A DNA stretch of 64,000 nucleotides from Hyphobacterium indicum. GTDB taxonomy: Bacteria > Pseudomonadota > Alphaproteobacteria > Caulobacterales > Maricaulaceae. The notes under the pieces are model-generated. The model searched no databases and was not told the DNA's origin. It was given only the letters and a program-made list of their open reading frames with translations. A program made the translations under genes and the position numbers. Location: NCBI RefSeq assembly GCF_003129605.1, contig NZ_QBDX01000004.1, forward strand, positions 682,001 through 746,000, read 5' to 3'. Positions 1-64,000 of the stretch are shown here, piece by piece (the stretch's first letter is position 1; each line of letters begins with the position of its first letter).

Positions 1-71
1 CCGGCCGCATCCGCTATGTCCTGCGTCGGATAGCTGAGCAGCGCTGCAAGGATTTTGAAGGTCTTGGCCAT
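1..71 (-). CDS. narJ: NarJ, nitrate reductase assembly chaperone (N-terminal fragment)
   Basis: Only the first 23 codons lie in the window, and the gene continues past its left edge. The predicted start MAKTFKILAALLSYPTQD matches the usual N-terminus of NarJ, the cytoplasmic chaperone that holds the NarGH apoenzyme until the molybdenum cofactor is inserted. Its ATG overlaps the narH stop codon (ATGA at 71-74 read on the minus strand), so the two are translationally coupled. narI would be expected next, outside the window. The call rests on the short N-terminus plus its position after narH. Confidence 0.8.
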   Translation of the reverse strand, partial: MAKTFKILAALLSYPTQDIADAA

Positions 72-1597
72 CAGCTTTTCTCCATGGGTGTGACCTGGGC
101 ACGGCGGCGCGGGCCACCGAAGAGTGACGCCTTGCTGGAGCCGTCCGAGCAACCATTGCCAAAGCTGAAGCCGCACTCACCACGGATATCGAAGGCTTCT
201 TCCGCCTCCTCGCGGTGGGAGGTCGGGATCACGAACCGGTCCTCATAATTGGCAATCGCCATGATGTGATACATGTCCTCGATCAGCTCGCGGGTGAGTC
301 CCACCCGTTCGGCAATCGACGGATCAATCACGCCCTCGACCGTTTTCGCCCGCATATAGGCTCGCATCGCCAGCATGCGTTCCAGGGCAACGGCAACCGG
401 TGCCTCGTCTCCGGCCGTCAGGAGATTGGCCAGATAGCGCAGCGGGATGCGCAAAGAGCGGACATCCGGCATGTCGCCGTCGATTTCCAGCGCACCGGAT
501 TCGGCCGCATTATTGATCGGTGACAGGGGCGGCACATACCAGACCATGGGAAGGGTGCGGTATTCGGGGTGCAGCGGGAAGGCGACTTTCCAGTCAATGG
601 CCATCTTGTAGACCGGTGATTGTTTTGCCGCTTCCAGCCAGGCCTCGGGCACACCATCCTTGCGCGCTTGTGCCTGAATCTCCGGATCATGCGGATCGAG
701 GAAAATATCGAGCTGGGCCTGATACAGGTCCTTTTCATCCTCCATCGAGGCCGCTTCCTCGATCCGGTCAGCGTCGTAAAGCATCACGCCGAGATAGCGG
801 ATACGGCCCACGCAGGTTTCCGAACAGACGGTCGGCTGCCCCGCCTCGATCCGCGGATAGCAGAAGGTGCATTTCTCGGATTTGCCGCTCGCCCAGTTGA
901 AATAGATCTTCTTGTACGGGCAACCGGAGACACACATCCGCCAGCCGCGGCATTTTTCCTGGTCGATCAGGACAATGCCGTCTTCCTCGCGCTTGTAGAT
1001 GGCACCGGACGGGCAGGCCGCCGCACAGGTCGGGTTGAGACAATGCTCGCACAGGCGCGGCAGATACATCATGAAGGTGTTTTCGAATTCACCATAGATC
1101 TGCTTCTGTATGCCTTCAAAATTGTAGTCCTCACCCCGCTTGGAAAACTCTCCTCCCAGGATTTCCTCCCAGTTCGGACCCCACTCGATCTTCTCCATCC
1201 GCTCGCCGGAGATCAGCGAGCGCGGCCGCGCCGTTGGAAAAGCGCGCGATTCACCGGCGGTGTGCAAGTGGTTGTAATCGAAGGTGAAAGGTTCGTAGTA
1301 ATCATCAATCTGCGGCAGGTCCGGATTGGCGAAGATCTTGGCCAGAATCCGCCATTTCGAGCCCATTTTGGGGTGCAGGCTGCCATTGCCGGAGCGTTTC
1401 CAGCCACCATTCCAGCGGCCCTGATTTTCCCAGTCCTTGGGATAGCCGACACCGGGTTTGGTTTCGACATTGTTGAACCAGGCGTATTCAACGCCTTCGC
1501 GGCTGGTCCAGACATTCTTGCAAGTCACCGAGCAGGTATGGCAGCCGATACATTTATCGAGATTGAGAACTTTACCGATTTGCGCGCGAATTTTCAT
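71..1597 (-). CDS. narH: Respiratory nitrate reductase beta subunit NarH
   Basis: This is the electron-transfer subunit of the membrane-bound nitrate reductase, passing electrons from NarI to NarG through iron-sulfur clusters on the cytoplasmic face. The 508 residues match the usual NarH length. The first cluster motif is at C16, C19, C22 and C26 (CIGCHTCSVTC). A second group, CEHCLNPTCAAACP, lies near residue 184. A third reads CRGWRMCVSGCP, where tryptophan replaces one cysteine as expected for the 3Fe-4S cluster. A fourth group follows (CTFC, CSETC). The start overlaps the narG stop by 4 bp and the stop overlaps the narJ start, as in a classical narGHJI operon. Confidence 0.97.
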   Translation of the reverse strand: MKIRAQIGKVLNLDKCIGCHTCSVTCKNVWTSREGVEYAWFNNVETKPGVGYPKDWENQGRWNGGWKRSGNGSLHPKMGSKWRILAKIFANPDLPQIDDYYEPFTFDYNHLHTAGESRAFPTARPRSLISGERMEKIEWGPNWEEILGGEFSKRGEDYNFEGIQKQIYGEFENTFMMYLPRLCEHCLNPTCAAACPSGAIYKREEDGIVLIDQEKCRGWRMCVSGCPYKKIYFNWASGKSEKCTFCYPRIEAGQPTVCSETCVGRIRYLGVMLYDADRIEEAASMEDEKDLYQAQLDIFLDPHDPEIQAQARKDGVPEAWLEAAKQSPVYKMAIDWKVAFPLHPEYRTLPMVWYVPPLSPINNAAESGALEIDGDMPDVRSLRIPLRYLANLLTAGDEAPVAVALERMLAMRAYMRAKTVEGVIDPSIAERVGLTRELIEDMYHIMAIANYEDRFVIPTSHREEAEEAFDIRGECGFSFGNGCSDGSSKASLFGGPRRRAQVTPMEKS

Positions 1598-4500
1598 TCT
1601 GCTGCCTCCAGAGCGTCGGCGGCGGGACCTTCGAGCCAGTCGATCTTGTCCATCTTGCGGACAATCACGAACTCGTCGCGGTTGGACCCCACCGTGCCGT
1701 AATAATTGAATCCGTAGGATTGCTGCGCGTAGCCGCCGATCATGTGGGTCGGCTTCAGCGTTGCCCGCGTCACGGAGTTGTGGATTCCACCGCGCTGGCC
1801 GGTCATTTCCGACCCCGGCACATTCACGATCTTTTCCTGGGCGTGATACATGAACAGCGTGCCCGGCTTGATACGCTGGGACACCACGGCCCGCGCCACG
1901 AGCGCACCGTTGGAATTGTAGGCTTCCACCCAGTCATTATCGACGATGCCGGCGGCAGCCGCGTCATCTTCCGACAGCCAGACAATCGGCCCGCCCCGGG
2001 ACAATGTCAGCATCAGGAGATTGTCGGTATAGGTGGAGTGAATGCCCCATTTCTGGTGCGGTGTGATGAAATTCAGAACCACCTGCTGGTTGCCATTCGG
2101 CTTGGAATCAATCACCGGCGCGATGGTCGCGGTATCGATCGGCGGGCGGTAGACGCACAGCCCCTCCCCGAACGCCAGCATCCATTTGTGATCCTGGTAA
2201 AGCTGCTGGCGGCCGGTCAGTGTCCGCCACGGAATGCGCTCATGCACATTCGTGTAACCGGCATTGTAACAGACCTTTTCGCTCTCGATTCCCGACCATG
2301 TGGGCGAAGAAATGATCTTGCGGGGTTGGGCGACCACATCGCGGAACCGGATTTTCTCGTCTTCCTTGGGCAGGGCCAGATGGGCGTGTTCACGACCGGT
2401 GTTTTTCTCCAGCGCCTGCCAAGCTTTGACGGCCACTTCACCATTGGTTTCCGGAGCCAGCATGAGAATGACTTCTGCGGCATCGATGGCCGTATTGATT
2501 TTCGGACGCCCTCGGGAGACCCCGTCCTCGAGCACGACACCGTTCAGCGCGGCAAGGTGTTCGATCTCGTGCTCCGTATTCCAGGAGATGCCCTTGCCCC
2601 CGTTTCCGAGCGTATCCATCAACGGGCCGAGCGAGGTGAATTTCTTGTAGAGGTTCGCATAATCCCGCTTCACCGTGAGGATTTGCGGCATGGTGACGCC
2701 CGGAATGGCCTCGACTTCACCCTTCTTCCAGTCCTTGACATCAAAGGGTTGCGCGATTTCCCCCGCCGTATCGTGCAGGATAGGCAAGAGGATGATATCG
2801 GTTTCCTCGCCGATCTCTTCCGGCGCAATCTCGGAGAGCTTTTTCGCCAGACCCTTGAAAATGTCCCAGTCGCTGCGCGCCTCCCATGAGGGATCAACCG
2901 CCGCCGTCAGCGGGTGGATGAAGGGATGCATGTCCGATGTGTTGAGGTCATCCTTTTCATACCAGGTCGCTGTCGGCAGAACGATGTCCGAATACATGCA
3001 GGTCGTTGACATCCGGAAGTCGATCGTCACCAGAAGGTCGAGCTTTCCCTCCGGCGCTTTGTCCGTCCATTCAACCTCGTCCGGCCGGTGCTCGGGGCCG
3101 ACTTCATCACACATCAGCCCGTTGGTGGCTCCGACGAGATGTTTGAGGAAATATTCGTGCCCCTTGCCCGAGGAGCCCAGCAGGTTGGAGCGCCAGACAA
3201 AGAGGTTCCGCGGCCAGTTTGCCGGATTGTCGGGCGCCTCGCACGACATGCGCAGATCGCCGGATTTCAGGCCCTCGACAACATAGTCCTTCGGATCCCG
3301 ACCGGCGGCGGCGGCGGCCTTTGAAACTTCGAACGGATTGGTCTGCAGCTGCGGTGCAGACGGCAGCCAGCCCATGCGTTCGGCACGGACATTCCAGTCG
3401 ATCATCGTCCCGGACCAGTCGCCATCCGGCGCGGTCGGAGAGAGGATTTCCTTCACATCGAGGGTTTCATAGCGCCACTGATCCGTATGCGCATACCAGC
3501 AGGACGTCGAATTCTGATGCCGGGGCGGCCGGTTCCAGTCGAGCGCGAAGGCCAGGGGTTGCCAGCCGGTCTGCGGCCGCAATTTCTCCTGCCCCACATA
3601 GTGCGCCCATCCGCCGCCGGATTGGCCGATACAGCCGCACATCACCAGAAGATTGATGATCCCCCGGTAATTCATGTCCATATGGTACCAGTGGTTCAGC
3701 CCCGCCCCGAGGATGACCATGGACTTGCCTTCGGTCTTTTCGGCATTGGTTGCGAACGCCCGGGCTGTGGCGATGATTTTCTTGCGGTCAACGCCGGTAA
3801 TCTGCTCCGCCCAGGCCGGCGTGTAGGGCGCAATATCATCATAGCTCTCGGCCAGATTGTCTCCGCCCAGCCCCCGGTCCAGGCCGTAATTGGCGCACAA
3901 AAGATCGAAAACGGTGACGACCAGAGCCTCGCCATCCTTCAGCGTGACGCGGCGCGCCGGCAGCTTGCGGGTGACGACATCCGGGTGATCCGTCCCCGCG
4001 AAATGATCATGATGCCGGCTGCCGAAATAGGGGAATCCGACATCGACCTGTTCGTCATGGCGGTCATCGAGAATGAAGGATAATTCCAGCTCGACATCGC
4101 CGCCCTTTCCATCCTTCTGCTCGATATTCCACTTGCCGGTTTCACCCCAGCGGAAGCCCACCGATCCCAGCGGTGCAACATAGCGGCCGCTCTTGCAGTC
4201 ATAGGCAATGGTCTTCCAGTCGGGATTATTGTCCTCGCCCAGGCTGTCATCGAAGTCGGAGGCGCGGAGCAAACGTCCGGGGATCAGCCGGCCGTCCTTC
4301 ATCTCCAGCCGCACCAGATTCGGCATGTCGGTATTCTCGCGGGCATAGCGCTCGAAATATTCGGCCTGCCGGTCTAGATGGTATTCGCGCAGGATCACAT
4401 GCCCCATCGCCATCGCCAGCGCGGCATCCGTGCCCTGTTTCGGATTCAGCCAGATATCCCCGAATTTTGCGGCCTCGGAATAATCCGGGCAGATCACCGC

Positions 4501-5331
4501 GCTCTTGGCACCGCGATAGCGGGCCTCGGTATAGAAGTGCGCATCCGGCGTCCGGGTCTGAGGGACATTCGAGCCCCAGATCAGCAGGAAACCCGCATTG
4601 TACCAATCCGCCGATTCCGGCACATCGGTCTGCTCGCCCCAGGTTTGCGGGCTCGCCGGCGGCAGGTCACAATACCAGTCATAGAAGGACATGCACACGC
4701 CGCCGAGAAGCGAGAGATAGCGCGATCCGGCCGCATAGGACACCATCGACATGGCGGGAATGGGCGAGAAGCCGAACACCCGGTCCGGTCCGTACTCCTT
4801 GGCCGTATAGGCATTGGCGGCGGCGATGATTTCGTTGACTTCATCCCAGTCACCGCGGACAAACCCGCCCGCACCCCGCTTCGAGACATAGGACTGCCGC
4901 GTCTCGGGATTGGCCTGGATGGACCGCCAGGCGGCCATGGGTGTCATCGTTTCCCGCGCCTTGCGCCAGGCTTTCAGCAGGCGCGAACGGATCATCGGAT
5001 ATTTCAGCCGGTTGGCCGAATACATGTACCAGGAATAGCTGGCCCCGCGCGAACAGCCGCGTGGTTCGTGATTGGGCAGATCAGGGCGCGTGCGCGGATA
5101 GTCCGTCTGTTGTGTTTCCCAGGTGACCAGCCCGCCCTTGACATAGATTTTCCAGCTGCAGGACCCGGTGCAGTTCACGCCATGGGTCGAGCGGACGACT
5201 TTGTCGTGCTGCCAGCGCTTGCGGTAGGAATCTTCCCACTTCCGGTCCTCGGTGGTGGTGATGCCGTGACCATCGGAGAAACGCTCAGACGGGCGCGTGA
5301 AGAAGGTGAGGCGGTCGAGAAGATGACTCAT
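1594..5331 (-). CDS. narG: Respiratory nitrate reductase alpha subunit NarG
   Basis: This is the catalytic subunit, reducing nitrate to nitrite at a bis-MGD molybdenum site on the cytoplasmic side. It has 1245 residues, the normal family length. The N-terminal FS0 iron-sulfur ligands are visible at H50, C54 and C58 (HGVNCTGSC), the same positions as in E. coli NarG. The molybdopterin oxidoreductase core and a C-terminal dinucleotide-binding domain follow, and the segment YNAGFLLIWGSNVPQTRTPD lies in the MGD-binding core. The start is 12 bp downstream of narK2, so it is probably cotranscribed. It depends on the Moco genes at 9273-13830. There are no frameshifts. Confidence 0.98.
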   Translation of the reverse strand: MSHLLDRLTFFTRPSERFSDGHGITTTEDRKWEDSYRKRWQHDKVVRSTHGVNCTGSCSWKIYVKGGLVTWETQQTDYPRTRPDLPNHEPRGCSRGASYSWYMYSANRLKYPMIRSRLLKAWRKARETMTPMAAWRSIQANPETRQSYVSKRGAGGFVRGDWDEVNEIIAAANAYTAKEYGPDRVFGFSPIPAMSMVSYAAGSRYLSLLGGVCMSFYDWYCDLPPASPQTWGEQTDVPESADWYNAGFLLIWGSNVPQTRTPDAHFYTEARYRGAKSAVICPDYSEAAKFGDIWLNPKQGTDAALAMAMGHVILREYHLDRQAEYFERYARENTDMPNLVRLEMKDGRLIPGRLLRASDFDDSLGEDNNPDWKTIAYDCKSGRYVAPLGSVGFRWGETGKWNIEQKDGKGGDVELELSFILDDRHDEQVDVGFPYFGSRHHDHFAGTDHPDVVTRKLPARRVTLKDGEALVVTVFDLLCANYGLDRGLGGDNLAESYDDIAPYTPAWAEQITGVDRKKIIATARAFATNAEKTEGKSMVILGAGLNHWYHMDMNYRGIINLLVMCGCIGQSGGGWAHYVGQEKLRPQTGWQPLAFALDWNRPPRHQNSTSCWYAHTDQWRYETLDVKEILSPTAPDGDWSGTMIDWNVRAERMGWLPSAPQLQTNPFEVSKAAAAAGRDPKDYVVEGLKSGDLRMSCEAPDNPANWPRNLFVWRSNLLGSSGKGHEYFLKHLVGATNGLMCDEVGPEHRPDEVEWTDKAPEGKLDLLVTIDFRMSTTCMYSDIVLPTATWYEKDDLNTSDMHPFIHPLTAAVDPSWEARSDWDIFKGLAKKLSEIAPEEIGEETDIILLPILHDTAGEIAQPFDVKDWKKGEVEAIPGVTMPQILTVKRDYANLYKKFTSLGPLMDTLGNGGKGISWNTEHEIEHLAALNGVVLEDGVSRGRPKINTAIDAAEVILMLAPETNGEVAVKAWQALEKNTGREHAHLALPKEDEKIRFRDVVAQPRKIISSPTWSGIESEKVCYNAGYTNVHERIPWRTLTGRQQLYQDHKWMLAFGEGLCVYRPPIDTATIAPVIDSKPNGNQQVVLNFITPHQKWGIHSTYTDNLLMLTLSRGGPIVWLSEDDAAAAGIVDNDWVEAYNSNGALVARAVVSQRIKPGTLFMYHAQEKIVNVPGSEMTGQRGGIHNSVTRATLKPTHMIGGYAQQSYGFNYYGTVGSNRDEFVIVRKMDKIDWLEGPAADALEAAE

Positions 5332-5343
5332 GATAACAATCCT

Positions 5344-6951
5344 TTACGGGTTTTTCACATCTGCGCCCGGACGCAGATAGAACCACCAGTTGATGGCGAT
5401 GCAGACGGCATAGAAAATGGCAAATCCGATGAGGGCGTATTCGGGCGTGGTGGCGCGGATCTGCTCGCCGAACACTTGCGGGATGATGAAGGCGCCATAG
5501 GCTGCAACCGCGGACGTCCAGCCCAGCACCGGCCCGGCTTGCTCGCGGTCGAACACAACGGCAATGGTACGAAAGGTTGATCCATTGCCGATGCCCGAAG
5601 CGGCAAACAGGATCAGGAACAGGATCAGGAAAGGCGTGAAGAAAATCTCCGGCGTGGCCGATCCATAGGCCAGCTTCATGAACCAGGCGACACCGAGTGC
5701 GCAAATGACCATCACAACAGAGATGGTCTGGGTAACGAGCGCCCCGCCGAACCGGTCGGCCAGCTTGCCGCCGATCGGCCGGATCAGCGCGCCGATGAAG
5801 GGACCGGTCCAGGCGAACATGAGGGCGCTGGGACCGTCCGGATTGATGACATCATGCGTCATCACCCCGTCGACCTCGATATGCTGGAAACCGAATATGA
5901 CCTTGATGGCGAGCCCGAAGGCCGCTGCATAGCCGATGAAGGAACCGAAGGTCATCGTATAGATGACCGTCATCGCCCAGGTGTGCTTGTTGCGGAAGAT
6001 CCGGTACTGCCGGTCGAGGCTCTTCCGGATCGCGCCGGGTATGGCCTTCAGCGCAAACACCGTCGCCGCGATCACGGCGGGAAGCACGATCCATTTCGAT
6101 ACGCCCCAGCCCGAACCACCGGCATCCGCTGGCAGCATCAGCCAGAGGCCGGCGGCCGCCATGACCAGGCCGATGCCCAGCATGCCCGCAATTTTCCCGA
6201 AAGAGGCAATGGGGGAACCGATATTCGGCGAGACATGCTCGTCACGGATATTGTTCATCCCGTACCAGGTGGCCACAACGACCGGGATCAGGATAGCCAC
6301 CCAGATAAATCCGGCATTATGCAGGAATGTTTCGGTGCCGGCAGGAATGCGCCCGATCAGCGTGCCGGATGTGTTCTGCAACACCATCGAGGTTCCGCCG
6401 AACATGCCGACCGTCATGACCAGCGGGATCAGGATCTGCATGGTCGTGACGCCGAAATTGCCCAGACCGGCATTCATGCCCAGCGAATAGCCCTGCACCT
6501 TTTTCGGAAAGAAGAAGCTGATATTCGACATCGAGCTGGCAAAATTCCCGCCGCCAATGCCGGACAGAAGCGCCATCAGCTGGAATTGCCAGAGGGGAGT
6601 GTCCGGGTTTTGCAGGATGATCGCCGTTCCCGCAGATGGGATCAGCAGCAGGGCGGTCGTGAAAAAGATCGTATTCCGCCCGCCCGCCAACCGGATGAAG
6701 AAGGTGGAGGGAATTCTGAGTGTTGCGCCCGACAATCCGGCGATCGCCGTCAGTGTGAACAATTCGGTCTGACTGAAACCATAGTCCAGATTGATCATCT
6801 GGACGGTGATGATTCCCCAGTAGAGCCATACCGCAAAGCCGCAAAGCAGCGCCGGGATCGAGATCCACAGATTGCGGTTGGCGATGGCTTTGCCCGTCAA
6901 TTCCCATTGGGCGGGATCTTCGGGGTTCCAGTTCAAGAGGTCTTTGGCCAT
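5344..6951 (-). CDS. narK: NarK2-type nitrate/nitrite transporter (MFS, NNP family)
   Basis: This 535-residue multi-pass membrane protein is of the nitrate/nitrite porter family of the major facilitator superfamily. The family signature is visible as GIGGGNFASSMSNISFFFP near residue 127, followed by NAGLGNFGVTTMQ. The length and hydrophilic central segment resemble the NarK2 type, usually assigned to nitrate/nitrite exchange, rather than the shorter proton-coupled NarK1 type. It lies 12 bp before narG and 71 bp after the upstream transporter gene. Direction and mechanism of transport are inferred from the family, not seen. Confidence 0.93.
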   Translation of the reverse strand: MAKDLLNWNPEDPAQWELTGKAIANRNLWISIPALLCGFAVWLYWGIITVQMINLDYGFSQTELFTLTAIAGLSGATLRIPSTFFIRLAGGRNTIFFTTALLLIPSAGTAIILQNPDTPLWQFQLMALLSGIGGGNFASSMSNISFFFPKKVQGYSLGMNAGLGNFGVTTMQILIPLVMTVGMFGGTSMVLQNTSGTLIGRIPAGTETFLHNAGFIWVAILIPVVVATWYGMNNIRDEHVSPNIGSPIASFGKIAGMLGIGLVMAAAGLWLMLPADAGGSGWGVSKWIVLPAVIAATVFALKAIPGAIRKSLDRQYRIFRNKHTWAMTVIYTMTFGSFIGYAAAFGLAIKVIFGFQHIEVDGVMTHDVINPDGPSALMFAWTGPFIGALIRPIGGKLADRFGGALVTQTISVVMVICALGVAWFMKLAYGSATPEIFFTPFLILFLILFAASGIGNGSTFRTIAVVFDREQAGPVLGWTSAVAAYGAFIIPQVFGEQIRATTPEYALIGFAIFYAVCIAINWWFYLRPGADVKNP

Positions 6952-7022
6952 TCGGGTCGTCCTTGTTGTCAGTTTGGCCGTGGTGGCACCGGCAGGGGGT
7001 TGCGGGCCACCACAGCCCTGTC

Positions 7023-8348
7023 TCAGCGGGCCTGGCTCGCAGGAAAAGGCGCGTCAGGCATGTCGCTGAGATGTCGCTCATCTGCCAGTTGCGGATATTT
7101 GCGGCGTTCCATCCGGCGGATCGCCAGATGCATCCAGATCGTCGAAACCAGGACGATCAGGAACATCAGCATGAAGCAGCTGGTCCAGACGCCGGTGAGA
7201 TCATTCATGATGCCGAAGCTGATCGGCAGAACGAATCCGCCAAGGCCGCCAATCATGCCGACCAGCCCGCCGACGGATCCGACATGATGGGGATAATAGA
7301 CGGGGATGTGTTTGTAGACGGCCGCTTTGCCAAGGGACATCACGAAACCGAGCCCGATGGTAAGGATGGCGAACGGCACGACACCTATGCCGAAGCTGAA
7401 CTCGATCGGCCCCTCGATACCGCTGACAATATAGCGGGTTTCCGGATAGCTGAGCGCGAAAAGGCAAACCAGGGAGATGATGAAGGTGAGGTACATCACG
7501 AAACGTGCGCCCCACTTGTCCGACATCCAGCCGCCCAGAGCGCGGAAAATCGAGGCGGGCAGCGAATAGGCTGCGGCCAGCATGCCGGCCGTTTGCAGGT
7601 CCAGCCCGTAGGCACCGGTATAATAGCGTGGCAGCCAGGAAGCGAGCGCAACGAAGGCGCCGAAAACAAAGAAGTAATAGGTCGCAAACCGCCAGACCTG
7701 CGGGTCTTTCAGCGGCTCCAGCTGCATCAGGGCGGACGGACGTTTGCCACCGGACTTGCGCTGCGCAACCAGCACAGGGTCGTCCTTGGTGAACACCCAG
7801 AATATCACCGCCATCGCCAGCAGGACACCGGCATAGATTTGCGCGGTTTGCTGCCAGCCAAACGCGACAACAAGGAAGGGCGCTCCGAAATTGGTAACCG
7901 CCGCGCCCATATTGCCGACGCCGAATATACCCAGCGCCGTGCCTTGTGCCTTGGCCTCATACCACCGCGACACATAGGCGATACCGATAATGAAGGAACC
8001 GCCTGCGAGCCCGACGCCGAGCGCGGCGAGAAGGAGCATCGGGTAGGTGTCCGCCATCGACAGGAGGAAGGCTGCGACCGCTGTCGTGACCATCTGGATC
8101 GGGAACATGATCCGGCCGCCATATTGTTCCGTCAGAATACCGAGAAACACGCGGCTGATGGAGCCGGTCAGAACCGGCGTCGCCACCAGCAATCCGAACT
8201 GGGTCTCCGACAGGCCCAGCTCCTGCTTGATGCGGACGCCGATGATCGAGAAAATGGTCCAGACTGCGAAACAGACCGTAAAGGCCAGGAGGCTCATTCC
8301 GAGCGCTCGGTGTTGTTGTCCGGGTGTGACGCCTTCCAGCGAGTGCAT
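7023..8348 (-). CDS. narK: NarK1-type nitrate transporter (MFS, NNP family)
   Basis: This is a second nitrate/nitrite porter of about 441 residues. The ATG at 8348 is preferred over an upstream in-frame start at 8381 because GGGGGC lies just before it and the protein then begins MHSLEGVTPGQQ. A NNP-type glycine-rich signature is present (ALGVGLAGGSFIIGIAYVSRWY) around residue 107, and NMGAAVTNFGAP follows. In organisms with paired narK genes this shorter type is usually the proton/nitrate symporter and the longer one the nitrate/nitrite exchanger. Here the two are separate genes rather than a fused NarK1-NarK2. It is the first gene of the minus-strand nar operon and faces the regulator at 8591. 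Confidence 0.9.
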   Translation of the reverse strand: MHSLEGVTPGQQHRALGMSLLAFTVCFAVWTIFSIIGVRIKQELGLSETQFGLLVATPVLTGSISRVFLGILTEQYGGRIMFPIQMVTTAVAAFLLSMADTYPMLLLAALGVGLAGGSFIIGIAYVSRWYEAKAQGTALGIFGVGNMGAAVTNFGAPFLVVAFGWQQTAQIYAGVLLAMAVIFWVFTKDDPVLVAQRKSGGKRPSALMQLEPLKDPQVWRFATYYFFVFGAFVALASWLPRYYTGAYGLDLQTAGMLAAAYSLPASIFRALGGWMSDKWGARFVMYLTFIISLVCLFALSYPETRYIVSGIEGPIEFSFGIGVVPFAILTIGLGFVMSLGKAAVYKHIPVYYPHHVGSVGGLVGMIGGLGGFVLPISFGIMNDLTGVWTSCFMLMFLIVLVSTIWMHLAIRRMERRKYPQLADERHLSDMPDAPFPASQAR

Positions 8349-8534
8349 GATCGCCCCCAATTTCAAAGCTTGCCGATACAAGCGATGAATAATTGATAGC
8401 GATAATAACTGACCCTCGAAACATGATTACATGTCGCGCGGCAAATATACGCACATATAATTGAAGTTATCGACAATTTCTTGTTATGATTTGTTTTATG
8501 TCATTACTATAAAACCCAATTTGCAATTCATACA

Positions 8535-8548
8535 TTGATATTGATCAA
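8535..8548. promoter_or_regulatory. FNR-type box between narK1 and the Crp/Fnr regulator gene
   Basis: The sequence TTGATATTGATCAA is a perfect match to the FNR/Anr/Dnr consensus TTGAT-N4-ATCAA. It lies in the 242 bp divergent region, about 49 bp before the regulator start and about 190 bp before narK1. The surrounding DNA (8390-8550) is markedly AT-rich, as expected of a strong promoter region. Confidence 0.85.
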
Positions 8549-8590
8549 TCGGCAGTGTAACGACGCATTGGAAACAGCTGCGGGATCACG

Positions 8591-9289
8591 ATGCGAGACT
8601 CTGACCGGGACATCATCAGGAATCTGAACCTGTTTTGTGACATGCAGCCGCAACGCTTCGAAGCGCTTCTGACCGCAGCTTATGCCCAGCAGTTTCCGGC
8701 CCATGTTGATCTCATCCGGGAAGGTGAACCCGCCGACTTTCTGTATGTGGTGCTGGAAGGTTGCGTGGAATTGTTTTCAGCAAGCCATGGGCGCGAATCG
8801 TCCTTGGCGATCGTCACGCCTGTTTCCACCTTCATCCTCGCGGCAACCATCAAGGACGCGCCCTATCTGATGTCGGCGCGGACCATCGCGCCGTCGAAAC
8901 TGCTTCTGATGCCATCCGGTAATGTGCGTGAGGCCTTCGATCATGATCCCGCCTTCGCGCGGGCGATCGTGACCGAGCTGGCGACCTGTTACCGCGGCGT
9001 CGTGAAGTCCATGAAGAATCTCAAACTCCGGACCGCAATCGAGCGGGTCGGCAATTATATTGTGCGCCTGCATGACAAATCCGGTCACGCCGACATTGTC
9101 GAGCTGCCTTTCGGGAAAAGGAATCTCGCTTCCATTCTCGGCATGACGCCGGAAAATCTGTCCCGGGCTTTCGGTGCCCTGCAGTCACACGGTATCCTGA
9201 TGGATGGTGCGCGGATCGAGATAACGGACCGCGCCGCGCTCGAAGCCATCTGCAAACCGAATCCGCTCATTGATGACCCGCGCAGCTGA
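8591..9289 (+). CDS. Crp/Fnr-family regulator (Dnr/NnrR-like, no Fe-S cysteines)
   Basis: This 232-residue protein has an N-terminal cyclic-nucleotide-binding fold (about residues 10-125) and a C-terminal Crp-type helix-turn-helix. The recognition helix reads TPENLSRAF and carries the E-x-x-S-R pattern that in FNR contacts TTGA half-sites. That fits the FNR-type boxes scattered through this region. The N-terminus has only one cysteine (LFCDM), so the four-cysteine Fe-S cluster of true FNR is absent. Dnr/NnrR-type sensors of NO or low oxygen are the closest class. The gene diverges from narK1 and its 3' end overlaps mobA. Autoregulation through the 8535 box is likely. Confidence 0.88.
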   Translation: MRDSDRDIIRNLNLFCDMQPQRFEALLTAAYAQQFPAHVDLIREGEPADFLYVVLEGCVELFSASHGRESSLAIVTPVSTFILAATIKDAPYLMSARTIAPSKLLLMPSGNVREAFDHDPAFARAIVTELATCYRGVVKSMKNLKLRTAIERVGNYIVRLHDKSGHADIVELPFGKRNLASILGMTPENLSRAFGALQSHGILMDGARIEITDRAALEAICKPNPLIDDPRS

Positions 9290-9824
9290 CCCCGCCAACA
9301 CCGCCGGTATCATTCTGGCCGGCGGACAATCGCGGCGCATGGGTCAGGACAAAGCGGACATCGGCTATCGCGGCCAGACTTTTCTGGAGCGCGCTACGGC
9401 CCTTTTGTACGCAACCGGCTGCAATCCTGTGCGGGTGAGCGGGCGGCCGGATTTGCCGGATGGAATCCCCGACCGGGAACCCGGCCAGGGTCCGGCCCGG
9501 GCCATACTGGACGCGCTGGCCGAGATATCGGACACATCATCCGGCGCGTTGTTTATTCCCGTCGATATGCCCCTCCTCGAGCCGGACGATCTCTTGCCAT
9601 TGATGACAAACAATCCGGCGCGGGCCTGCGCATGGGCCGGCCATCCATTGCCCGCCTATCTTCCGGCCGGCACAATAATGCCGGCTCAGGCAGAAATCCG
9701 TTCGGTAAAAAGTCTCCTCGCCCGGTTTGACGCGACCTGGCTGAAGCCGCACGCTGAACAGGCCGGGCGATTCAGCAATATCAATTCGCCTGCGGATTTG
9801 ACATCCCTGCCGCGTTCGGAGTGA
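9273..9824 (+). CDS. mobA: Molybdenum cofactor guanylyltransferase MobA
   Basis: MobA attaches GMP to molybdopterin to make the MGD form used by NarG. The 183-residue protein opens with the nucleotide-binding signature IILAGGQSRRMGQDKA and later shows PVDMPLLEPDD, typical of this nucleotidyltransferase fold. The ATG at 9273 overlaps the end of the regulator gene by 17 bp in another frame, which suggests coupling. It is the first of seven Moco genes on this strand. Confidence 0.92.
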   Translation: MTRAADPANTAGIILAGGQSRRMGQDKADIGYRGQTFLERATALLYATGCNPVRVSGRPDLPDGIPDREPGQGPARAILDALAEISDTSSGALFIPVDMPLLEPDDLLPLMTNNPARACAWAGHPLPAYLPAGTIMPAQAEIRSVKSLLARFDATWLKPHAEQAGRFSNINSPADLTSLPRSE

Positions 9825-9859
9825 CGTGCGACGAGACGTCACTTGGCAAGTGCACAGAT

Positions 9860-9873
9860 TTGATGTTTGTCAA
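9860..9873. promoter_or_regulatory. FNR-type box upstream of moaA
   Basis: TTGATGTTTGTCAA matches TTGAT-N4-ATCAA at 9 of 10 defined positions. It is centred only about 33 bp before the likely moaA start, closer than a standard class II activator site would be. Confidence 0.65.
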
Positions 9874-9899
9874 GAAACACGCAATTCACGGAGCCGGTT

Positions 9900-10919
9900 T
9901 TGGACCGCACGATCCAACTTTCTGACAAGCCAAAGCTGATCGACCAGTTCGGGCGGCACATCACCTATCTGCGCCTGTCCGTGACCGACCGCTGCGATCT
10001 GCGTTGCGTTTATTGCATGAAGGCCCGGCCGGACTTCCTGCCCAAGTCGGAATTGCTCACCCTGGAAGAGCTGACCGTCCTGTGCGATGCCTTCATTGCC
10101 CGCGGCGTTGAGAAAATCCGCCTCACCGGCGGCGAGCCCCTTGTGCGCAAGGATATCCTCACCCTGATCGAGAATCTGGGCGCGCGCATCGGCAAGCCCG
10201 GTCTGAAAGAGCTCTGCCTGACCACCAACGCCACCCAGCTTCCGAAATATGCAGACCGGCTGGCGGCCGCCGGCATCCGCCGCCTCAATGTCTCGCTCGA
10301 TACGCTTGATCCGGATATCTTCAGCCAGCTCACACGGGGCGGAAAGCTCCGGCAGACACTGGACGGGATCGAAGCCGCCACGGCTGCCGGACTTCACGTC
10401 AAGATCAATGCCGTCGCCCTGAATGACACCAATGGCGCGCATCTGCCCGATCTGATCGCCTGGGCACATGGGCAAGGCCATGACATTTCGCTGATCGAGG
10501 TCATGCCGGTCGGGGAAATCGGCGTGAACCGCGCCAGCCAGTTCCTGTCACTACTGGATGTCCGCAAGGCATTGGAAACACGCTGGACGCTCGCCGACCT
10601 GCCCGATGATACCGGCGGTCCGTCCCGCTATGTGCGGGTGCAGGAAACCGGCGGGCGGCTCGGCTTCATCTCGCCGCTCACCGGGAATTTCTGTGCCGGC
10701 TGCAACCGTGTCCGCATGACCTGTACGGGGGAGCTCTTCATGTGCCTCGGTCAGAACGGATCAGTGGATCTGAGAGCGGCCATCCGTGACGGCGGCCCGG
10801 ATGCCGTTGACCGGGCGCTCGACCGGGCCATGGCCACCAAACCCTTGCAGCATGATTTCGATGTCTCGCCGGGCGCCACCTCGACTGTCACCCGCGACAT
10901 GGCCCGGACCGGAGGCTAG
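9900..10919 (+). CDS. moaA: GTP 3',8-cyclase MoaA (radical SAM)
   Basis: MoaA starts molybdenum cofactor synthesis by converting GTP to the cyclic precursor of cPMP. The radical-SAM motif CDLRCVYC follows the family-typical FGRHITYLRLSVTDR. The C-terminal second Fe-S cluster is seen as FCAGCNRVRMTC. A TTG start at 9900 is chosen because GGAG lies 6 bp upstream (9890-9893); this gives 339 residues, a normal length. An earlier TTG at 9867 would add 11 residues and overlap the FNR-type box. The gene is followed by moaD with 3 bp between them. Confidence 0.95.
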   Translation: MDRTIQLSDKPKLIDQFGRHITYLRLSVTDRCDLRCVYCMKARPDFLPKSELLTLEELTVLCDAFIARGVEKIRLTGGEPLVRKDILTLIENLGARIGKPGLKELCLTTNATQLPKYADRLAAAGIRRLNVSLDTLDPDIFSQLTRGGKLRQTLDGIEAATAAGLHVKINAVALNDTNGAHLPDLIAWAHGQGHDISLIEVMPVGEIGVNRASQFLSLLDVRKALETRWTLADLPDDTGGPSRYVRVQETGGRLGFISPLTGNFCAGCNRVRMTCTGELFMCLGQNGSVDLRAAIRDGGPDAVDRALDRAMATKPLQHDFDVSPGATSTVTRDMARTGG

Positions 10920-10922
10920 GAC

Positions 10923-11180
10923 ATGAAGGTGATATTGGAATTTTTCGGACCTGTCCGCGACCGGATGAGCGACAGCCCCGGCACGCTGACCCTTGATCCC
11001 GTGCCACACACATTTGACGCACTGATCTTGATGCTCGAAGACCGGCTGGAGAATGGCAGCGTCTTGCGCGACCCCCATCTGCGGTTCGCCATCAATGACG
11101 AGCTGGTCACGGCGGACGGAAAAATCACGCTCGGTGATGGAGACCGGATTGCCATTCTGTCACCGTTTTCGGGCGGATGA
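10923..11180 (+). CDS. moaD: Molybdopterin synthase small subunit MoaD
   Basis: This small ubiquitin-fold sulfur carrier has 85 residues and ends in the obligatory Gly-Gly (SPFSGG), the site of thiocarboxylation. With MoaE it forms molybdopterin synthase, which inserts the dithiolene sulfurs into cPMP. Its stop codon overlaps the moaE start (ATGATG at 11177). No moeB sulfurylase was seen in the window, so that activity must be encoded elsewhere. Confidence 0.93.
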   Translation: MKVILEFFGPVRDRMSDSPGTLTLDPVPHTFDALILMLEDRLENGSVLRDPHLRFAINDELVTADGKITLGDGDRIAILSPFSGG

Positions 11181-11638
11181 TGCCCACGGCAGATATCCTT
11201 CTCACCGGCGCACCACTGGATCCCGCCGAGCTGAATGCGCGTCTGCCGGCCACCGCCGGAACCGGGGCGGTTTCAACTTTCACAGGCTTGGTCCGCGGCA
11301 ATGGCGCACTCACCGCTCTGGAATTGCAGCATCACCCGGTCCTGACACTGTCCGCCCTGAACGTGATCGGTGAGACAGCCATGAAACGCTTCGACCTCCT
11401 GGCCCTGCTGATTGCGCACCGCTTCGGGCGCATGACCGTTGGCGAACCCATTGTCCACATTGCCGCAGCGGCCCCGCATCGCCGCGCCGCGCTCGACGCT
11501 GTCAGCTACACGATTGACGTTCTCAAAACCCGGGCCCCGTTCTGGAAACGCGAATGGCAGGGTGACACCGGCAAATGGATCGAGCCGACCGAAGAAGACC
11601 ATGAGAAGACCGCACAATGGCTGGGAGCAATGCAATGA
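11177..11638 (+). CDS. moaE: Molybdopterin synthase large subunit MoaE
   Basis: This 153-residue catalytic subunit of molybdopterin synthase shows the family patterns GAVSTFTGLVRG, IAHRFGRMTVGEPIV, and KTRAPFWKREW near the C-terminus with the catalytic lysines. Two adjacent ATG codons (11177 and 11180) could each serve as start. It overlaps moaD at the 5' end and moaB at the 3' end, consistent with tight translational coupling. Confidence 0.95.
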   Translation: MMPTADILLTGAPLDPAELNARLPATAGTGAVSTFTGLVRGNGALTALELQHHPVLTLSALNVIGETAMKRFDLLALLIAHRFGRMTVGEPIVHIAAAAPHRRAALDAVSYTIDVLKTRAPFWKREWQGDTGKWIEPTEEDHEKTAQWLGAMQ

Positions 11639-12150
11639 CCGGAATTCCCGAAACCGTGGGCTTTGCCGTCATGACCGTGTCGGACACACGCGATGCCAAA
11701 ACCGACAAGACCGGGCCCTGGCTGCGCGAACAGATCACCGCCGAAGGCCATGCCGTGATCGGGCATGCGATCATTCCCGATGACATCTCCGCCATCCAGA
11801 CCCAGCTGAAAGCCTGGATCACCGATCCCGGTATTCATGCCATTATCGCCACCGGCGGCACAGGCCTGACCGGCCGCGATGTGACGCCGGAAGCCTTCCG
11901 CCCGCTATTCGATAAGGAAATGGACGGGTTTGCGGCCGTTTTCCATCAGGTCAGTTTCAAATCCGTGGGCGTCTCCACCATCCAGTCGCGGGCCATCGCC
12001 GGCATTGCCGGTGGCACTTATCTCTTTGCCATACCGGGCTCCTCGGGCGGCTGCCGCGATGCCTGGAACCACGTCTTGCGTGATGAATTCGACCGCACAC
12101 ACGGACCGTGTAATCTGGTCGAACTGATCCCCCGGCTGACGGAGACATGA
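11635..12150 (+). CDS. moaB: MoaB/Mog-family molybdopterin adenylyltransferase-like protein
   Basis: This 171-residue protein has the MoCF-binding fold with the diagnostic [15 protein letters not shown] segment and a C-terminal [13 protein letters not shown] loop. Members of this family adenylate molybdopterin before metal insertion (Mog/Cnx1G) or are its less defined MoaB relatives. With moeA nearby and no mog seen, this gene may provide the adenylation step. The ATG at 11635 overlaps the moaE stop by 4 bp. Confidence 0.92.
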
Positions 12151-12151
12151 G

Positions 12152-12643
12152 ATGAGCCCCGCCCTCACCCATCAGGACGCACACGGCCGTGTTCATATGG
12201 TCGATGTCGCGGACAAGCCGGTCACCGGACGCCGCGCCGTCGCCGGTGCCCATATCGCCATGTCCGCAACCGCATTTGCGGCGATAAGTGCAGGTCAGGG
12301 CCCCAAGGGCAACGCCCTGCACACGGCCGAGCTGGCCGGCATCATGGCCGCAAAACAAACCGCCGGACTCATTCCGCTTTGCCATCCCCTGCCGCTCACA
12401 TCGGTCAAGTTGGTCATCGAGCCGGACAATGCCGGAACGGGATTTGATATCCGCGCCACGGTCGAATGCGACGGCAAAACCGGCGTTGAAATGGAAGCGC
12501 TGACGGCCGCCTCTATTGCCGCGCTGACGCTCTATGACATGACCAAGGCACTCGACAAGGCCATGACCATCAGCGCCATCCGCCTGCTGGAAAAGAGTGG
12601 CGGACGATCCGGCGATTACACCTGGGCACCGTCCGGCACATGA
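12152..12643 (+). CDS. moaC: Cyclic pyranopterin monophosphate synthase MoaC
   Basis: MoaC completes cPMP formation from the MoaA product. The 163-residue protein has the family signatures [13 protein letters not shown] and the following [19 protein letters not shown]. It starts one base after the moaB stop and overlaps moeA by 4 bp (ATGA at 12640). Confidence 0.96.
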
Positions 12644-13830
12644 TCGGCCTGGACGAAGCCCTGCACCTCATCCGGACCGGCCTCGAGTCTGTGGAGGCGG
12701 AAGCACTGCCTCTGGCCGAAGCGCACGAGCGCACACTGGCCGCGCCGGTCATCGCCGCCCGCACCCAGCCGCCCTTCGCCGCGTCTGCCATGGACGGCTA
12801 TGCCGTCCGTTCGTCCAGCCTGACAGGACGACCCGTCAACTTGCGCCTGAGCGGCGAATCCGCGGCCGGTCATGCCAGTCCGGCCCGTGTCGGCGCGGGC
12901 GAAGCCTTCAGGATTTCCACCGGCGCGCCTGTGCCTGAGGGCGCTGATCAGGTCGTCATCCAGGAAAACTGCCAGCGTGACAAAGATAACATCATCACCG
13001 CTGAACCGGCCCGCCCGGGCGCCAATATCCGCAAGGCGGGTGTCGATTTTTCCAGCGGTGACAGACTTCTTGATGCCGGGTGCAAAGTGTCTGCCGCAGG
13101 TCTGTCGCTTGTGGCCAGCGCCGACCTGAGCACCGTATCCGTCTACCGCCGGCCACAGGTCGGTCTTCTGTCGACCGGTGACGAGCTGGTCGAGATCGGC
13201 GCGGCACCCGGACCGGACCAGATCATCAATTCACTCGGCCCGGGACTGACCGCCCTGGTCCAGGCATGGGGCGGCCTGCCCCGCTACCTCGGTATTGCCC
13301 TCGACGATGTGGCAGATGTCCGCGAAAAACTGCGGGCGGCGGAGGGGCTTGATCTCCTCGTCACCATTGGCGGCGCCTCGGTCGGCGATCACGACCACTT
13401 GCGCAGGGAATTCGCGGCGCTGGGCGGCGAACTGGTGTTCGAAAAAATCGCCATCAAGCCAGGCAAGCCGACCTGGTTCGGCCGACTTGGATCCACGCTG
13501 GTCCTCGGCCTGCCGGGAAATCCGGTTTCGGCCATGGTCATGGCCCGGCTCTGTCTGAAACCGGCGATGGACCGTCTATTGGGATCGGAAAATCCGGCGC
13601 TCTTCCTCAGCGCGCAGCTCGGCATTGATTTGCCCGCGAATGGTCCGCGCGAGAACATGATCCGCGCGCATTTCGATGCAGTGACAGGACAGATAGCGCC
13701 TCTGGACAATCAGGATTCTTCGGCCCTGTCTGCCCTGGTGGCGTCCAACGCCCTGATCCGGCGTCCAGCCAATGCCCCTGCCGCTGCGGCCGGCGAGAGC
13801 GTCAGCTTCCTGCCGCTGGATGCCGGATGA
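12640..13830 (+). CDS. moeA: Molybdopterin molybdenumtransferase MoeA
   Basis: MoeA inserts molybdate into adenylated molybdopterin. The 396-residue protein begins with the expected [14 protein letters not shown] segment and has the MoCF-binding motif ([12 protein letters not shown]) and [10 protein letters not shown], all in normal order. It overlaps moaC at the start and the TauE/SafE gene at the end, each by 4 bp. This completes the set mobA, moaA, moaD, moaE, moaB, moaC, moeA. Confidence 0.95.
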
Positions 13831-14585
13831 CCGCGCTGGCGGGACTGGCGGCGCTGTTCTTTCTGACAGCGCTGGCCTATGCCATGGTCGGCTTTGGCGG
13901 CGGGTCGACCTATACTGCCCTGCTGGTGCTGGCAGACACAGATTACCGCATTCTTCCCGCCATCTCTCTGGCCTGCAATATCACCGTCGTGACCGGTTCC
14001 GTCATCCAGTATGGATTGTCCGGGCTGATCCGCTGGAAACGGCTCCTGCCACTCGCGGCCCTCTCGGTCCCCATGGCCTGGCTGGGCGGGCGGATGGAAA
14101 TTCCCGAACGCCTCTTCATTACGCTTCTGGGACTGGCCCTGTTGGCCTCTGCAGCCGCGCTCGTTTTCCGCAGACCCACCCCTGGCGGCCAGCCGGAACA
14201 TCTGCCCGTCTGGTCCGGGCCTGCCTTGGGTGGCGGCATCGGATTCCTCGCCGGTCTGGTCGGAATTGGCGGCGGCATATTCCTGGCACCGGTCCTCCAC
14301 TTCCTGCGCTGGGGTCCGGCGCGGGAGATTGCGGCGGCGGCTTCTGTTTTCATTCTGGTGAATTCAGTGGCGGGGCTCGGCGGCCAGATCCAGCGCCTTT
14401 CCGCTTCCGGCGATCTGGGTGCGGTGATCAGCTATTGGCCACTTCTGCCTGCGGTACTGATTGGCGGGCAGATCGGCGTCTGGCTGGGCCGGACGCGGAC
14501 ATCGGAAACCTGGCTGATCCGCCTGACCGCATTGCTTGTACTTTTCGTCTCGGTCCGCCTGCTCTGGCGGGCGTCAGGCCTCTGA
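13827..14585 (+). CDS. TauE/SafE-family sulfite/anion exporter
   Basis: This 252-residue integral membrane protein has about eight hydrophobic segments and the two-fold repeat typical of TauE/SafE. The segment AMVGFGGGSTYTALLVL in the first half is mirrored by GLVGIGGGIFLAPVLHFL in the second. The family exports sulfite or organosulfur anions. In a Moco operon an anion role linked to sulfur or molybdenum metabolism is possible but not shown. It overlaps moeA by 4 bp. Confidence 0.85.
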   Translation: MTALAGLAALFFLTALAYAMVGFGGGSTYTALLVLADTDYRILPAISLACNITVVTGSVIQYGLSGLIRWKRLLPLAALSVPMAWLGGRMEIPERLFITLLGLALLASAAALVFRRPTPGGQPEHLPVWSGPALGGGIGFLAGLVGIGGGIFLAPVLHFLRWGPAREIAAAASVFILVNSVAGLGGQIQRLSASGDLGAVISYWPLLPAVLIGGQIGVWLGRTRTSETWLIRLTALLVLFVSVRLLWRASGL

Positions 14586-14586
14586 A

Positions 14587-14970
14587 GTGATCCGGCACTC
14601 CGTACGCATCTTCTGGGCGCTGCTCGGCTGTTCTGCACTTGCCCTTGGCGTGCTCGGTATCGTCCTGCCTTTACTGCCGACCACGCCCTTCATTCTGCTC
14701 GCAGCCTATTCGTTCGCGCGCTCATCAAAACCCGTGTATGACTGGCTGCTCCGCCATCGCATTTTCGGACCGCTGATCGAGAACTGGCGGCGCTATGGCG
14801 CCATCAGCCGGCGCGCCAAAATACTCGGGCTGGCCTCGCTGATTGCCGTGTTTGCTATCTCTCTACAGCTCGGCGCGCCGCCGCATGCCGTGCTCATCCA
14901 AGCTGTCATTCTACCGCTCTGCGGCTTATTCGTCATGAGCCGCCCGCGTCCACCCGGCCGTCATAATTGA
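14587..14970 (+). CDS. DUF454 (YbaN-like) inner-membrane protein
   Basis: This is a small membrane protein of about 127 residues. A GTG start at 14587, just after the preceding stop codon, gives the family-typical beginning with GIVLPLLPTTPFILLAAYSFARSS. The run of prolines in LPLLPTTPF followed by a cytoplasmic loop and two more hydrophobic helices is the DUF454 hallmark. The function is unknown. In other bacteria the family is often near haem or anaerobic metabolism genes. Confidence 0.82.
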   Translation: MIRHSVRIFWALLGCSALALGVLGIVLPLLPTTPFILLAAYSFARSSKPVYDWLLRHRIFGPLIENWRRYGAISRRAKILGLASLIAVFAISLQLGAPPHAVLIQAVILPLCGLFVMSRPRPPGRHN

Positions 14971-14980
14971 TATTAGTCAA
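14967..14980. promoter_or_regulatory. FNR-type box upstream of the unknown gene at 15031
   Basis: TTGATATTAGTCAA matches the FNR/Dnr consensus at 9 of 10 positions. It overlaps the last codons of the DUF454 gene and is centred about 57 bp before the next gene. Class II spacing would give a transcript with a leader of about 16 nt containing the GAGGA ribosome site. Confidence 0.7.
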
Positions 14981-15030
14981 ATATAAACACCGATTGTCTA
15001 TCCCGGCCAAGGGCATTGAGGATCTTTACA

Positions 15031-15711
15031 TTGGCAATTGCTGAAAACCAGAAACCGGAGCGGCGCAGGATCAATCCGGGCATCGAGCACACGCCGGCGG
15101 CGGAGATACGTCGGCGGTTGACCGAGGCCGAATGCGCCGAGGCGGATCGGCAGATCAAGCTGATTATTGATGACCGGGTCCGCCATTCGGAGATTTTCAA
15201 ACCGGCTGCGATACAGGTGATCGCGGAATCAATACTGGTCCAACCAACGGTCGAGGCCGTCATAATGGAAGGCCCGCCTGCGGCCGCGGAGGAGAACCGC
15301 CGGCTCGGCCTGGGTGTGGGCATAACGGTCGGGTCGGCCTTTGCCAGCACTGTGCGCGACCTTCGGGGCGTTATGGCGATCCGCTTTATCGGTCAGATAT
15401 TCTCGCAATTGCAAACCCGCTACCGCTGCATTCTGCTACGGGCGCTCGGACGCCGGAACGATACCGCAACACGAAGGTTGTCGGTCCGGTTGCACGCTGC
15501 GGATTCGTCCTGTGTCGACAGTCTCGATTGTGATGGTCAGGTGTATGCTCTGGCTGATCTCCCCATCCTGCCTCTCCCGGGATGCCTCACACGCCAGTGC
15601 CCTTGCTCGCTGGAGCTGATCGATGAACAGGGTCACCACGCCGGAGCGAAACGCGGCGCATCGGGCGGGCTGACCGGCCGCGTCGCCCGGCTGTTCCGGA
15701 AAAACGGCTAG
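15031..15711 (+). CDS. Hypothetical protein with a C-terminal Cys-rich motif, FNR-box associated
   Basis: The predicted protein has about 226 residues; I do not recognise a named family. A TTG start at 15031 is preferred because GAGGA lies 8 bp upstream. The N-terminal half is charged and helical. A glycine-rich moderately hydrophobic stretch (LGLGVGITVGSAFAS) lies near residue 95. The C-terminal third has DLPILPLPGCLTRQCPC followed by SLEL, a Pro-rich cysteine cluster that could bind metal. No signal peptide or clear transmembrane helix is evident. The FNR-type box just upstream and the convergent NnrS gene suggest a role in anaerobic or NO metabolism. Confidence 0.6.
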   Translation: MAIAENQKPERRRINPGIEHTPAAEIRRRLTEAECAEADRQIKLIIDDRVRHSEIFKPAAIQVIAESILVQPTVEAVIMEGPPAAAEENRRLGLGVGITVGSAFASTVRDLRGVMAIRFIGQIFSQLQTRYRCILLRALGRRNDTATRRLSVRLHAADSSCVDSLDCDGQVYALADLPILPLPGCLTRQCPCSLELIDEQGHHAGAKRGASGGLTGRVARLFRKNG

Positions 15712-15871
15712 CGGTCGGGCCGCTCAGCATCGCCGCATCGCCGGGCGGAAGGTGCCGGTCTACAGCCTGACGAATCTGCCGCCCGAATTCTACGTTAACC
15801 GCCTGTATCTCACATCACTTCGTAAAAACCTGCCGGACTCTGATTGCAGATGAGGCCAGACACCGGCGCAA

Positions 15872-17053
15872 TTAGCCGGGGGCGCGAACGGGCGGTCTGG
15901 CGCCCCACAACATGGGGGCATATCCGGCGGCAAACAGCGCAAAGGCACTACTCCACAAAACAGCAGCAGAAATCAACAATACGGGCTCATTTGCCTGAAA
16001 AGCGGAGATCACGCGCAGCACAGCCCCCGCATGGACCAGCCCGTAGATCAGTGTTGTCAGCCGGCCGGCAGTCCTCGGCCGGCCCGTATGGCCCAGGCTG
16101 GCACGCGTCATCACCGCCAGCGTCATGCTACCAATCAATCCCGCCGCAATGGCGTGAAGACCCGCCGCGGCCGGCACATAACCGGGCAGGACGATGCTGG
16201 CTCCGGTCAGCGCCAGCGACACCGGCAGCCAGAGAAAGCCGGTATGCAGCGACCACACCAGCGGTTCACCGAACGTCCGGAAGCCTTTCCATCGCGCCAG
16301 CCGCGCAAACTGTCCGGCACCGGCCACCATCATCACCAGCCCGGTAGGGGCGGCGCAAGGAAAGACTGTCCAGCCGGTCACGGCAATGGCCGTCAGACCG
16401 ATCACCAGCATGTCGAACCTCTGCATGGGAGGAGCGAGACCCTCTACCGCTGCCGGTTGGTGCTGGGCCAGCCAGTTGCGCGTGAAGCTCGGCACGATCC
16501 GGCCGCCTATCAGGGCGATCAGAAGCACAGTCACCGCAAATGTCGCCCGAATGGCCGCGCCGCTGAATTCCGGAAAATGAAAGGCCAGATGGGACAGGGT
16601 GAACAGGCCGATCAGCACTGCGATCGGCAGGTTGCGCCAATTCTTCCCGGCGAGGATTTCACGAATAACAACCGCAGACAGGACCGGCAGAAAGGCATGG
16701 TCCAGCCAGCTGACCCACGGCCCGCCATCTGCCAGATACGCGGCCCGTCCGGCCAGCCATAGCCCGAAGAGTCCCGCCAGCCCGGCCCCCGCGACCGGTG
16801 CCCGTCCCGTCCAGTTCGGAATCGCGGTGAGTGCAAATCCGCAAATGATAGCGGCCAGAAAACCATAGAGCATTTCATGCGCATGGCCGGTCATGCCATG
16901 CAGGAATCCGGTCCAGCCGAGATATTCGGATATCCACAGGGGCACGAGCAAAGCCGCCCAGACCGCGCCGCCGAGGAAAAACGGGCGGAAGGCATTCTGC
17001 AGAATAGGTGGAGCGGAGCGGCGTTTTGCGCCGCGATCCAGAGATTCGGTCAT
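15872..17053 (-). CDS. nnrS: NnrS family haem/copper membrane protein
   Basis: This 393-residue protein has about twelve hydrophobic segments and the NnrS hallmarks. These are AFRPFFLGGAVWAAL near the N-terminus, GMTGHAHEMLYGFLAAIICG, and later histidine-bearing segments such as GGRIVPSFTRNWL and MTRASLGHTGR. NnrS proteins are linked to nitric oxide tolerance and are usually controlled by NO-responsive Crp/Fnr regulators, matching the regulator at 8591. No nir or nor genes are in the window. A degenerate FNR-like sequence (TTAAA-AAAT-ATCAA on this strand, 17072-17085) lies very close to the start codon. Confidence 0.9.
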   Translation of the reverse strand: MTESLDRGAKRRSAPPILQNAFRPFFLGGAVWAALLVPLWISEYLGWTGFLHGMTGHAHEMLYGFLAAIICGFALTAIPNWTGRAPVAGAGLAGLFGLWLAGRAAYLADGGPWVSWLDHAFLPVLSAVVIREILAGKNWRNLPIAVLIGLFTLSHLAFHFPEFSGAAIRATFAVTVLLIALIGGRIVPSFTRNWLAQHQPAAVEGLAPPMQRFDMLVIGLTAIAVTGWTVFPCAAPTGLVMMVAGAGQFARLARWKGFRTFGEPLVWSLHTGFLWLPVSLALTGASIVLPGYVPAAAGLHAIAAGLIGSMTLAVMTRASLGHTGRPRTAGRLTTLIYGLVHAGAVLRVISAFQANEPVLLISAAVLWSSAFALFAAGYAPMLWGARPPVRAPG

Positions 17054-17175
17054 GACAGGGGCGTCCCGCTAATTGATATTTTTTAAGTCTAGTAGTGACA
17101 ACCCTTCTGCATATGAGACGCATTGCCACGCCGGTGGTGCTGCGCTGTCTGGCGAAATCCGCCCCGTTATGGCGG

Positions 17176-19521
17176 TCAGCTGCATTTGGAGAAGGCGCAG
17201 CTGGTGCAGGTGTTGCAGCCTTCCAGCTGCATGATCGACGGTTGATGACATTTGGGGCACATCAATCCCGCGGGCGGTGATGTGATCTCCGCCACCTCGG
17301 CCCGGCTGGCGGTTATCCGGTCCTGGTCTGGCAGGATTTTCACCTCTGGACTGCCGTCTACCAGCGCGTTGAGATGGCGCTCGATGACACCGCCAATCAC
17401 GGCCAGAAGACTGGGCGCATAGCGGCCATTGACGAATGCACCGCCTTGCGGATCGAAGACCGCTCCGAGTTCCTCGGCGACGAATCTCACATTTCCGCCA
17501 CGGCGGAAGACGGCCGAGATCATCCGCGTCAGCGCCAGTGTCCAGGCATAGTGATCCATGTTTTTCGAGTTGATGAAAATCTCGAAGGGGCGGCGCAGCC
17601 GGACCGGTTCGCCCGCATCATCAACGCCCTCCTCCACAATGTCATTTATGGTCACATAGATGGCATGTTCACTGTGCGGCCAGCGGATCTTGTAGGTCTG
17701 TCCGGGCAATTCCTCGGGCCGGGGGGCGACAGCGGCAGACTCCTCCTTTGCAACGGTTTTCTCCTCTGCCGGCGGTGGGGCCGGCTTGGACAGAACCGCA
17801 CCCGTCGTGTCATTCGGCCGGTAGGTGGTGCAACCCTTGCAGCCCTGATCATAAGCCAGGCGGTAGACATCCTTGAAGGCGTCGAAATCGATGTCGTGCG
17901 GCAGATTGATGGTCTTGCTGATCGAGCTGTCGATCCATTTTTGCGCCGCGGCCTGCATGATGACGTGCTCGCGCGGGGTGAGGCCATCGGCTTCCACAAA
18001 ATAGTCCGGCAGTTCGGCGTCGCTGCCGAACAGTTCACGGAAGACCAGATAGGCATAGTCCTGAACTTCCTCGTCAACATGGGTTCCGTCAGTCTGGCGG
18101 ACCCTCCGGTTGAACGTGTAGCCAAACACCGGTTCGACGCCGCCACTGGTATTGTTCGCCAGCAATGAGATTGTCCCGGTGGGCGCAATTGATGTCAGAT
18201 GGCTGTTGCGGATACCATGCTCGGCGATCAGCGCCTGCACATCTGCATCCAGCGCCTGGACCATCGGCGTCTTGAGATAGTGTTCGGCTTCAAAAAGAGG
18301 GAAGGCTCCCTTTTCTGACGCCAGCATCGCGCTGGTCCGGTAAGCCTCGTTCGTGATCGCGCCCAGCCACGCCCCGACCGCTTCCACAGCTTCCGGTGAC
18401 CCGTAGCGGATTCCGCTCATGATCAGGGCGTCACCCAGCCCGGTCACGCCGAGCCCGAGCCGCCGCTTGTTCACGGCTTCCTCTTTCTGTTTGCGGAGCG
18501 GAAAATTGCTGACATCGATGACATTGTCCATCATCCGCACGGCCGTCGCCACGCAGGACCTGACGGCATCCAGATCGAGACGGGCGGATGGGCTGAATGG
18601 CTCGGCAACGAAGCGGCTGAGATTGACCGACCCCAGCAGGCAGGCACCATAGGGCGGCAAGGGCTGTTCACCACAAGGATTGGTCGCCGCAATATCTTCC
18701 AGCCAGGCAAGATTGTTTGACCGGTTTATGCGGTCGATGAAGATCACGCCGGGTTCCGCGAAATCGTAGGTCGCCCGCATGATCGCATCCCACAGCTCAC
18801 GCGCGCTTATGGTGTCATAAACCGTGCCATCAAAGTGAAGCGGCCAGTCTGCATCCTGATCCACGGCGTCGATCAGGGCATCACTGACAAGGACGGAGAG
18901 ATTGAACATCCGCAGGCGGTCACGTTCACGCTTGGCCTCGATAAAGGACAGGATATCGGGATGATGGTCCCGCATCACCCCCATCATGGCACCGCGGCGG
19001 GAGCCGGCACTCATGATCGTCCGGCACATCGCATCCCAGACATCCATGAAGCTCAAAGGACCGCTGGCATCAGCATCCACACCGGCCACACGGCTGCCTT
19101 TCGGCCGGATCGTCGAGAAGTCATAGCCGATCCCGCCGCCCTGCTGCATGGTCAGAGCGGCTTCCTTGAGCATATCGAAAATGCCGCTCAGACTGTCGGG
19201 GATCGTCCCCATGACAAAGCAGTTGAACAGCGTCACATTGCGGCCGGTTCCGGCTCCGGACAGGATACGTCCGGCAGGAAGGAAGCGGAAATCATCCAGC
19301 GCGTGCCTGAAGTGCCGTTGCCAATGACCGGCCTTCTTGCCTTCACAACGCGATAACGCACGGGCAATCCGGTCCCATGTATCTTCGATCGTCTCGTCGG
19401 AACGTGCATCATCCGCACTTTTGAAGCGGTATTTCATGTCCCAGATATCGGTGGAGATTTTCTGCAGGGGGATCACGGGACCTTCGTTTGATCTCTGCCA
19501 GTCCGCTTCCGCCGAATCCAT
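17176..19521 (-). CDS. nrdJ: Adenosylcobalamin-dependent (class II) ribonucleotide reductase NrdJ
   Basis: This enzyme reduces ribonucleotides to deoxyribonucleotides using a B12-derived radical, so it works without oxygen. The family motifs are present: FNCFVMGTIPDSL, QQGGGIGYDFSTIRP, SAGSRRGAMMGV, and the catalytic NPCGEQPLPPYGACLLGSVN. The C-terminus carries a CxxC-rich tail (CPKC, CNTCTSCAFSKC) expected for re-reduction by thioredoxin. The ATG at 19521 with GAGGG 10 bp upstream is preferred over an upstream in-frame start at 19575, giving about 781 residues. An FNR-type box lies 127-140 bp upstream. Confidence 0.95.
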   Translation of the reverse strand: MDSAEADWQRSNEGPVIPLQKISTDIWDMKYRFKSADDARSDETIEDTWDRIARALSRCEGKKAGHWQRHFRHALDDFRFLPAGRILSGAGTGRNVTLFNCFVMGTIPDSLSGIFDMLKEAALTMQQGGGIGYDFSTIRPKGSRVAGVDADASGPLSFMDVWDAMCRTIMSAGSRRGAMMGVMRDHHPDILSFIEAKRERDRLRMFNLSVLVSDALIDAVDQDADWPLHFDGTVYDTISARELWDAIMRATYDFAEPGVIFIDRINRSNNLAWLEDIAATNPCGEQPLPPYGACLLGSVNLSRFVAEPFSPSARLDLDAVRSCVATAVRMMDNVIDVSNFPLRKQKEEAVNKRRLGLGVTGLGDALIMSGIRYGSPEAVEAVGAWLGAITNEAYRTSAMLASEKGAFPLFEAEHYLKTPMVQALDADVQALIAEHGIRNSHLTSIAPTGTISLLANNTSGGVEPVFGYTFNRRVRQTDGTHVDEEVQDYAYLVFRELFGSDAELPDYFVEADGLTPREHVIMQAAAQKWIDSSISKTINLPHDIDFDAFKDVYRLAYDQGCKGCTTYRPNDTTGAVLSKPAPPPAEEKTVAKEESAAVAPRPEELPGQTYKIRWPHSEHAIYVTINDIVEEGVDDAGEPVRLRRPFEIFINSKNMDHYAWTLALTRMISAVFRRGGNVRFVAEELGAVFDPQGGAFVNGRYAPSLLAVIGGVIERHLNALVDGSPEVKILPDQDRITASRAEVAEITSPPAGLMCPKCHQPSIMQLEGCNTCTSCAFSKCS

Positions 19522-19647
19522 TTGCCCGCCCTCAATTGCACGACATATTGTGGTGCTGGTTTCAAAACAGGCCACATATTGTGCTTTTTGGATAAATCCG
19601 TCATCGCGGCGGCTTGCCGCGCGGCTCCAGGACGCACCCGGAATGAC

Positions 19648-19661
19648 TTGACATTTATCAA
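19648..19661. promoter_or_regulatory. FNR-type box upstream of nrdJ
   Basis: TTGACATTTATCAA matches the consensus TTGAY-N4-ATCAA fully. It is centred about 133 bp before the nrdJ start and overlaps the stop codon of the decarboxylase gene (19658-19660). Class II spacing predicts a transcript start near 19613 with a leader of about 92 nt. Confidence 0.8.
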
Positions 19662-21418
19662 TCTATGTGAGTTTGAAGCCGGGCTATGAATTGCGGCATC
19701 AGAGCGGCCCGGATTTTCTTGTTGCGCCAGAACGGGTTCATGAAAACACAGCGCAAGAGCACCAGCGAATCCGTGTCACATTCCCCCCCGTAACGGCCCA
19801 CATGCGCGTTAATCAATTCGCCGTAATTTTCCCGCGACAAAACCGTTTTTGAAACCGAGAACTCGGGATCGGCGGCGAACCCCTGGAACGCTTTTGCGGT
19901 TCGGGCGTTGGAGTCGCTCAGGCGTTCACCGTGCCGGGCGAGGGAAAAACACAGAATGTTGGAATCAGCCGGTTCGAGGACACGGACCAGATCCTCGCCC
20001 GCTTCCAGGGCTTCCGAGAAAAACCGGCGGCTTTCAATGGTGCCCGCCATGATCCCGCCAAATCGGTCCGGCCCGAAGGTCAGCGTTTTCCCGGTGAGCC
20101 AGATGGCAGCCGCTCCGACGCCGCTGCGCGACCCTTCCAGCGTCATCATCCACCGGTCATTGGACGCCGCACGGTCAATATAGGGCGCGGCAAAGGCCGA
20201 ATTGGCATAATTGGATTTGTCGCGGACAAGAAAGGCACCGCAGGCATAGGGCACATAGCCCAGCTTGTGGGGATCCAGGGTCACCGAATTGACACGCCGG
20301 ATTGCGGCCAGCGCACGGCGGCCATGTGTCTCAAGCACAGACTCTGCCTCGTCCCCGAGCATTGCGCACAGAAACCCACCCCAGGCCGCATCGACATGAT
20401 GCCAGATATCCACACCGGACACCCGCCACTCCTCCAGCTCGTCGCAGACCGCATCAACCGGGTCGATCTCGCCGGCCTCCGTTGTCCCGGCGACACTCAC
20501 CACGGCGAGCACGGGCCGTCCTGCTTCGTGCGCCCGGTGAATGGCCGCCCTCAGGGCCGGGATGCTGAGCCGTCCCTGCGCATCCAGCGCAATCGGCCAG
20601 AATGCCTCTTCGCCCAGCCCGAACACATTGGCCGCCTTGAGCCATGAAAAATGCTTGTTGCCCGGAACCAGCAACACGGGGCCCCGCCATTCGCGTCCCG
20701 CTGCAGCACCGATGCGCGCCGCAATTTCGAACGGATTGCCGAGAACGCTGCTGGCGGAACGAAGATCGGATTCCGCAATCGAGTGCGCGGCGGAAAGTTG
20801 CGCGTATGCTTCCCATCCCATATGCGCCGCCCCGACCGGATCGAGGGGCTGTCCCGTTGTCTCCGCAACACACAGCCCCATGGCCAGGAAATGGTCCATC
20901 CGGTAGCGGGCGCGCCACACGCTCTCGAAATTCGCCAGCGTTCCGCCGCTGGTGAAATGCCCCTGGGCCTGTGACGGATCATATCCGACCATCGAGGCCA
21001 GCATGGCAATGGCCTCATCCTCGACCACGCCGCTGACCCGCGACACATCGCGTGAGGTGTTGTTGGGATTGTGAAGCAGGGTCGCAAAATGCCCCAACAG
21101 CGCCGGTATCGACAACTCCGACACCATGTGGCCGATATAGCGGGGGGTATATTTCGGCACTTCACCGGTCATCAGCACGCCAAGTTCGTGCACTTTCTGG
21201 GAAATGAGCTCCCGTTCGGCGAGAAAACCGGCCGTCAGCCGCATGTCCGGCGGAATCGGCGAAGGGTCCGAGCCGAACAGCGCCCGCCGCCAGTCGAACC
21301 ACTGGTCAAGAATGGACTGGAATTCGGCGCGGAACCAGGCGGCATTCTCGGATTTGGGTCCGAGAAAATAGGCGCTTTCATTCCAGATATTGCGTGTGGA
21401 CACGACTGTCTCCTTCAA
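19658..21418 (-). CDS. Pyridoxal-phosphate decarboxylase, TyrDC/MfnA-like
   Basis: This 586-residue group II amino-acid decarboxylase has the PLP aspartate in HHVDAAWGG and the PLP lysine in TLDPHKLGYVPYA. The N-terminal SAYFLGPKSENAAWFRAEF, then YIGHMVSELSIPALL and PNNTSRDVS, resemble bacterial tyrosine decarboxylases more than GadB. The substrate cannot be read from the sequence; tyrosine or another aromatic or acidic amino acid is possible. No amino-acid/amine antiporter is adjacent, although such decarboxylases often have one. It is in the same direction as nrdJ and ends within the nrdJ FNR-type box. An acid-stress or anaerobic role is inferred from context only. Confidence 0.85.
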   Translation of the reverse strand: MKETVVSTRNIWNESAYFLGPKSENAAWFRAEFQSILDQWFDWRRALFGSDPSPIPPDMRLTAGFLAERELISQKVHELGVLMTGEVPKYTPRYIGHMVSELSIPALLGHFATLLHNPNNTSRDVSRVSGVVEDEAIAMLASMVGYDPSQAQGHFTSGGTLANFESVWRARYRMDHFLAMGLCVAETTGQPLDPVGAAHMGWEAYAQLSAAHSIAESDLRSASSVLGNPFEIAARIGAAAGREWRGPVLLVPGNKHFSWLKAANVFGLGEEAFWPIALDAQGRLSIPALRAAIHRAHEAGRPVLAVVSVAGTTEAGEIDPVDAVCDELEEWRVSGVDIWHHVDAAWGGFLCAMLGDEAESVLETHGRRALAAIRRVNSVTLDPHKLGYVPYACGAFLVRDKSNYANSAFAAPYIDRAASNDRWMMTLEGSRSGVGAAAIWLTGKTLTFGPDRFGGIMAGTIESRRFFSEALEAGEDLVRVLEPADSNILCFSLARHGERLSDSNARTAKAFQGFAADPEFSVSKTVLSRENYGELINAHVGRYGGECDTDSLVLLRCVFMNPFWRNKKIRAALMPQFIARLQTHID

Positions 21419-21604
21419 GAGCCCTTGGCAAATTCAGGTCGGCAGAAAGGCCGCGACCGGCCACCAAGGCGCCAGACCGCCCATGGCCCCGTTTCCATGA
21501 ACTCCGCCAAAAACGTCCCTCCGCAGCCATCTGTGGAGGCCGCCTGCGGCACCATGCCACCTTCTGATACGGCCTCTATCTGATATGCGTTATCCGGACA
21601 GGAA

Positions 21605-21618
21605 TTGATTATTGTCAA
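21605..21618. promoter_or_regulatory. FNR-type box upstream of hemN
   Basis: TTGATTATTGTCAA matches the FNR/Dnr consensus at 9 of 10 positions. It is centred about 38 bp before the likely hemN ATG at 21650. The rest of the 231 bp gap between the divergent decarboxylase and hemN holds no gene I can support. Confidence 0.8.
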
Positions 21619-21649
21619 TGCGCATATCCGCACACCCCGGGACGCTATC

Positions 21650-22993
21650 ATGACGCTTTCATCCACCCAGCTCGCCTATGCCGGGCGAAACACGCCCCGC
21701 TACACTAGCTATCCGACAGCCCCGCATTTTCATGACGGTGTGAATGCTGATGTCTATGCGGCCTGGCTCGGCACACAGGATACGGAACAGTCCGCTTCGC
21801 TCTATCTGCACATCCCCTATTGCCGGGAAATGTGCTGGTATTGCGGATGCTCCACACGGGCAACACAGCGCGATGAACCCGTCGCCGCCTACGTGAAAAC
21901 CCTGCTCCGGGAAATCGATCTGGCCGCCGGCCTATTGCCGGGCAAGCCGCGCGTAAACCATATCCATTTTGGGGGTGGAACGCCCACCATTCTGACGCAG
22001 GACCAGTTCACAGCGGTGATGACCCGGCTGCGCGAACATTTCAGTGTGCCGGAATCCGCGGAGATCGCCATTGAGATCGACCCGCGCATCTTTACCCGCG
22101 CCATGGCAGAGCACCTGGCGGCGAACGGCATCAACCGGGCCAGCATCGGCGTCCAGACGCTCGATCCCGGCGTTCAGGCAAAGATCAACCGCATCCAGCC
22201 CCTGCCGGTGGTCGCAGACACCGTCAACCATCTCCGGGCGGCCGGGATCGCCAATATCAGTTTCGACCTTCTCTACGGGCTTCCCGGACAGACACGCAGC
22301 AGCTGTCTCGAAACGCTGGAGGCCGCCCTGACGCTGAAGCCCGACCGCCTGTCCGTATTCGGCTATGCGCACGTCCCCCACATGAAGCGCCATCAGAAAC
22401 TGATCCGGACAGACGATCTGCCCGGACCCGAAGCGCGGGTCGAACAGGCCATGGCGATCGCTGCGGCGGCAGAGGCGGCCGGATACCGGCCGGTCGGGAT
22501 CGACCACTATGTACGCGATGGGGATGAGATGGACCGGCTGGCCAGAGACGGAAAGGTGCGGCGCAACTTCCAGGGCTATACCACGGATCAGGCCGGCTTC
22601 CTGATCGGTCTCGGCGCCTCCGCCATCAGCAAGCTCGACGCCGGCTACGCCCAGAATACACCGGATGTGAGAGCCTGGTCCGCGGCGATCGGGGCCGGCG
22701 GGCCCGCCACGGCGCGCGGCATCGCCCTGACCGCAGAAGACCGGTTGCGCGGGGAGATCATTGAGCGGTTGATGTGCGAACTGGAAGTCGATGTCGAGGC
22801 TGTGGCGGCCCGCTTTGAAGCCCGGTTGGACCTTCCGGCAATGGCGGATCTCGAAGCCGACGGCATTATCCGCAGAGACGGCTCGCACATCGCTCTGGCC
22901 GAAGACTGCCGCCTGCTGGCCCGGATCGTGGCCGCCCGCTTCGATGACCGTTTGCCGCAGGGCACAGCGGTCCGTCATTCCGTCAGCGTCTGA
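21650..22993 (+). CDS. hemN: Oxygen-independent coproporphyrinogen III dehydrogenase HemN
   Basis: This radical-SAM enzyme makes protoporphyrinogen IX precursors without oxygen. The ATG at 21650 gives about 447 residues beginning with NTPRYTSYPTAPHFHDGV, the classic HemN start. The cluster motif CREMCWYCGC follows IPY, with the extra cysteine typical of true HemN. Other family segments are HFGGGTPTIL, RASIGVQTLDP and FDLLYGLPGQT. The upstream in-frame start at 21605 would lie inside the FNR-type box and is rejected. It supplies haem for anaerobic cytochromes. Confidence 0.96.
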   Translation: MTLSSTQLAYAGRNTPRYTSYPTAPHFHDGVNADVYAAWLGTQDTEQSASLYLHIPYCREMCWYCGCSTRATQRDEPVAAYVKTLLREIDLAAGLLPGKPRVNHIHFGGGTPTILTQDQFTAVMTRLREHFSVPESAEIAIEIDPRIFTRAMAEHLAANGINRASIGVQTLDPGVQAKINRIQPLPVVADTVNHLRAAGIANISFDLLYGLPGQTRSSCLETLEAALTLKPDRLSVFGYAHVPHMKRHQKLIRTDDLPGPEARVEQAMAIAAAAEAAGYRPVGIDHYVRDGDEMDRLARDGKVRRNFQGYTTDQAGFLIGLGASAISKLDAGYAQNTPDVRAWSAAIGAGGPATARGIALTAEDRLRGEIIERLMCELEVDVEAVAARFEARLDLPAMADLEADGIIRRDGSHIALAEDCRLLARIVAARFDDRLPQGTAVRHSVSV

Positions 22994-23017
22994 GACCGCG
23001 GCAGCGCGAGCCTGTCA

Positions 23018-23033
23018 TCCCCTGATCGGGGGA
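23018..23033. promoter_or_regulatory. Palindrome CCCCTG-AT-CGGGGG, candidate response-regulator operator
   Basis: The 14 bp core CCCCTGATCGGGGG (23019-23032) is an inverted repeat with one imperfect pair and a 2 bp centre, the 7-2-7 layout bound by NarL-type regulators. It shares its left part CATCCCCTGA with the palindrome at 25963, at the other end of the two-component pair. It lies 25 bp after the hemN stop and about 92 bp before the small gene at 23125. Confidence 0.5.
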
Positions 23034-23124
23034 GAGGAAAGCCGGTCAATCCGGACCATGCTCCTGACCTGTTGCCGGGTGCAGCCGGGACCGTCCCGGC
23101 AGTTGCCCTCTATGGAGCGAAGCC

Positions 23125-23247
23125 ATGAAGACGATCTGCAACCATCTCCCGGATCTGATATTCGGAACCGTCAGCATCATCCTTCTGATCGTCATGGCGG
23201 TCTTTGCCCCTGACAGTCTGATTCTGGCGGCTCCGTCAGGCCGGTGA
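23125..23247 (+). CDS. Small single-pass membrane protein (40 residues), unknown
   Basis: A 40-codon frame runs from an ATG at 23125 with GGAG 9 bp upstream to TGA at 23247. The product MKTICNHLPDLIFGTVSIIL continues into a hydrophobic helix of about 20 residues, with a short C-terminal tail. It sits between the candidate palindromic operator and the response regulator gene, so it could be the first gene of that transcript. I recognise no family. Its good ribosome site and membrane-helix composition support it, but its length does not allow certainty. Confidence 0.5.
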   Translation: MKTICNHLPDLIFGTVSIILLIVMAVFAPDSLILAAPSGR

Positions 23248-23344
23248 TAATCTTCCTCCGGAAAGCATGGGCATATGGCAAAACCGCAGCCCGGGGGCCG
23301 GTTCCGCCAGACTTCGGGCCGGATCGGAGAGGAAAACAGAAGCG

Positions 23345-23971
23345 ATGACGCGCGTATTGATCGTCGAGGACATTGCGGATGTACGCGCCTGGCTGTCTGA
23401 CGTCATGATCAGCGCCTGTCCGGACGCACGGATCGAAACCGCTGCCGACACCCGCTCTGCCCGGGCCCGCCTGGGCCGCGAGCCCTACGATCTCGCACTT
23501 GTGGATCTTGGCCTGCCAGACGGGTCGGGCTTTGATGTCCTGCGGGCGATCAAGGCGGAAAGCCCGGGAACACTCTGTGTTGTCGCGACCATACTGGGCG
23601 ATGATGCCTCCATTGTCGGGGCGCTCGCGGCCGGTGCAGATGGCTATTTGCTGAAAGACCAGCCGGGTGATCTTCTGGCCCGCCATATTCGCCAGATTCT
23701 CGACGGGCTGCCCGCGCTGTCACCGGCAATCGCACGCCGCATCATGGATCACTTCCGCAAGACCGGCCCGGCGGCACCGGATGCGGAATTGACCAGCCGC
23801 GAGCGCGACGTGCTCGCACAGATCGGACGCGGTCTGCGAAACCATGAAGCCGCGGCCGCGCTCGGTATCAGCGAGCACACCGTCGCCGCCCACATCAAGT
23901 CTGTTTACCGGAAACTCGACATCTCGTCGCGCGCGGAAGCCGCCTGGCATGCCGCCCGCCTGGGACTTTAG
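23345..23971 (+). CDS. NarL/FixJ-family response regulator
   Basis: This response regulator has 208 residues. The receiver domain (residues 1-120) has the acidic pair E8-D9, the phosphoacceptor D54 in LALVDLGLPDGSG and K103-type lysine in YLLKDQPG. The C-terminal LuxR-type helix-turn-helix reads LTSRERDVLAQIGRG then GISEHTVAAHIKSVYRKL. The ATG at 23345 is chosen because the protein then begins MTRVLIVED; the upstream in-frame extension is unlike the family. Its last 4 bp overlap the end of the kinase gene on the opposite strand. The pair probably works together. Confidence 0.93.
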   Translation: MTRVLIVEDIADVRAWLSDVMISACPDARIETAADTRSARARLGREPYDLALVDLGLPDGSGFDVLRAIKAESPGTLCVVATILGDDASIVGALAAGADGYLLKDQPGDLLARHIRQILDGLPALSPAIARRIMDHFRKTGPAAPDAELTSRERDVLAQIGRGLRNHEAAAALGISEHTVAAHIKSVYRKLDISSRAEAAWHAARLGL

Positions 23972-25854
23972 GACACTGGCCTATCCGGCATCGGCTCGAA
24001 GGCGCGGAAGACAGCCTCGACCCGGGTTCCCGCCGGCCCGGATGTAATGGAAAACGACCCGCCGAGCGCCTCGACCCGGGTTTTCATGTTCGCGAGACCA
24101 CGCCCCTCTTTCATCGGCCGGGTATCAAAGCCGCGACCGTCATCCGCGACCTCCAGACGGATCTGGTCGCCCGCCGTTCCCACTTTCACGGAAATCCGCG
24201 ACGCCCCGGCATGACGCAGCGTATTGCTGACCGACTCGCGAACCACCGCGCGGAGCACCTGGACGCTGACCCGGCGCGGCGGATCGGTACGGATAAAGTC
24301 CGCCCGCCAGTCCAGTGTCACATCCACCATTTCGACGCGATCCGCCGTCTCGGCTCTCAGATCGGCGAGCATGGCGTCCAGACCGACCGGCTCGCCTTCG
24401 GCATTGCGGATCACATCACGCAGATCACCGATCGTCGCGCGGATCAGTTCGTTTTTGCGGTTCCCGGGAGGCGCATGCAGGGCCGTCAGCAGCTGGGCCC
24501 CGATATTGTCATGAATATCGCGGGCAATCCGGGAACGTTCAAAGGCTGCACCGCGATCATAGGCCGTGCGGCTTTCGCCGAGATACGCCACGAGCGCGGC
24601 GAGTTCCCGGGCGGTCTCGACATCTTCCGGTGAGAACAGGGAGCGGCCCTGATCGCGGTCATGGAGGACAAGGTCTGCGAATCCTTCCGGGCCGGGGACG
24701 CGCATGGCGCGGCCATCCTTCTCCGTGCCGGGCGAGACATCCTTTTCACCGAGCGGCACGACTTCCAGCGGTGCGAACATGTCGCGCAGCAGCTTGCGCC
24801 AGGCAGCTTCGCGCTGGTCACCTGTCGGCTGCAGCGCGACATCGATCACCGCCCGGAACAGCCGGGCCTCGTCCGGCCGGGCGCGGCTCGAAAAGCGGTG
24901 CCAGACCCAGCCCCTGGCGGGAAGATACGCCAGCGCGACCAGGAAAAGTGACACGCCGATGGCCCGCCCCGGATCAAGTGACAGCGTGAGGATCAGGACC
25001 GCATCCAGCACCAGAACGGATAGCGCCGCGGCGACATTGAAAAGGATCTGGAAAGCCCAGCGGCCAAGGCCGAAAACCCGATACCGCAAAAGACCCACTG
25101 CAAGCCCGGCATAGACCAGAATGAAGAACAGGAATCCGAACTGGTTGGGAATGAAAGGGTTCAGGCCGAAGGCTGATGGGGCCGCAACCAGTGCGATGAA
25201 TCCGCCGGCGCCAAAGCCGACACAAGCCCCCAGCCACACGGCGATGGCCCGCCGGACCGGATCGTTCCGTGTTGCAAGAATCTGGACCAGGGTCAGCACG
25301 ATAATGAGAACCATTTCGGCGAGCGTGACCCTGTGCACCTGGATAAAGGCATCCAGCGGCCCGAACACCGACAGCAGCGCCCATCCGCCGAAAATCACCA
25401 GGCTTGAGGCGATTATGGCGGCGGCCCCCGGCAAGCGCCTGGGGTAGAGTGAGAACAGGGCGATCATCGCCAGGCCGAAAGCGGTGGCGCCCAGCGAATT
25501 GACCATGGCCAGGGTGGAAACCGTCGCCGGGCTGAAATCCAGCGGCAGGAAAAATCCGGCCGCGCCCATGCAGAACAGATAGGTGAAAAGCCCTCCGGCC
25601 GCAAAAATCCGGACCGTCCAGTCCGCAGGCCGCAGGATCAGGATCCAGGCCGATAGCAGGGCCGCGGTCAGCCCGGTGACCAGACAGGGCCAGATCCGGA
25701 CATCAAGCGCCAGCAGGGCCTCCGGCCCCTGCACGAAAAGGTCGAGTGGAGCAAGCACGGCCACGGCCGTTGCCACAATGATGGCTCCCGCCAGCACACC
25801 GAACAATACTGCAGAAGGAATGCCCTGCCGCGTCTGCCATGCCGCGTCTGCCAT
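23968..25854 (-). CDS. Multi-pass sensor histidine kinase (HisKA_3 type)
   Basis: The predicted protein has about 628 residues from the ATG at 25854 (GGTGAGAG upstream). The N-terminal half, about residues 10-320, is a bundle of roughly ten hydrophobic segments. A cytoplasmic, possibly GAF-like, region follows, then the dimerisation/phosphoacceptor motif ERSRIARDIHDNIGAQLL and the HATPase segments ESVSNTLRHAGASRI and VADDGRGFDTRPMKEGRGL. This architecture matches NarX/NreB/DesK-class kinases that pair with NarL-type regulators such as its convergent neighbour. No NarX P-box or Fe-S cysteine cluster was seen, so the stimulus is unknown; a membrane or lipid-linked signal is possible. Confidence 0.9.
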   Translation of the reverse strand: MADAAWQTRQGIPSAVLFGVLAGAIIVATAVAVLAPLDLFVQGPEALLALDVRIWPCLVTGLTAALLSAWILILRPADWTVRIFAAGGLFTYLFCMGAAGFFLPLDFSPATVSTLAMVNSLGATAFGLAMIALFSLYPRRLPGAAAIIASSLVIFGGWALLSVFGPLDAFIQVHRVTLAEMVLIIVLTLVQILATRNDPVRRAIAVWLGACVGFGAGGFIALVAAPSAFGLNPFIPNQFGFLFFILVYAGLAVGLLRYRVFGLGRWAFQILFNVAAALSVLVLDAVLILTLSLDPGRAIGVSLFLVALAYLPARGWVWHRFSSRARPDEARLFRAVIDVALQPTGDQREAAWRKLLRDMFAPLEVVPLGEKDVSPGTEKDGRAMRVPGPEGFADLVLHDRDQGRSLFSPEDVETARELAALVAYLGESRTAYDRGAAFERSRIARDIHDNIGAQLLTALHAPPGNRKNELIRATIGDLRDVIRNAEGEPVGLDAMLADLRAETADRVEMVDVTLDWRADFIRTDPPRRVSVQVLRAVVRESVSNTLRHAGASRISVKVGTAGDQIRLEVADDGRGFDTRPMKEGRGLANMKTRVEALGGSFSITSGPAGTRVEAVFRAFEPMPDRPVS

Positions 25855-25962
25855 GCGCACTCTCACCTGCCCCTGTTTCCTTATCACCACTATAATGCAG
25901 CCGCCCGGACCGGCCACAGGCAAAATCCGGCAGCAATATGAGGGCCGCAGCGGCCCAGGCAT

Positions 25963-25976
25963 CCCCTGAACAGGGG
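25963..25976. promoter_or_regulatory. Palindrome CCCCTG-AA-CAGGGG, candidate response-regulator operator
   Basis: This is a perfect 6-2-6 inverted repeat in the gap between the divergent kinase gene (start 25854) and the gene at 26030. It shares CATCCCCTGA with the palindrome at 23018. The shared element at both outer flanks of the kinase/regulator pair suggests an autoregulatory site. Confidence 0.5.
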
Positions 25977-26029
25977 GTGTGCAATATTACGCAAGCTGGC
26001 AAATTCAAACTGACAGACCGGGGTCCGGA

Positions 26030-26653
26030 ATGGTCAACGCCCGCGAAAACAGCAAACACGGCCACGTCTTCCGCCCCGGACCGTTTCACAGGCACCGGGC
26101 CTACTGGCTTGACGGGGCCGTGCTCCACTGGCGCATCGGCAATCAGTCAGGGCACCTTCCACTCTCGGAAATCAGCGCCCTGCGCCTTTATCTTCCCGAA
26201 GGGGGAAAAGCGGTAACCGCACAATGCGTGTTGGTCAGCAAATCCGGGCTCCGGCACAAAATATCGGATCGCTACTGGTGGCGATGGACACCGCAGGAGC
26301 GCCATCGTTTCGGTCATCACGAGCGGCGCACGGCCACATTCCGGGGCCTGACATTTACTCTGGCGCGGCGGCTGAAAAAAGCCAATCCAAATGCCGTTTT
26401 CGAGACGGGGCCGGGCCGGAACGAATGGATTGCGACCTGCATCGTGGGTGTGCTGGCGATGTCCATTATTGCCGGTGGCGGGACACTGATGATGGCGCGC
26501 GGCGTGTTCAGCCTTCCGGCGGCAGCCCTCATCGGGCTGGCGCTACTCTATCTGCCGCTGCTCTGGCCAGTGATCCGTTCGGGCGGGCCGCAACCCTTCG
26601 ATCCCGAAATACTGCACAATGCCAACGCTCCGTCCGATGAGGCGGGCCGGTAA
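26030..26653 (+). CDS. Hypothetical membrane protein with PH-like N-terminal region
   Basis: The predicted protein has about 207 residues. The ATG at 26030 follows a purine-rich GGGTCCGGA, and in this frame the protein begins MVNARENSKHG. The soluble N-terminal half (LDGAVLHWRIGNQSG, LPLSEISALRLYLPE) has the short-strand character of PH/YdbT-like domains. Two hydrophobic helices follow at about residues 140-190. I do not recognise the exact family. It diverges from the kinase gene, with one candidate operator palindrome between them. Confidence 0.7.
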   Translation: MVNARENSKHGHVFRPGPFHRHRAYWLDGAVLHWRIGNQSGHLPLSEISALRLYLPEGGKAVTAQCVLVSKSGLRHKISDRYWWRWTPQERHRFGHHERRTATFRGLTFTLARRLKKANPNAVFETGPGRNEWIATCIVGVLAMSIIAGGGTLMMARGVFSLPAAALIGLALLYLPLLWPVIRSGGPQPFDPEILHNANAPSDEAGR

Positions 26654-26838
26654 GCGCGTCAGGCCTCGAACTCATACCATGAGCGCAACGCCGGGATTTG
26701 CCCGACCGCCAGACCGGGATTGTAAGCCATGGCTTGGGATCGTTTGGTTTCAAGCGGACCGCGACATCAGGGACTTGACCTTGCGCGTCCGGATATCACC
26801 AATGGCACCCGGGAGAATTTGGCGACAGGGGATGGCTG

Positions 26839-28242
26839 ATGGCCGGACAGGAAAAGGGGACCCGGCGTTCCTGGCTGCGGATACCGCACACGCTCGTATT
26901 GATGGTCATCATGATGGCCGCGGCCCTGGCCATGACCTGGATCCTGCCGGCTGGCAATTTCGAGATGCGTCCGAACGAGGCCGGCCGGATGATGGTGGTG
27001 CCCGGAACCTATGAGGTTGTCGAGGACGCACCGGTCCTGGCTCCCTGGCACCTTCTCAGCGTAGTGCCGAGGGCGATGGCATCAGCCGCTGACGTGATCT
27101 TCTTCGTCTTCCTGATTGGCGGTGTTCTGGGCGTGGTCCGTTCGACAGGCGCGATTGATGCCGCGATCGGCGGCATGTTGCAGCATTTCCGGGAGCGGCT
27201 TGCCCTTCTTGTCCTGGCCTCCATGTTTGTCTTCGGCACATTCTCCGCCGCCTTCGGGATGGCAGCAGAATACATTGCCTTTGTCGGTATACTGGTGGCG
27301 CTGTGTGCCGCGCTGCGGCTGGATTCCATGACGGCAGTCGGGATGATGGTGGTCGGCTATGGTGTCGGCTACGGGGTGTCCTTCATGAACCCGTTTACGG
27401 TGATGGTCGCTCAGGACATTGCCGAGCTTCAGCCGCTTTCCGGCTGGTGGTACCGGCTTTTGATCGCTGGCCCGATTTTCGCCATCGGTTTTCATCACGT
27501 CTACAGCTATGCAAAGAAGGTACGAGCCGATCCGTCCAGAAGTCTGGTGGCAGGAATTCCGAGCGCGGTCGCGCCGCCTCCGGAAGACTACCCCCCGATG
27601 AACTGGCCGCGCCGGCTGGTCCTGCTGGCGCTCGGCGCGACCGTGGTCGGCCTTGTGCTCGGAGTCACACTGCAAGGCTGGTGGCTGACAGAACTGGCAG
27701 CCGTTTTCCTCGGCCTCGCCGTTGCGGCTGTTGTTTTTGCACGTCTCCGGCTCGATGACGCAGCGGAGAGTTTTATCGCCGGTGCGGCACAATTGACGGC
27801 CACCGCGCTGCTGGTCGGCTTCGCCCGCTCGATCTCGCTGATCCTCGAAGACGGGATGGTGCTGCATACGATCGTCAATTCTCTGGCGATGCCGCTGGAA
27901 CAGGTGCGCGCGGAATTCTCTGCCGTTGGCATGTTACTGCTGCAAAGCCTGCTCAACCTGTTTGTGCCATCCGGCAGCGGCCAGGCTTTTGCTACAATGC
28001 CGATCATGGCGCCGATTGGCGATCTGGTGGGTGTTAGCCGCCAGGTCACCGTGCTGGCTTATCAATTTGGCGACGGTTTTTCGAACATGATCGTGCCGAC
28101 CAATGCGGTGCTCATGGGCATTCTCGGCCTCGCCGGCATTCCCTATGACCGCTGGTTCCGCTTTGTGTTTCCATTGATGATCAAGCTGACGATTGCTGCA
28201 GCAATAGCGCTGATGGTTGCGGTCTGGATCGGCTATACCTGA
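26839..28242 (+). CDS. YfcC/DcuC-like dicarboxylate or basic amino-acid transporter
   Basis: This 467-residue multi-pass protein is of the C4-dicarboxylate anaerobic carrier / YfcC type. The IPHTLVLMVIMMAAALAMTW start, the WILPAGNFE segment in the first periplasmic loop, GVLGVVRSTGAIDAAIG, and the late LFVPSGSGQAFATMPIMAP motif are typical. The AGGGGATGG-like ribosome site lies 4-12 bp before the ATG. The family moves carboxylates or arginine/ornithine. The substrate here is unknown. Confidence 0.85.
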   Translation: MAGQEKGTRRSWLRIPHTLVLMVIMMAAALAMTWILPAGNFEMRPNEAGRMMVVPGTYEVVEDAPVLAPWHLLSVVPRAMASAADVIFFVFLIGGVLGVVRSTGAIDAAIGGMLQHFRERLALLVLASMFVFGTFSAAFGMAAEYIAFVGILVALCAALRLDSMTAVGMMVVGYGVGYGVSFMNPFTVMVAQDIAELQPLSGWWYRLLIAGPIFAIGFHHVYSYAKKVRADPSRSLVAGIPSAVAPPPEDYPPMNWPRRLVLLALGATVVGLVLGVTLQGWWLTELAAVFLGLAVAAVVFARLRLDDAAESFIAGAAQLTATALLVGFARSISLILEDGMVLHTIVNSLAMPLEQVRAEFSAVGMLLLQSLLNLFVPSGSGQAFATMPIMAPIGDLVGVSRQVTVLAYQFGDGFSNMIVPTNAVLMGILGLAGIPYDRWFRFVFPLMIKLTIAAAIALMVAVWIGYT

Positions 28243-28299
28243 TGACCGGCTGAAGAATGCGAAGCGGGCTCATATTGCCTGTTGAAAGCCCGTTCAGGT

Positions 28300-28318
28300 C
28301 ACAGGCTTCCGGCCTGTG
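28300..28318. terminator. Hairpin after the YfcC gene, terminator-like
   Basis: CACAGGC-TTCCG-GCCTGTG forms a perfect 7 bp stem with a 5 nt loop, 58 bp after the transporter stop codon. No T-run follows, so intrinsic termination is uncertain. Confidence 0.4.
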
Positions 28319-28411
28319 GCAGGCTGGACATCGCGAATCCGCCCGCGTCTGATCTGACAATCCGGCAATGCGCTCTTGACGCGGCGCGCCCGGCACTCGA
28401 CAGCAAGGTCC

Positions 28412-29614
28412 ATGTCGATCGCCGCAGATTCAGAAAACCATTTTGATGCCCTGGTCATCGGGGCCGGTGCGGCCGGCCTGTTCTATGGCGCACGCGCCGG
28501 CGAAGCAGGTTTGCGGGTGCTGGTCATTGATCATGCCACCCGCCCCGCCGAGAAGGTCCGGATATCAGGCGGCGGACGATGTAATTTCACCAATATTCAC
28601 ACGGCCCCCGGAAATTTCATTTCCGCCAATCCGCATTTCGCCAAGTCGGCTCTGGCGCGCTTCACCCCGCAGGATTTCATCGCCCGGCTCGCGCGGCACA
28701 ATATCACCTGGCATGAAAAGACGCTGGGCCAGCTCTTTTGCGATGGCCGTTCGGGTGCGATCATCGACATGCTGCTCGGCGAGCTCCACGGCGCCGGCGG
28801 AGAATTGCGCCTGGGCACGTCTGTCCAGGACGTCTCCCGGACCGGTAACGGTTTCCGCGTCAGCACGGCGGGCGGCGTGTTCGAGACCGGCCGGCTGGTG
28901 ATCGCCAGTGGCGGACTCTCCATACCCAAAATGGGCGCAACCGGTTTTGCCTATGATGTCGCCCGCCAGTTCGGGCATAACATCATTGCCCCGCGCCCGG
29001 CCCTCGTTCCCTTCGTATTTGAAGGACGCGACAAGAGCGATTTTGCCTCCATCGCCGGCCTTGCCTGTCCGGTGCAGGCGCGCAATGACCGCGCCGCTTT
29101 CGAGGAAGCCATGCTGTTTACCCATCGCGGCCTGTCCGGTCCGGCCATATTGCAGATATCCTCTTATTGGTCGGAAGGCGAAGCGCTCTCCCTGGACCTG
29201 CTCGCCGGCCGGGATGCCGCTGCGGCCCTGACCGCCTTCAAGGCAGAGCACCCGAAGAAATCCCTGGCCAGCGCCCTTGAAACCCTTCTGCCGAACCGGC
29301 TCGTCGCCCTGCTGACAGAGCGCGGCGAAATTCCCGGCGTTCCGCGCCTCGCTGACCTGTCCCATACCGCCATTGAAGACATTGTGGCGCGTCTGTCAGA
29401 CTGGAGGATCAAACCCGCGGGAACCGAAGGCTGGCGCACGGCCGAGGTCACGGCAGGCGGCATTGATACGCAGGAGCTGTCATCGAAAACGATGGAAAGC
29501 CGGCGGGTTCCGGGGCTCTATTTCATCGGCGAATGCGTCGATGTCACCGGCTGGCTGGGCGGATATAATTTCCAGTGGGCCTGGGCCAGCGCCCATGCCG
29601 CCGCTCAGGCCTGA
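28412..29614 (+). CDS. BaiN/HI0933-family FAD-dependent oxidoreductase
   Basis: This flavoprotein has about 400 residues. The FAD-binding GxGxxG appears as VIGAGAAGLFYGARAGEAG near residue 13, and the family signature KVRISGGGRCNFTN follows. A C-terminal FIGECVDVTGWLGGYNFQWA closes the FAD fold in the expected way. The ATG at 28412 has AAGG upstream and is preferred over an upstream start at 28376. Members of this family reduce varied substrates (bile acids in BaiN) and most are uncharacterised. No operon partner is obvious. Confidence 0.9.
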   Translation: MSIAADSENHFDALVIGAGAAGLFYGARAGEAGLRVLVIDHATRPAEKVRISGGGRCNFTNIHTAPGNFISANPHFAKSALARFTPQDFIARLARHNITWHEKTLGQLFCDGRSGAIIDMLLGELHGAGGELRLGTSVQDVSRTGNGFRVSTAGGVFETGRLVIASGGLSIPKMGATGFAYDVARQFGHNIIAPRPALVPFVFEGRDKSDFASIAGLACPVQARNDRAAFEEAMLFTHRGLSGPAILQISSYWSEGEALSLDLLAGRDAAAALTAFKAEHPKKSLASALETLLPNRLVALLTERGEIPGVPRLADLSHTAIEDIVARLSDWRIKPAGTEGWRTAEVTAGGIDTQELSSKTMESRRVPGLYFIGECVDVTGWLGGYNFQWAWASAHAAAQA

Positions 29615-29794
29615 GCGACAGCCCGGCCTGCGCCACCGTCATGTTTAATGTTCCGGAAAAGCCAATTCCGGAGCGCGATTCGCTCATACATTTGTCCCCG
29701 GAGAAATACATTCGAATAATGGTTTTACTGTCAAAGCCGCATTTTGCTGTTAGGTTGACGCAATCGTCGCCTGCCTTCATTGCCGGGAGTGCAA

Positions 29795-30349
29795 ATGAAG
29801 ACAAAGGAAGAAACACCGGAAGCAGATGGCACCGCGCCCGGCGGAAGCCGTGGCTGGCGTGTTCCCGTCCTTGCCGGCCTTGCCATACTGGTGGCTGTGA
29901 GTGCGCTCATTGCCGGGTTATTCCTGTATTTTCAGAAGGCGGATGCCCCGCCGGATGATCTCTGGGCGGAAGCCACTGTCACGGCGGACCCCGAGTGTGA
30001 TCCGGAAACAGCCGGATGCGATATACTCCTGCCGCCCGTCCCGGCCGGCCATGGCTCGGACGGCAGCGGCCCGGCGATCTCCCTGGTGACATACCCGGAT
30101 CTGGATGACCCCATCGCCCAATGGGGGCGTTGCATGGACACCGTATTCACCTGTCTCGGGCCGCCGGATAACGCCAGCGCAGAAGAGCGTGCCGGCCGGT
30201 TGCGCGCCTGCGTGGCCGGGGCCGAATGCCCGCAGGCCTGTCTGGATCGATATGCCGGACAGGCGGGCGGCGATCTTGACGCCGCCGTCACTGCATTCGA
30301 GCGGATTTTCGTAGCGGAGGATGCATGGTGCGCACCGCGACAGGACTAG
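29795..30349 (+). CDS. Membrane-anchored Cys-rich hypothetical protein, first gene of the VWA cluster
   Basis: The predicted protein has about 184 residues from the ATG at 29795 (GGGAG 5 bp upstream). A cytoplasmic tail of about 22 residues precedes one transmembrane helix (VPVLAGLAILVAVSALIAGL). The rest is probably periplasmic: an acidic linker and a compact domain with eight cysteines, including CMDTVFTC, CVAGAECPQAC and a last C near the end, suggesting several disulfides. I recognise no family. Its 3' end overlaps the large VWA gene by 25 bp, so the two are likely coupled and may share an export or envelope role. Confidence 0.7.
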   Translation: MKTKEETPEADGTAPGGSRGWRVPVLAGLAILVAVSALIAGLFLYFQKADAPPDDLWAEATVTADPECDPETAGCDILLPPVPAGHGSDGSGPAISLVTYPDLDDPIAQWGRCMDTVFTCLGPPDNASAEERAGRLRACVAGAECPQACLDRYAGQAGGDLDAAVTAFERIFVAEDAWCAPRQD

Positions 30350-33300
30350 CCCGGCTGAAAGCATATGCGCTCCGCGCCGCTCGCATGGCCGCAGTGATAG
30401 GTATCGCATTCTTTGCCAGCGCCCATGACACGAAAGATGCGGCACGGGTCGGTGAGTTTGCGGGGCATGTCGCGGACCGCGACAAATGGCACGCCATCTA
30501 TTACTGCCATGGCAGCACGCTGGATAATTGCCGGGAAAACGAACATGCCTGGCTGGCGCAGACAGCGCTGGACCGTGCAGCCCCCGGCTCGCCATGGAAT
30601 TTCTCGGCCGACAATGACCTGATTGTCCGGGATCTGGCGACCGGCTATTTCCGGCCCGAAATCGGCGAACGGCCAGGATCCTCCTGGGATCCAGATAATG
30701 TGATGGGCCTGCCCCGGCGCCGCCTGCCGGGTCCGGCCAATTTCGCCGGCATTCCGGATTTCAGCTACACAATCTATGACTGGATCAACCGCAATACGGA
30801 CTGCCCGCCGGCGCCGGGCGGCACCATGCCCGGCGGCGTGCCCGGCGATTGTCACAACTACACTTACTGGCAGGGGGGTGGTTTCAACGCCTCCCATTTC
30901 GGCTCCCAGGCGACGCGATCCTATCTCCGGCTGCACCAGACCGCGCTGTCCCTTGCCGCGCGCGCCAGCAGACTTCGGAGCCGGATTTCGGAAGAGCCGG
31001 CCAATCTCGAAGCCTATCGTGATGTGATCCGGGAAGCCGAGCATCAAGCGCTGGCATACGAAGCCTACGCCCAGCATTTTCTCCAGGACCGGTGGGCGAT
31101 GGGGCATATGTTCGAACGCTGGGGCTCTCCGGAATACAACGCCAATGGCATTGGCTGGGATCCGACCCGGGCCCTTTTGGCGGGCGGATTCACCGGCATT
31201 ATTCACGGCCATCAATCCGTGACCCACATTCCCGACGCCCTGTCCTCGCCAGAAGTCGGGGTGACGTCCACCCTCACCAATCTCACAGCGCGGGCACTGA
31301 TCTCGCTGGGGCAGGCTGTGGGACTGGTCGATGATGACGCCGAACCGCCGGCCGCATCCATCTACATACCGGTCTGGCGCCACGCCAATGAGGAGGAAAC
31401 CCATCCCGGCGTCGGTGATTACCGCGCCTGGGACATGATGCGCCTGCGTTATGCCGCGCGCCTCGATGCGGCCGGTCATCTGCTGGAATACAATTCGGAA
31501 ACCGCTCTGCCGGTTCAGCGTCAGCGGCGGGAATTGCTGGCCTGTTCGACAGCCGGCTATCGCGAAGTGATCGCCGCCTTCGGGCAGAACACAAGCGGGT
31601 ACGGTATTGATGATGTCGCGCTCAGCCCGGCCTCCGGTGAATCGCTCGGCAGCCATTGTTTCGACATGTGGGCGACCAATGAATCCATGGTGGCTGGCAT
31701 GGGGCCGGAATTCATAGCGGCCGGCGGCATCGCTACCCTGTCCCAGGCACTTGTGCGGATCGGAACCTATGCCGCCGAGGCGTCCGGCCGGGGGTCGCGC
31801 AATGCGCTGCCGCAGGAGCTGCGGGGCCTGGTCTACACGCGCAATGACACGCTTTCGCTGACCCGCATCTATGTACGGGCGCGGCTGGCGGCCTTCCGCG
31901 ATTCCAACGGGATTGACCTGGCCCAGGGGGGACTCGGCAATCTGTCAAACATTCCGACCGGCGACACCTATCCGATCGCCAGCTATTTCGAACCGGCAGA
32001 TCTGACCACCCTGCCGGATTCCGATCCGCGCGGACGCGACGCGGAAACTGTATTCGGTTTCTACAACCGGGCGCACGCCGACTATTTCTGCACGCGGTCC
32101 GAAGAGCTGCTTCAGTCGCTCCGGGGCTCGTCAGAGGAGGCAGAACGCGCAACCTGCCGCATACTGGCTCAGCGGCTTTATGAAGAGGCACGCGGCGACA
32201 GTCCGGACGTGGAAGAATATTCGTCCGTCATGCTCAACGGGTCGCGCGAGCGTACCGAACCCCTCTGCCGTCTGGCTTCCACAGCCTGGTCCGCGCCACG
32301 CTTCGGGGGCGATCGGATCGACATCCTGCATCCCGGCTATGTTCCCTGGAATTTCGCGTCGGACGAATCCGGCGCTTTTGCGATGGATGACGCCCAGCTG
32401 TCTTACCAGTCAGTCGCCAACTGGTGCGACCGGACTCCGGTGATCGACGCGCAGGAAGAAGAGGACCTCCGTGCAGCAGGTGTGGTGACCGTCATCGAGA
32501 ACACCCGCGACACACTCGAAATCCGCGGGCAGCATTTTGGCAGCACACAGGGTCAGCTGGCGATCGGCCTGACGCCCGGCTCCGCCATCCCGATCAGCGA
32601 CATCCTGTTCTGGACAGATACCCGCATCCGTTTCCGCGTGGAAGCGGAATTCGGCCAGCTGGCCTTTCGCGAGTCGGCGGCAAGCGTGGAGCGTTTCAGC
32701 GACAGCTATGTTTTCGTCACCCGGTCCGGAGACGCGGCCGAAGATCCCGGACAGGCCAGTGCCGGGCGGTTCGTGATCCGGCGGGAAGTGCGGCCGCCGC
32801 GCTTGGTGCAGGTCGAAATCACGGCACGCGGTGAAGATCAGCCCGTCTATTTCATGCAGCGACCCGCACCTTCTACCAGCCTGGACGAGGATGCCGACTG
32901 GTTGTTCGAGCCAAGCACGGAAGACTCGCATGAGGATACGGATACGGCCTTCCGGCCCGTAGGGCCTGGGGCCCGGCTGGTGATTGAACTGACCTTTGAT
33001 GAAGACATTGACCGCGATGCCGACGGGCAGATTATCAGCCTTGGTGGCGACCCTCTGGAAGGCCGATGGACCAGCCGCCGTCACTGGCGCGGCGAACGCG
33101 CGATTCCGGAAGGGGATGCCTTCAACGCCTTGCGAGGCGCCCAGACACTGGAAGTCTATGTGCAGTCAGAACGAGGCGCATGGACGGATGGTGATCCGGA
33201 ACGTCCCGGTTCCGAGCCGGACCGCGAAACCGTTCTGTTGTTTGACCGGATTCCTGTGGTTCTGGAATCCATCGGGGTGCGAGGTGCCGGCCGGAATATC

Positions 33301-34590
33301 TATAGCGCAGTCTGGACGGACGGGCCGGATTATCAAAGCGCGCGCAATCTCACCCTGGCGGCACTGGACCCGGAGGCGCGGACTCTGGACGTGGCGGAAG
33401 CCCGCGCAGCACCCGCCAGCGGCCCGGGTCAGATGCGTCTCGAATTTTCCGCTGAACTGGATACCGCGCCGGCAATTCGCGTCGGAGGAACAGACGCAGA
33501 CGTCAGCGGGGAGGGGCGGCGATGGCGCGCACGCTTCGATCTGGAAGAGGCAGCGTCACTCCAGGACGCCAATGGCGATATCCAGATAACAGTGACGCTG
33601 ACCGGTCAGGCACTTGACGCTGATCCGTCCACACCTGCAGCCATCGCCCCGCCGGATCAGTGGTCAAACAGGATTTACTGGACAAGCCTGGACCAACGCC
33701 GCGGCGGACCGGAAGGCTCGGATGGCGGGCCAGACCTCTGGCACCGGCTCGGCGAACCGCCAGCCTTGTCGCTTCTGGTGATTCTTGATGCGTCCGGCTC
33801 GATGGGAGAAAGCGGCCGGATGGCAAATGCGCGATCCGGCATCAACCAGACATTCGAATCCCTGCCGGAAGACCAGGTCATCGAATTTGCCGCCGTGGCG
33901 TTTCAGGATTGCGGATCTTTCAGCACCCGCACCTTCACCCGGGATGCCGACTCGATCCGCAGCTTCCTGACATCGATCACACCACTTTCCGGCACACCGC
34001 TGGCGGCCGCGCATGATCAGGCGCGCGCCATATTCCTGTCTCAGGCTGATCCGCGCGCGGCTGAATGGCGCTATGCCAGTTTCACGGATGGCGCTGAAAC
34101 CTGCGATGGAAATGTCGCCGGCGCGATCCGGGATCTTGAGGCCGTGTTGAGCCGTCACCGGGCACCCGATCGCTCGCCGCCGGAACCGGAACAGGCACCC
34201 GCTCCGGAGCGCGCCGTTGATTGCCGGGCGACCACCGGAACCGGCTATTCGGTCGAGGTCAGGGATGGCGGCCGGCATCTCGACCGGATCACACTGGTGG
34301 AACGTGTCTATCTCGAACGCGCCTTGCCCGACGGGCGCTGCATCGCCTCGTTCGAGACCCGTGAATACGGAGTCTATTACGGACGCACGCGAAGCTCGGG
34401 CTTGCGATGGGGGATCAACAGCCAGCCCAGCGAGAGCCAGACGCTGATAGGCCGCAGCTCACGCGGCGAGGCCGATCTGTTACGGGTAAGGGGCATTGCC
34501 AACGCAGCCGCTGCAGGCCTTGTTGATCTTCCCACGGCACGGCGGGAGATCGAGCAGGCGGTTCGCGCAGCGGAGCCGGAGGAAGGATGA
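30325..34590 (+). CDS. Exported 1421-residue protein: Zn-phospholipase C-like domain plus C-terminal VWA domain
   Basis: An N-terminal hydrophobic segment (MAAVIGIAFFASA) looks like a signal peptide or anchor. Residues of about 50-320 hold E73-H74, H240, H251, D255 and H261. The pattern HFLQDRWAMGH has the H-x3-D-x5-H spacing of zinc phospholipase C and S1/P1-type enzymes. The middle (about 700-1090) contains short Ig/IPT-like segments (DTLEIRGQHFGSTQG, LVIELTFDEDIDRD). The C-terminal von Willebrand A domain carries an intact metal-ion site: D1155-x-S1157-x-S1159, T1224, D1255. I know of no protein with this exact order. A secreted hydrolase or adhesion machine is an inference. GTG at 30328 is an alternative start. 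Confidence 0.75.
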   Translation: MVRTATGLARLKAYALRAARMAAVIGIAFFASAHDTKDAARVGEFAGHVADRDKWHAIYYCHGSTLDNCRENEHAWLAQTALDRAAPGSPWNFSADNDLIVRDLATGYFRPEIGERPGSSWDPDNVMGLPRRRLPGPANFAGIPDFSYTIYDWINRNTDCPPAPGGTMPGGVPGDCHNYTYWQGGGFNASHFGSQATRSYLRLHQTALSLAARASRLRSRISEEPANLEAYRDVIREAEHQALAYEAYAQHFLQDRWAMGHMFERWGSPEYNANGIGWDPTRALLAGGFTGIIHGHQSVTHIPDALSSPEVGVTSTLTNLTARALISLGQAVGLVDDDAEPPAASIYIPVWRHANEEETHPGVGDYRAWDMMRLRYAARLDAAGHLLEYNSETALPVQRQRRELLACSTAGYREVIAAFGQNTSGYGIDDVALSPASGESLGSHCFDMWATNESMVAGMGPEFIAAGGIATLSQALVRIGTYAAEASGRGSRNALPQELRGLVYTRNDTLSLTRIYVRARLAAFRDSNGIDLAQGGLGNLSNIPTGDTYPIASYFEPADLTTLPDSDPRGRDAETVFGFYNRAHADYFCTRSEELLQSLRGSSEEAERATCRILAQRLYEEARGDSPDVEEYSSVMLNGSRERTEPLCRLASTAWSAPRFGGDRIDILHPGYVPWNFASDESGAFAMDDAQLSYQSVANWCDRTPVIDAQEEEDLRAAGVVTVIENTRDTLEIRGQHFGSTQGQLAIGLTPGSAIPISDILFWTDTRIRFRVEAEFGQLAFRESAASVERFSDSYVFVTRSGDAAEDPGQASAGRFVIRREVRPPRLVQVEITARGEDQPVYFMQRPAPSTSLDEDADWLFEPSTEDSHEDTDTAFRPVGPGARLVIELTFDEDIDRDADGQIISLGGDPLEGRWTSRRHWRGERAIPEGDAFNALRGAQTLEVYVQSERGAWTDGDPERPGSEPDRETVLLFDRIPVVLESIGVRGAGRNIYSAVWTDGPDYQSARNLTLAALDPEARTLDVAEARAAPASGPGQMRLEFSAELDTAPAIRVGGTDADVSGEGRRWRARFDLEEAASLQDANGDIQITVTLTGQALDADPSTPAAIAPPDQWSNRIYWTSLDQRRGGPEGSDGGPDLWHRLGEPPALSLLVILDASGSMGESGRMANARSGINQTFESLPEDQVIEFAAVAFQDCGSFSTRTFTRDADSIRSFLTSITPLSGTPLAAAHDQARAIFLSQADPRAAEWRYASFTDGAETCDGNVAGAIRDLEAVLSRHRAPDRSPPEPEQAPAPERAVDCRATTGTGYSVEVRDGGRHLDRITLVERVYLERALPDGRCIASFETREYGVYYGRTRSSGLRWGINSQPSESQTLIGRSSRGEADLLRVRGIANAAAAGLVDLPTARREIEQAVRAAEPEEG

Positions 34591-35573
34591 TGCGGACCCT
34601 GTTGCCAGCGCTCGCCGCCGCCCTCCTGCTTTCCGTCTCAGCCGCGGCCCAGCAACGGCTGGAGGCCGGCGAAGTGGCGATTTTACGGCTGAATGACGCG
34701 GGTGAGACCCGTGTCCGGATTGATCTGGATCATGCGTCAGAGGTTCAGCTCCCTGTCTTCGCGGGTCCGGAGGCGGTGACTGCGGTATTCATCGCGCCGG
34801 CCGCAGAAGCAGACAGGACCCCGGCACAACGACTCGTTTTGCCTTCTGGCCGTCACGATCTGGTTGTCTCAGGCGGGCCGGTGGGAGAAACCGAAACCGT
34901 CATACAGGTCCGGCCGCAATTCCTGCCACCAAATGACGCGTTCGAGCCGAACGATACACCGGATACGGCATGGCAGGCCGGTCTGCCCTTCCACCGCCTG
35001 GTCCGCCTGTCGCACGGCGACTGGGACTGGTTCCGGGTCGATCCGGGCGGCAGCGGAATCCTGGGCGTCCAGCTTCTGGGTAACCGGGGGCCATACGAAG
35101 GCCCGCAGATCCGCGTTGTTGATGCGGCCGGTCTTGAGCTTTACGTCAGCCCGCCGGGGACGGGGGGGTGGAATGGTATGCGTTATGTCCGCGTGGACAG
35201 GGGGCCGGTCTTTGTGGGTGTCACGGATTCCTCGCCCTGGGCCGAACAGCAACCGGACGGCTTCAAGACACTGGAAATCCGGCGGATCGAGCCAGTCACC
35301 GGGATATCCGGACGCCTGATTACGCTCAGCGTGGAAACCGACAATCCGTCCTTTTTTCAGCTTGATCTGGTTGGCGAAGCGCTCGGCATGGACGTACGGG
35401 CGGCCGATGAAGCGGACCGCGTGGCCGCCGAGCTCGGGCAAGTCGTCCGGGGCGAAGGGTTTGGTTCGAGCGGTCAGGGCCGGATTATCTGGCTGATTCT
35501 GGGACTGGCGCTCGCAAGTGCGGCCGCCGGCGCAATCATCATTCTCCGGCGCCGTGCGCGGGGTGAGGAATAG
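34587..35573 (+). CDS. Exported PPC-domain protein with C-terminal membrane anchor
   Basis: This 328-residue protein has a clear signal peptide (MMRTLLPALAAALLLSVSAAAQQ). A bacterial pre-peptidase C-terminal (PPC) type domain begins near residue 112 with NDAFEPNDTPDTAWQAGLPF and continues through GDWDWFRVDPGG. A C-terminal helix (IIWLILGLALASAAAGAIII) followed by RRRARGEE anchors it in the membrane. Its ATG overlaps the stop of the VWA gene by 4 bp, so the two are coupled and probably act together at the cell envelope, with this protein as a possible docking partner. Confidence 0.75.
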   Translation: MMRTLLPALAAALLLSVSAAAQQRLEAGEVAILRLNDAGETRVRIDLDHASEVQLPVFAGPEAVTAVFIAPAAEADRTPAQRLVLPSGRHDLVVSGGPVGETETVIQVRPQFLPPNDAFEPNDTPDTAWQAGLPFHRLVRLSHGDWDWFRVDPGGSGILGVQLLGNRGPYEGPQIRVVDAAGLELYVSPPGTGGWNGMRYVRVDRGPVFVGVTDSSPWAEQQPDGFKTLEIRRIEPVTGISGRLITLSVETDNPSFFQLDLVGEALGMDVRAADEADRVAAELGQVVRGEGFGSSGQGRIIWLILGLALASAAAGAIIILRRRARGEE

Positions 35574-35723
35574 ATCCGGCACGGCAGCCATCCCCTCAGC
35601 CGGAACCGGCCATCTCCAATCCCCGGCGCGGGCAGATATTCTGCAAAAGCCGGCTCAGAAGACCCGGGGTGCAACCAGCAAGCGGACACGCCCTGAACGC
35701 CAACGATGACGGAAACAGCGCCT

Positions 35724-35748
35724 GCGGCAAGCACCCCGCCCTTGCCGC
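35724..35748. other. Hairpin in the gap before the PPC-protease gene
   Basis: GCGGCAAG-N9-CTTGCCGC is a perfect 8 bp stem in the 241 bp gap 35574-35814, with no T-run. It could attenuate read-through between the anchor gene and the protease gene, or be incidental. I see nothing else in the gap. Confidence 0.35.
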
Positions 35749-35814
35749 CGCCGCCAGCCGTGGCTAAACCCGTTTCCGGACAGGGTTTGTTATATTCCAG
35801 GCAAAGGGGCGTTC

Positions 35815-38070
35815 ATGCGTTACGGGTTTCTCCCACTTATTCTGGCCTGCGCGACAGCGTCGGCAATGGCTCAAACGGCTGCAGAGGATGTTCGCCCCGG
35901 CACCGTCAGCGAGGATCAGCCCAGCGCCGATTTCCAGATCGATCTGACCGGCGGCCAGCTGGTCACGCTGACAACCCGCTCGGATACTAATTTCGACACC
36001 GTGCTCCGGGTCACCGGCACCGATGGCCGCACGCTGGCCGAGAATGACGATTATTCCGGCGGCGGCCTGCAGTCGCAGATCATCTTCCAGCCGCCGCAGC
36101 CAGGCATCTACACGGCATCGGTCACCGGATATGGCGGCGCCTTCGGCGCGTTCGAACTGGTGGTCAGCGAGGGCGTGGATTTTGGTCTGTCGGACGCGGC
36201 CGAAATCCGGGTTCAGGACGTTGTCACGCTCGACAATGCAAATCCGACGCGGTCCGTCAGTGCGGATTTCGCTGAAGGCGACATAATCGTGGCCAATACC
36301 TATGCGGTGAGCCCCGGGCTCGACACCACACTGGAGCTGCGGTCGCCATCGGGCAGCATCATCGCGCAGAATGATGACAGCCGGGCCGGCGGCACGCTCA
36401 ACTCCCAGATCATCCTGCAGATCGGTGCGGCGGGCCGCTATGACATCGTGGTCGGGTCTTATTCTGGCACCGAAACCGGCGATGTTCTGGTGTCGGTCGC
36501 GATCGATCCGAACGCGGAAATTCCCTATGATTTTACGGCGATCGAAGGCACAGAGATCGCCCGTCATTCCGGTGTGATCGACAATGACCAACCGTCCCGC
36601 GAATACCCTGTCGCGCTCGAAGCCGGTCAGACCCTGTTGGTCCTGGCCGACGCATTGTCGGGAGATCTCGACCCGGTACTGCGCATCCTGGGCCCCGATG
36701 GCGAACCGGTATCGCTGAATGATGACCGTGGCGACGGATCGCTGAATTCCGCCATTGCGCTGACGGTAGAAGAGACGGCCGAATATACAGTGATCATGGA
36801 GCGCTATCGCGGCGGCAACAGCGCCGGCGAATACAGCCTCGTGATGTCGCTGGTCGATGCCGGCATCGTCGACGAGTTGCGAGCGCTGCGCGAAAACATC
36901 TCGCTGAGCGGGGAGCGCCTGTCGATCCGCACCGAGGACTTTGTTGTCTATTACACGCTCGAGGGAAGCGATGCCTCCTCCGAAGCCTATGCACGCGAAG
37001 TCGGCGTGGCCCTGCAGGAAAACCTCGATGCACAGCGGGCCCTGGGGTTTGCCGAGCCTATCCGCGATGAAGAGGGGCTTTACCGCGCCTATGTGTCGGA
37101 AGTCGGCGGAGCGCTGGGATTTGCGCGTCCGGTCGAGACCGTGTTCGACAACCCCTACACGCCCGATGTCCGGGAGGAAGCGGCGTCGCGCGCTATTTTC
37201 GTCATTGATAATGATTTCGTCGGCCTTGGCGATGCCCCCCCGTCCAGCCTGATCCGCGCCACCGCGACGCACGAGCTGAATCACATTGTCCAGTACGGGT
37301 ATGACTCGGTCGAAGGACTGAACTGGCTTTATGAATCCACCGCTTCCTGGATCGAGACCGTCACCGTTGGCGATGATCAGGACGCCACCGACTATGTGTC
37401 GGCCGATTTTGCCCGGCCCGGCCGGTGCTGGAGCACATCGGGCGAGGGGCTGGATTACGGCCAGTGGACCTTGCTGCAATCCATTGCCGACAGTCATGGC
37501 AACGGGATGATCGTCCGCTTCTGGGAAAACGCCGCGCACATGGACGGGCTGGAGGTCATGGACACAGCCCTGCGCGAAGACGGCTCGCACCTGCTTGAAG
37601 CCATCACCCGCTGGCGGGCCCGGAATTATGCGCTGGATTACGATCTGGCGCCGGTTTTCAACCGCACCGTGGAGATTTCAGGTACGCTCGGCACCACTGG
37701 CCAGACTTCAGGGAAGGGCAGCGTGGAAGAGCTGGGCGTCAATTACTTTGCGCTCGATCTGGACGGGCCGGCCAATCTCTCGGTCAGCCGGGCAGACAAT
37801 ATTGAACTCTTTGTTCTCGGCCAGCGCGGCGGCGAAATCCAGGTCATTCCCCTTGGTCAGTCCGGCACCATCGACCCGGCCGAATGGGAACATGCCGGAC
37901 TGATGGTATTGAACACATCCATTCCGTCTGCGCCCGGCGAATGCCGCGGACAACGCTATCAACTTGATTTGTCAGACGCCAGCGATGCCATGCCGGCGGC
38001 GGCCTTCCGCTTCAGCGACCGGCACTTCATCATTCCCGGTGAGGACGAGGCGGCTTCAGACGAAGAATAG
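35815..38070 (+). CDS. Exported protein with three PPC-like repeats and an HExxH metalloprotease-like core
   Basis: This 751-residue protein has a signal peptide (MRYGFLPLILACATASAMA). Three tandem PPC-type repeats cover about residues 24-355; each has a D(T/P)xL core followed by a NDD motif (AENDDYSGG, AQNDDSRAGG, SLNDDRGDG). Residues of about 375-640 look catalytic: T485-HELNH (H486, E487, H490) then NWLYESTASWIE, with E507 and E514 as candidate third ligands. This resembles gluzincin-type peptidases, but the family is not certain. A C-terminal beta-rich domain ends in an acidic tail. PPC repeats usually aid secretion or substrate binding. It lies 241 bp after the PPC anchor gene in the same direction. 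Confidence 0.78.
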   Translation: MRYGFLPLILACATASAMAQTAAEDVRPGTVSEDQPSADFQIDLTGGQLVTLTTRSDTNFDTVLRVTGTDGRTLAENDDYSGGGLQSQIIFQPPQPGIYTASVTGYGGAFGAFELVVSEGVDFGLSDAAEIRVQDVVTLDNANPTRSVSADFAEGDIIVANTYAVSPGLDTTLELRSPSGSIIAQNDDSRAGGTLNSQIILQIGAAGRYDIVVGSYSGTETGDVLVSVAIDPNAEIPYDFTAIEGTEIARHSGVIDNDQPSREYPVALEAGQTLLVLADALSGDLDPVLRILGPDGEPVSLNDDRGDGSLNSAIALTVEETAEYTVIMERYRGGNSAGEYSLVMSLVDAGIVDELRALRENISLSGERLSIRTEDFVVYYTLEGSDASSEAYAREVGVALQENLDAQRALGFAEPIRDEEGLYRAYVSEVGGALGFARPVETVFDNPYTPDVREEAASRAIFVIDNDFVGLGDAPPSSLIRATATHELNHIVQYGYDSVEGLNWLYESTASWIETVTVGDDQDATDYVSADFARPGRCWSTSGEGLDYGQWTLLQSIADSHGNGMIVRFWENAAHMDGLEVMDTALREDGSHLLEAITRWRARNYALDYDLAPVFNRTVEISGTLGTTGQTSGKGSVEELGVNYFALDLDGPANLSVSRADNIELFVLGQRGGEIQVIPLGQSGTIDPAEWEHAGLMVLNTSIPSAPGECRGQRYQLDLSDASDAMPAAAFRFSDRHFIIPGEDEAASDEE

Positions 38071-38082
38071 CGGACCCGGCAC

Positions 38083-38130
38083 GGACCCGCCTTTCAAGGG
38101 CGGGTTCCAAGCCTTGGCCGCGAAGCGGCC
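38083..38130. terminator. Two hairpins between convergent genes
   Basis: A GC-rich hairpin (38083-38108, ACCCGCC with GGCGGGT) is followed by GGCCGC-GAA-GCGGCC at 38116-38130. They lie between the convergent ends of the PPC-protease gene and the truncated kinase gene, as expected of a bidirectional termination region. T-runs are lacking. Confidence 0.45.
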
Positions 38131-38187
38131 GCGATCCTGCGATGCTTTCGGGAATCGGGAGCGAGCGCAGTATTCGCGAGTCCCCGG

Positions 38188-38947
38188 TCAGGCCGTTTCC
38201 TTTTCCGAATCCTGGCCGGCGACGGCCACCAGCGCTTCATAGAGCTTGCGCGCATTCACCGGCTTTCCCAGTACGCCATCAAAACCGATGGACTCGAAAT
38301 GCCGGACACGCTCCCCGACAACATCAGCGGTAAAGGCCAGGACATGGACAGGGTTTCCGCCGGCCGCGGATTCCCGTTCGCGCAAGTGTTTGATGGCGAT
38401 TTCTCCATCCATTTCCGGCATCTGGATGTCCATAAAGACAACGTCGTAACGTTGCGCCGCAACCCTGTCGAGCGCCTCAAGCCCGGTCTTGGCGATATCG
38501 GGGGTGATGCCGAACTCGCCCAGCAACAGCTTCATGGTTTCGATATTCAGCGCATTGTCCTCAACAAGGAGCACGGAAATATCGCCAAGCTGTGCGGCAT
38601 CCCCCATCCCTTCGGCGGGCCGGGTTTCAGCAAGATGAGCTTCGCGAAGCGGCAAATGAACAGTGAAGCAGGAACCCTTGCCGGGCTCGGACCGGACCTC
38701 AATATCTCCCCCCTGTGCTTCCGCCAGCCCCTTCACAATTGCGAGCCCCAGTCCGCTCCCGCCAAACTCACGCGTCGTGGAGCTGTCAGCCTGCATGAAA
38801 CGGTCGAAAATCCGCGCCTGAGCCTCCTCCGGGATTCCGATCCCGGTGTCTTCGACTGCAATCTCCAGGCAGGTGCCGCCAGCTGCGCAAAAACCCGGAT
38901 GGGCGGTCACATGCACATGACCGGCTTCTGTGAACTTCAGGGGGTGG
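38188..38947 (-). pseudogene. Hybrid sensor histidine kinase, 5' end removed by an IS6-family insertion
   Basis: The remaining frame encodes the C-terminal part of a hybrid kinase. It begins in the HATPase N-box (PLKFTEAGHVHVTA read from the junction). The ATP-lid and G boxes (VEDTGIGIPEEAQARIFDRF, GGSGLGLAIVKGLAEAQGG) and then a receiver domain with phosphoacceptor aspartate in VVFMDIQMPEMDGE follow. The sensor and HisKA regions are absent, cut at about 38947 where the IS end begins, and are not on the other side of the element. A GTG at 38916 could still start translation of the receiver part, but kinase function should be lost. Confidence 0.85.
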
Positions 38948-39740
38948 TGTCAGACGAAAGCGAACTGGTCTCAGATTGGCAGGGTTTCGTCGATTTAGGC
39001 GGCAAGTTGCCGCCATTCGGCCAGCGCGATTTGCCGGTTCTCCTTGAACCAGTCTCGGTCATTGATGTGGCGCTCTAAATTGAAGTGGTTGTGGACGGAC
39101 GAATGGACGGAGACGAATTTCTGGAGACTTCGCATTCGCCTGAATCTGAGCATCGCCCGTTCTCGTCTTCGTAGGGGCTGATGTGAGTTTTCGGCCCTGT
39201 TGTTGAGCCACCTCCCCACGTCCTGTTTGTCTTCGTTTCCGATGACCTTCATGGCAGCTTTGTAAGAGCGCAACCGGTCCGTCACGATGACTTCCGGGCT
39301 GCCATATCGCTTCATGGCTTTGCGCAGAAACTTCAACGCTGCTTGGCGATTACGGCGCTTGGTGACGAAAGCTTCCAACACCTCACCTTCGTGATCGACA
39401 GCGCGCCAGAGATAGTGCGTCTCACCGTTTATCTTCACAAACACTTCGTCCAGATGCCATTGCCACTGGGGCCAGGCGCGTAGCCGATCGGCGCGCCTTT
39501 GCCGGATCTCCGCAGCGAATATCGGGCCGAACCTGTTCCACCAGAACCGCACCGTCTCATGGCTGAGATCGATACCGCGCTCGTGCAGCAGATCTTCCAC
39601 GTTTCGAAGCGACAGCGGAAATCGGACATACATCATCACCGCGAGACGGATGACCTCAGGTGATGTCTTGAAGTAGCGAAATGGGTTTTTCATCCAGGCA
39701 GTTTGGCCGACGAACCGATAATGACCGGTTTAATCTGACA
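38948..39740 (-). mobile_element. IS6-family insertion sequence
   Basis: The element is about 0.8 kb with one transposase gene. Terminal imperfect inverted repeats are visible: GTGTCAGACGAAAGCGAACTGG at the left starts like TTGTCAGATTAAACCGG read inward from the right. The exact ends are uncertain by a few bases. The 8 bp flanks do not match (left ends CAGGGGGT, right begins TGCCTCGA), so no simple target duplication is present. This suggests rearrangement or deletion after insertion, with the element marking the edge of the resistance island. Confidence 0.8.
38995..39693 (-). CDS. IS6-family DDE transposase
   Basis: This 232-residue transposase has the IS6 pattern. An N-terminal HTH (RFPLSLRNVEDLLHERGI) is followed by the catalytic triad segments WHLDEVFVKINGE (first D), VIVTDRLRSYKAA (second D) and NNRAENSHQPLRRRER (E). 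The frame is intact, so the element may still be active. It belongs to the MKNPFRYFKTS-type group common in alphaproteobacteria. Confidence 0.93.
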   Translation of the reverse strand: MKNPFRYFKTSPEVIRLAVMMYVRFPLSLRNVEDLLHERGIDLSHETVRFWWNRFGPIFAAEIRQRRADRLRAWPQWQWHLDEVFVKINGETHYLWRAVDHEGEVLEAFVTKRRNRQAALKFLRKAMKRYGSPEVIVTDRLRSYKAAMKVIGNEDKQDVGRWLNNRAENSHQPLRRRERAMLRFRRMRSLQKFVSVHSSVHNHFNLERHINDRDWFKENRQIALAEWRQLAA

Positions 39741-39775
39741 ATGCCTCGAGCGGTGCTGTTTACGGTGAATGACCC

Positions 39776-40222
39776 ATGGAAACGAAAACCCGAACCCCGA
39801 TCGCAAGTCTTGGCGCCCTCTCATTCGCGGAGTTGAAGGCAAGTTGGCATTCCCTGTTTGAAGTTCCCCCGCCAGTCTTCAATCGGCGCTCGCTCGAAGC
39901 GCGCCTCGCTTATCGAATTCAGGAATTCGAGCATGGCGGGCTGAAGGACCGGTCGCACAAGCGGCTTCTGGCCCTCGCCGACGAACTTGATGGCGGTGAC
40001 CACACGAAACGGCGCAAGCGAGCGGATAACAAGCCCATTGCCGGCACCCGCCTGGTCCGCGAATGGAAGGGCGTCGAATATCTCGTGACGGTCCGGCGCG
40101 ACGGTTATGAGTTCAATGCCAAGCACTACAAATCCCTTTCAGCCATCGCTTTTGCGATTACCGGCACGCGCTGGAATGGCTGGAGTTTCTTCGGGCTTTC
40201 AGACTCCCGGGGGCGGCGATGA
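39776..40222 (+). CDS. DUF2924 protein, recombinase-module partner
   Basis: This 148-residue basic protein matches the DUF2924 family. The family pattern is an N-terminal LKASWHSLFEVPPPVFNRRS, then GTRLVREWKGVEYLVTV and a C-terminal AIAFAITGTRWNGWSFFGL. It is almost always encoded directly before a large serine recombinase, as here, where the genes overlap by 4 bp (ATGA at 40219). It is thought to bind DNA and assist the recombinase, but no biochemical role is established to my knowledge. Confidence 0.88.
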   Translation: METKTRTPIASLGALSFAELKASWHSLFEVPPPVFNRRSLEARLAYRIQEFEHGGLKDRSHKRLLALADELDGGDHTKRRKRADNKPIAGTRLVREWKGVEYLVTVRRDGYEFNAKHYKSLSAIAFAITGTRWNGWSFFGLSDSRGRR

Positions 40223-41508
40223 ATTTCGCATCGCAATCTACTGGCCCGAAACGCTGCGCGGTCTACACACGAAAATCCCGCGAAGAGGGACTCGATCAGG
40301 AGTTCAACAGCCTTGATGCGCAAGCCGAAGCCTGCCGCAACTTCATTGCCAGTCAGCGCCATGAAGGTTGGGTCGCGATCGACGAGGAGTTCCGGGATCC
40401 AGGCTATTCAGCCGGCACACTAGAACGCCCTGCTATTCAGCGCTTGATCAAGCGGGTCGAGCGGGATGAGGTCGACATCATCGTCGTCTACAAGATCGAT
40501 CGCCTCAGCCGGTCGATCATGGACTTTGCCAAGCTTGTCGAACTCTTCAATGCGCATGACGTCAGCTTCGTGTCGGTCACTCAGTCGATCAATACCAGCG
40601 ATGCGATGGGCAAGCTCTTGCTCAACGTGCTGATGTCCTTTGCCCAGTTTGAACGTGAGAACACGGCCGAGCGCATCCGCGACAAGATCGACGCCTCGAA
40701 GCGGCGCGGCATGTGGATGGGCGGACCTTTGCCCTTTGGTTATATCAGCCGCGACAAGCAGCTGGTGCAAAAGCCGACGGAAGCCCGGATCGTGCGGCAC
40801 CTCTTCAAGCGCTTTATAGAGCTCGGTTCGGTCCAGCGCCTGTCGGAAGAAACACGGGCCTCGGCTTCGATGCCGGACTTCGCGAAAAGCCGCCTCTACA
40901 AGATGTTTTCCAACCCCATCTATATCGGGAAGATCCGCCACAAGGGTGCGGTCTATGACGGACGCCATAAAGCCATCGTTGATGAGATCACCTGGGCAAA
41001 GGTTCAGGCCATCCTGAAGACCGACAATCGCCAAAGGGCATCGCGGACGCGCGCGCAAACGCCGGCCCTGCTGAAGGGGATCCTCTTCGGACCTGATGGC
41101 GCGCCCATGTCTCCCAGCCATACGAACAAGGGCAAGAAGCGTTATCGCTACTATGTCAGCCAGACCGTGCTGGCGAATGGTGCTGGCGCCTGTCCAATCG
41201 GGCGCATCAGCGCGACCGAGATCGAAAGCCTTGTGATCGAGCGCATCAAGGGGCTCCTCCACGAACCGGAGATCCTGTTCAGCGCATGCCGTGCGTCGAA
41301 AGTGATCGGGCTAACGGCAAGCGAGGAGGAACTCGCCGCATTGATCGACGAGCTGACACCGATCTGGGAGAATCTCTTTCCGGAAGAGCAGGCACGCCTG
41401 GTCAACCTCCTCGTCGAGAAGGTTGTCATCCACCTCGAGCATGTCGAGATAACTTTGCGCCTTGATGGTCTGCAGCGACTTGCTGGCGAAGCACGCGAGG
41501 CTGCCTGA
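40219..41508 (+). CDS. Large serine recombinase
   Basis: This 429-residue site-specific recombinase has an N-terminal resolvase domain with catalytic serine S20 in VYTRKSREEGLDQE. The conserved KIDRLSRSIMDFAKL and FAQFERENTAERIRDK segments follow. The recombinase domain begins at about residue 155 (GPLPFGYISRDKQLV). The zinc-ribbon cysteines of classical large serine integrases are missing (GILFGPDGAPMSPS), as is usual for the DUF2924-linked subgroup. It probably mobilises or once mobilised the neighbouring island; no attachment site could be fixed. Confidence 0.92.
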   Translation: MNFASQSTGPKRCAVYTRKSREEGLDQEFNSLDAQAEACRNFIASQRHEGWVAIDEEFRDPGYSAGTLERPAIQRLIKRVERDEVDIIVVYKIDRLSRSIMDFAKLVELFNAHDVSFVSVTQSINTSDAMGKLLLNVLMSFAQFERENTAERIRDKIDASKRRGMWMGGPLPFGYISRDKQLVQKPTEARIVRHLFKRFIELGSVQRLSEETRASASMPDFAKSRLYKMFSNPIYIGKIRHKGAVYDGRHKAIVDEITWAKVQAILKTDNRQRASRTRAQTPALLKGILFGPDGAPMSPSHTNKGKKRYRYYVSQTVLANGAGACPIGRISATEIESLVIERIKGLLHEPEILFSACRASKVIGLTASEEELAALIDELTPIWENLFPEEQARLVNLLVEKVVIHLEHVEITLRLDGLQRLAGEAREAA

Positions 41509-41511
41509 TCC

Positions 41512-41910
41512 ATGGAACGCCTAGCCCGGATAGAAGGCGAACGCATCGGCAACCGGCTTATCCTTCGGGTGCCGGTCAGCTTTCGTAAGCATCGGGGCCG
41601 CAAGGAGATCCATGCAGCTGGCGCCGGTCCGGTAATCGCCAAACCGGACCACGCTCTCCTCAAAGCGGTAGCACGCGCGCATCGATGGCGCGCATTGCTC
41701 GACAGCGGTAAGTTTGAAACTGTCCGCCATCTGGCCCGCGCCGAGCGTATCTCCGAGACCTATCTCGCCCGCGTGGTTCGAATGACGCTCCTGTCGCCAA
41801 AGCTGGTTGAAGCCGTCCTGACCGGAAACCCGCCGGCTGGGCTGTCGCTCAAGACCGCGCTGGAGCCCTTTCCTCTCGACTGGTCAGAACAGGATGCCTG
41901 GTTCGCCTGA
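41512..41910 (+). CDS. Third protein of the DUF2924-recombinase module
   Basis: This 132-residue basic protein lies 3 bp after the recombinase. A predicted helix-turn-helix-like stretch (HLARAERISETYLARVVRM) sits at about residue 75, and the C-terminus reads FPLDWSEQDAWFA. Proteins of this type follow the DUF2924 and recombinase genes in many alphaproteobacteria, so the three make a conserved unit. A DNA-binding or directionality role is inferred. Confidence 0.75.
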   Translation: MERLARIEGERIGNRLILRVPVSFRKHRGRKEIHAAGAGPVIAKPDHALLKAVARAHRWRALLDSGKFETVRHLARAERISETYLARVVRMTLLSPKLVEAVLTGNPPAGLSLKTALEPFPLDWSEQDAWFA

Positions 41911-42421
41911 TCGCCGTAAGGTCGGGACATGTGTCCGATCCACGCGATGGATCACTTCAAACTGTCGTCGCTTGACCGGCGAACTTGCAATCCGAAAACC
42001 CGTTTGAAATCCGTGTCCTGAATGGCCCTTGCCGGCTGCCGTACGAGATTCTCTGAGTCTTCAGGTTTTGAGAAAACAGGGCAATTTCGGCCAAACCCTG
42101 CCACTTTATCGAAAGTGCGAGTCTTAAGGTTCCAGCCGATTATCTCGCATGGCTTGGGATCCCGGCGCTCGGGAACTTGGCTTTGAGACTGGTTCGATGA
42201 GTGTAGTGGCGGTGGATGAGAAACCAAGATCGAAATCGCAGTTCTGTGATCAGATACGGCCGTTTTTACTCCACCCGCCTAATGCGCACTTGTGATGACA
42301 ATTAGGCATTATAAACAGCCGGAAACATCGCAAGACAGACTGAGCTTGCGAACCGGTCTAGTCTGACGGCTCCACCAGTGCCGAGCTTTTTCCAGCAAGA
42401 TTGTGCCACTGCTTAGTCGGA
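41911..42421. other. 511 bp non-coding stretch after the recombinase module
   Basis: No gene is supported here. The stretch contains an inverted repeat GCCTAAT-N17-ATTAGGC (42277-42307). It also contains ACCGGTCTAGTCTGAC (42352-42367), which matches 14 of 16 bases of the right end of the IS6-type element (39724-39739). The composition falls towards AT at the right, where the lower-GC metal genes begin. It may hold a recombinase attachment site or an old element end. Confidence 0.5.
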
Positions 42422-42976
42422 TCAAATATATCGCCTCACCTTCTGCGCATACTGATTGAAAGCCTCACCAAAGGTTCTACGCATGTGCGGCTCCTCTACC
42501 CATGTGATGAACACATGGATGATCGCCATAAAAAAGAGCGTGGAAGCCAAAGCCAGTTCGGAACCCGCAATGATGGCCGCTCCGAGGAACATGCCCGCAT
42601 AACCGACATACTGTGGATTGCGTGTATGACGGTATATACCGTGCTGGATCAGCTCGTCTTCAAGTAAGCCGTAGACCCGCTGTTGCGATCCGTAGGCATA
42701 TCGTCCCAGATAGATGACAGCGGCGCCACCGATGAACATCACTGTTCCGATGGCGACTATGATGGGGGATGGCGCAAATAGGCTGCCGCGATCCAGCCAT
42801 GATAGCGCGAGTGTCGCGATGAAATGACCATGCATGATGACACCAGACATAATCGCGGTTTGAGGTGACCATTTGCCTTGGTGTTTAAACTCGGCCTTCG
42901 CCCTAAGCATAAAGGGAAGCGAAAGCGTTGCTGTTATGACCACATAAGCAATAACTCCGATGAGCAGGGGTGACAT
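42422..42976 (-). CDS. Isoprenylcysteine/phospholipid methyltransferase-like membrane protein
   Basis: This 184-residue protein has about four transmembrane helices and the ICMT/PEMT-type C-terminal signature GIYRHTRNPQYVGYAG followed by EEPHMRRTFGEAFNQYAQ. These residues bind S-adenosylmethionine in the family. The start overlaps the stop of the CDF gene by one base (TAATG), so it is coupled to the metal exporter. A lipid or small-molecule methylation role in metal tolerance is not known. Confidence 0.8.
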   Translation of the reverse strand: MSPLLIGVIAYVVITATLSLPFMLRAKAEFKHQGKWSPQTAIMSGVIMHGHFIATLALSWLDRGSLFAPSPIIVAIGTVMFIGGAAVIYLGRYAYGSQQRVYGLLEDELIQHGIYRHTRNPQYVGYAGMFLGAAIIAGSELALASTLFFMAIIHVFITWVEEPHMRRTFGEAFNQYAQKVRRYI

Positions 42977-43611
42977 TACGCGTCTCCTGTATTGGCCATG
43001 GCTGAGTGTTCACGAAGCTCATCGAGCGCCTGTTTACAGATCGACCATGCCGACCGGCTGAAGATGCCGGCGAGCACAAAGGCGAGTAGCAGATCGGGCC
43101 AGGCTGATCCGGTGGCGGCCACAAGACCGCCAGCAATCATCACACCGACATTGCCGATGGCGTCATTGCGCGAGCAAAGCCAGACGGAGCGAACGTTTGC
43201 GTCGCCGTCTCTCCATTTTAGCAGAATGAGCACGCTGGCCGCGTTGGCGAGAAGCGCCGCAAAGCCAACAATGCCCATGGTTTCTGCAACAGGTGGCTCT
43301 CCCGACAAAGCCCGCATCAGTGTCATAGCTAGGACGGAAATCGCAATCGCGAACAAAAGGCCGCCTTTGAACAATGCGGCTTTGGCTCGAACCGCAATGG
43401 CAGAGCCGATGACCAAAAGGCTGATGGAATAGGTCATGGTATCGCCCGCGAAATCCAGTGCATCGGCCTTGAGGGCTTGGGAGCCCGACGCAAAACCTGC
43501 GGTTATCTCGACGACAAACATGACGAGATTGATAAAAATAACAGCCCAAAGCGCGCGGCGATAAGCGGCTGAGGTACCATCAAATTTTTGGTCGTTTTCG
43601 CAACAACTCAT
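42976..43611 (-). CDS. Cation diffusion facilitator-type metal exporter, short form
   Basis: This inner-membrane divalent-cation exporter has about 211 residues and six predicted helices. Metal-site aspartates are in KADALDFAGDT (helix 2) and CSRNDAIGN (helix 5). The usual cytoplasmic C-terminal domain is absent, so it is a short CDF of the kind found beside MerR regulators. The ATG at 43611 has AGGAG 8 bp upstream and the start MSCCEN carries two cysteines. The MerR-type promoter at 43646 drives it. Confidence 0.88.
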   Translation of the reverse strand: MSCCENDQKFDGTSAAYRRALWAVIFINLVMFVVEITAGFASGSQALKADALDFAGDTMTYSISLLVIGSAIAVRAKAALFKGGLLFAIAISVLAMTLMRALSGEPPVAETMGIVGFAALLANAASVLILLKWRDGDANVRSVWLCSRNDAIGNVGVMIAGGLVAATGSAWPDLLLAFVLAGIFSRSAWSICKQALDELREHSAMANTGDA

Positions 43612-43645
43612 TTTCTTGACTCCTAAGTTCAAGATGGAGTCTAAT

Positions 43646-43664
43646 TTCTACAGCGACTGTAGAA
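43646..43664. promoter_or_regulatory. MerR-type operator/promoter for the CDF gene
   Basis: TTCTACAG-CGA-CTGTAGAA is a perfect 8 bp inverted repeat. Read on the minus strand it lies between TTGCTT (-35) and TAGACT (-10) with 19 bp spacing, the extended spacer characteristic of MerR-family activated promoters. It lies between the divergent CDF and merR-type genes. Confidence 0.75.
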
Positions 43665-43675
43665 GCAAGAGCAAA

Positions 43676-44122
43676 ATGCAAAAAGAATTCACCATCGGCC
43701 AAGCGGCGAAAACATCGGGCGTCAAAGTGACCACCATTCGCTATTATGAAAGCGTCGGCTTGATGCCCGAACCGCGCCGCGTTGAAAGCGGTCGACGAAT
43801 CTACGGGCAAGCGGCCGTAGACTTACTTGGCTTCATTCGGCACGCACGTGATTTGGGGTTTACCGTCGATGCCATTCGCGACCTGATCGATCTTCAGGAA
43901 AACCCTGGCACCGATTGCGCCAAAGCCGATGAACTTGCCCGGCGGCACCTCGTCGATACGCAAACGCGCATTGAGCAGCTAAGGGTGCTCGAACGTGAAT
44001 TAGAACGCATGATCGACACTTGTTCCGGCGGAGAAGTCGGAACATGCGAAATTGTCACAAGCCTGTTCGACCACTCCAAATGCCTGGCTGACCACAAACA
44101 GAAAGCATCGAAGGCATCATAA
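43676..44122 (+). CDS. MerR-family metal-responsive regulator (Cd/Pb/Zn type)
   Basis: This regulator has about 148 residues from the ATG at 43676. The MerR helix-turn-helix reads FTIGQAAKTSGVKVTTIRYY, followed by ESVGLMPEPRRVESGRRIYG. Cysteines in the effector-binding region are seen in CSGGEVGTCE and a final KCLADH, and C-rich loops like this bind divalent metals. It diverges from the CDF exporter across the operator at 43646 and is its likely regulator. The metal cannot be fixed from sequence. Confidence 0.9.
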   Translation: MQKEFTIGQAAKTSGVKVTTIRYYESVGLMPEPRRVESGRRIYGQAAVDLLGFIRHARDLGFTVDAIRDLIDLQENPGTDCAKADELARRHLVDTQTRIEQLRVLERELERMIDTCSGGEVGTCEIVTSLFDHSKCLADHKQKASKAS

Positions 44123-44125
44123 CGA

Positions 44126-44656
44126 TTATTGGTCGCTATTTGGCTTTGCAGCGCCCGATCTCCAGCCAAGAAGTAAAAGAGCAACGCCGACAAATATGAG
44201 AACATCGGCCAGGTTGAATGTTGGCCAACGAGTCGCCTGCCATCCAAAGTCCAAATAGTCCGTGACGGCCCCATCGCCGAGCCTGTCAATCGCATTTGCA
44301 AGTCCACCAGCCGCAAAAAAGGTGCTGGCAGCGTGGATGAGTTTTGAGCTTTGCCGGGCGGCCCAAATTAAAGCAAAAACAACCAAGATGATGGCGAAAC
44401 TTGAAAGCAGATAGGGCGCAATCCAATGCGAACTATCCATAATGCCAAAACTAACGCCTCGATTGTGGCCCAAGGTAAGGTTAAAGCCAGGAAAAATCGA
44501 TATCGACGTGCCAACTTCGGTCAAAAATCGCTCAATTTTGAGTTTCACCAAAAGGTCGAGAGCGATCATAGCGGGCAACATAACCAGTAGGCCGCCGTGA
44601 ATTTTGCCTGGTCCAAAGCGGTGGCGCGAAAAAATTGTGGTCTTAAAAATCGACAT
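44126..44656 (-). CDS. lspA: Lipoprotein signal peptidase LspA, island copy
   Basis: Signal peptidase II cleaves prolipoproteins. The 176-residue protein has four transmembrane helices and the catalytic segments GGLANAIDRLGDGAVTDYLDF and TFNLADVLIFVGV, with the two aspartates. This is an extra copy in a metal-resistance island rather than the housekeeping gene, which usually sits beside ileS. Such copies are common next to MerR/CDF genes. It may process the CzcB lipoprotein encoded downstream (49154), which has a lipobox. The gene converges on merR with only 3 bp between the two stops. Confidence 0.93.
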   Translation of the reverse strand: MSIFKTTIFSRHRFGPGKIHGGLLVMLPAMIALDLLVKLKIERFLTEVGTSISIFPGFNLTLGHNRGVSFGIMDSSHWIAPYLLSSFAIILVVFALIWAARQSSKLIHAASTFFAAGGLANAIDRLGDGAVTDYLDFGWQATRWPTFNLADVLIFVGVALLLLGWRSGAAKPNSDQ

Positions 44657-44761
44657 GGAGAAAGCCTACTTTGCGAGTGACTCGCCGTCAGTTAATGGGT
44701 TCCGTCTTCGGTAATGGAAATGGCAGGCGTATCTTCCTGCCATTTCCAAACTTGCCTTCTG

Positions 44762-47700
44762 CTAGCCAAGCGATCCTTTTGGCCCAGGTCTTTGCGGATG
44801 AGGCGCAAACCATTTGTAGACCGCCGGTAGAACCAGCAATGTCAAAACGGTCGAAGTTACCAATCCGCCGATAACTACGGCTGCGAGAGGTCGTTGAACC
44901 TCCGAGCCGATGCCGGACGCAAAAAGCAACGGCATCAAGCCAAGGCCGGTAGTTGTCGCGGTCATCAGAACGGGCTGAGCACGACGCACTGCTGCCTCCA
45001 CGCTGAACACGTCAACGTCCGAGCGTTCCTTTGCGAAGCGGTCGAGGAATGAGACCAAAACCATGCCATTACCTAGGGCAATGCCGAAGAGAGCAATAAA
45101 GCCAACGGAAGCTGGAACCGATAGGTTCTGACCGGTTAGCCACAGCGCCGCGATACCACCGACCAGCGCCAACGGGATGTTGGCGATGATCAAGAGTGCG
45201 CTTTTAAGCCGTCCAAAGCTAAAAAGTAGCAAGAGGAACACGACACCCAGTGTGACTGGGATGACGACGGCGAAACGCGCATTTGCTTGTTGCTGAAGTT
45301 CGAACTGACCGCCCCATTCGATAAAATACCCTGGCGGTAACGCGACATTTTCGGCAACGGCATTTTGCCCTTCTCGGACGAACGAGCCTATGTCGCGTTC
45401 GCGGACATTGGTTTGAATGGCAATGTACCGTTGGCCATTCTCACGCGTGATCTGCCGAGGCCCCTCGATACGTTCAATGACTGCGACCTGGCCGAGGGGT
45501 ATGATTTCTCCTTCGGGGCCATTCAATACGATACGACTGATGCGTTCGGCATTCACCCGATCTTGTTCGCGGTAACGGACGATGATGTCAAAGCGTCGGA
45601 CACCTTCGAATACCTGGCCAGCTTGCGAGCCACCAATCGCTGTTCGAACCACTGACAAAACATCTTCCACGTTCAGGCCATAACGGCTGATCGCTTCCCT
45701 GTTGACGGTAATCCTAAGCTGCGGAGCGCCGGTCACCTGATCTGTCTGGACATCCGCCGAACCGGCAATATCGCGGATGACATTTGCAATTTGCGCCGCG
45801 TATTCCTCAAGGACCGACATGTCCTCTCCGAACAGTTTGATCGCCAAGTCCGCTTTAGTACCTGTCAGCAATTCGTCGGTTGCTGCCGCAATCGGTTGCG
45901 TGAAGTTAAAGCGAGCCCCCGGAAAGGATTCAAAGCTTTCGCTCATCATCGCGAGCAACGCATCTTGTGTCCGGGCAGATTCCCACTCACCGCGCGGCGC
46001 AAGCGCCACGAAGGCCTCCGCACTGTTTACCGGGTCTGCGTGGGCACCAACCTCGCCGCGGCCAATACGCGTGACGATGCGCTCAACCTCAGGGAAGTTG
46101 GATTGTAGCTGTTGCTCAAAGCGCGTTACCGTTTCTCGGGCTTCCGGCAACGAGATAGATGGCGCCATGGTCAGCCGGACCAGCAAATCACCCTCGTTCA
46201 TGCGGGGCGTAAACTCAGAGCCCAATCGCGGGAATATCGCACCGCCAACAAGCAGCATTGCTGCTGCTAGCGTGAGTGCTGCCCATCTCTTGTGAACAAA
46301 GAAGCGTACCAAAGGTGCAAACCGGCGTTCGTAGAAATCAGGTTCATCCTCACCCGATGACTTTTTGCCAATTTTCAAGCCGAGCATGGATGCAGCCGGT
46401 GCAAGAAGCACGGCGAACACCAATGATCCTGCCATCGCAAAAACAACAGAGAAGGCCAGTGGTCGGAACGTTTTGCCTTCGACGCCTTCCAACGTCAAAA
46501 TTGGGACGAACACGATCACCACAATCAGGATTGCAAAGACGAGCGGCTGTAAGACTTCCGCACATGCGCCAGCGATAAGAGCGCGTTTGTCGTCGCCCTC
46601 TTTCGAAGCGGTCAGGATACGGTTTGCGTTTTCAACGATCACAACCGCACCATCCACCATCATCCCGATAGCGATAGCGATTCCACCTAGTGACATCAGG
46701 TTGGCGGATACGCCAAAGAGCTGCATTGCGAGCAAGGCAAAACCCACTGAAAACGGGATTGAAGCCACGACAATAAGGCTAGGTCGCCATCCTCGCAGGA
46801 AGAAGAGCAATATGATGGCGACAAGTAGCGCGCCCTGCCACAAGGCCGTGGTCATGGTGCCCACAGCGGCTCCTACCAATTCTGACTGATCATAGTAGGG
46901 AACAGCCCTCACGCCTGGCGGCAATGTTTCGTTGATCCGTTCAAGACGGTCATGAACGCGGGCGATCACTTCGTTGGTATTGGCACCAAGGAGTTTGAGA
47001 ACCAGCCCAGCAACCACTTCGCCTTGACCATCCATGGTCGCCATGCCTTGCCGAGGCGCGCCGCCGATCTCTATGTTCGCGATATCGCGAACACGCACCG
47101 GCACACCGTCTTCGACTTTCACGATAATATCTGAAAGGTCATGGATGCCCTGAGCCAGCCCGACCGCACGAACCGTGTATTGCTCGCTGTTTTCGATCAA
47201 AAACTGAGCCCCGGCATTGGCATTGTTGGACTCAACAGCCGTTACGATATCTTCGATGGACAGTTCGTATCTCAACAAAGCCTCGGGTCGAACATTGATC
47301 TGATACTGCTGTTCGAAACCTCCAAGCGATAGAACTTCGGTGACACCTCGGACGGTTTGAAGGTCAAATTTGACCTGCCAATCCTGCAACGTCCGCAACT
47401 GAACGCCATCAAGATTTTCATCCGACGTTTCGAGGAAGTAGAAGAGAATTTGGCCTAGGCCGGTCGTGATCGGCCCCATACCTGGATCGCCAAACCCTTC
47501 GGGTATTTCTTCTCGGGCTTGCTGAAGGCGTTCTCCGACAAGTTGGCGCGCCCAATATATGTCGACGCCATCTTCAAAATAGATGTTGACGACGGACAAA
47601 CCAAAGTTCGATGTCGATCTCACTTCTCGAAGCCGAGGCAATCCATTCATGGAGGTTTCAACCGGAAACGTGACGTATCGTTCGACTTCTTCCGGGGCGA

Positions 47701-47905
47701 GGCCTTCCGTCTCTGTAAACACCTGCACAAGTGTTGGTGTGACATCCGGGAACGCATCGACAGGCATCGACCTGAATGTGACGATCCCTCCAATGAGTAC
47801 GAATGCAAATGCGAGTGCAGCGAGCAGTCTTCCCCCCGCTATTCGATGTAGCAGGCCGGTTAAACCAGAAACTTGCTGTGAAGAGTTAGTGTGCGTGTCC
47901 ATCAT
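44762..47905 (-). CDS. czcA: CzcA/CusA-family RND heavy-metal efflux pump
   Basis: This inner-membrane proton-driven pump of about 1047 residues is of the heavy-metal efflux class. The fourth-helix motif reads AIAIGMMVDGAVVIVENANR. From memory of the family scheme, AIG-x3-DGA-x3-VEN is HME3a type, not the Cu/Ag (CusA) or the DFG Zn/Co/Cd (CzcA) type, so the substrate is probably a divalent cation but not certain. The ATG at 47905 has GAGGAG 4 bp upstream. It overlaps the membrane-fusion gene by 20 bp. It forms a tripartite system with the two following genes. Confidence 0.93.
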   Translation of the reverse strand: MMDTHTNSSQQVSGLTGLLHRIAGGRLLAALAFAFVLIGGIVTFRSMPVDAFPDVTPTLVQVFTETEGLAPEEVERYVTFPVETSMNGLPRLREVRSTSNFGLSVVNIYFEDGVDIYWARQLVGERLQQAREEIPEGFGDPGMGPITTGLGQILFYFLETSDENLDGVQLRTLQDWQVKFDLQTVRGVTEVLSLGGFEQQYQINVRPEALLRYELSIEDIVTAVESNNANAGAQFLIENSEQYTVRAVGLAQGIHDLSDIIVKVEDGVPVRVRDIANIEIGGAPRQGMATMDGQGEVVAGLVLKLLGANTNEVIARVHDRLERINETLPPGVRAVPYYDQSELVGAAVGTMTTALWQGALLVAIILLFFLRGWRPSLIVVASIPFSVGFALLAMQLFGVSANLMSLGGIAIAIGMMVDGAVVIVENANRILTASKEGDDKRALIAGACAEVLQPLVFAILIVVIVFVPILTLEGVEGKTFRPLAFSVVFAMAGSLVFAVLLAPAASMLGLKIGKKSSGEDEPDFYERRFAPLVRFFVHKRWAALTLAAAMLLVGGAIFPRLGSEFTPRMNEGDLLVRLTMAPSISLPEARETVTRFEQQLQSNFPEVERIVTRIGRGEVGAHADPVNSAEAFVALAPRGEWESARTQDALLAMMSESFESFPGARFNFTQPIAAATDELLTGTKADLAIKLFGEDMSVLEEYAAQIANVIRDIAGSADVQTDQVTGAPQLRITVNREAISRYGLNVEDVLSVVRTAIGGSQAGQVFEGVRRFDIIVRYREQDRVNAERISRIVLNGPEGEIIPLGQVAVIERIEGPRQITRENGQRYIAIQTNVRERDIGSFVREGQNAVAENVALPPGYFIEWGGQFELQQQANARFAVVIPVTLGVVFLLLLFSFGRLKSALLIIANIPLALVGGIAALWLTGQNLSVPASVGFIALFGIALGNGMVLVSFLDRFAKERSDVDVFSVEAAVRRAQPVLMTATTTGLGLMPLLFASGIGSEVQRPLAAVVIGGLVTSTVLTLLVLPAVYKWFAPHPQRPGPKGSLG

Positions 47906-49154
47906 CAAACTCCTCTTTCTGCAATTCGGCTTTCAAAGAAAATGTTCCGGTCGTGGCGATCATTTCGCCAATCGCAACGCCAGACAGGATTTCTGCATAC
48001 CGATCCGAACGCCGTCCGATCTGAACATGGCGAACCTCAAATCCATCACTGGTTCGAACGAACACAACGGATTCACCTTCAACGGTTTGAAGCGCCGACA
48101 CCGGTACGCGTAACGTAGGCTGCGCGTCAGACGCAGCCGCAATCACGGTTACAAACATGCCTGGACGCAGACGGTCGCCGGGATTGTCGATGACAATTCG
48201 AGCTCTACCCGTTCGTGTTCGTTCGCCGATTTGAGGACTCACGAAATCAATCGTCGACTCGATTGGTCGGCCTCCGTCGCCCGGATCAATAGAAACTGCA
48301 GCTCCAGCACGAAGTCGACCCAGGTCGGCGCCGTAAATCGCAGCATCGACCCAAACAGAATCAGTGTCAGCGACAATAAAGGCTGGCGGCTGTGCGCCTT
48401 CGGTAAGAACCTCACCAAGAACAGCATGGCGCTCAATAATTGTTCCGGCGATCGGTGCAGTCAGCTCATATCGGGTTAGCGAAATATCTGACGACGCAAC
48501 CATCCGAGGCAGAGTGGCAACATCAACACCAAGAGCGTCCAGCTGCTGACCGGCACTGCGAACCTCAATTCGTGCTTCCTCGAGCGCCCGTCTCGCGTTG
48601 AGATAATCTTGCTCGGCTGAAATCTGACGTTCCCAAAGGCGCTCTTCGCGTTCAAAGGAGCTTTCTGCAAGATCCAATCTTGCCCGCGCCGAAAGATAGG
48701 CCGCCTTGGCATCTGCAAGTGACCGACTATTCAAAACCGCGAGAATATCGCCAGCATTGACGCGATCACCTTCGGTTACGTTCACACTGCTAACGATGCC
48801 GGACACGCGTGGCGAAACATGAGCCAGATGGTTTTGATCAAAACCCACTTCTGCAGGCAATTCCAAAATCCCATCGACTGGCCCACTTGTTACAGCCGAG
48901 ACGACGATACCAAGTTCAGATATCTGGCTTGCGTCGAGGTGAACTTCGACCGCCTCATCATGGTCGCCATCTTCTGAATCAGTATGCCCATCATCGTCGC
49001 TATTGTCGTCGTGGCTAGTTTCAGTTTCGATGTTGCTTGCAACGGCAGATGGTTCGCTATTTTGGTCTTGTTCACCCGGACTTTCGGCAGAACACGCTGC
49101 GAGCGCCAGTGCGCTGGCCGTAATCAGCAATAGATTGATTTTATGTTTGGTCAT
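47886..49154 (-). CDS. czcB: CzcB-family membrane fusion lipoprotein
   Basis: This 422-residue periplasmic adaptor links the RND pump to the outer-membrane channel. A lipobox is visible (ALALAACSAES), so it should be lipid-anchored. A His/Asp-rich stretch (HDDNSDDDGHTDSEDGDHDE) follows, likely metal-binding. The barrel-sandwich and helical hairpin regions are typical (HVSPRVSGIVSSVNV, then coiled-coil, then APIAGTIIERHAVLGE). It overlaps czcC at the start by 4 bp. Confidence 0.92.
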   Translation of the reverse strand: MTKHKINLLLITASALALAACSAESPGEQDQNSEPSAVASNIETETSHDDNSDDDGHTDSEDGDHDEAVEVHLDASQISELGIVVSAVTSGPVDGILELPAEVGFDQNHLAHVSPRVSGIVSSVNVTEGDRVNAGDILAVLNSRSLADAKAAYLSARARLDLAESSFEREERLWERQISAEQDYLNARRALEEARIEVRSAGQQLDALGVDVATLPRMVASSDISLTRYELTAPIAGTIIERHAVLGEVLTEGAQPPAFIVADTDSVWVDAAIYGADLGRLRAGAAVSIDPGDGGRPIESTIDFVSPQIGERTRTGRARIVIDNPGDRLRPGMFVTVIAAASDAQPTLRVPVSALQTVEGESVVFVRTSDGFEVRHVQIGRRSDRYAEILSGVAIGEMIATTGTFSLKAELQKEEFDDGHAH

Positions 49155-50464
49155 TGTGCTGCCTCCTCTGAGGTCGTTTGGACCAGTCGAGTAAGTTGAG
49201 GCGCACCAGCTATTGCATCGAGTTCGATAGCCGCACGCGCCAACTCGGCACGGGCGGCGATCAGATCAACTCGAACATTGAAATAGGAACGCTGGATATC
49301 CAGGAAATTGAGGATATCCATGGCGCCTTCGCGGTAGGCCTCTTGAGCTGCTGATAATGCGTTTTCAGACGCCGGGAGGATATTTTGATTGAGTTGTGTG
49401 TAGGTCGACTGAGCGCGTGCAAAGCGACCAGCTGATGCAGCATATTGCGCGATCAATGACCGGCGCATGACTTCTTCGTTTAATCGGGCTGCAGTCTCTC
49501 GCGAGGCTGCCGCAGCGACACCGCCCTGGTTTCTGTTTATGATAGGAATTGGAATTTCAAGCGTTGCGACGAAAGCCGTCTCGTCGGTGGCGCCAAACCG
49601 GCGCACCCCTGCACCCACAGTCACATCAGGAATGGCTTCTGCGCGTTCGCGTCGAATTTCTAGGCCACGAGCTCGTGTTATGGCTCGAAGTTGAATGAGT
49701 CCGGGGTTGTTCGAAATCCATTCAACCGGGTTTGCGTCCGCAAAGGCGCTGAGATCAAGCGATTGTAGTGGCGAGGTGAGCTCTTCACTGAAGGCGTCGC
49801 CAGACCAAATTGCCACAAGCTGATCGTTGGCTGCGGCTTGAGCACTTTCAGCATCATTGGCAGCGATTGTCGCCAACCCGACAAGCATTTCGGCGCGGTT
49901 GCGTTCAATTGGAGACGCGCGGCCGGCGTCAACACGCGAACGTATTGCCTCTGCGGAATTATTCGCGATTTCCAGAAGCTCTGTACGAAGAGAGAGAGTT
50001 TCTGACGCCGCCTGGGCGTCAACGTAGGCCTGAGCAGTACTTGCTAAAAGGCGGGTACGTTGAAGCGCTAAGTCTGCCGTTGCTGCTCGCGCCCAAGCGC
50101 TCGCCGCATCGCGAGCCCGTCCGCGATCGCCGCCTAGCGGGATTGTTTGGTTGATCGACAATGTGGTATCGGCGTCGCCGAGACCTCCACGATCAGAACC
50201 AAATTCCTCTATTTCTGCGCCCAGGATGGGATTGTCCCACAGCCCGGCTTGTAGAGCGTCGGATTCGGCGGCGCGTATTTCCTCGCGCGCTGCATCGGTG
50301 ATTGGGTTGTTTTCCAATGCGAGGTTCAGCGCATCGGATAAGGTGAATGGGACTGCAGAAGCGGATTGCGCCTCGGCAGAGCTTATGGAGATCCAGGCCA
50401 GCAGGACTGCTGCCATGGTCATCCGCCCCAGCCAATTTGGCCGGGCGATAAATGTTGAATTCAT
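49151..50464 (-). CDS. czcC: CzcC/TolC-family outer-membrane efflux channel
   Basis: This 437-residue outer-membrane factor completes the efflux complex. A signal peptide (MAAVLLAWISISSAEA) is visible, followed by two halves of the TolC helical barrel with repeated coiled-coil segments (PFTLSDALNLALENNPI; AYREGAMDILNFLDIQRSYF). Its ATG is at 50464. The gene order czcC, czcB, czcA is classical. Confidence 0.92.
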   Translation of the reverse strand: MNSTFIARPNWLGRMTMAAVLLAWISISSAEAQSASAVPFTLSDALNLALENNPITDAAREEIRAAESDALQAGLWDNPILGAEIEEFGSDRGGLGDADTTLSINQTIPLGGDRGRARDAASAWARAATADLALQRTRLLASTAQAYVDAQAASETLSLRTELLEIANNSAEAIRSRVDAGRASPIERNRAEMLVGLATIAANDAESAQAAANDQLVAIWSGDAFSEELTSPLQSLDLSAFADANPVEWISNNPGLIQLRAITRARGLEIRRERAEAIPDVTVGAGVRRFGATDETAFVATLEIPIPIINRNQGGVAAAASRETAARLNEEVMRRSLIAQYAASAGRFARAQSTYTQLNQNILPASENALSAAQEAYREGAMDILNFLDIQRSYFNVRVDLIAARAELARAAIELDAIAGAPQLTRLVQTTSEEAAQ

Positions 50465-50505
50465 CTAGTGTAATTCCGATTGTTGGTTTCAGTTCGACAA
50501 AGTTG

Positions 50506-50826
50506 TCAGGCTGAAATCTCAATCGGTGGCTGAAACGGCGGCTCAAGAGCTCGCGTCCTGAATCGGACGTCCGGAAAAACAAATGATGGGGTTGATGAAA
50601 CTTCAATAGAAGCCTCAAAGCCCGCGCGGGGGTCCATCAAGTTATGGCACGCAACGCACATATGGGCGGCGTGTGCCGATGATGCCGGTTCAGATTGACC
50701 TACATCAATCTCGACAAATCTCTCATCCGAATGATGATCGTGGTCAGGCGCAGCTGAACTTGCGACTTCGCTTGCCAACGCGAAGAATGCTACGGTGACC
50801 AACAAAATTTTGACGCCTAAATTCAT
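50506..50826 (-). CDS. Small exported His/Cys protein upstream of czcC
   Basis: This 106-residue protein has a signal peptide (MNLGVKILLVTVAFFALASEVAS). A His/Asp-rich mature start (APDHDHHSDE) and a CVACHN motif preceded by HAAHM follow. The CxxCH form resembles a c-type haem site, but one motif alone in a metal locus may instead bind metal. It resembles the small exported proteins that precede RND efflux genes, and I do not assign a family. It lies 41 bp before czcC and is probably cotranscribed. Confidence 0.65.
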   Translation of the reverse strand: MNLGVKILLVTVAFFALASEVASSAAPDHDHHSDERFVEIDVGQSEPASSAHAAHMCVACHNLMDPRAGFEASIEVSSTPSFVFPDVRFRTRALEPPFQPPIEISA

Positions 50827-50828
50827 AC

Positions 50829-50842
50829 TCGTATGTATACGA
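50829..50842. promoter_or_regulatory. Perfect palindrome TCGTAT-GT-ATACGA before the czc operon
   Basis: This 14 bp inverted repeat lies 2 bp before the ATG of the small exported protein. It could be an operator for the efflux operon, but no regulator is adjacent and the placement over the translation start region is unusual. Confidence 0.4.
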
Positions 50843-50880
50843 CGCGTGAATTCACAGTAACAAGCAACGAATACATTATG

Positions 50881-51996
50881 TTATAACCTCCGACACGATG
50901 CATTCTGATCTCGAAACTTTTGTTTCCATGACAACGCCGGCTTCTCGACGAAGTGCCACGACAGCGCCGAGATTAAAAAGGTAAGCGGCACAGACCAAAG
51001 AAACAGGCCCAATGGCGTGCGAGCCAAGTCAAAATGCCAGAGCGTCTGCATGACCGGATAGTGCCAGATATAGATCCCGTAGGACCAATCCGGCATATTC
51101 GCGAAAGTCGGCAGCCCCCCCAGCTTTGAAAACGCTAGCCAGAACAATATCGACGCCAGGCCAAGATTCAGAAATGTCTCGGCCAGCGGCGATGATCCCA
51201 TCCAATACCAGATTGGCAACGCGAAGACGGCAACGATCGGCAGAAGCGGTAATCGGTGCCTTGCCGAATACATCAGCATGCCGAGCAGAAAGGCCGTTCC
51301 GAGCCGCAAGGTCAGTGTTATGATCACCGGAATATCGGGCGAGTAGAATTTGATCACCAGATATCCGGCCGTCGCTACGACGAGCAAAAATAGATAGGCC
51401 CGCCAGCCACGGGCAAAACCGGCAAAAAACAGCACGGCCGCGCCAATATAGGCCAGCACTTCATAGCGCAGTGTCCAGAGTGTGGCGGAAAATTCTCCAG
51501 GCGCCGGGTTGTTGCCAAACACCCCCAGCGGACCTTGCGACGTGTCCATGAACAGCATGACATTGACCGGATAGAGCCAAGTCTGTGCGCTGGTCCAGTA
51601 CTCGGGCATGCTTGCGGTCGTCACAACTGGCCCGATCAGCAGCGTGGAGCTGATCGCGAGTACCAGCAGAGCCGGAAGAATGCGAAGCACGCGCGACGCC
51701 GTGTAGCTCGCTACATTGGCGCGATGCTCAAGGCTGCCCGCTATTAGAAATCCGCTGAGAATGAAGAACCCATTCACGGCAACATAGCCAATTGACCAGC
51801 CATGAATTGCGACGAACGGACCGCCTGCAATGCCGTGCGGTACCACAAAGATGTGTTCAATCATAACGGCTGTTGCCAACACCAAGCGTATCAGAGTGAG
51901 CCGATTATCGCGTCCGGTGAACGCGCTCCCGATTGTGGACGTAATTATAACGCCGTCTCCCCACATGCTGACACAAGGTAATACGCCGCCAAGCAT
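50881..51996 (-). CDS. Acyltransferase 3 family membrane protein
   Basis: This membrane O-acyltransferase has about 371 residues and around ten hydrophobic segments. The ATG at 51996 has GAGGGG 5 bp upstream; a GTG at 52023 is an alternative. Family features are RLVLATAVMIEHIFVV with the conserved histidine, GYVAVNGFFILSGFLIAGSL, and a C-terminal SYGIYIWHYPVMQT. It probably acylates surface polysaccharide or lipid. No sugar pathway genes adjoin it. Confidence 0.85.
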   Translation of the reverse strand: MLGGVLPCVSMWGDGVIITSTIGSAFTGRDNRLTLIRLVLATAVMIEHIFVVPHGIAGGPFVAIHGWSIGYVAVNGFFILSGFLIAGSLEHRANVASYTASRVLRILPALLVLAISSTLLIGPVVTTASMPEYWTSAQTWLYPVNVMLFMDTSQGPLGVFGNNPAPGEFSATLWTLRYEVLAYIGAAVLFFAGFARGWRAYLFLLVVATAGYLVIKFYSPDIPVIITLTLRLGTAFLLGMLMYSARHRLPLLPIVAVFALPIWYWMGSSPLAETFLNLGLASILFWLAFSKLGGLPTFANMPDWSYGIYIWHYPVMQTLWHFDLARTPLGLFLWSVPLTFLISALSWHFVEKPALSWKQKFRDQNASCRRL

Positions 51997-52091
51997 AAGA
52001 CCCCTCACGATGACTGTTATCACGCGGAATGAGGGTTCGCGCCCCGCTATTCGTAAGTGGATGAGAACTTAGCGATTAGGGGACTTATCTG

Positions 52092-52358
52092 ATGTCTGAA
52101 CCAACTCGTGCGCCGATGCGCATTATTCCGCTTGGGCTCACCCTGTCGACATTCTTGCTGATCACATTCGTGACTTGTGTCGGCTTTGGATTGCTCGCTC
52201 CACAACAATTTCACATGCATGAAGCCTGGGCGCCCTTATTGCCCGGTTTCGAGTGGCTGACCCCAACAGGGTTCCTGTTCGGCGCAATCGGGGCCTTCTC
52301 CTACGGCTGGTTTATCGCCATCGTCTTCGTACCCTTGCATCGATTCTTCCACAAATAA
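52092..52358 (+). CDS. DUF5676 small membrane protein
   Basis: This 88-residue protein has two transmembrane helices. It matches DUF5676 in length and pattern (MRIIPLGLTLSTFLLITF; LLPGFEWLTPTGFLFGAIG; then YGWFIAIVFVPLHRFF). Members are often near copper and mercury genes. It diverges from the acyltransferase and faces the Cys-rich gene at 52647. The role is unknown. Confidence 0.75.
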   Translation: MSEPTRAPMRIIPLGLTLSTFLLITFVTCVGFGLLAPQQFHMHEAWAPLLPGFEWLTPTGFLFGAIGAFSYGWFIAIVFVPLHRFFHK

Positions 52359-52413
52359 CGGAATGAACGGTCGAGCCTGCCGTTTGGGTTGATCAAGGAC
52401 TGTGACCGCTCGA

Positions 52414-52647
52414 TTACTCGCAACAAGTGCCAGACTGGATGGGTGGGCAGTCAACGCTCCCATAGGAACAAAACACGCAGCAGTCGCCAGCGAGCGGCTT
52501 GATGACCATCTTGCAGGAGGGACAGTCCCAGAAATACTGGCATGCGTCCGTTGGCATGAGTAAATCCGGGTGAATGGTCTCGCATTCAGGGCATGTCAGA
52601 GTTGACTTGAAATTCATTTCCATCGCCAAACGCTGCTGGTCACTCAT
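52414..52647 (-). CDS. Small Cys-rich metal-binding protein (GDCCxFCSYG type)
   Basis: This 77-residue cytoplasmic protein has twelve cysteines. They occur as CPEC, CPSC, the signature GDCCVFCSYGSVDCPPIQ, and a terminal CC. Proteins of this type accompany MerT/MerR mercury genes and presumably bind Hg(II), Zn(II) or Cu. ATG at 52623 (M9) or 52617 (M11) are alternative starts, as homologues usually begin near KSTLTCPEC. It lies about 110 bp after merT on the same strand. Confidence 0.75.
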   Translation of the reverse strand: MSDQQRLAMEMNFKSTLTCPECETIHPDLLMPTDACQYFWDCPSCKMVIKPLAGDCCVFCSYGSVDCPPIQSGTCCE

Positions 52648-52759
52648 TGCGGTTGCCCGACCTCATTGAGACCTCCCACCTATTAAGCTGGCCAATCGGA
52701 CCCGGTGGCGGAATGGTGTTGCGCTCCGCAAACCCGAATGTTGGCGATGATTGGCTCAT

Positions 52760-53125
52760 CTATCCTCTCATCCATTCCAGCAGCGCTCGTTGTATCTGGA
52801 ATTCATATAGTGGAAGGAGCATTGTCATGATCAGGAAAAGGGCACCGACGCTCCACCAGGCCCAAAACATCCATCGGGCGCTGCCACGACGGAGAGCCAG
52901 CACAGCAGCAACGATCAGGATAATTGTCGATATGCCGAACAGGACAGGTTGTATCCGAGTCAACCAGGCCAGCTTTGCGACAAGACTGGTCGCCACACCC
53001 AGATTTACCAGCAGGATCGGAACGACACAACAGGATGCTCCAATCAGGGCCAGAAAACTGCCGAACACACCGCCGCCGTGAAGAAGCGGTATGGCTTTGG
53101 CCGAAGATGACGTGTCCCTTGACAT
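52760..53125 (-). CDS. merT: MerT-like mercuric transport protein
   Basis: This 121-residue inner-membrane protein has three predicted helices. The Cys-Cys pair in GASCCVVPILLVNLGVA of the first helix is the MerT hallmark, which accepts Hg(II) for uptake. The second Cys pair in the cytoplasmic loop of Tn501 MerT is missing, and no merP or merA is seen in the window. AGGA lies 7 bp before the ATG. It diverges from the merR gene across a MerR-type operator. Confidence 0.82.
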   Translation of the reverse strand: MSRDTSSSAKAIPLLHGGGVFGSFLALIGASCCVVPILLVNLGVATSLVAKLAWLTRIQPVLFGISTIILIVAAVLALRRGSARWMFWAWWSVGALFLIMTMLLPLYEFQIQRALLEWMRG

Positions 53126-53131
53126 AAAGGA

Positions 53132-53162
53132 GTCCTACTCCCTGTAGTTAGTACAGGTGCAA
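53132..53162 (-). promoter_or_regulatory. mer-type promoter with 19 bp spacer
   Basis: Read on the minus strand: TTGCAC (-35), 19 bp containing CCTGTAC-TAA-CTACAGG, then TAGGAC (-10). The dyad (53141-53157) inside a 19 bp spacer is the classic MerR operator. It drives merT leftwards and sits between merT and merR. Confidence 0.8.
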
Positions 53163-53192
53163 GATGTAAAATTTGGAAGATCGATCACAAAA

Positions 53193-53594
53193 ATGAGAGA
53201 CGCCCTCAAACGCGGACAGTTGGCCCAATCGCTCGGCTGCAACATTGAAACAATCCGATACTATGAAAACATTGGTTTGATCGGGCCTGCTGATCGCTCC
53301 GCCAGCGGACACAGATTATACAACAAAGCCGATGCTGACCGCTTGCGATTTGTTCTGCGATTAAGGCAGCTTGGGTTTTCCATCGGCGATATTCGTAGCC
53401 TGCTCCAGACAATCAACAGTGGTGATTATTCTTGCAACGAGATTGCCCAGGTGGCCGAACGGCACATTTTGACCATTCAGGCGAAAATCAATGACCTCGA
53501 AAAGCTTGAACGCAATTTGACAAAGATCACCCGTCAATGCCATCGGGGAAACTCGCCCGATTGCGCTGTTATCGACGCCCTTTCAGAAACATAG
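53193..53594 (+). CDS. merR: MerR-type mercury-responsive regulator
   Basis: This regulator has about 133 residues from the ATG at 53193. The DNA-binding region reads GQLAQSLGCNIETIRYYENI. The three Hg(II)-ligand cysteines of MerR are matched: SCNEIAQVAERH (first), RQCHRGN (second) and PDC (third), in the layout of Tn501 MerR. An upstream in-frame start at 53157 would overlap the operator and is rejected. It diverges from merT and should repress and activate it. Confidence 0.88.
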   Translation: MRDALKRGQLAQSLGCNIETIRYYENIGLIGPADRSASGHRLYNKADADRLRFVLRLRQLGFSIGDIRSLLQTINSGDYSCNEIAQVAERHILTIQAKINDLEKLERNLTKITRQCHRGNSPDCAVIDALSET

Positions 53595-53630
53595 AGGTGT
53601 AGTGTCTTGGCGCTAGTGATGCCCGGCAAG

Positions 53631-54365
53631 CTATTCGCGTGAAATCGAACGCTGGGCAAGTGCCATCCTGAGCAGTCTCTGCATGCGAATAACGAGCAGC
53701 ACCAATCCTGCCAATACAGTCACCAGCGCAAATAACGCGGCGGTGATTACGAGCGGATTGTTGAAGTTTTCGCGCTCCTGATAGTCCATGATGTGAAGCA
53801 TCCAGAAAAAATCATAGAAGCGCCAGGCGTTGTTGCGCCGCGCCGTCACCAGTCCCGAGTCGGGTGACACATAGATGCGTGTGCCTTCGCCATCATCGAA
53901 CGAGACCCGCCAGGCCGGGCCGGGGCGGCGGGACTCCCATGTCGCATCCTCAAAATACTCGATCTCGGCAATCTCCGGGTCACCGGCATAGTCGGCGACG
54001 GCAATTTCAATCGCCCGCTCCCGGCTGATCGGCGTGATCACCTCCCCCGTAATCGCATCGACGAGCTCACTGTTGCCGCTCGGTCCGGTGACATTCCACA
54101 CCACCTGTCCCTGCCAGATTTGCAGGGTGGCGGCGCGGATCGTCTGGCCGGGAAAGACCGCCTCCGCGGCCTGCCCGATCGGAATGATCGCCGCAGCTTC
54201 GATCGGGACCGGAGCCGGGGCTGCGATATTGTGTTCGCCCCGGACGGTCTCGATGGGAATGACGCTCATCACCACGCCGCCCGTCACCCAGAGCACGATC
54301 TGGATGCCGACGAGCAACGCGACCCATTTGTGGATCCGGATCGTCCAGCGCAGCAATGCCGTCAT
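53631..54365 (-). CDS. PepSY-domain membrane protein
   Basis: This 244-residue protein has an N-terminal transmembrane helix (LLRWTIRIHKWVALLVGIQI, the PepSY-TM start), two PepSY-like periplasmic regions (about residues 60-110 and 115-170) and a C-terminal helix (LVITAALFALVTVLAGLVLL). PepSY-TM proteins accompany metal and haem systems. It is the last gene of the copper operon, with GAGGA before the ATG. The ligand is unknown. Confidence 0.82.
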   Translation of the reverse strand: MTALLRWTIRIHKWVALLVGIQIVLWVTGGVVMSVIPIETVRGEHNIAAPAPVPIEAAAIIPIGQAAEAVFPGQTIRAATLQIWQGQVVWNVTGPSGNSELVDAITGEVITPISRERAIEIAVADYAGDPEIAEIEYFEDATWESRRPGPAWRVSFDDGEGTRIYVSPDSGLVTARRNNAWRFYDFFWMLHIMDYQERENFNNPLVITAALFALVTVLAGLVLLVIRMQRLLRMALAQRSISRE

Positions 54366-54442
54366 GGTCAGTTCCTCGTAAAACCGCCGCGCGCCCGGAC
54401 CGGAGCGCGCGGCGGATCAAATCGCGTTTGTCTCAGAGGCGA

Positions 54443-54841
54443 TCAGTCTTCGTTGCCATGACCCGCAGCGCCGGCATCGGTCTCGGCGTGATCACCATGT
54501 CCATCGCCATGACCGTCGCCGTGACCGTCGCCGTGGTCCATGTCGCCGTGATCCGCTCCATGCTCCATGTCCCCGTGGCCTTCACCGTGACCGTCAGCGT
54601 GCATCATGGCGTGGCAGGATTCGGCCAGCGCCTGATCTTCTTCCGACATGGCATTCATGATGGTGTCGTGGTCTTCGCCGGCTTCGTGGCGGGTCATCAT
54701 CCAGTCTTGCATTTCCATGCAGGCCGTGTGCTGCGGATTGTCATTGGCGGCGGGTTGCGCCTCTTCATGGTGATCGGCAAAGGCCGATCCCGCAGCGATC
54801 AGAAAGGTCGCGCTACCGAATGCGATTGTGAACTTGTTCAT
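54443..54841 (-). CDS. Exported His/Asp-rich metal-binding protein with tandem repeats
   Basis: This 132-residue protein has a signal peptide (MNKFTIAFGSATFLIAAGSAFA). The last third is a low-complexity tandem of HGD/HGE units (GHGDGHGDGHGDH) that should chelate copper or zinc in the periplasm. The middle has two cysteines and several methionines (TACMEMQDWMMTRHE). GGAG lies 8 bp before the ATG. It lies 30 bp after copB. Its repeat number may vary between strains. Confidence 0.78.
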   Translation of the reverse strand: MNKFTIAFGSATFLIAAGSAFADHHEEAQPAANDNPQHTACMEMQDWMMTRHEAGEDHDTIMNAMSEEDQALAESCHAMMHADGHGEGHGDMEHGADHGDMDHGDGHGDGHGDGHGDHAETDAGAAGHGNED

Positions 54842-54871
54842 GTCAGTACTCCAGTGGGTTGAAAAATGTCG

Positions 54872-55645
54872 TCAGAACCAGACCCGGACGCCCGCCACGA
54901 TGGCGGTTGATTCCGGATCGACACCCGCCGCGCGGGCATAGTCAGCGGTCTCGCCAAGCTGGCGCGTCCATTCCACGCCGACATAGGGCGCGAACTGCCT
55001 GACAATCTCATAACGCAGGCGCAGCCCGGCCTGAAGGCTGGTGAACCCCGCTCCGGTCTCCAGCGACGGTATATCCTCGGCCGACCACGCCAGTTCGGCG
55101 CGCGGTTGCAGAATCAGGCGCTGGGTCAAGAGCAGCTCGTATTCGGCTTCCGCACTGCCGGTCAGCTCGCCCCGGTCGGACAGATAGGCCGAAACATCCA
55201 CTTCGAACCAGTAAGGCGCCAGCCCCTGAAGGGCGGCAACGGCATGCGTGCGTCCGTTTCCATCCTCGAAGTCATGGGCAAGCCCGCCCTGCACATCGAA
55301 ATAGGGCGAGATCGCGCGCGACCACAGCGCTTCGACGCGCGCTTCCTCAAACGCGCCATGATCGAAAGAATACTCGGCCTCGCTCTTGATCCAGAGGCGG
55401 TTCAGACGGCCGCCATACCAGGCGTTGATGTCCCACAGCAGCGTCTCTTCATCGTCGCGGACCTGATACTCGAACCGGTCGGTCTGAAAGAAGAATTGCC
55501 TTTGCCCGCCGGTTTCATGGCGAAGCTCTTCGAACGACTGCTCCATCTCCTCGGGCGGATAAAATTGGTGCGCATAATCCTGCGCATGGGCGGCGCCTGA
55601 GCCAGCAATCACGGCAGCGGCGGTGAAAAGAAGGGTCGCGCGCAT
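54872..55645 (-). CDS. copB: Copper resistance outer-membrane protein CopB
   Basis: This 257-residue exported protein has a signal peptide and a predicted beta-barrel, ending in the outer-membrane-type C-terminal phenylalanine (AIVAGVRVWF). The segment HQFYPPEEMEQSFEELRHE and the barrel strands with WYGGRLNRLWIKSEAEY match CopB/PcoB. The Met-rich N-terminal repeats of longer CopB proteins are absent. The ATG overlaps the copA stop by one base (TGATG). Confidence 0.9.
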   Translation of the reverse strand: MRATLLFTAAAVIAGSGAAHAQDYAHQFYPPEEMEQSFEELRHETGGQRQFFFQTDRFEYQVRDDEETLLWDINAWYGGRLNRLWIKSEAEYSFDHGAFEEARVEALWSRAISPYFDVQGGLAHDFEDGNGRTHAVAALQGLAPYWFEVDVSAYLSDRGELTGSAEAEYELLLTQRLILQPRAELAWSAEDIPSLETGAGFTSLQAGLRLRYEIVRQFAPYVGVEWTRQLGETADYARAAGVDPESTAIVAGVRVWF

Positions 55646-57543
55646 CAGTGATCTCCGTGGTGCATATGGTGACCGGAAAGCGCGGGCGGCGCCTCGCCGG
55701 GCCGCACCGAAACCACCTGAAACATGCCCGCATGCATGTGGTAGAGCAGATGGCAGTGGAAGGCCCAGTCGCCGACATGCTCGGGCGTCACATCGACCGA
55801 CAGCTTCTCGCCGGGTTTCACATTGATCGTGTGCTTGCGCGGCTTGTGGGACGTCTCGCCGTTCACGACCTCGAAGAACATGCCGTGCAGATGGATCGGG
55901 TGAACCATCATGGTGTCATTCACCATCGTCAGACGCAGGCGCTCGCCTTCAGTGAACTCGATCGGCTCGACGACCTCGCTGAAACGGGTGCCGTCGAACG
56001 ACCACATATAGCGTTCCATATTGCTGGTCAGATGCACCTCGATCTCGCGTGCAGGCGCGCGCTGGTCGGGATTGGGAGCCAGGCTGCGCAACTGGGTATA
56101 GGCCAGAGCCCGGTGTGGCACGTCCTCCAGACCGGCACCCGGTTCATGCAGCCGGCTGACGGGCTGCATGGCGACGTTCGCCACCCCCGGTCCTTGCGGA
56201 TGGTCGTGGCGGGTCATCGTTTCACCGCCGCCGTGAGCCCCATGATCGTTGGCAGCAGATGCGGGTGAAGCCGGTGCGCCATGCGCGCTATGGTCCATGC
56301 CGGACATCGATCCGTGATCCATCGCGGCGTGCGGGTCCGGGTCTGGCTGGCGGCCGTGACCCATCGCGGCGTGAGGATCCGCCGCAGGCATGGCACCATG
56401 GTCCATCCCCGCCATCGAGCCGTGATCCATGCCCATGTCGCGCATCGTCAGCGTCGGGCGCGGACGCAGGGCCGGGACCGGAGCCACCATACCCATGCGC
56501 GGGGCCAGCGTGGCACGCACATAGCCGCTGCGGTCGATGGTCTCGCACATCAGCGTGTAAGCGCGGTCCTCGCGAGGCTGGACGACCACATCATAGGTTT
56601 CGGCAACGCCAATCTGGAATTCGTCGGTTTCAACCGGCTGCACATCCAGACCATCGGCCTGAACCACCGTCATCGGCAGACCGGGAATGCGGACATTGAA
56701 GAAGGTCATTGCCGAGGCGTTGATGAAGCGCAGGCGCACTCGTTCACCGGGTTCGAACAGGCCGGTCCAGTTGTCGCCGGGACCATGCCCGTTCATCAGG
56801 AAGTCGAGCGTCGCCGCCGTGACATCCGAGATGTCAGTCGGGCTCATCCGCATCTGTCCCCACATCAACCGGTCGCGCAGCGCTGTCATGAAGCCGTTCT
56901 GCGACGCATCGCGGAAGAATTCCGGTACGGTGCGCTGCTGGAAATTATAGGTGTCGCTCGACGCCATCAGGCGCTGAAAGACGTGGTGCGGCCCTTCAAA
57001 CGTGTAGTCCGAGAGCACGATCACATACTCGCGGTCATACCCGACCGGGTCGGTGCCGCGCGGCTCGATCACGATGGGACCATAATGACCCATCTGCTCC
57101 TGCAGGCCGGAGTGCGAATGATACCAGTAGGTCCCCGCCTGAGTGACCGGGAAGCGGTAGGTAAAGGTCTGGCCGGGGCGTATGCCGGGGAAGGTGACGC
57201 CCGGTACGCCGTCCATCTCGTTCGGCAGCAGGATGCCGTGCCAGTGAATGGACGTGTCTGTGTCCAGCGTATTGTGGACCCTGAGCGTGATGTCATCACC
57301 CTCGCGCCAGCGCAGCAGCGGAGCCGGCACCTGACCATTAACCGTGATGGCCGGGCCCGTTCGTCCGTCAATCGCCAGCTGCGACCGTCCGATCGTCAGG
57401 TCAAACTCGGTGCCCGACAGAGGCTGAAGTCCCGCCAGATTGGCCGCCGGACCCGGTTGGGCCCAGGCCGGCAGCATGGATGACGCCGCCAGGCTTCCGC
57501 CCAACGCAGCAGATGTTTGCAGAAAGTGACGGCGTGAAAACAA
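55645..57543 (-). CDS. copA: Periplasmic multicopper oxidase CopA
   Basis: This Cu(I)-oxidising protein has about 632 residues. A TTG start at 57543 is chosen because GGAG lies 9 bp upstream and the protein then begins directly with a twin-arginine signal (SRRHFLQTSAALGGSLAASS). The longer upstream frame lacks a ribosome site. The copper ligands are seen in HWHGILLP, YWYHSHSG, HPIHLHGMF and HCHLLYHMHAGMF, covering the T1 and trinuclear sites. A Met/His-rich insert with repeated MDHGSM and DPHAAM units lies at about residues 375-440, a probable copper-binding segment. Confidence 0.95.
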   Translation of the reverse strand: MFSRRHFLQTSAALGGSLAASSMLPAWAQPGPAANLAGLQPLSGTEFDLTIGRSQLAIDGRTGPAITVNGQVPAPLLRWREGDDITLRVHNTLDTDTSIHWHGILLPNEMDGVPGVTFPGIRPGQTFTYRFPVTQAGTYWYHSHSGLQEQMGHYGPIVIEPRGTDPVGYDREYVIVLSDYTFEGPHHVFQRLMASSDTYNFQQRTVPEFFRDASQNGFMTALRDRLMWGQMRMSPTDISDVTAATLDFLMNGHGPGDNWTGLFEPGERVRLRFINASAMTFFNVRIPGLPMTVVQADGLDVQPVETDEFQIGVAETYDVVVQPREDRAYTLMCETIDRSGYVRATLAPRMGMVAPVPALRPRPTLTMRDMGMDHGSMAGMDHGAMPAADPHAAMGHGRQPDPDPHAAMDHGSMSGMDHSAHGAPASPASAANDHGAHGGGETMTRHDHPQGPGVANVAMQPVSRLHEPGAGLEDVPHRALAYTQLRSLAPNPDQRAPAREIEVHLTSNMERYMWSFDGTRFSEVVEPIEFTEGERLRLTMVNDTMMVHPIHLHGMFFEVVNGETSHKPRKHTINVKPGEKLSVDVTPEHVGDWAFHCHLLYHMHAGMFQVVSVRPGEAPPALSGHHMHHGDH

Positions 57544-57662
57544 GGCCTGACTCCGAATCTTGAATTGGTGTTTGCGCTGCCGGAACGGTTTGCCCAAAAG
57601 GGGGAGGAAAGGAGGAAACCGACGAGACCAGCAAGCGCAAACTATGTCTGACTACGTGAGGG

Positions 57663-58274
57663 CTATTCGACCCCCTCACCTTTTACTGCATTTGAATCAC
57701 GCAATCTGGATCGGGCTCTGTAGATCCGCACTTCAACCGCTTTAGATGTCAGGCCCATGACTGTGCCGATTTCCCCATGAGACAAGCCCTCAATGGCTGA
57801 CAAGAGCAACGGGGTCTTCAACCCTTCCGGCAAGTCCTGGATCGCACTGTCGACCTGCTCAAGCGTCTGCCGGTCGGAAACTTCTATATCCGGTGCGGGA
57901 GCCGTGCTTGCGAACTGCTCCACGGATTCATCACCGCCCAGCCAACGCATGGCCGTTCGCTTTCGCAAGGCATCACGCCCCTTGTTGCGGGCAATGTGAA
58001 ACAGCCAGGCCACGAAAGGATGCTTTGAGTCGAAACGGTGAAGATTGCGATGCAAAGCGACAAAGGTCTCTTGTGCGGCATCCTGCGCATCATCCATGTT
58101 TCCGAGCAGGCGCGTCAAATATCGCACGACCATGGGCGAGTGGCGCCGCATGAGCAGATCGAAGGCCTGACTCCTGCCATTGTGGGCCTGTGTTACGAGG
58201 TCAACATCAACGGCATTGTCATCAAGCTGACGGGTATCATCGTCCGGCATCAAATGCGTCTGCCAGTCGGGCAT
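57663..58274 (-). CDS. ECF sigma factor (CnrH-like)
   Basis: This ECF-type sigma-70 protein has about 203 residues. Region 2 is RRHSPMVVRYLTRLLGN then DAQDAAQETFVALHRNLHRF, and region 4 is LLLSAIEGLSHGEIGTVMGL then AVEVRIYRARSRL. Its 5' end overlaps the sensor gene by 38 bp. Starts at 58274 or 58250 are both possible. By gene order it is the CnrH-equivalent of a CnrYXH-type metal-sensing trio, and copA follows 119 bp downstream. A copper-responsive role is inferred. Confidence 0.85.
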   Translation of the reverse strand: MPDWQTHLMPDDDTRQLDDNAVDVDLVTQAHNGRSQAFDLLMRRHSPMVVRYLTRLLGNMDDAQDAAQETFVALHRNLHRFDSKHPFVAWLFHIARNKGRDALRKRTAMRWLGGDESVEQFASTAPAPDIEVSDRQTLEQVDSAIQDLPEGLKTPLLLSAIEGLSHGEIGTVMGLTSKAVEVRIYRARSRLRDSNAVKGEGVE

Positions 58275-58668
58275 CAAAGGATGCGCGTTGATCGTCGGTG
58301 AGTACCGCCCGCATCGCCAAAATGTGGCTCAGCGTCTCAACCTGGAGCTCGCCCATCGCAGAATGGATTGCCTGTGCATGTATGGATACCTGATCGGACA
58401 GCTCCTGATCTTCCAGCAAAGCCTCACCCATGGCCTGGCGCGCTTCCGCCATTTGTGCTTCCAGCGCGTTTCGCCGAATGGCAAAGGCGGCTTCCAGCTC
58501 CTCAATCAAGGCGTCCTGCTCTGGTGACAGGTGCAATTCATGATGGACAATGGCATGGAGGCTGGGGGCATCGTCCTGATCGGATGCAAACAGCGTGATA
58601 CCCATCCAGACCCCGGCAAGCCCGCCGAGAACGCCCAGGGTTACAGCAACGATACCAGCACGAAGCAT
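58237..58668 (-). CDS. CnrX-like periplasmic heavy-metal sensor
   Basis: This 143-residue protein is anchored by an N-terminal helix (AGIVAVTLGVLGGLAGVWMG) and has a periplasmic helical hairpin. The conserved HHELHLSPEQDALIEELE with its histidines and the second helix (DQVSIHAQAIHSAMGELQ) are the CnrX/NccX-type pattern; metal binding there signals to the anti-sigma factor. Its ATG overlaps the stop of the anti-sigma gene by one base, and its end overlaps the sigma gene. Confidence 0.85.
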   Translation of the reverse strand: MLRAGIVAVTLGVLGGLAGVWMGITLFASDQDDAPSLHAIVHHELHLSPEQDALIEELEAAFAIRRNALEAQMAEARQAMGEALLEDQELSDQVSIHAQAIHSAMGELQVETLSHILAMRAVLTDDQRASFDARLADAFDAGR

Positions 58669-58988
58669 CAGGACCCCGCCTTGGGCAAATCTGCAAGCGC
58701 CGAAATCGAGTAAGGCGCATGGCTTGTGAACACGGCAAGGTCATCGACATCGCGATCAGTCGCCAGAGCCGCGCCGGAGACACTGCCGACAACAAGCGCC
58801 ATGGCCGCTGGGGCGGCCCGCCATGCGACACCGGGGCTGACGGACCGGAGTTCGTCCATCAATCCGCGCCATCGTTTCGGACGGTGGTGAATGCGTTGCC
58901 AGACCGAAGCGGCAAAGGCGCGTTCGTCAAACTCCGGTTTCGCCGCGGCCATTTCCTCGAATTGTCGATCAATCGGATCCATCGTCAT
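58668..58988 (-). CDS. Anti-sigma factor (CnrY-like by position)
   Basis: This 106-residue protein has a cytoplasmic basic N-terminus (FAASVWQRIHHRPKRWRG) and a single transmembrane helix (WRAAPAAMALVVGSVSGAAL), with a short periplasmic tail. This layout and the order anti-sigma, sensor, sigma match CnrYXH. Sequence similarity to CnrY itself is not visible to me, so the call is by context. GAGGGG precedes the ATG. Confidence 0.7.
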   Translation of the reverse strand: MTMDPIDRQFEEMAAAKPEFDERAFAASVWQRIHHRPKRWRGLMDELRSVSPGVAWRAAPAAMALVVGSVSGAALATDRDVDDLAVFTSHAPYSISALADLPKAGS

Positions 58989-59001
58989 GTCTTAAAACCC
59001 C

Positions 59002-59445
59002 TCAGGATGTATGGAGATGGCGCAGCCGCCATCCACTCTCTGTTCGCGTCAGAATAGCCGTGCCATGCGCGTCGCGTTCACGGGCTTCGCCATGCGACAC
59101 ATATTCCATCCGGATGGTGAATGTCGCAACCGCCAGATCGCCATCAATCGCGATTTCGTAGCCATGCCAGTCATAGACATCGATATCAAAGCCTTCGGCG
59201 GCAAACTCCGGTGCCAGATGATGGTCGCGGTAATCGGCCCAACCGATATTGGTGCCCGAGCCCTCAAAGATCGTGAAGTCTTCGCCATCGGCTAATACCC
59301 AGGCTTCGGCTTCTGTGACGTCTTCTGCAGCAAGAGCAGCAGAATAGGCCTCAAGTGCCGCTTCAATATCATGTTCTTCGTGAGCGAATGCGGGAGCCGA
59401 GGCGAGAAGGCTTCCAGCGAGGGTCAATACAACAAGTTTGATCAT
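59002..59445 (-). CDS. Exported NTF2/SnoaL-like protein
   Basis: The predicted protein has about 147 residues from the ATG at 59445, with AAGGAGA 7 bp upstream and a clear signal peptide (MIKLVVLTLAGSLLASAPAFA). The mature part resembles the DUF4440/NTF2 fold: an N-terminal helix (IEAALEAYSAALAAEDVTEA) and beta strands ending LTRTESGWRLRHLH. Family members have varied ligands. In a copper operon a periplasmic binding role is possible. The longer upstream frame runs into the acyltransferase gene and is rejected. Confidence 0.78.
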   Translation of the reverse strand: MIKLVVLTLAGSLLASAPAFAHEEHDIEAALEAYSAALAAEDVTEAEAWVLADGEDFTIFEGSGTNIGWADYRDHHLAPEFAAEGFDIDVYDWHGYEIAIDGDLAVATFTIRMEYVSHGEARERDAHGTAILTRTESGWRLRHLHTS

Positions 59446-59446
59446 T

Positions 59447-60565
59447 TCAGTCTCCTTGTGAGCGCGCGACTGATTTCGCGCGATGGTTTGAGAGCCAGGT
59501 ATCGCCCCAACGGCGGATGACGTGTCTTGATGGTTTTTCAAGCCATTCATAGGTGGCGCTGGACGCTGCCAGCATGGCCACGAGCATTGCCAGAAGGGCA
59601 ACAGTACCGACGGTTGCGTCGATCAGACCAAAAACGTCCTGCAACAAATTAAAAGCGATCATGAAGAATGGAACATGAAGCATGTAGATCGCATAGGATA
59701 TCTCACCGAGATACCGCACAGGGTCCCTCTTGGGCACGCTGTGCGCATGCCGATCCAATTCAGCCAATGTATAGATGAGCGGTGCCCCCAGAAGGGCAAT
59801 AACACGGTCGTCCCATGCCCAATGCGCCGCCAACAGATAGACGACGAGGCTCACCGCAAAGCCTGCCAAGGCTGTATTCCAGCCAAGGGTGTAGCGGCAA
59901 CCCAGCCGGTAAATGGCTATGCCGATCAGAAATTCAGGGATAATCCTCAATACGCCAAATCGCTCGGTCGCCATCGGCAGGCTTTCGCCAAACAGACTCT
60001 GATGTAGCTGATCAAAGAGAAGAAACGACGCGATAGCGATCCCGGCCAAGATGATGGGTCGTTTGGCCAAAGCAATGGCAATCATCAAATAGGCTGGAAA
60101 TGCCAGATAGGCGAACCATTCAGCGCTGATTGACCAGGAAGGACCATTCCAGCCCGGATTGGGGGCAAAGCCCCATGCGTGAACCATCAGGAAATTGGCC
60201 GGCAAGTCAGCCAGCGGAAAGTCTTGTGGGCTGAACGGAACACCCATGAACCAGGCACCCAGCGCCACTAGGGCGAGCAGCGCTATCGTGGCGACATGTA
60301 ACGGATAAATCCGGGCGAACCGGGCAATAATGAATTTTGGAAAGTCGAATTGCCCTTTTTCACGTGCCGCAAGATAGACATGCGCCAGCACGAAACCCGA
60401 CAGGATGAAGAACAGGTCGACGCCGAAACGGCCCATCGCAAAAAAATCTGTGACCGCATCGACATTCACCGCCCAAGGCTCGCGCCAGTGGTAGAAAACC
60501 ACCCACAGCGCCGCAAAAAAGCGGAGCCGGGTCAATGATGGAAGATCGGCTGGGTAAACAGACAT
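59447..60565 (-). CDS. Acyltransferase 3 family membrane protein (copper operon)
   Basis: This 372-residue membrane acyltransferase has about ten helices. The family features are LTRLRFFAALWVVFYHWREP with the conserved histidine, GRFGVDLFFILSGFVLAHVY and SYAIYMLHVPFFMIA near the C-terminus. It lies between the DUF2231-like gene and the NTF2-like gene with almost no gap, so it is an operon member. A link between surface acylation and copper tolerance is not established. Confidence 0.85.
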   Translation of the reverse strand: MSVYPADLPSLTRLRFFAALWVVFYHWREPWAVNVDAVTDFFAMGRFGVDLFFILSGFVLAHVYLAAREKGQFDFPKFIIARFARIYPLHVATIALLALVALGAWFMGVPFSPQDFPLADLPANFLMVHAWGFAPNPGWNGPSWSISAEWFAYLAFPAYLMIAIALAKRPIILAGIAIASFLLFDQLHQSLFGESLPMATERFGVLRIIPEFLIGIAIYRLGCRYTLGWNTALAGFAVSLVVYLLAAHWAWDDRVIALLGAPLIYTLAELDRHAHSVPKRDPVRYLGEISYAIYMLHVPFFMIAFNLLQDVFGLIDATVGTVALLAMLVAMLAASSATYEWLEKPSRHVIRRWGDTWLSNHRAKSVARSQGD

Positions 60566-60571
60566 TGTGAT

Positions 60572-61411
60572 TTAGCTGCCCATCAGATGGGCCAGACCGC
60601 CATGCGCCAGAGAGCCGCCCAGAAAGCCGTTGATAGCGACGGCTGCTGCGGCACCAAATAGCAGTACAGTCAGACTCATCACCGCGACCGGCTGGCCGCT
60701 GCGGTGCTTCCACTCCGCCGCGCCGGCCACAGCAAAGAGACCGACAGTCAGGCTGGTTCCCAGCCAGCGATGTATGGACATGATGCCGTCTTCGGTTGAA
60801 GCGATAGGCCCGGCATGCGCCCAGCCCAGCAAGCCTGCAGCCAGTCCGCCGAAGGCTGCCGTCCAGACCAGGAAACGCACGATGTCGGCATATCCGGCAC
60901 GGCCTGTCATCAAACCCAGTGCCTGAGCCAGAGCGGCCGCCAGGACAAGAGCAATGGGGAAGTGGACCGCAACTGAATGCAGAGCTCCTGCCTTTGCGAT
61001 GGCGCGCTCCAGATCGGTCTGTGGACCGTTGTCGCCCCAATGCGCATGTCCACCCGTCTCTGCACCCTGGGCATGGTGGTCATCGACAGCACCGCCTTCG
61101 TCTCCGGCATGGTGATCGTTAGTCGCGCGTGCCTCCGGATCCGGACCATGATAGTCAATTGCCGTTGCGGACGCATCGTGTCCGTGCGGTGTGCTATCGC
61201 TGTCATCATATGGGACTGCATCGCCATGCTCATGGGGCGGCGAGCCCGCATCGTCATGCGACTCAACGGCGTTCGGCGGCGTATCGCTCGCGGCTTCTGA
61301 TGTTTGCCCGGCTTCATCGTGCTCAGCAGGCGGATGGGCCATGGCATTTGGACTCATGAGCCCTATCGCCAGTGTCAGCGCCAGCGCGCTCAGAAATCTG
61401 CGAATGGTCAA
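60572..61411 (-). CDS. His-rich DUF2231-type membrane protein
   Basis: The predicted protein has about 279 residues from a TTG start at 61411 (GGAG 7 bp upstream), which gives a clean signal peptide (TIRRFLSALALTLAIGL). Residues of about 25-125 are a His/Asp/Glu-rich periplasmic segment (EHDEAGQ, PHEHGDAVPYDD, DHHAGDEGGAVDDHHAQG) likely to bind metals. The C-terminal half has four helices with HSVAVHFPIALVLAAALAQA and HRWLGTSLTVGLF, as in DUF2231. A metal-sequestering membrane protein is a reasonable guess. Confidence 0.75.
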   Translation of the reverse strand: MTIRRFLSALALTLAIGLMSPNAMAHPPAEHDEAGQTSEAASDTPPNAVESHDDAGSPPHEHGDAVPYDDSDSTPHGHDASATAIDYHGPDPEARATNDHHAGDEGGAVDDHHAQGAETGGHAHWGDNGPQTDLERAIAKAGALHSVAVHFPIALVLAAALAQALGLMTGRAGYADIVRFLVWTAAFGGLAAGLLGWAHAGPIASTEDGIMSIHRWLGTSLTVGLFAVAGAAEWKHRSGQPVAVMSLTVLLFGAAAAVAINGFLGGSLAHGGLAHLMGS

Positions 61412-61536
61412 CTCATCACTCCACACTACCGGAATGGAGGATTACGCAATGACGGGTTCATTCCCTCAAACGGACGGCAGAGCCTCGTCAGCAAATGACT
61501 GCATCCGGGAACGCCACAGTACGACTTGTAATGCTG

Positions 61537-62868
61537 TCATTCTTGGTGCCCGGTTTCATGGGTTTCGCGCTTCTCTCGTCGACGTGACAGATAGAATTTT
61601 TCAAAGACGAAGATGGCGATTATCCCCATCGCTGAGATCACAATGATGGCCGGATCGCTCATCGCCTTCATCACAAGGAAAGCCCCCAGCGCAACGAGAT
61701 CAAAAAGAATGGCGCAGATCAATACGACCGGATTGGCGCCCACATCTTCCCGCAGTCGGCGCAGAACGCCCCAGTGAATGATCACGTCCATGACGAGATA
61801 GAAAATCGCCCCCATGGAGGCAATGCGGCCAAGATCAAAGAACGCGGCCAGGGTGCCCGCCGCGACAACGGTGTAGACAAGCGTGTGCGTTTGAATGTTA
61901 CCAGGCATGCCAAAATGCTTGTGCGGAACAAGCTTCATGTCTGTCAGCATGGCGATCATGCGCGAGACCGCGAAAATGCTCGCAATCACCCCGGATGCCG
62001 TCGCGATGATGGCAATGATGACGGTGAACCAGATGCCAGCTTCGCCAAAAGCAGGCCGAGCAGCTTCGGCGAGAGAATAGTCTCGCGCTTGTACGATTTC
62101 ACTGATCGAGAGTGTCGACCCCACCGCGAAAGCAACAAGCATGTAGACGACAAGGCAGATCGCCAGGGAGATCATGATCGCGCGGCCAACATTCCGGTTC
62201 GGGTTCTTCACTTCACCGCCGCTGTTGGTGATTGTGGTGAATCCCTTGAAGGCAAGAATAGCCAGCGCGACTCCAGCCAGAAATCCCATCGCAGTCGTTT
62301 CGCCAGCGACGCCTGTATCCGCGGGTTGAAAGCTGAATCCTACTGCCCACAAGACGAGCGTCGCAAACACCAGAATCCCGCCGATCTTGGCGATGGCCGC
62401 AACTTTGGACAAGCCTCCGATGATCTGATTGCCCGCAATGTTTACGAGAAAGGCAAAGACGATCAGGCCCAGCGCCAGGATGGGGATCAGCACTTCGCTT
62501 TGTCCCACATCGAACAGCCGTAGCGTGTAGGTGGCAAAAGTCCGCGCCACGAGGCTCTCATTGATGATCATCGAGAAAGCCATAAGCAATGCCGCGCCGC
62601 CCGTAATGGTAGCCGGCCCGTAAGCCTTCTTGAGGATCATGGCGATCCCACCGGCTGAGGGATATTTGTTGGAGACCATGATGTAGGTGTAGGCGCTGAA
62701 GCCGCTGATTACGGCGGCCAGCAGAAAAGCCAACGGGAATAGCGGGCCAGACAGCTCCGCAACCTGACCTGTCAATGCGAATATTCCGGCCCCGATCATG
62801 ACACCGGTACCCATCGCGACGGCTCCGGCAAGAGTCAGACTGCCTGCTTTGTATGATGCCTGCATCAT
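61537..62868 (-). CDS. APC-family amino acid permease
   Basis: This 443-residue permease has twelve predicted helices. It begins with the APC signature GAVAMGTGVMIGAGIFALTG and contains GFTTITNSGGEVKNPNRNVG and ASGVIASIFAVSRMIAML. The substrate is not identifiable. A permease of this type in a copper island is common, possibly for amines or amino acids. It starts 9 bp after the methyltransferase stop, so it is cotranscribed. Confidence 0.88.
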   Translation of the reverse strand: MMQASYKAGSLTLAGAVAMGTGVMIGAGIFALTGQVAELSGPLFPLAFLLAAVISGFSAYTYIMVSNKYPSAGGIAMILKKAYGPATITGGAALLMAFSMIINESLVARTFATYTLRLFDVGQSEVLIPILALGLIVFAFLVNIAGNQIIGGLSKVAAIAKIGGILVFATLVLWAVGFSFQPADTGVAGETTAMGFLAGVALAILAFKGFTTITNSGGEVKNPNRNVGRAIMISLAICLVVYMLVAFAVGSTLSISEIVQARDYSLAEAARPAFGEAGIWFTVIIAIIATASGVIASIFAVSRMIAMLTDMKLVPHKHFGMPGNIQTHTLVYTVVAAGTLAAFFDLGRIASMGAIFYLVMDVIIHWGVLRRLREDVGANPVVLICAILFDLVALGAFLVMKAMSDPAIIVISAMGIIAIFVFEKFYLSRRREKRETHETGHQE

Positions 62869-62876
62869 TTAGCCCT

Positions 62877-63551
62877 TTATGGCTGTTGCATGCCGCGCGG
62901 CATGGCGCGGTAGAGCGAAATCGAACCGGTGGGGGTTGGCAATGTTCGTCCCGCGTCGACCGTCAACTCGACCTCACGCATAAGTTCGGGTAAAATGCCG
63001 TCAGCATTAGGTTGGGTGTCCGCGACACCGTCGAGCATTTGGACCGTCATGCGAAACAGAGCTCGCATGACAGGGCCCTTTTGAAATCCATAGTCGGCGA
63101 TATGGATTTCGCCATTCTCGGCGAGCAGGTCGCGCATCGTAAAAAGCAATTCGCGTTTCATGGTCTCTGGCGTCTGATGAAACACCAAGCTGGAAACGAT
63201 CTTGTTCGGCTTCCAGTTCAAAGGCAGAGACGATTCAGATAAAAACCCTTCCAAAAAGCGCAAGGATTGGGTTCTTGGGTCGACCTTCGCGAGAGCACGT
63301 CCCAGCGCTGCGGTGTCGGGATCAATCCCAATGATCTCCGCCTCTGGCACGAGCTTGTTTAATTCGACGGCAAGCGTCCCGGTTCCGCATCCTACATCGA
63401 GGATCCTGTCATCTGGCGACGGGTCGATCTGTTGGATCAACGCCGAACGCCACGCCGTCTCCCGCGTCAAAGCCCGGATAACCGTATCATAAATTGGCGT
63501 CAGCCAATTATATCTCAATGGCGGCGTGTATGTGCTTTTGCTGTCTGTCAC
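62877..63551 (-). CDS. Class I SAM-dependent methyltransferase
   Basis: This 224-residue methyltransferase has motif [21 protein letters not shown] and the acidic residue after strand 2 (EIIGIDPD). The beginning [19 protein letters not shown] resembles the UbiE/phospholipid methyltransferase type. A GTG start overlaps the ATPase stop by 4 bp and has GAGGGG upstream. The substrate is unknown; it is frequently found beside CopA-type ATPases. Confidence 0.85.
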
Positions 63552-64000
63552 AGACGCGCCCCTCGCAGCCGCAGCGAGTTCAACACAACGGAGATAGAAG
63601 ACGCACTCATGGCAAAAGCCGCAAACATTGGGCTGATGAGGATGCCGAAGAACGGGAATAGCAACCCTGCCGCAACGGGCACGCCCGCCGTATTGTAGAT
63701 CAAGGCAAAGAAAAGATTCTGACGGATATTGCCCATCGTTGCGCGGGCCAGCCGCCGCGCGCGGACAATGCCGTCGAGATTACCCTTCACAAGCGTGATT
63801 CCGGCGCTTTCAATGGCAACATCGGCGCCGGTGCCCATCGCGATACCGACATCGGCCTGGGCCAGCGCGGGCGCATCGTTCACGCCGTCTCCGGCCATGG
63901 CCACCTTGCAGCCCTTTGCTTGAAGGTCGCGAATGATCTCCGCTTTGTCGGCGGGAAGCACGTCAGCGCGGATTTCGTCTATGCCGAGCCTGGCTCCAAT
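63548..64000 (-). CDS. P1B-type metal-translocating ATPase, C-terminal part
   Basis: This fragment begins outside the right edge; the last 150 residues are visible. The hinge motif [20 protein letters not shown] and [15 protein letters not shown], then [20 protein letters not shown] and the final helix pair match CopA-type copper/silver ATPases. The metal cannot be confirmed without the transmembrane CPC site. It is the first gene visible in this long copper operon. Confidence 0.93.

Follow-up and report, generated by a model that had tools for sequence, protein, structure and literature searches.

The closest described counterparts of the locus reported here are the phospholipases C (PLC; PF00882) and the S1-P1 nucleases (PF02265), two families that we take to share a single Pfam clan (CL0368). 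In S1 nuclease, according to the excerpted text of PMC5201275, the signal sequence is followed by an N-terminal Trp, and zinc is bound via the main chain of this Trp and the side chains of His and Asp residues. The zinc cluster of the S1-P1 family is given as nine residues (one Trp, three Asp, and five His) in an excerpt of the AtBFN2 paper (PMC4144908). The Het-C domain, in the excerpted part of its description (PMC3482391), is also tied to the PLC/S1-P1 group just at borderline significance and also has a His/Asp signature. Here, we describe an exported protein whose helical N-terminal part appears, from its motifs, to carry a signature of the PLC/S1-P1 nuclease type, together with the small Cys-rich protein encoded directly upstream. 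The window (the whole 64,000-nucleotide stretch of Hyphobacterium indicum DNA that was analyzed, from a genome of 2.79 Mb) contains the following features.

29795-30349, + strand: P1, ORF of 184 amino acids counted from ATG; small membrane-anchored Cys-rich protein with a hydrophobic segment (ca. residues 25 to 50) and a Cys domain (residues 52 to 184)
30325-34590, + strand: P2, ORF of 1,421 amino acids; exported multidomain protein with an apparent signal peptide, a helical N-terminal part (P2N), an Ig-like domain, and a VWA domain
30424-31326, + strand: P2N helical domain with candidate metal ligands H74, D145 (or D152), H191, H251, D255, H261, and H294, roles suggested by motif order
32482-32784, + strand: Ig-like (IPT/TIG-like) beta domain of P2, ca. 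residues 720 to 820, from AF2 strands and a weak profile match
33772-34047, + strand: VWA domain of P2, Pfam match to residues 1150 to 1241, with D1255 just past the end of the match
34587-35573, + strand: P3, ORF of 328 amino acids; exported, with a hydrophobic segment at the C terminus and a PPC-like stretch (D-A-FEPNDT)
35815-38070, + strand: P4, ORF of 751 amino acids; putative PPC-repeat HExxH metalloprotease, a neighbor outside the cassette

The original prediction of four same-strand ORFs, the first three overlapping, was confirmed in full, with overlaps of 25 nt (P1/P2) and 4 nt (P2/P3) and a 241-nt gap ahead of P4. The exported or anchored character ascribed to the products also held up, as P1 has one strongly hydrophobic N-terminal segment and P3 has hydrophobic segments at both its N and C termini (signal peptides were called by eye and hydropathy). 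Matches over Pfam cutoffs were limited to VWA in P2 and to PPC and DUF6055 in P4. Among named records, the closest P2 relatives were found in a sister metagenome-assembled genome (MAG) (96% identity) and in records labeled Maricaulis (52 to 66%). Comparison with the sister genome showed that all four genes are under purifying selection, with NG86 dN and dS values of 0.087 and 0.319 for P1, 0.018 and 0.170 for P2, 0.025 and 0.218 for P3, and 0.024 and 0.212 for P4.

The H251-x3-D255-x5-H261 motif first noticed in P2 is indeed present and conserved in every row of the P2N alignment that has the column. Within this alignment, which has a mean column identity of 26%, D145, H191, H251, D255, and H261 were identical in 36/36 rows, H74 in 33/33 and H294 in 35/35 of the rows with the column; the ordered set of five His and two Asp is thus invariant wherever the column is present. 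Four further residues (D152, H177, H204, and E246) were also invariant in all 36 rows. Among places for a last acidic ligand, position 297 was variable (among 35 rows, E in 19, Q in 8, including the window, R in 6, and K in 2), and D365 was conserved in 34/34 rows, yet it lies 71 residues past H294. Of the 33 rows with a residue just after the apparent signal peptide, 25 have W there, 6 have Y, and 2 have H. The window protein, with its apparent mature N terminus at H34, and its sister have H instead of W. In a control set of 27 S1-P1 nucleases read by eye, the first mature residue was W in 20, Y in 3, and F in 2 and was not visible in the remaining 2. The first His of P2N is 40 residues past the apparent mature N terminus, while S1-P1 nucleases have W-x4-H, and thus a closer one. 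An AF2 model of a 796-residue part of P2 (pLDDT of 84, pTM of 0.87) was helical around the signature, where a long helix has H251 and D255 at its end and H261 just beyond.

Similarity searches did not connect P2N to either family. None of the 36 members matched PF00882 or PF02265 at E values of up to 10, in a search in which the HMMER filters discard most matches above ca. 0.1. With the filters removed, the motif was in register in none of the sequences that could be aligned out of the 36 (0/22 for S1-P1 and 0/13 for PF00882), and the best P2N scores were below those of reversed sequences. Pfam and NCBIfam returned just single-member matches to P2N with E values of 0.024 or worse, and a sequence search of the PDB with P2 gave nothing. 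The comparison of P2N with S1-P1 and PF00882 profiles by hhalign was also negative; however, this method has little power here, since the control pair of S1-P1 versus PF00882 failed too (best P = 0.037). Foldseek with the 796-residue model gave no match at an E value of 0.001 or below. Antibody-type chains made up most of the best 50 of 962 rows, with E values of 0.1 or worse, which points to the Ig-like domain; for this domain, the profile search gave a weak hit to an IPT/TIG chain of the PDB (E = 0.043).

Taken against the PLC/S1-P1 superfamily, P2N shares, in most rows, an aromatic residue at the apparent mature N terminus, as well as the H-x3-D-x5-H motif, five conserved His, and the helical structure at the signature, and it is exported, as S1-P1 nucleases are. 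It differs in that sequence profiles and Foldseek find no match, in the larger size of P2, with its Ig-like domain and the constant partner gene P1, and in a candidate ligand set of five His and two Asp versus three acidic ligands. We consider the PLC/S1-P1 reading likely in mechanism and unproven in kinship. Assignment of P2N to Het-C was rejected on the grounds of the wrong spacing (HxxxDxxxxxH in P2N versus HxxxDxxxH in the excerpted Het-C description [PMC3482391]) and of the lack of any Het-C Pfam match in the 36 members.

In order to count loci, P2 relatives were gathered from genome collections and from one scan of named genome contigs (38 loci). We dropped L016 (which is without P2N); L019, L021, L022, and L036, which are the same loci as L011, L014, L015, and L013, respectively; L055 to L057, L078 to L083, and L087 to L093, which by coordinates and lengths were the window or already counted; L084, a likely copy of L035; and the weak or partial matches L099 to L101, L104, and L105. 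In the resulting set, profiles derived from aligned P1 and P2N sequences placed P1 directly upstream of P2N in 49/49 loci, and in all 49 the P2 open frame extends to the end of P1. Given that 40 of these loci had supplied sequences for the P1 profile, the other nine are the fair test; P1 was found in 9/9, and their P2 proteins have 27 to 82% identity to the closest counterpart among the 40. A 4-nt overlap between P1 and P2 was seen in 38/49 loci, as ATGA in 33 and as a GTG or TTG version in 5, and the window, where the overlap is longer, is outside these 38. The labeled organisms with the pair, as far as the tree rows go, were Pseudomonadota, Myxococcota, and one Nitrospirota MAG, and most records were MAGs. 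One of them, L049, is a MAG labeled Klebsiella pneumoniae whose P1-P2N pair clusters with rows from Myxococcota; this MAG is probably misnamed or contaminated. In L013/L036, L038, L042, and L054, the P2N frame is broken or split, by either decay or assembly error.

P1 to P3 form one compact traveling cassette with the P1-P2N pair at its core. The idea of a cluster was borne out for P1-P2-P3 as a compact operon, while the unit common to all loci proved smaller, namely, P1 plus the N-terminal part of P2. No curated family in the Pfam and NCBIfam searches fits P1 or P2N, and searches of an open-license literature library listed no account of this gene order. Beyond P1 to P3, there were no conserved flanking genes; those that were shared, such as DEAD-box helicases, occurred between near kin or in a chance-like manner.

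P1 has eight Cys, and the AF2 model of its Cys domain has a pLDDT of 92. Nothing comparable was retrieved with it: no significant Pfam relative, nothing in the PDB by sequence search, and no significant Foldseek match to the Cys-domain model (best E value of 1.0). In the window clade, the anchor type of P1 is the hydrophobic N-terminal segment. A simple hydropathy and pattern scan found a lipobox-like pattern in 22/49 loci (L032 being doubtful), chiefly in Caulobacter-like, other Maricaulis, and Myxococcota members. The P1 gene always comes first in these loci, and its product is anchored outside the cytoplasm, which fits a protein dedicated to folding, restraining, or tethering; P1 would then be a dedicated partner of P2N.

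The predicted VWA metal site is complete in the window protein (D1155, S1157, S1159, T1224, and D1255), and VWA_2 (PF13519) matches P2 with 30.8 bits versus a cutoff of 27; T1224 is replaced by I in L012. P2 resembles VWA_2 proteins in both the curated score and the metal-site residues and differs from them in being fused to P2N and paired with P3. P3 is a putative PPC protein by its sequence motif, and hydrophobic segments suggest an anchor; in Pfam, the window protein has no PPC (PF04151) match, and one of five aligned members had one with an E value of 0.0065. The VWA module was found on P2 in 11/49 loci, and in 11/11 of these the P3 gene was next. P3 was seen in none of the 38 loci without the VWA module, eight of which end too soon, with the P2 frame stopping 400 nt or less from the end of the sequence, so that P3, and in some of them the VWA module too, could not show. 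Outside the VWA clade, other C-terminal parts were present; L027, for example, has a DUF1349 match below the cutoff, and L048 has CarboxypepD_reg domains. In a tree built from 33 P2N rows, from which the short rows L040, L051, and L052 were left out, the 12 rows labeled as having VWA and P3 were one side of a branch with support values of 99/97. One of these 12 (L023) was labeled by its closeness to Maricaulis, as its contig ends ahead of the VWA module. VWA and P3 are thus seen to go together in one alphaproteobacterial clade, and we tentatively read this as a gain in that clade rather than a loss elsewhere.

One genome, G137, has the module in a different setting. Its locus (L016, 6519-11768) contains a 1,191-codon open frame that joins a P4-like protease domain to a P2-type VWA module, and behind this fusion there is a PPC-like gene with weak similarity to P3. 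The VWA module with a P3-like gene therefore looks like a unit of its own, and since it is here on a metalloprotease domain, exported hydrolases in general may use it as a docking cartridge.

The fourth gene behaved differently. P4 does have the features read from it originally, with three PPC stretches and an HExxH motif (HELNH at residues 486 to 490). It resembles the putative metalloproteases MXAN_6640 and DUF6055 by its DUF6055 match, which is above the cutoff (33.1 versus 27), and differs in that the MXAN_6640 match (E = 1.6e-28) has a score of 100.3, under the cutoff of 140. Nothing meaningful was found among PDB sequences (best E value of 0.081). Full-length P4 relatives were present in 12/32 chosen genomes, three of which (G015, G857, and G867) had one stop inside the matched stretch. 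Half of the 12 (G007, G015, G031, G832, G837, and G847) had no P2N match, and seven genomes (G021, G941, G828, G062, G295, G049, and G834) had P2 or P2N and no full-length P4; G137 has P4 just as the VWA fusion. Where both occurred, they could be far apart, on separate contigs in G814 and G857 and ca. 1.06 Mb from each other on a single contig in G898. The 15 to 17 kb around P4 of G007, G832, G015, and G031 contained no matches to P1, P2, or P3.

In the window, as in its sister, P4 comes after P3; among the loci scanned, the adjacency was confined to that sister genome. The proposal of one unit is supported for P1, P2, and P3, which recur together in 11/11 VWA-form loci, and not for P4. We therefore rejected a four-gene system, given that P4 occurs without P2 and far from P2 elsewhere; P4 is an independent neighbor, a bystander. 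On the other side stand the P3-P4 adjacency in the window and its sister and the fusion in G137, which does favor some link to P4, as it indicates that both kinds of domain can work in one protein.

Just behind P4 (window positions 38188-41907; names read from the sequence), the minus strand has a partial ORF for a sensor kinase/response regulator. The same stretch contains genes for an IS6-like transposase, a DUF2924-like product, and a serine recombinase, as well as a 132-amino-acid gene, a relative of which is directly behind P3 in L026 (15733-16137). Farther on (42425-47908), there are genes resembling metal resistance determinants, named in the same way: isoprenylcysteine methyltransferase-like, CDF-like, a MerR-type regulator, LspA, and a CzcA-like RND pump.

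We prefer to read P1-P2 as a phosphodiesterase that is exported and depends on metal, paired with an anchored protein dedicated to it; in one clade, a VWA/P3 docking module would have been added. We put the probability of this reading at about one in two. P2N might instead be an all-helical metalloenzyme with a fold of its own, the likeness of its H-x3-D-x5-H motif to phospholipase C being convergent. This is possible, if somewhat unlikely. Profiles, HMMER, and Foldseek all left PLC kinship without support, and the invariance of D152, H177, H204, and E246 is not expected from the S1-P1 set; however, a shared aromatic residue at mature position 1 would be a peculiar coincidence, and motif order and helix placement agree with the PLC reading. 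We regard as improbable a surface machine for adhesion or assembly whose helical domain would be a binding scaffold and not an enzyme. Such a machine would account for the Ig-like, VWA, and PPC-like parts, the membrane anchors, and the C-terminal parts that differ between lineages, but His, Asp, and Glu that stay invariant across 36 divergent rows suit catalysis or metal binding better than a scaffold, and the helical domain persists while VWA and P3 are not seen beyond one clade.

The distribution of P2N, which is uncommon and patchy, bears on whether P2N could be a toxin that attacks neighboring cells, with P1 as the immunity protein that protects the producer. Matches were found in 9/249 genomes of the window's order, its own included, and in 9/146 genomes of the phylum of G989, three of them weak. 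Such a patchy spread would suit a toxin, as would the two matches present in four of the nine matching genomes of the latter phylum (one pair may be a single gene split into two pieces) and the occurrence of Het-C, for which PLC/S1-P1 likeness has been argued, in polymorphic toxin-related systems, according to the excerpted text of PMC3482391. Nevertheless, we consider this explanation very improbable. Neither the window protein nor eight relatives had a Pfam toxin-delivery domain, the P1 gene precedes that of P2, and in one genome set the match was single in 7/7 matching genomes. Along similar lines, flanking genes were common just to near kin or by chance, padloc, which looks for defense systems, had no hit for the four window proteins, no copy of the window P2N was found in the plasmid collection by tblastn, and none was found on viral contigs.

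Under the preferred reading of an exported phosphodiesterase with an anchored partner, P2N would be secreted via its signal peptide, which would then be cleaved, and the new N-terminal residue would form, with the invariant His and Asp, a metal cluster resembling that of PLC/S1-P1 enzymes. The substrate would be a phosphodiester, in either a phospholipid or a nucleic acid. P1, made just before P2 from the overlapping gene, would be held at the membrane by its hydrophobic segment, or by an apparent lipid anchor in other lineages, and could fold, restrain, or tether P2N outside the cytoplasm. In the alphaproteobacterial clade, where P2 has further Ig-like domains besides the VWA domain, the VWA metal site of P2 may dock onto P3, which is anchored by its C terminus and encoded next door. 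Of this picture, the linkage of the genes, their conservation, the hydrophobic anchors, the VWA motif, and the restriction to a clade were observed directly.

A wider formulation, which we advance tentatively and at less than even odds, is that P1-P2N is an undescribed and far-diverged exported phosphodiesterase module of the PLC/S1-P1 type, present in three phyla as labeled, in which the Cys-rich P1 would control folding, activity, or location; to this, one alphaproteobacterial clade would have added a VWA-P3 docking unit, whose VWA part may be a general docking cartridge. A gene pair whose order, and for the most part overlap, is retained from phylum to phylum, and for which no family name was found, represents a defined target in the search for a new exported enzyme with a partner of its own. 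If the reading of the metal site is true, the PLC/S1-P1 group would be widened, and the locus would show a route by which a docking module can be added to a secreted hydrolase and then inherited.
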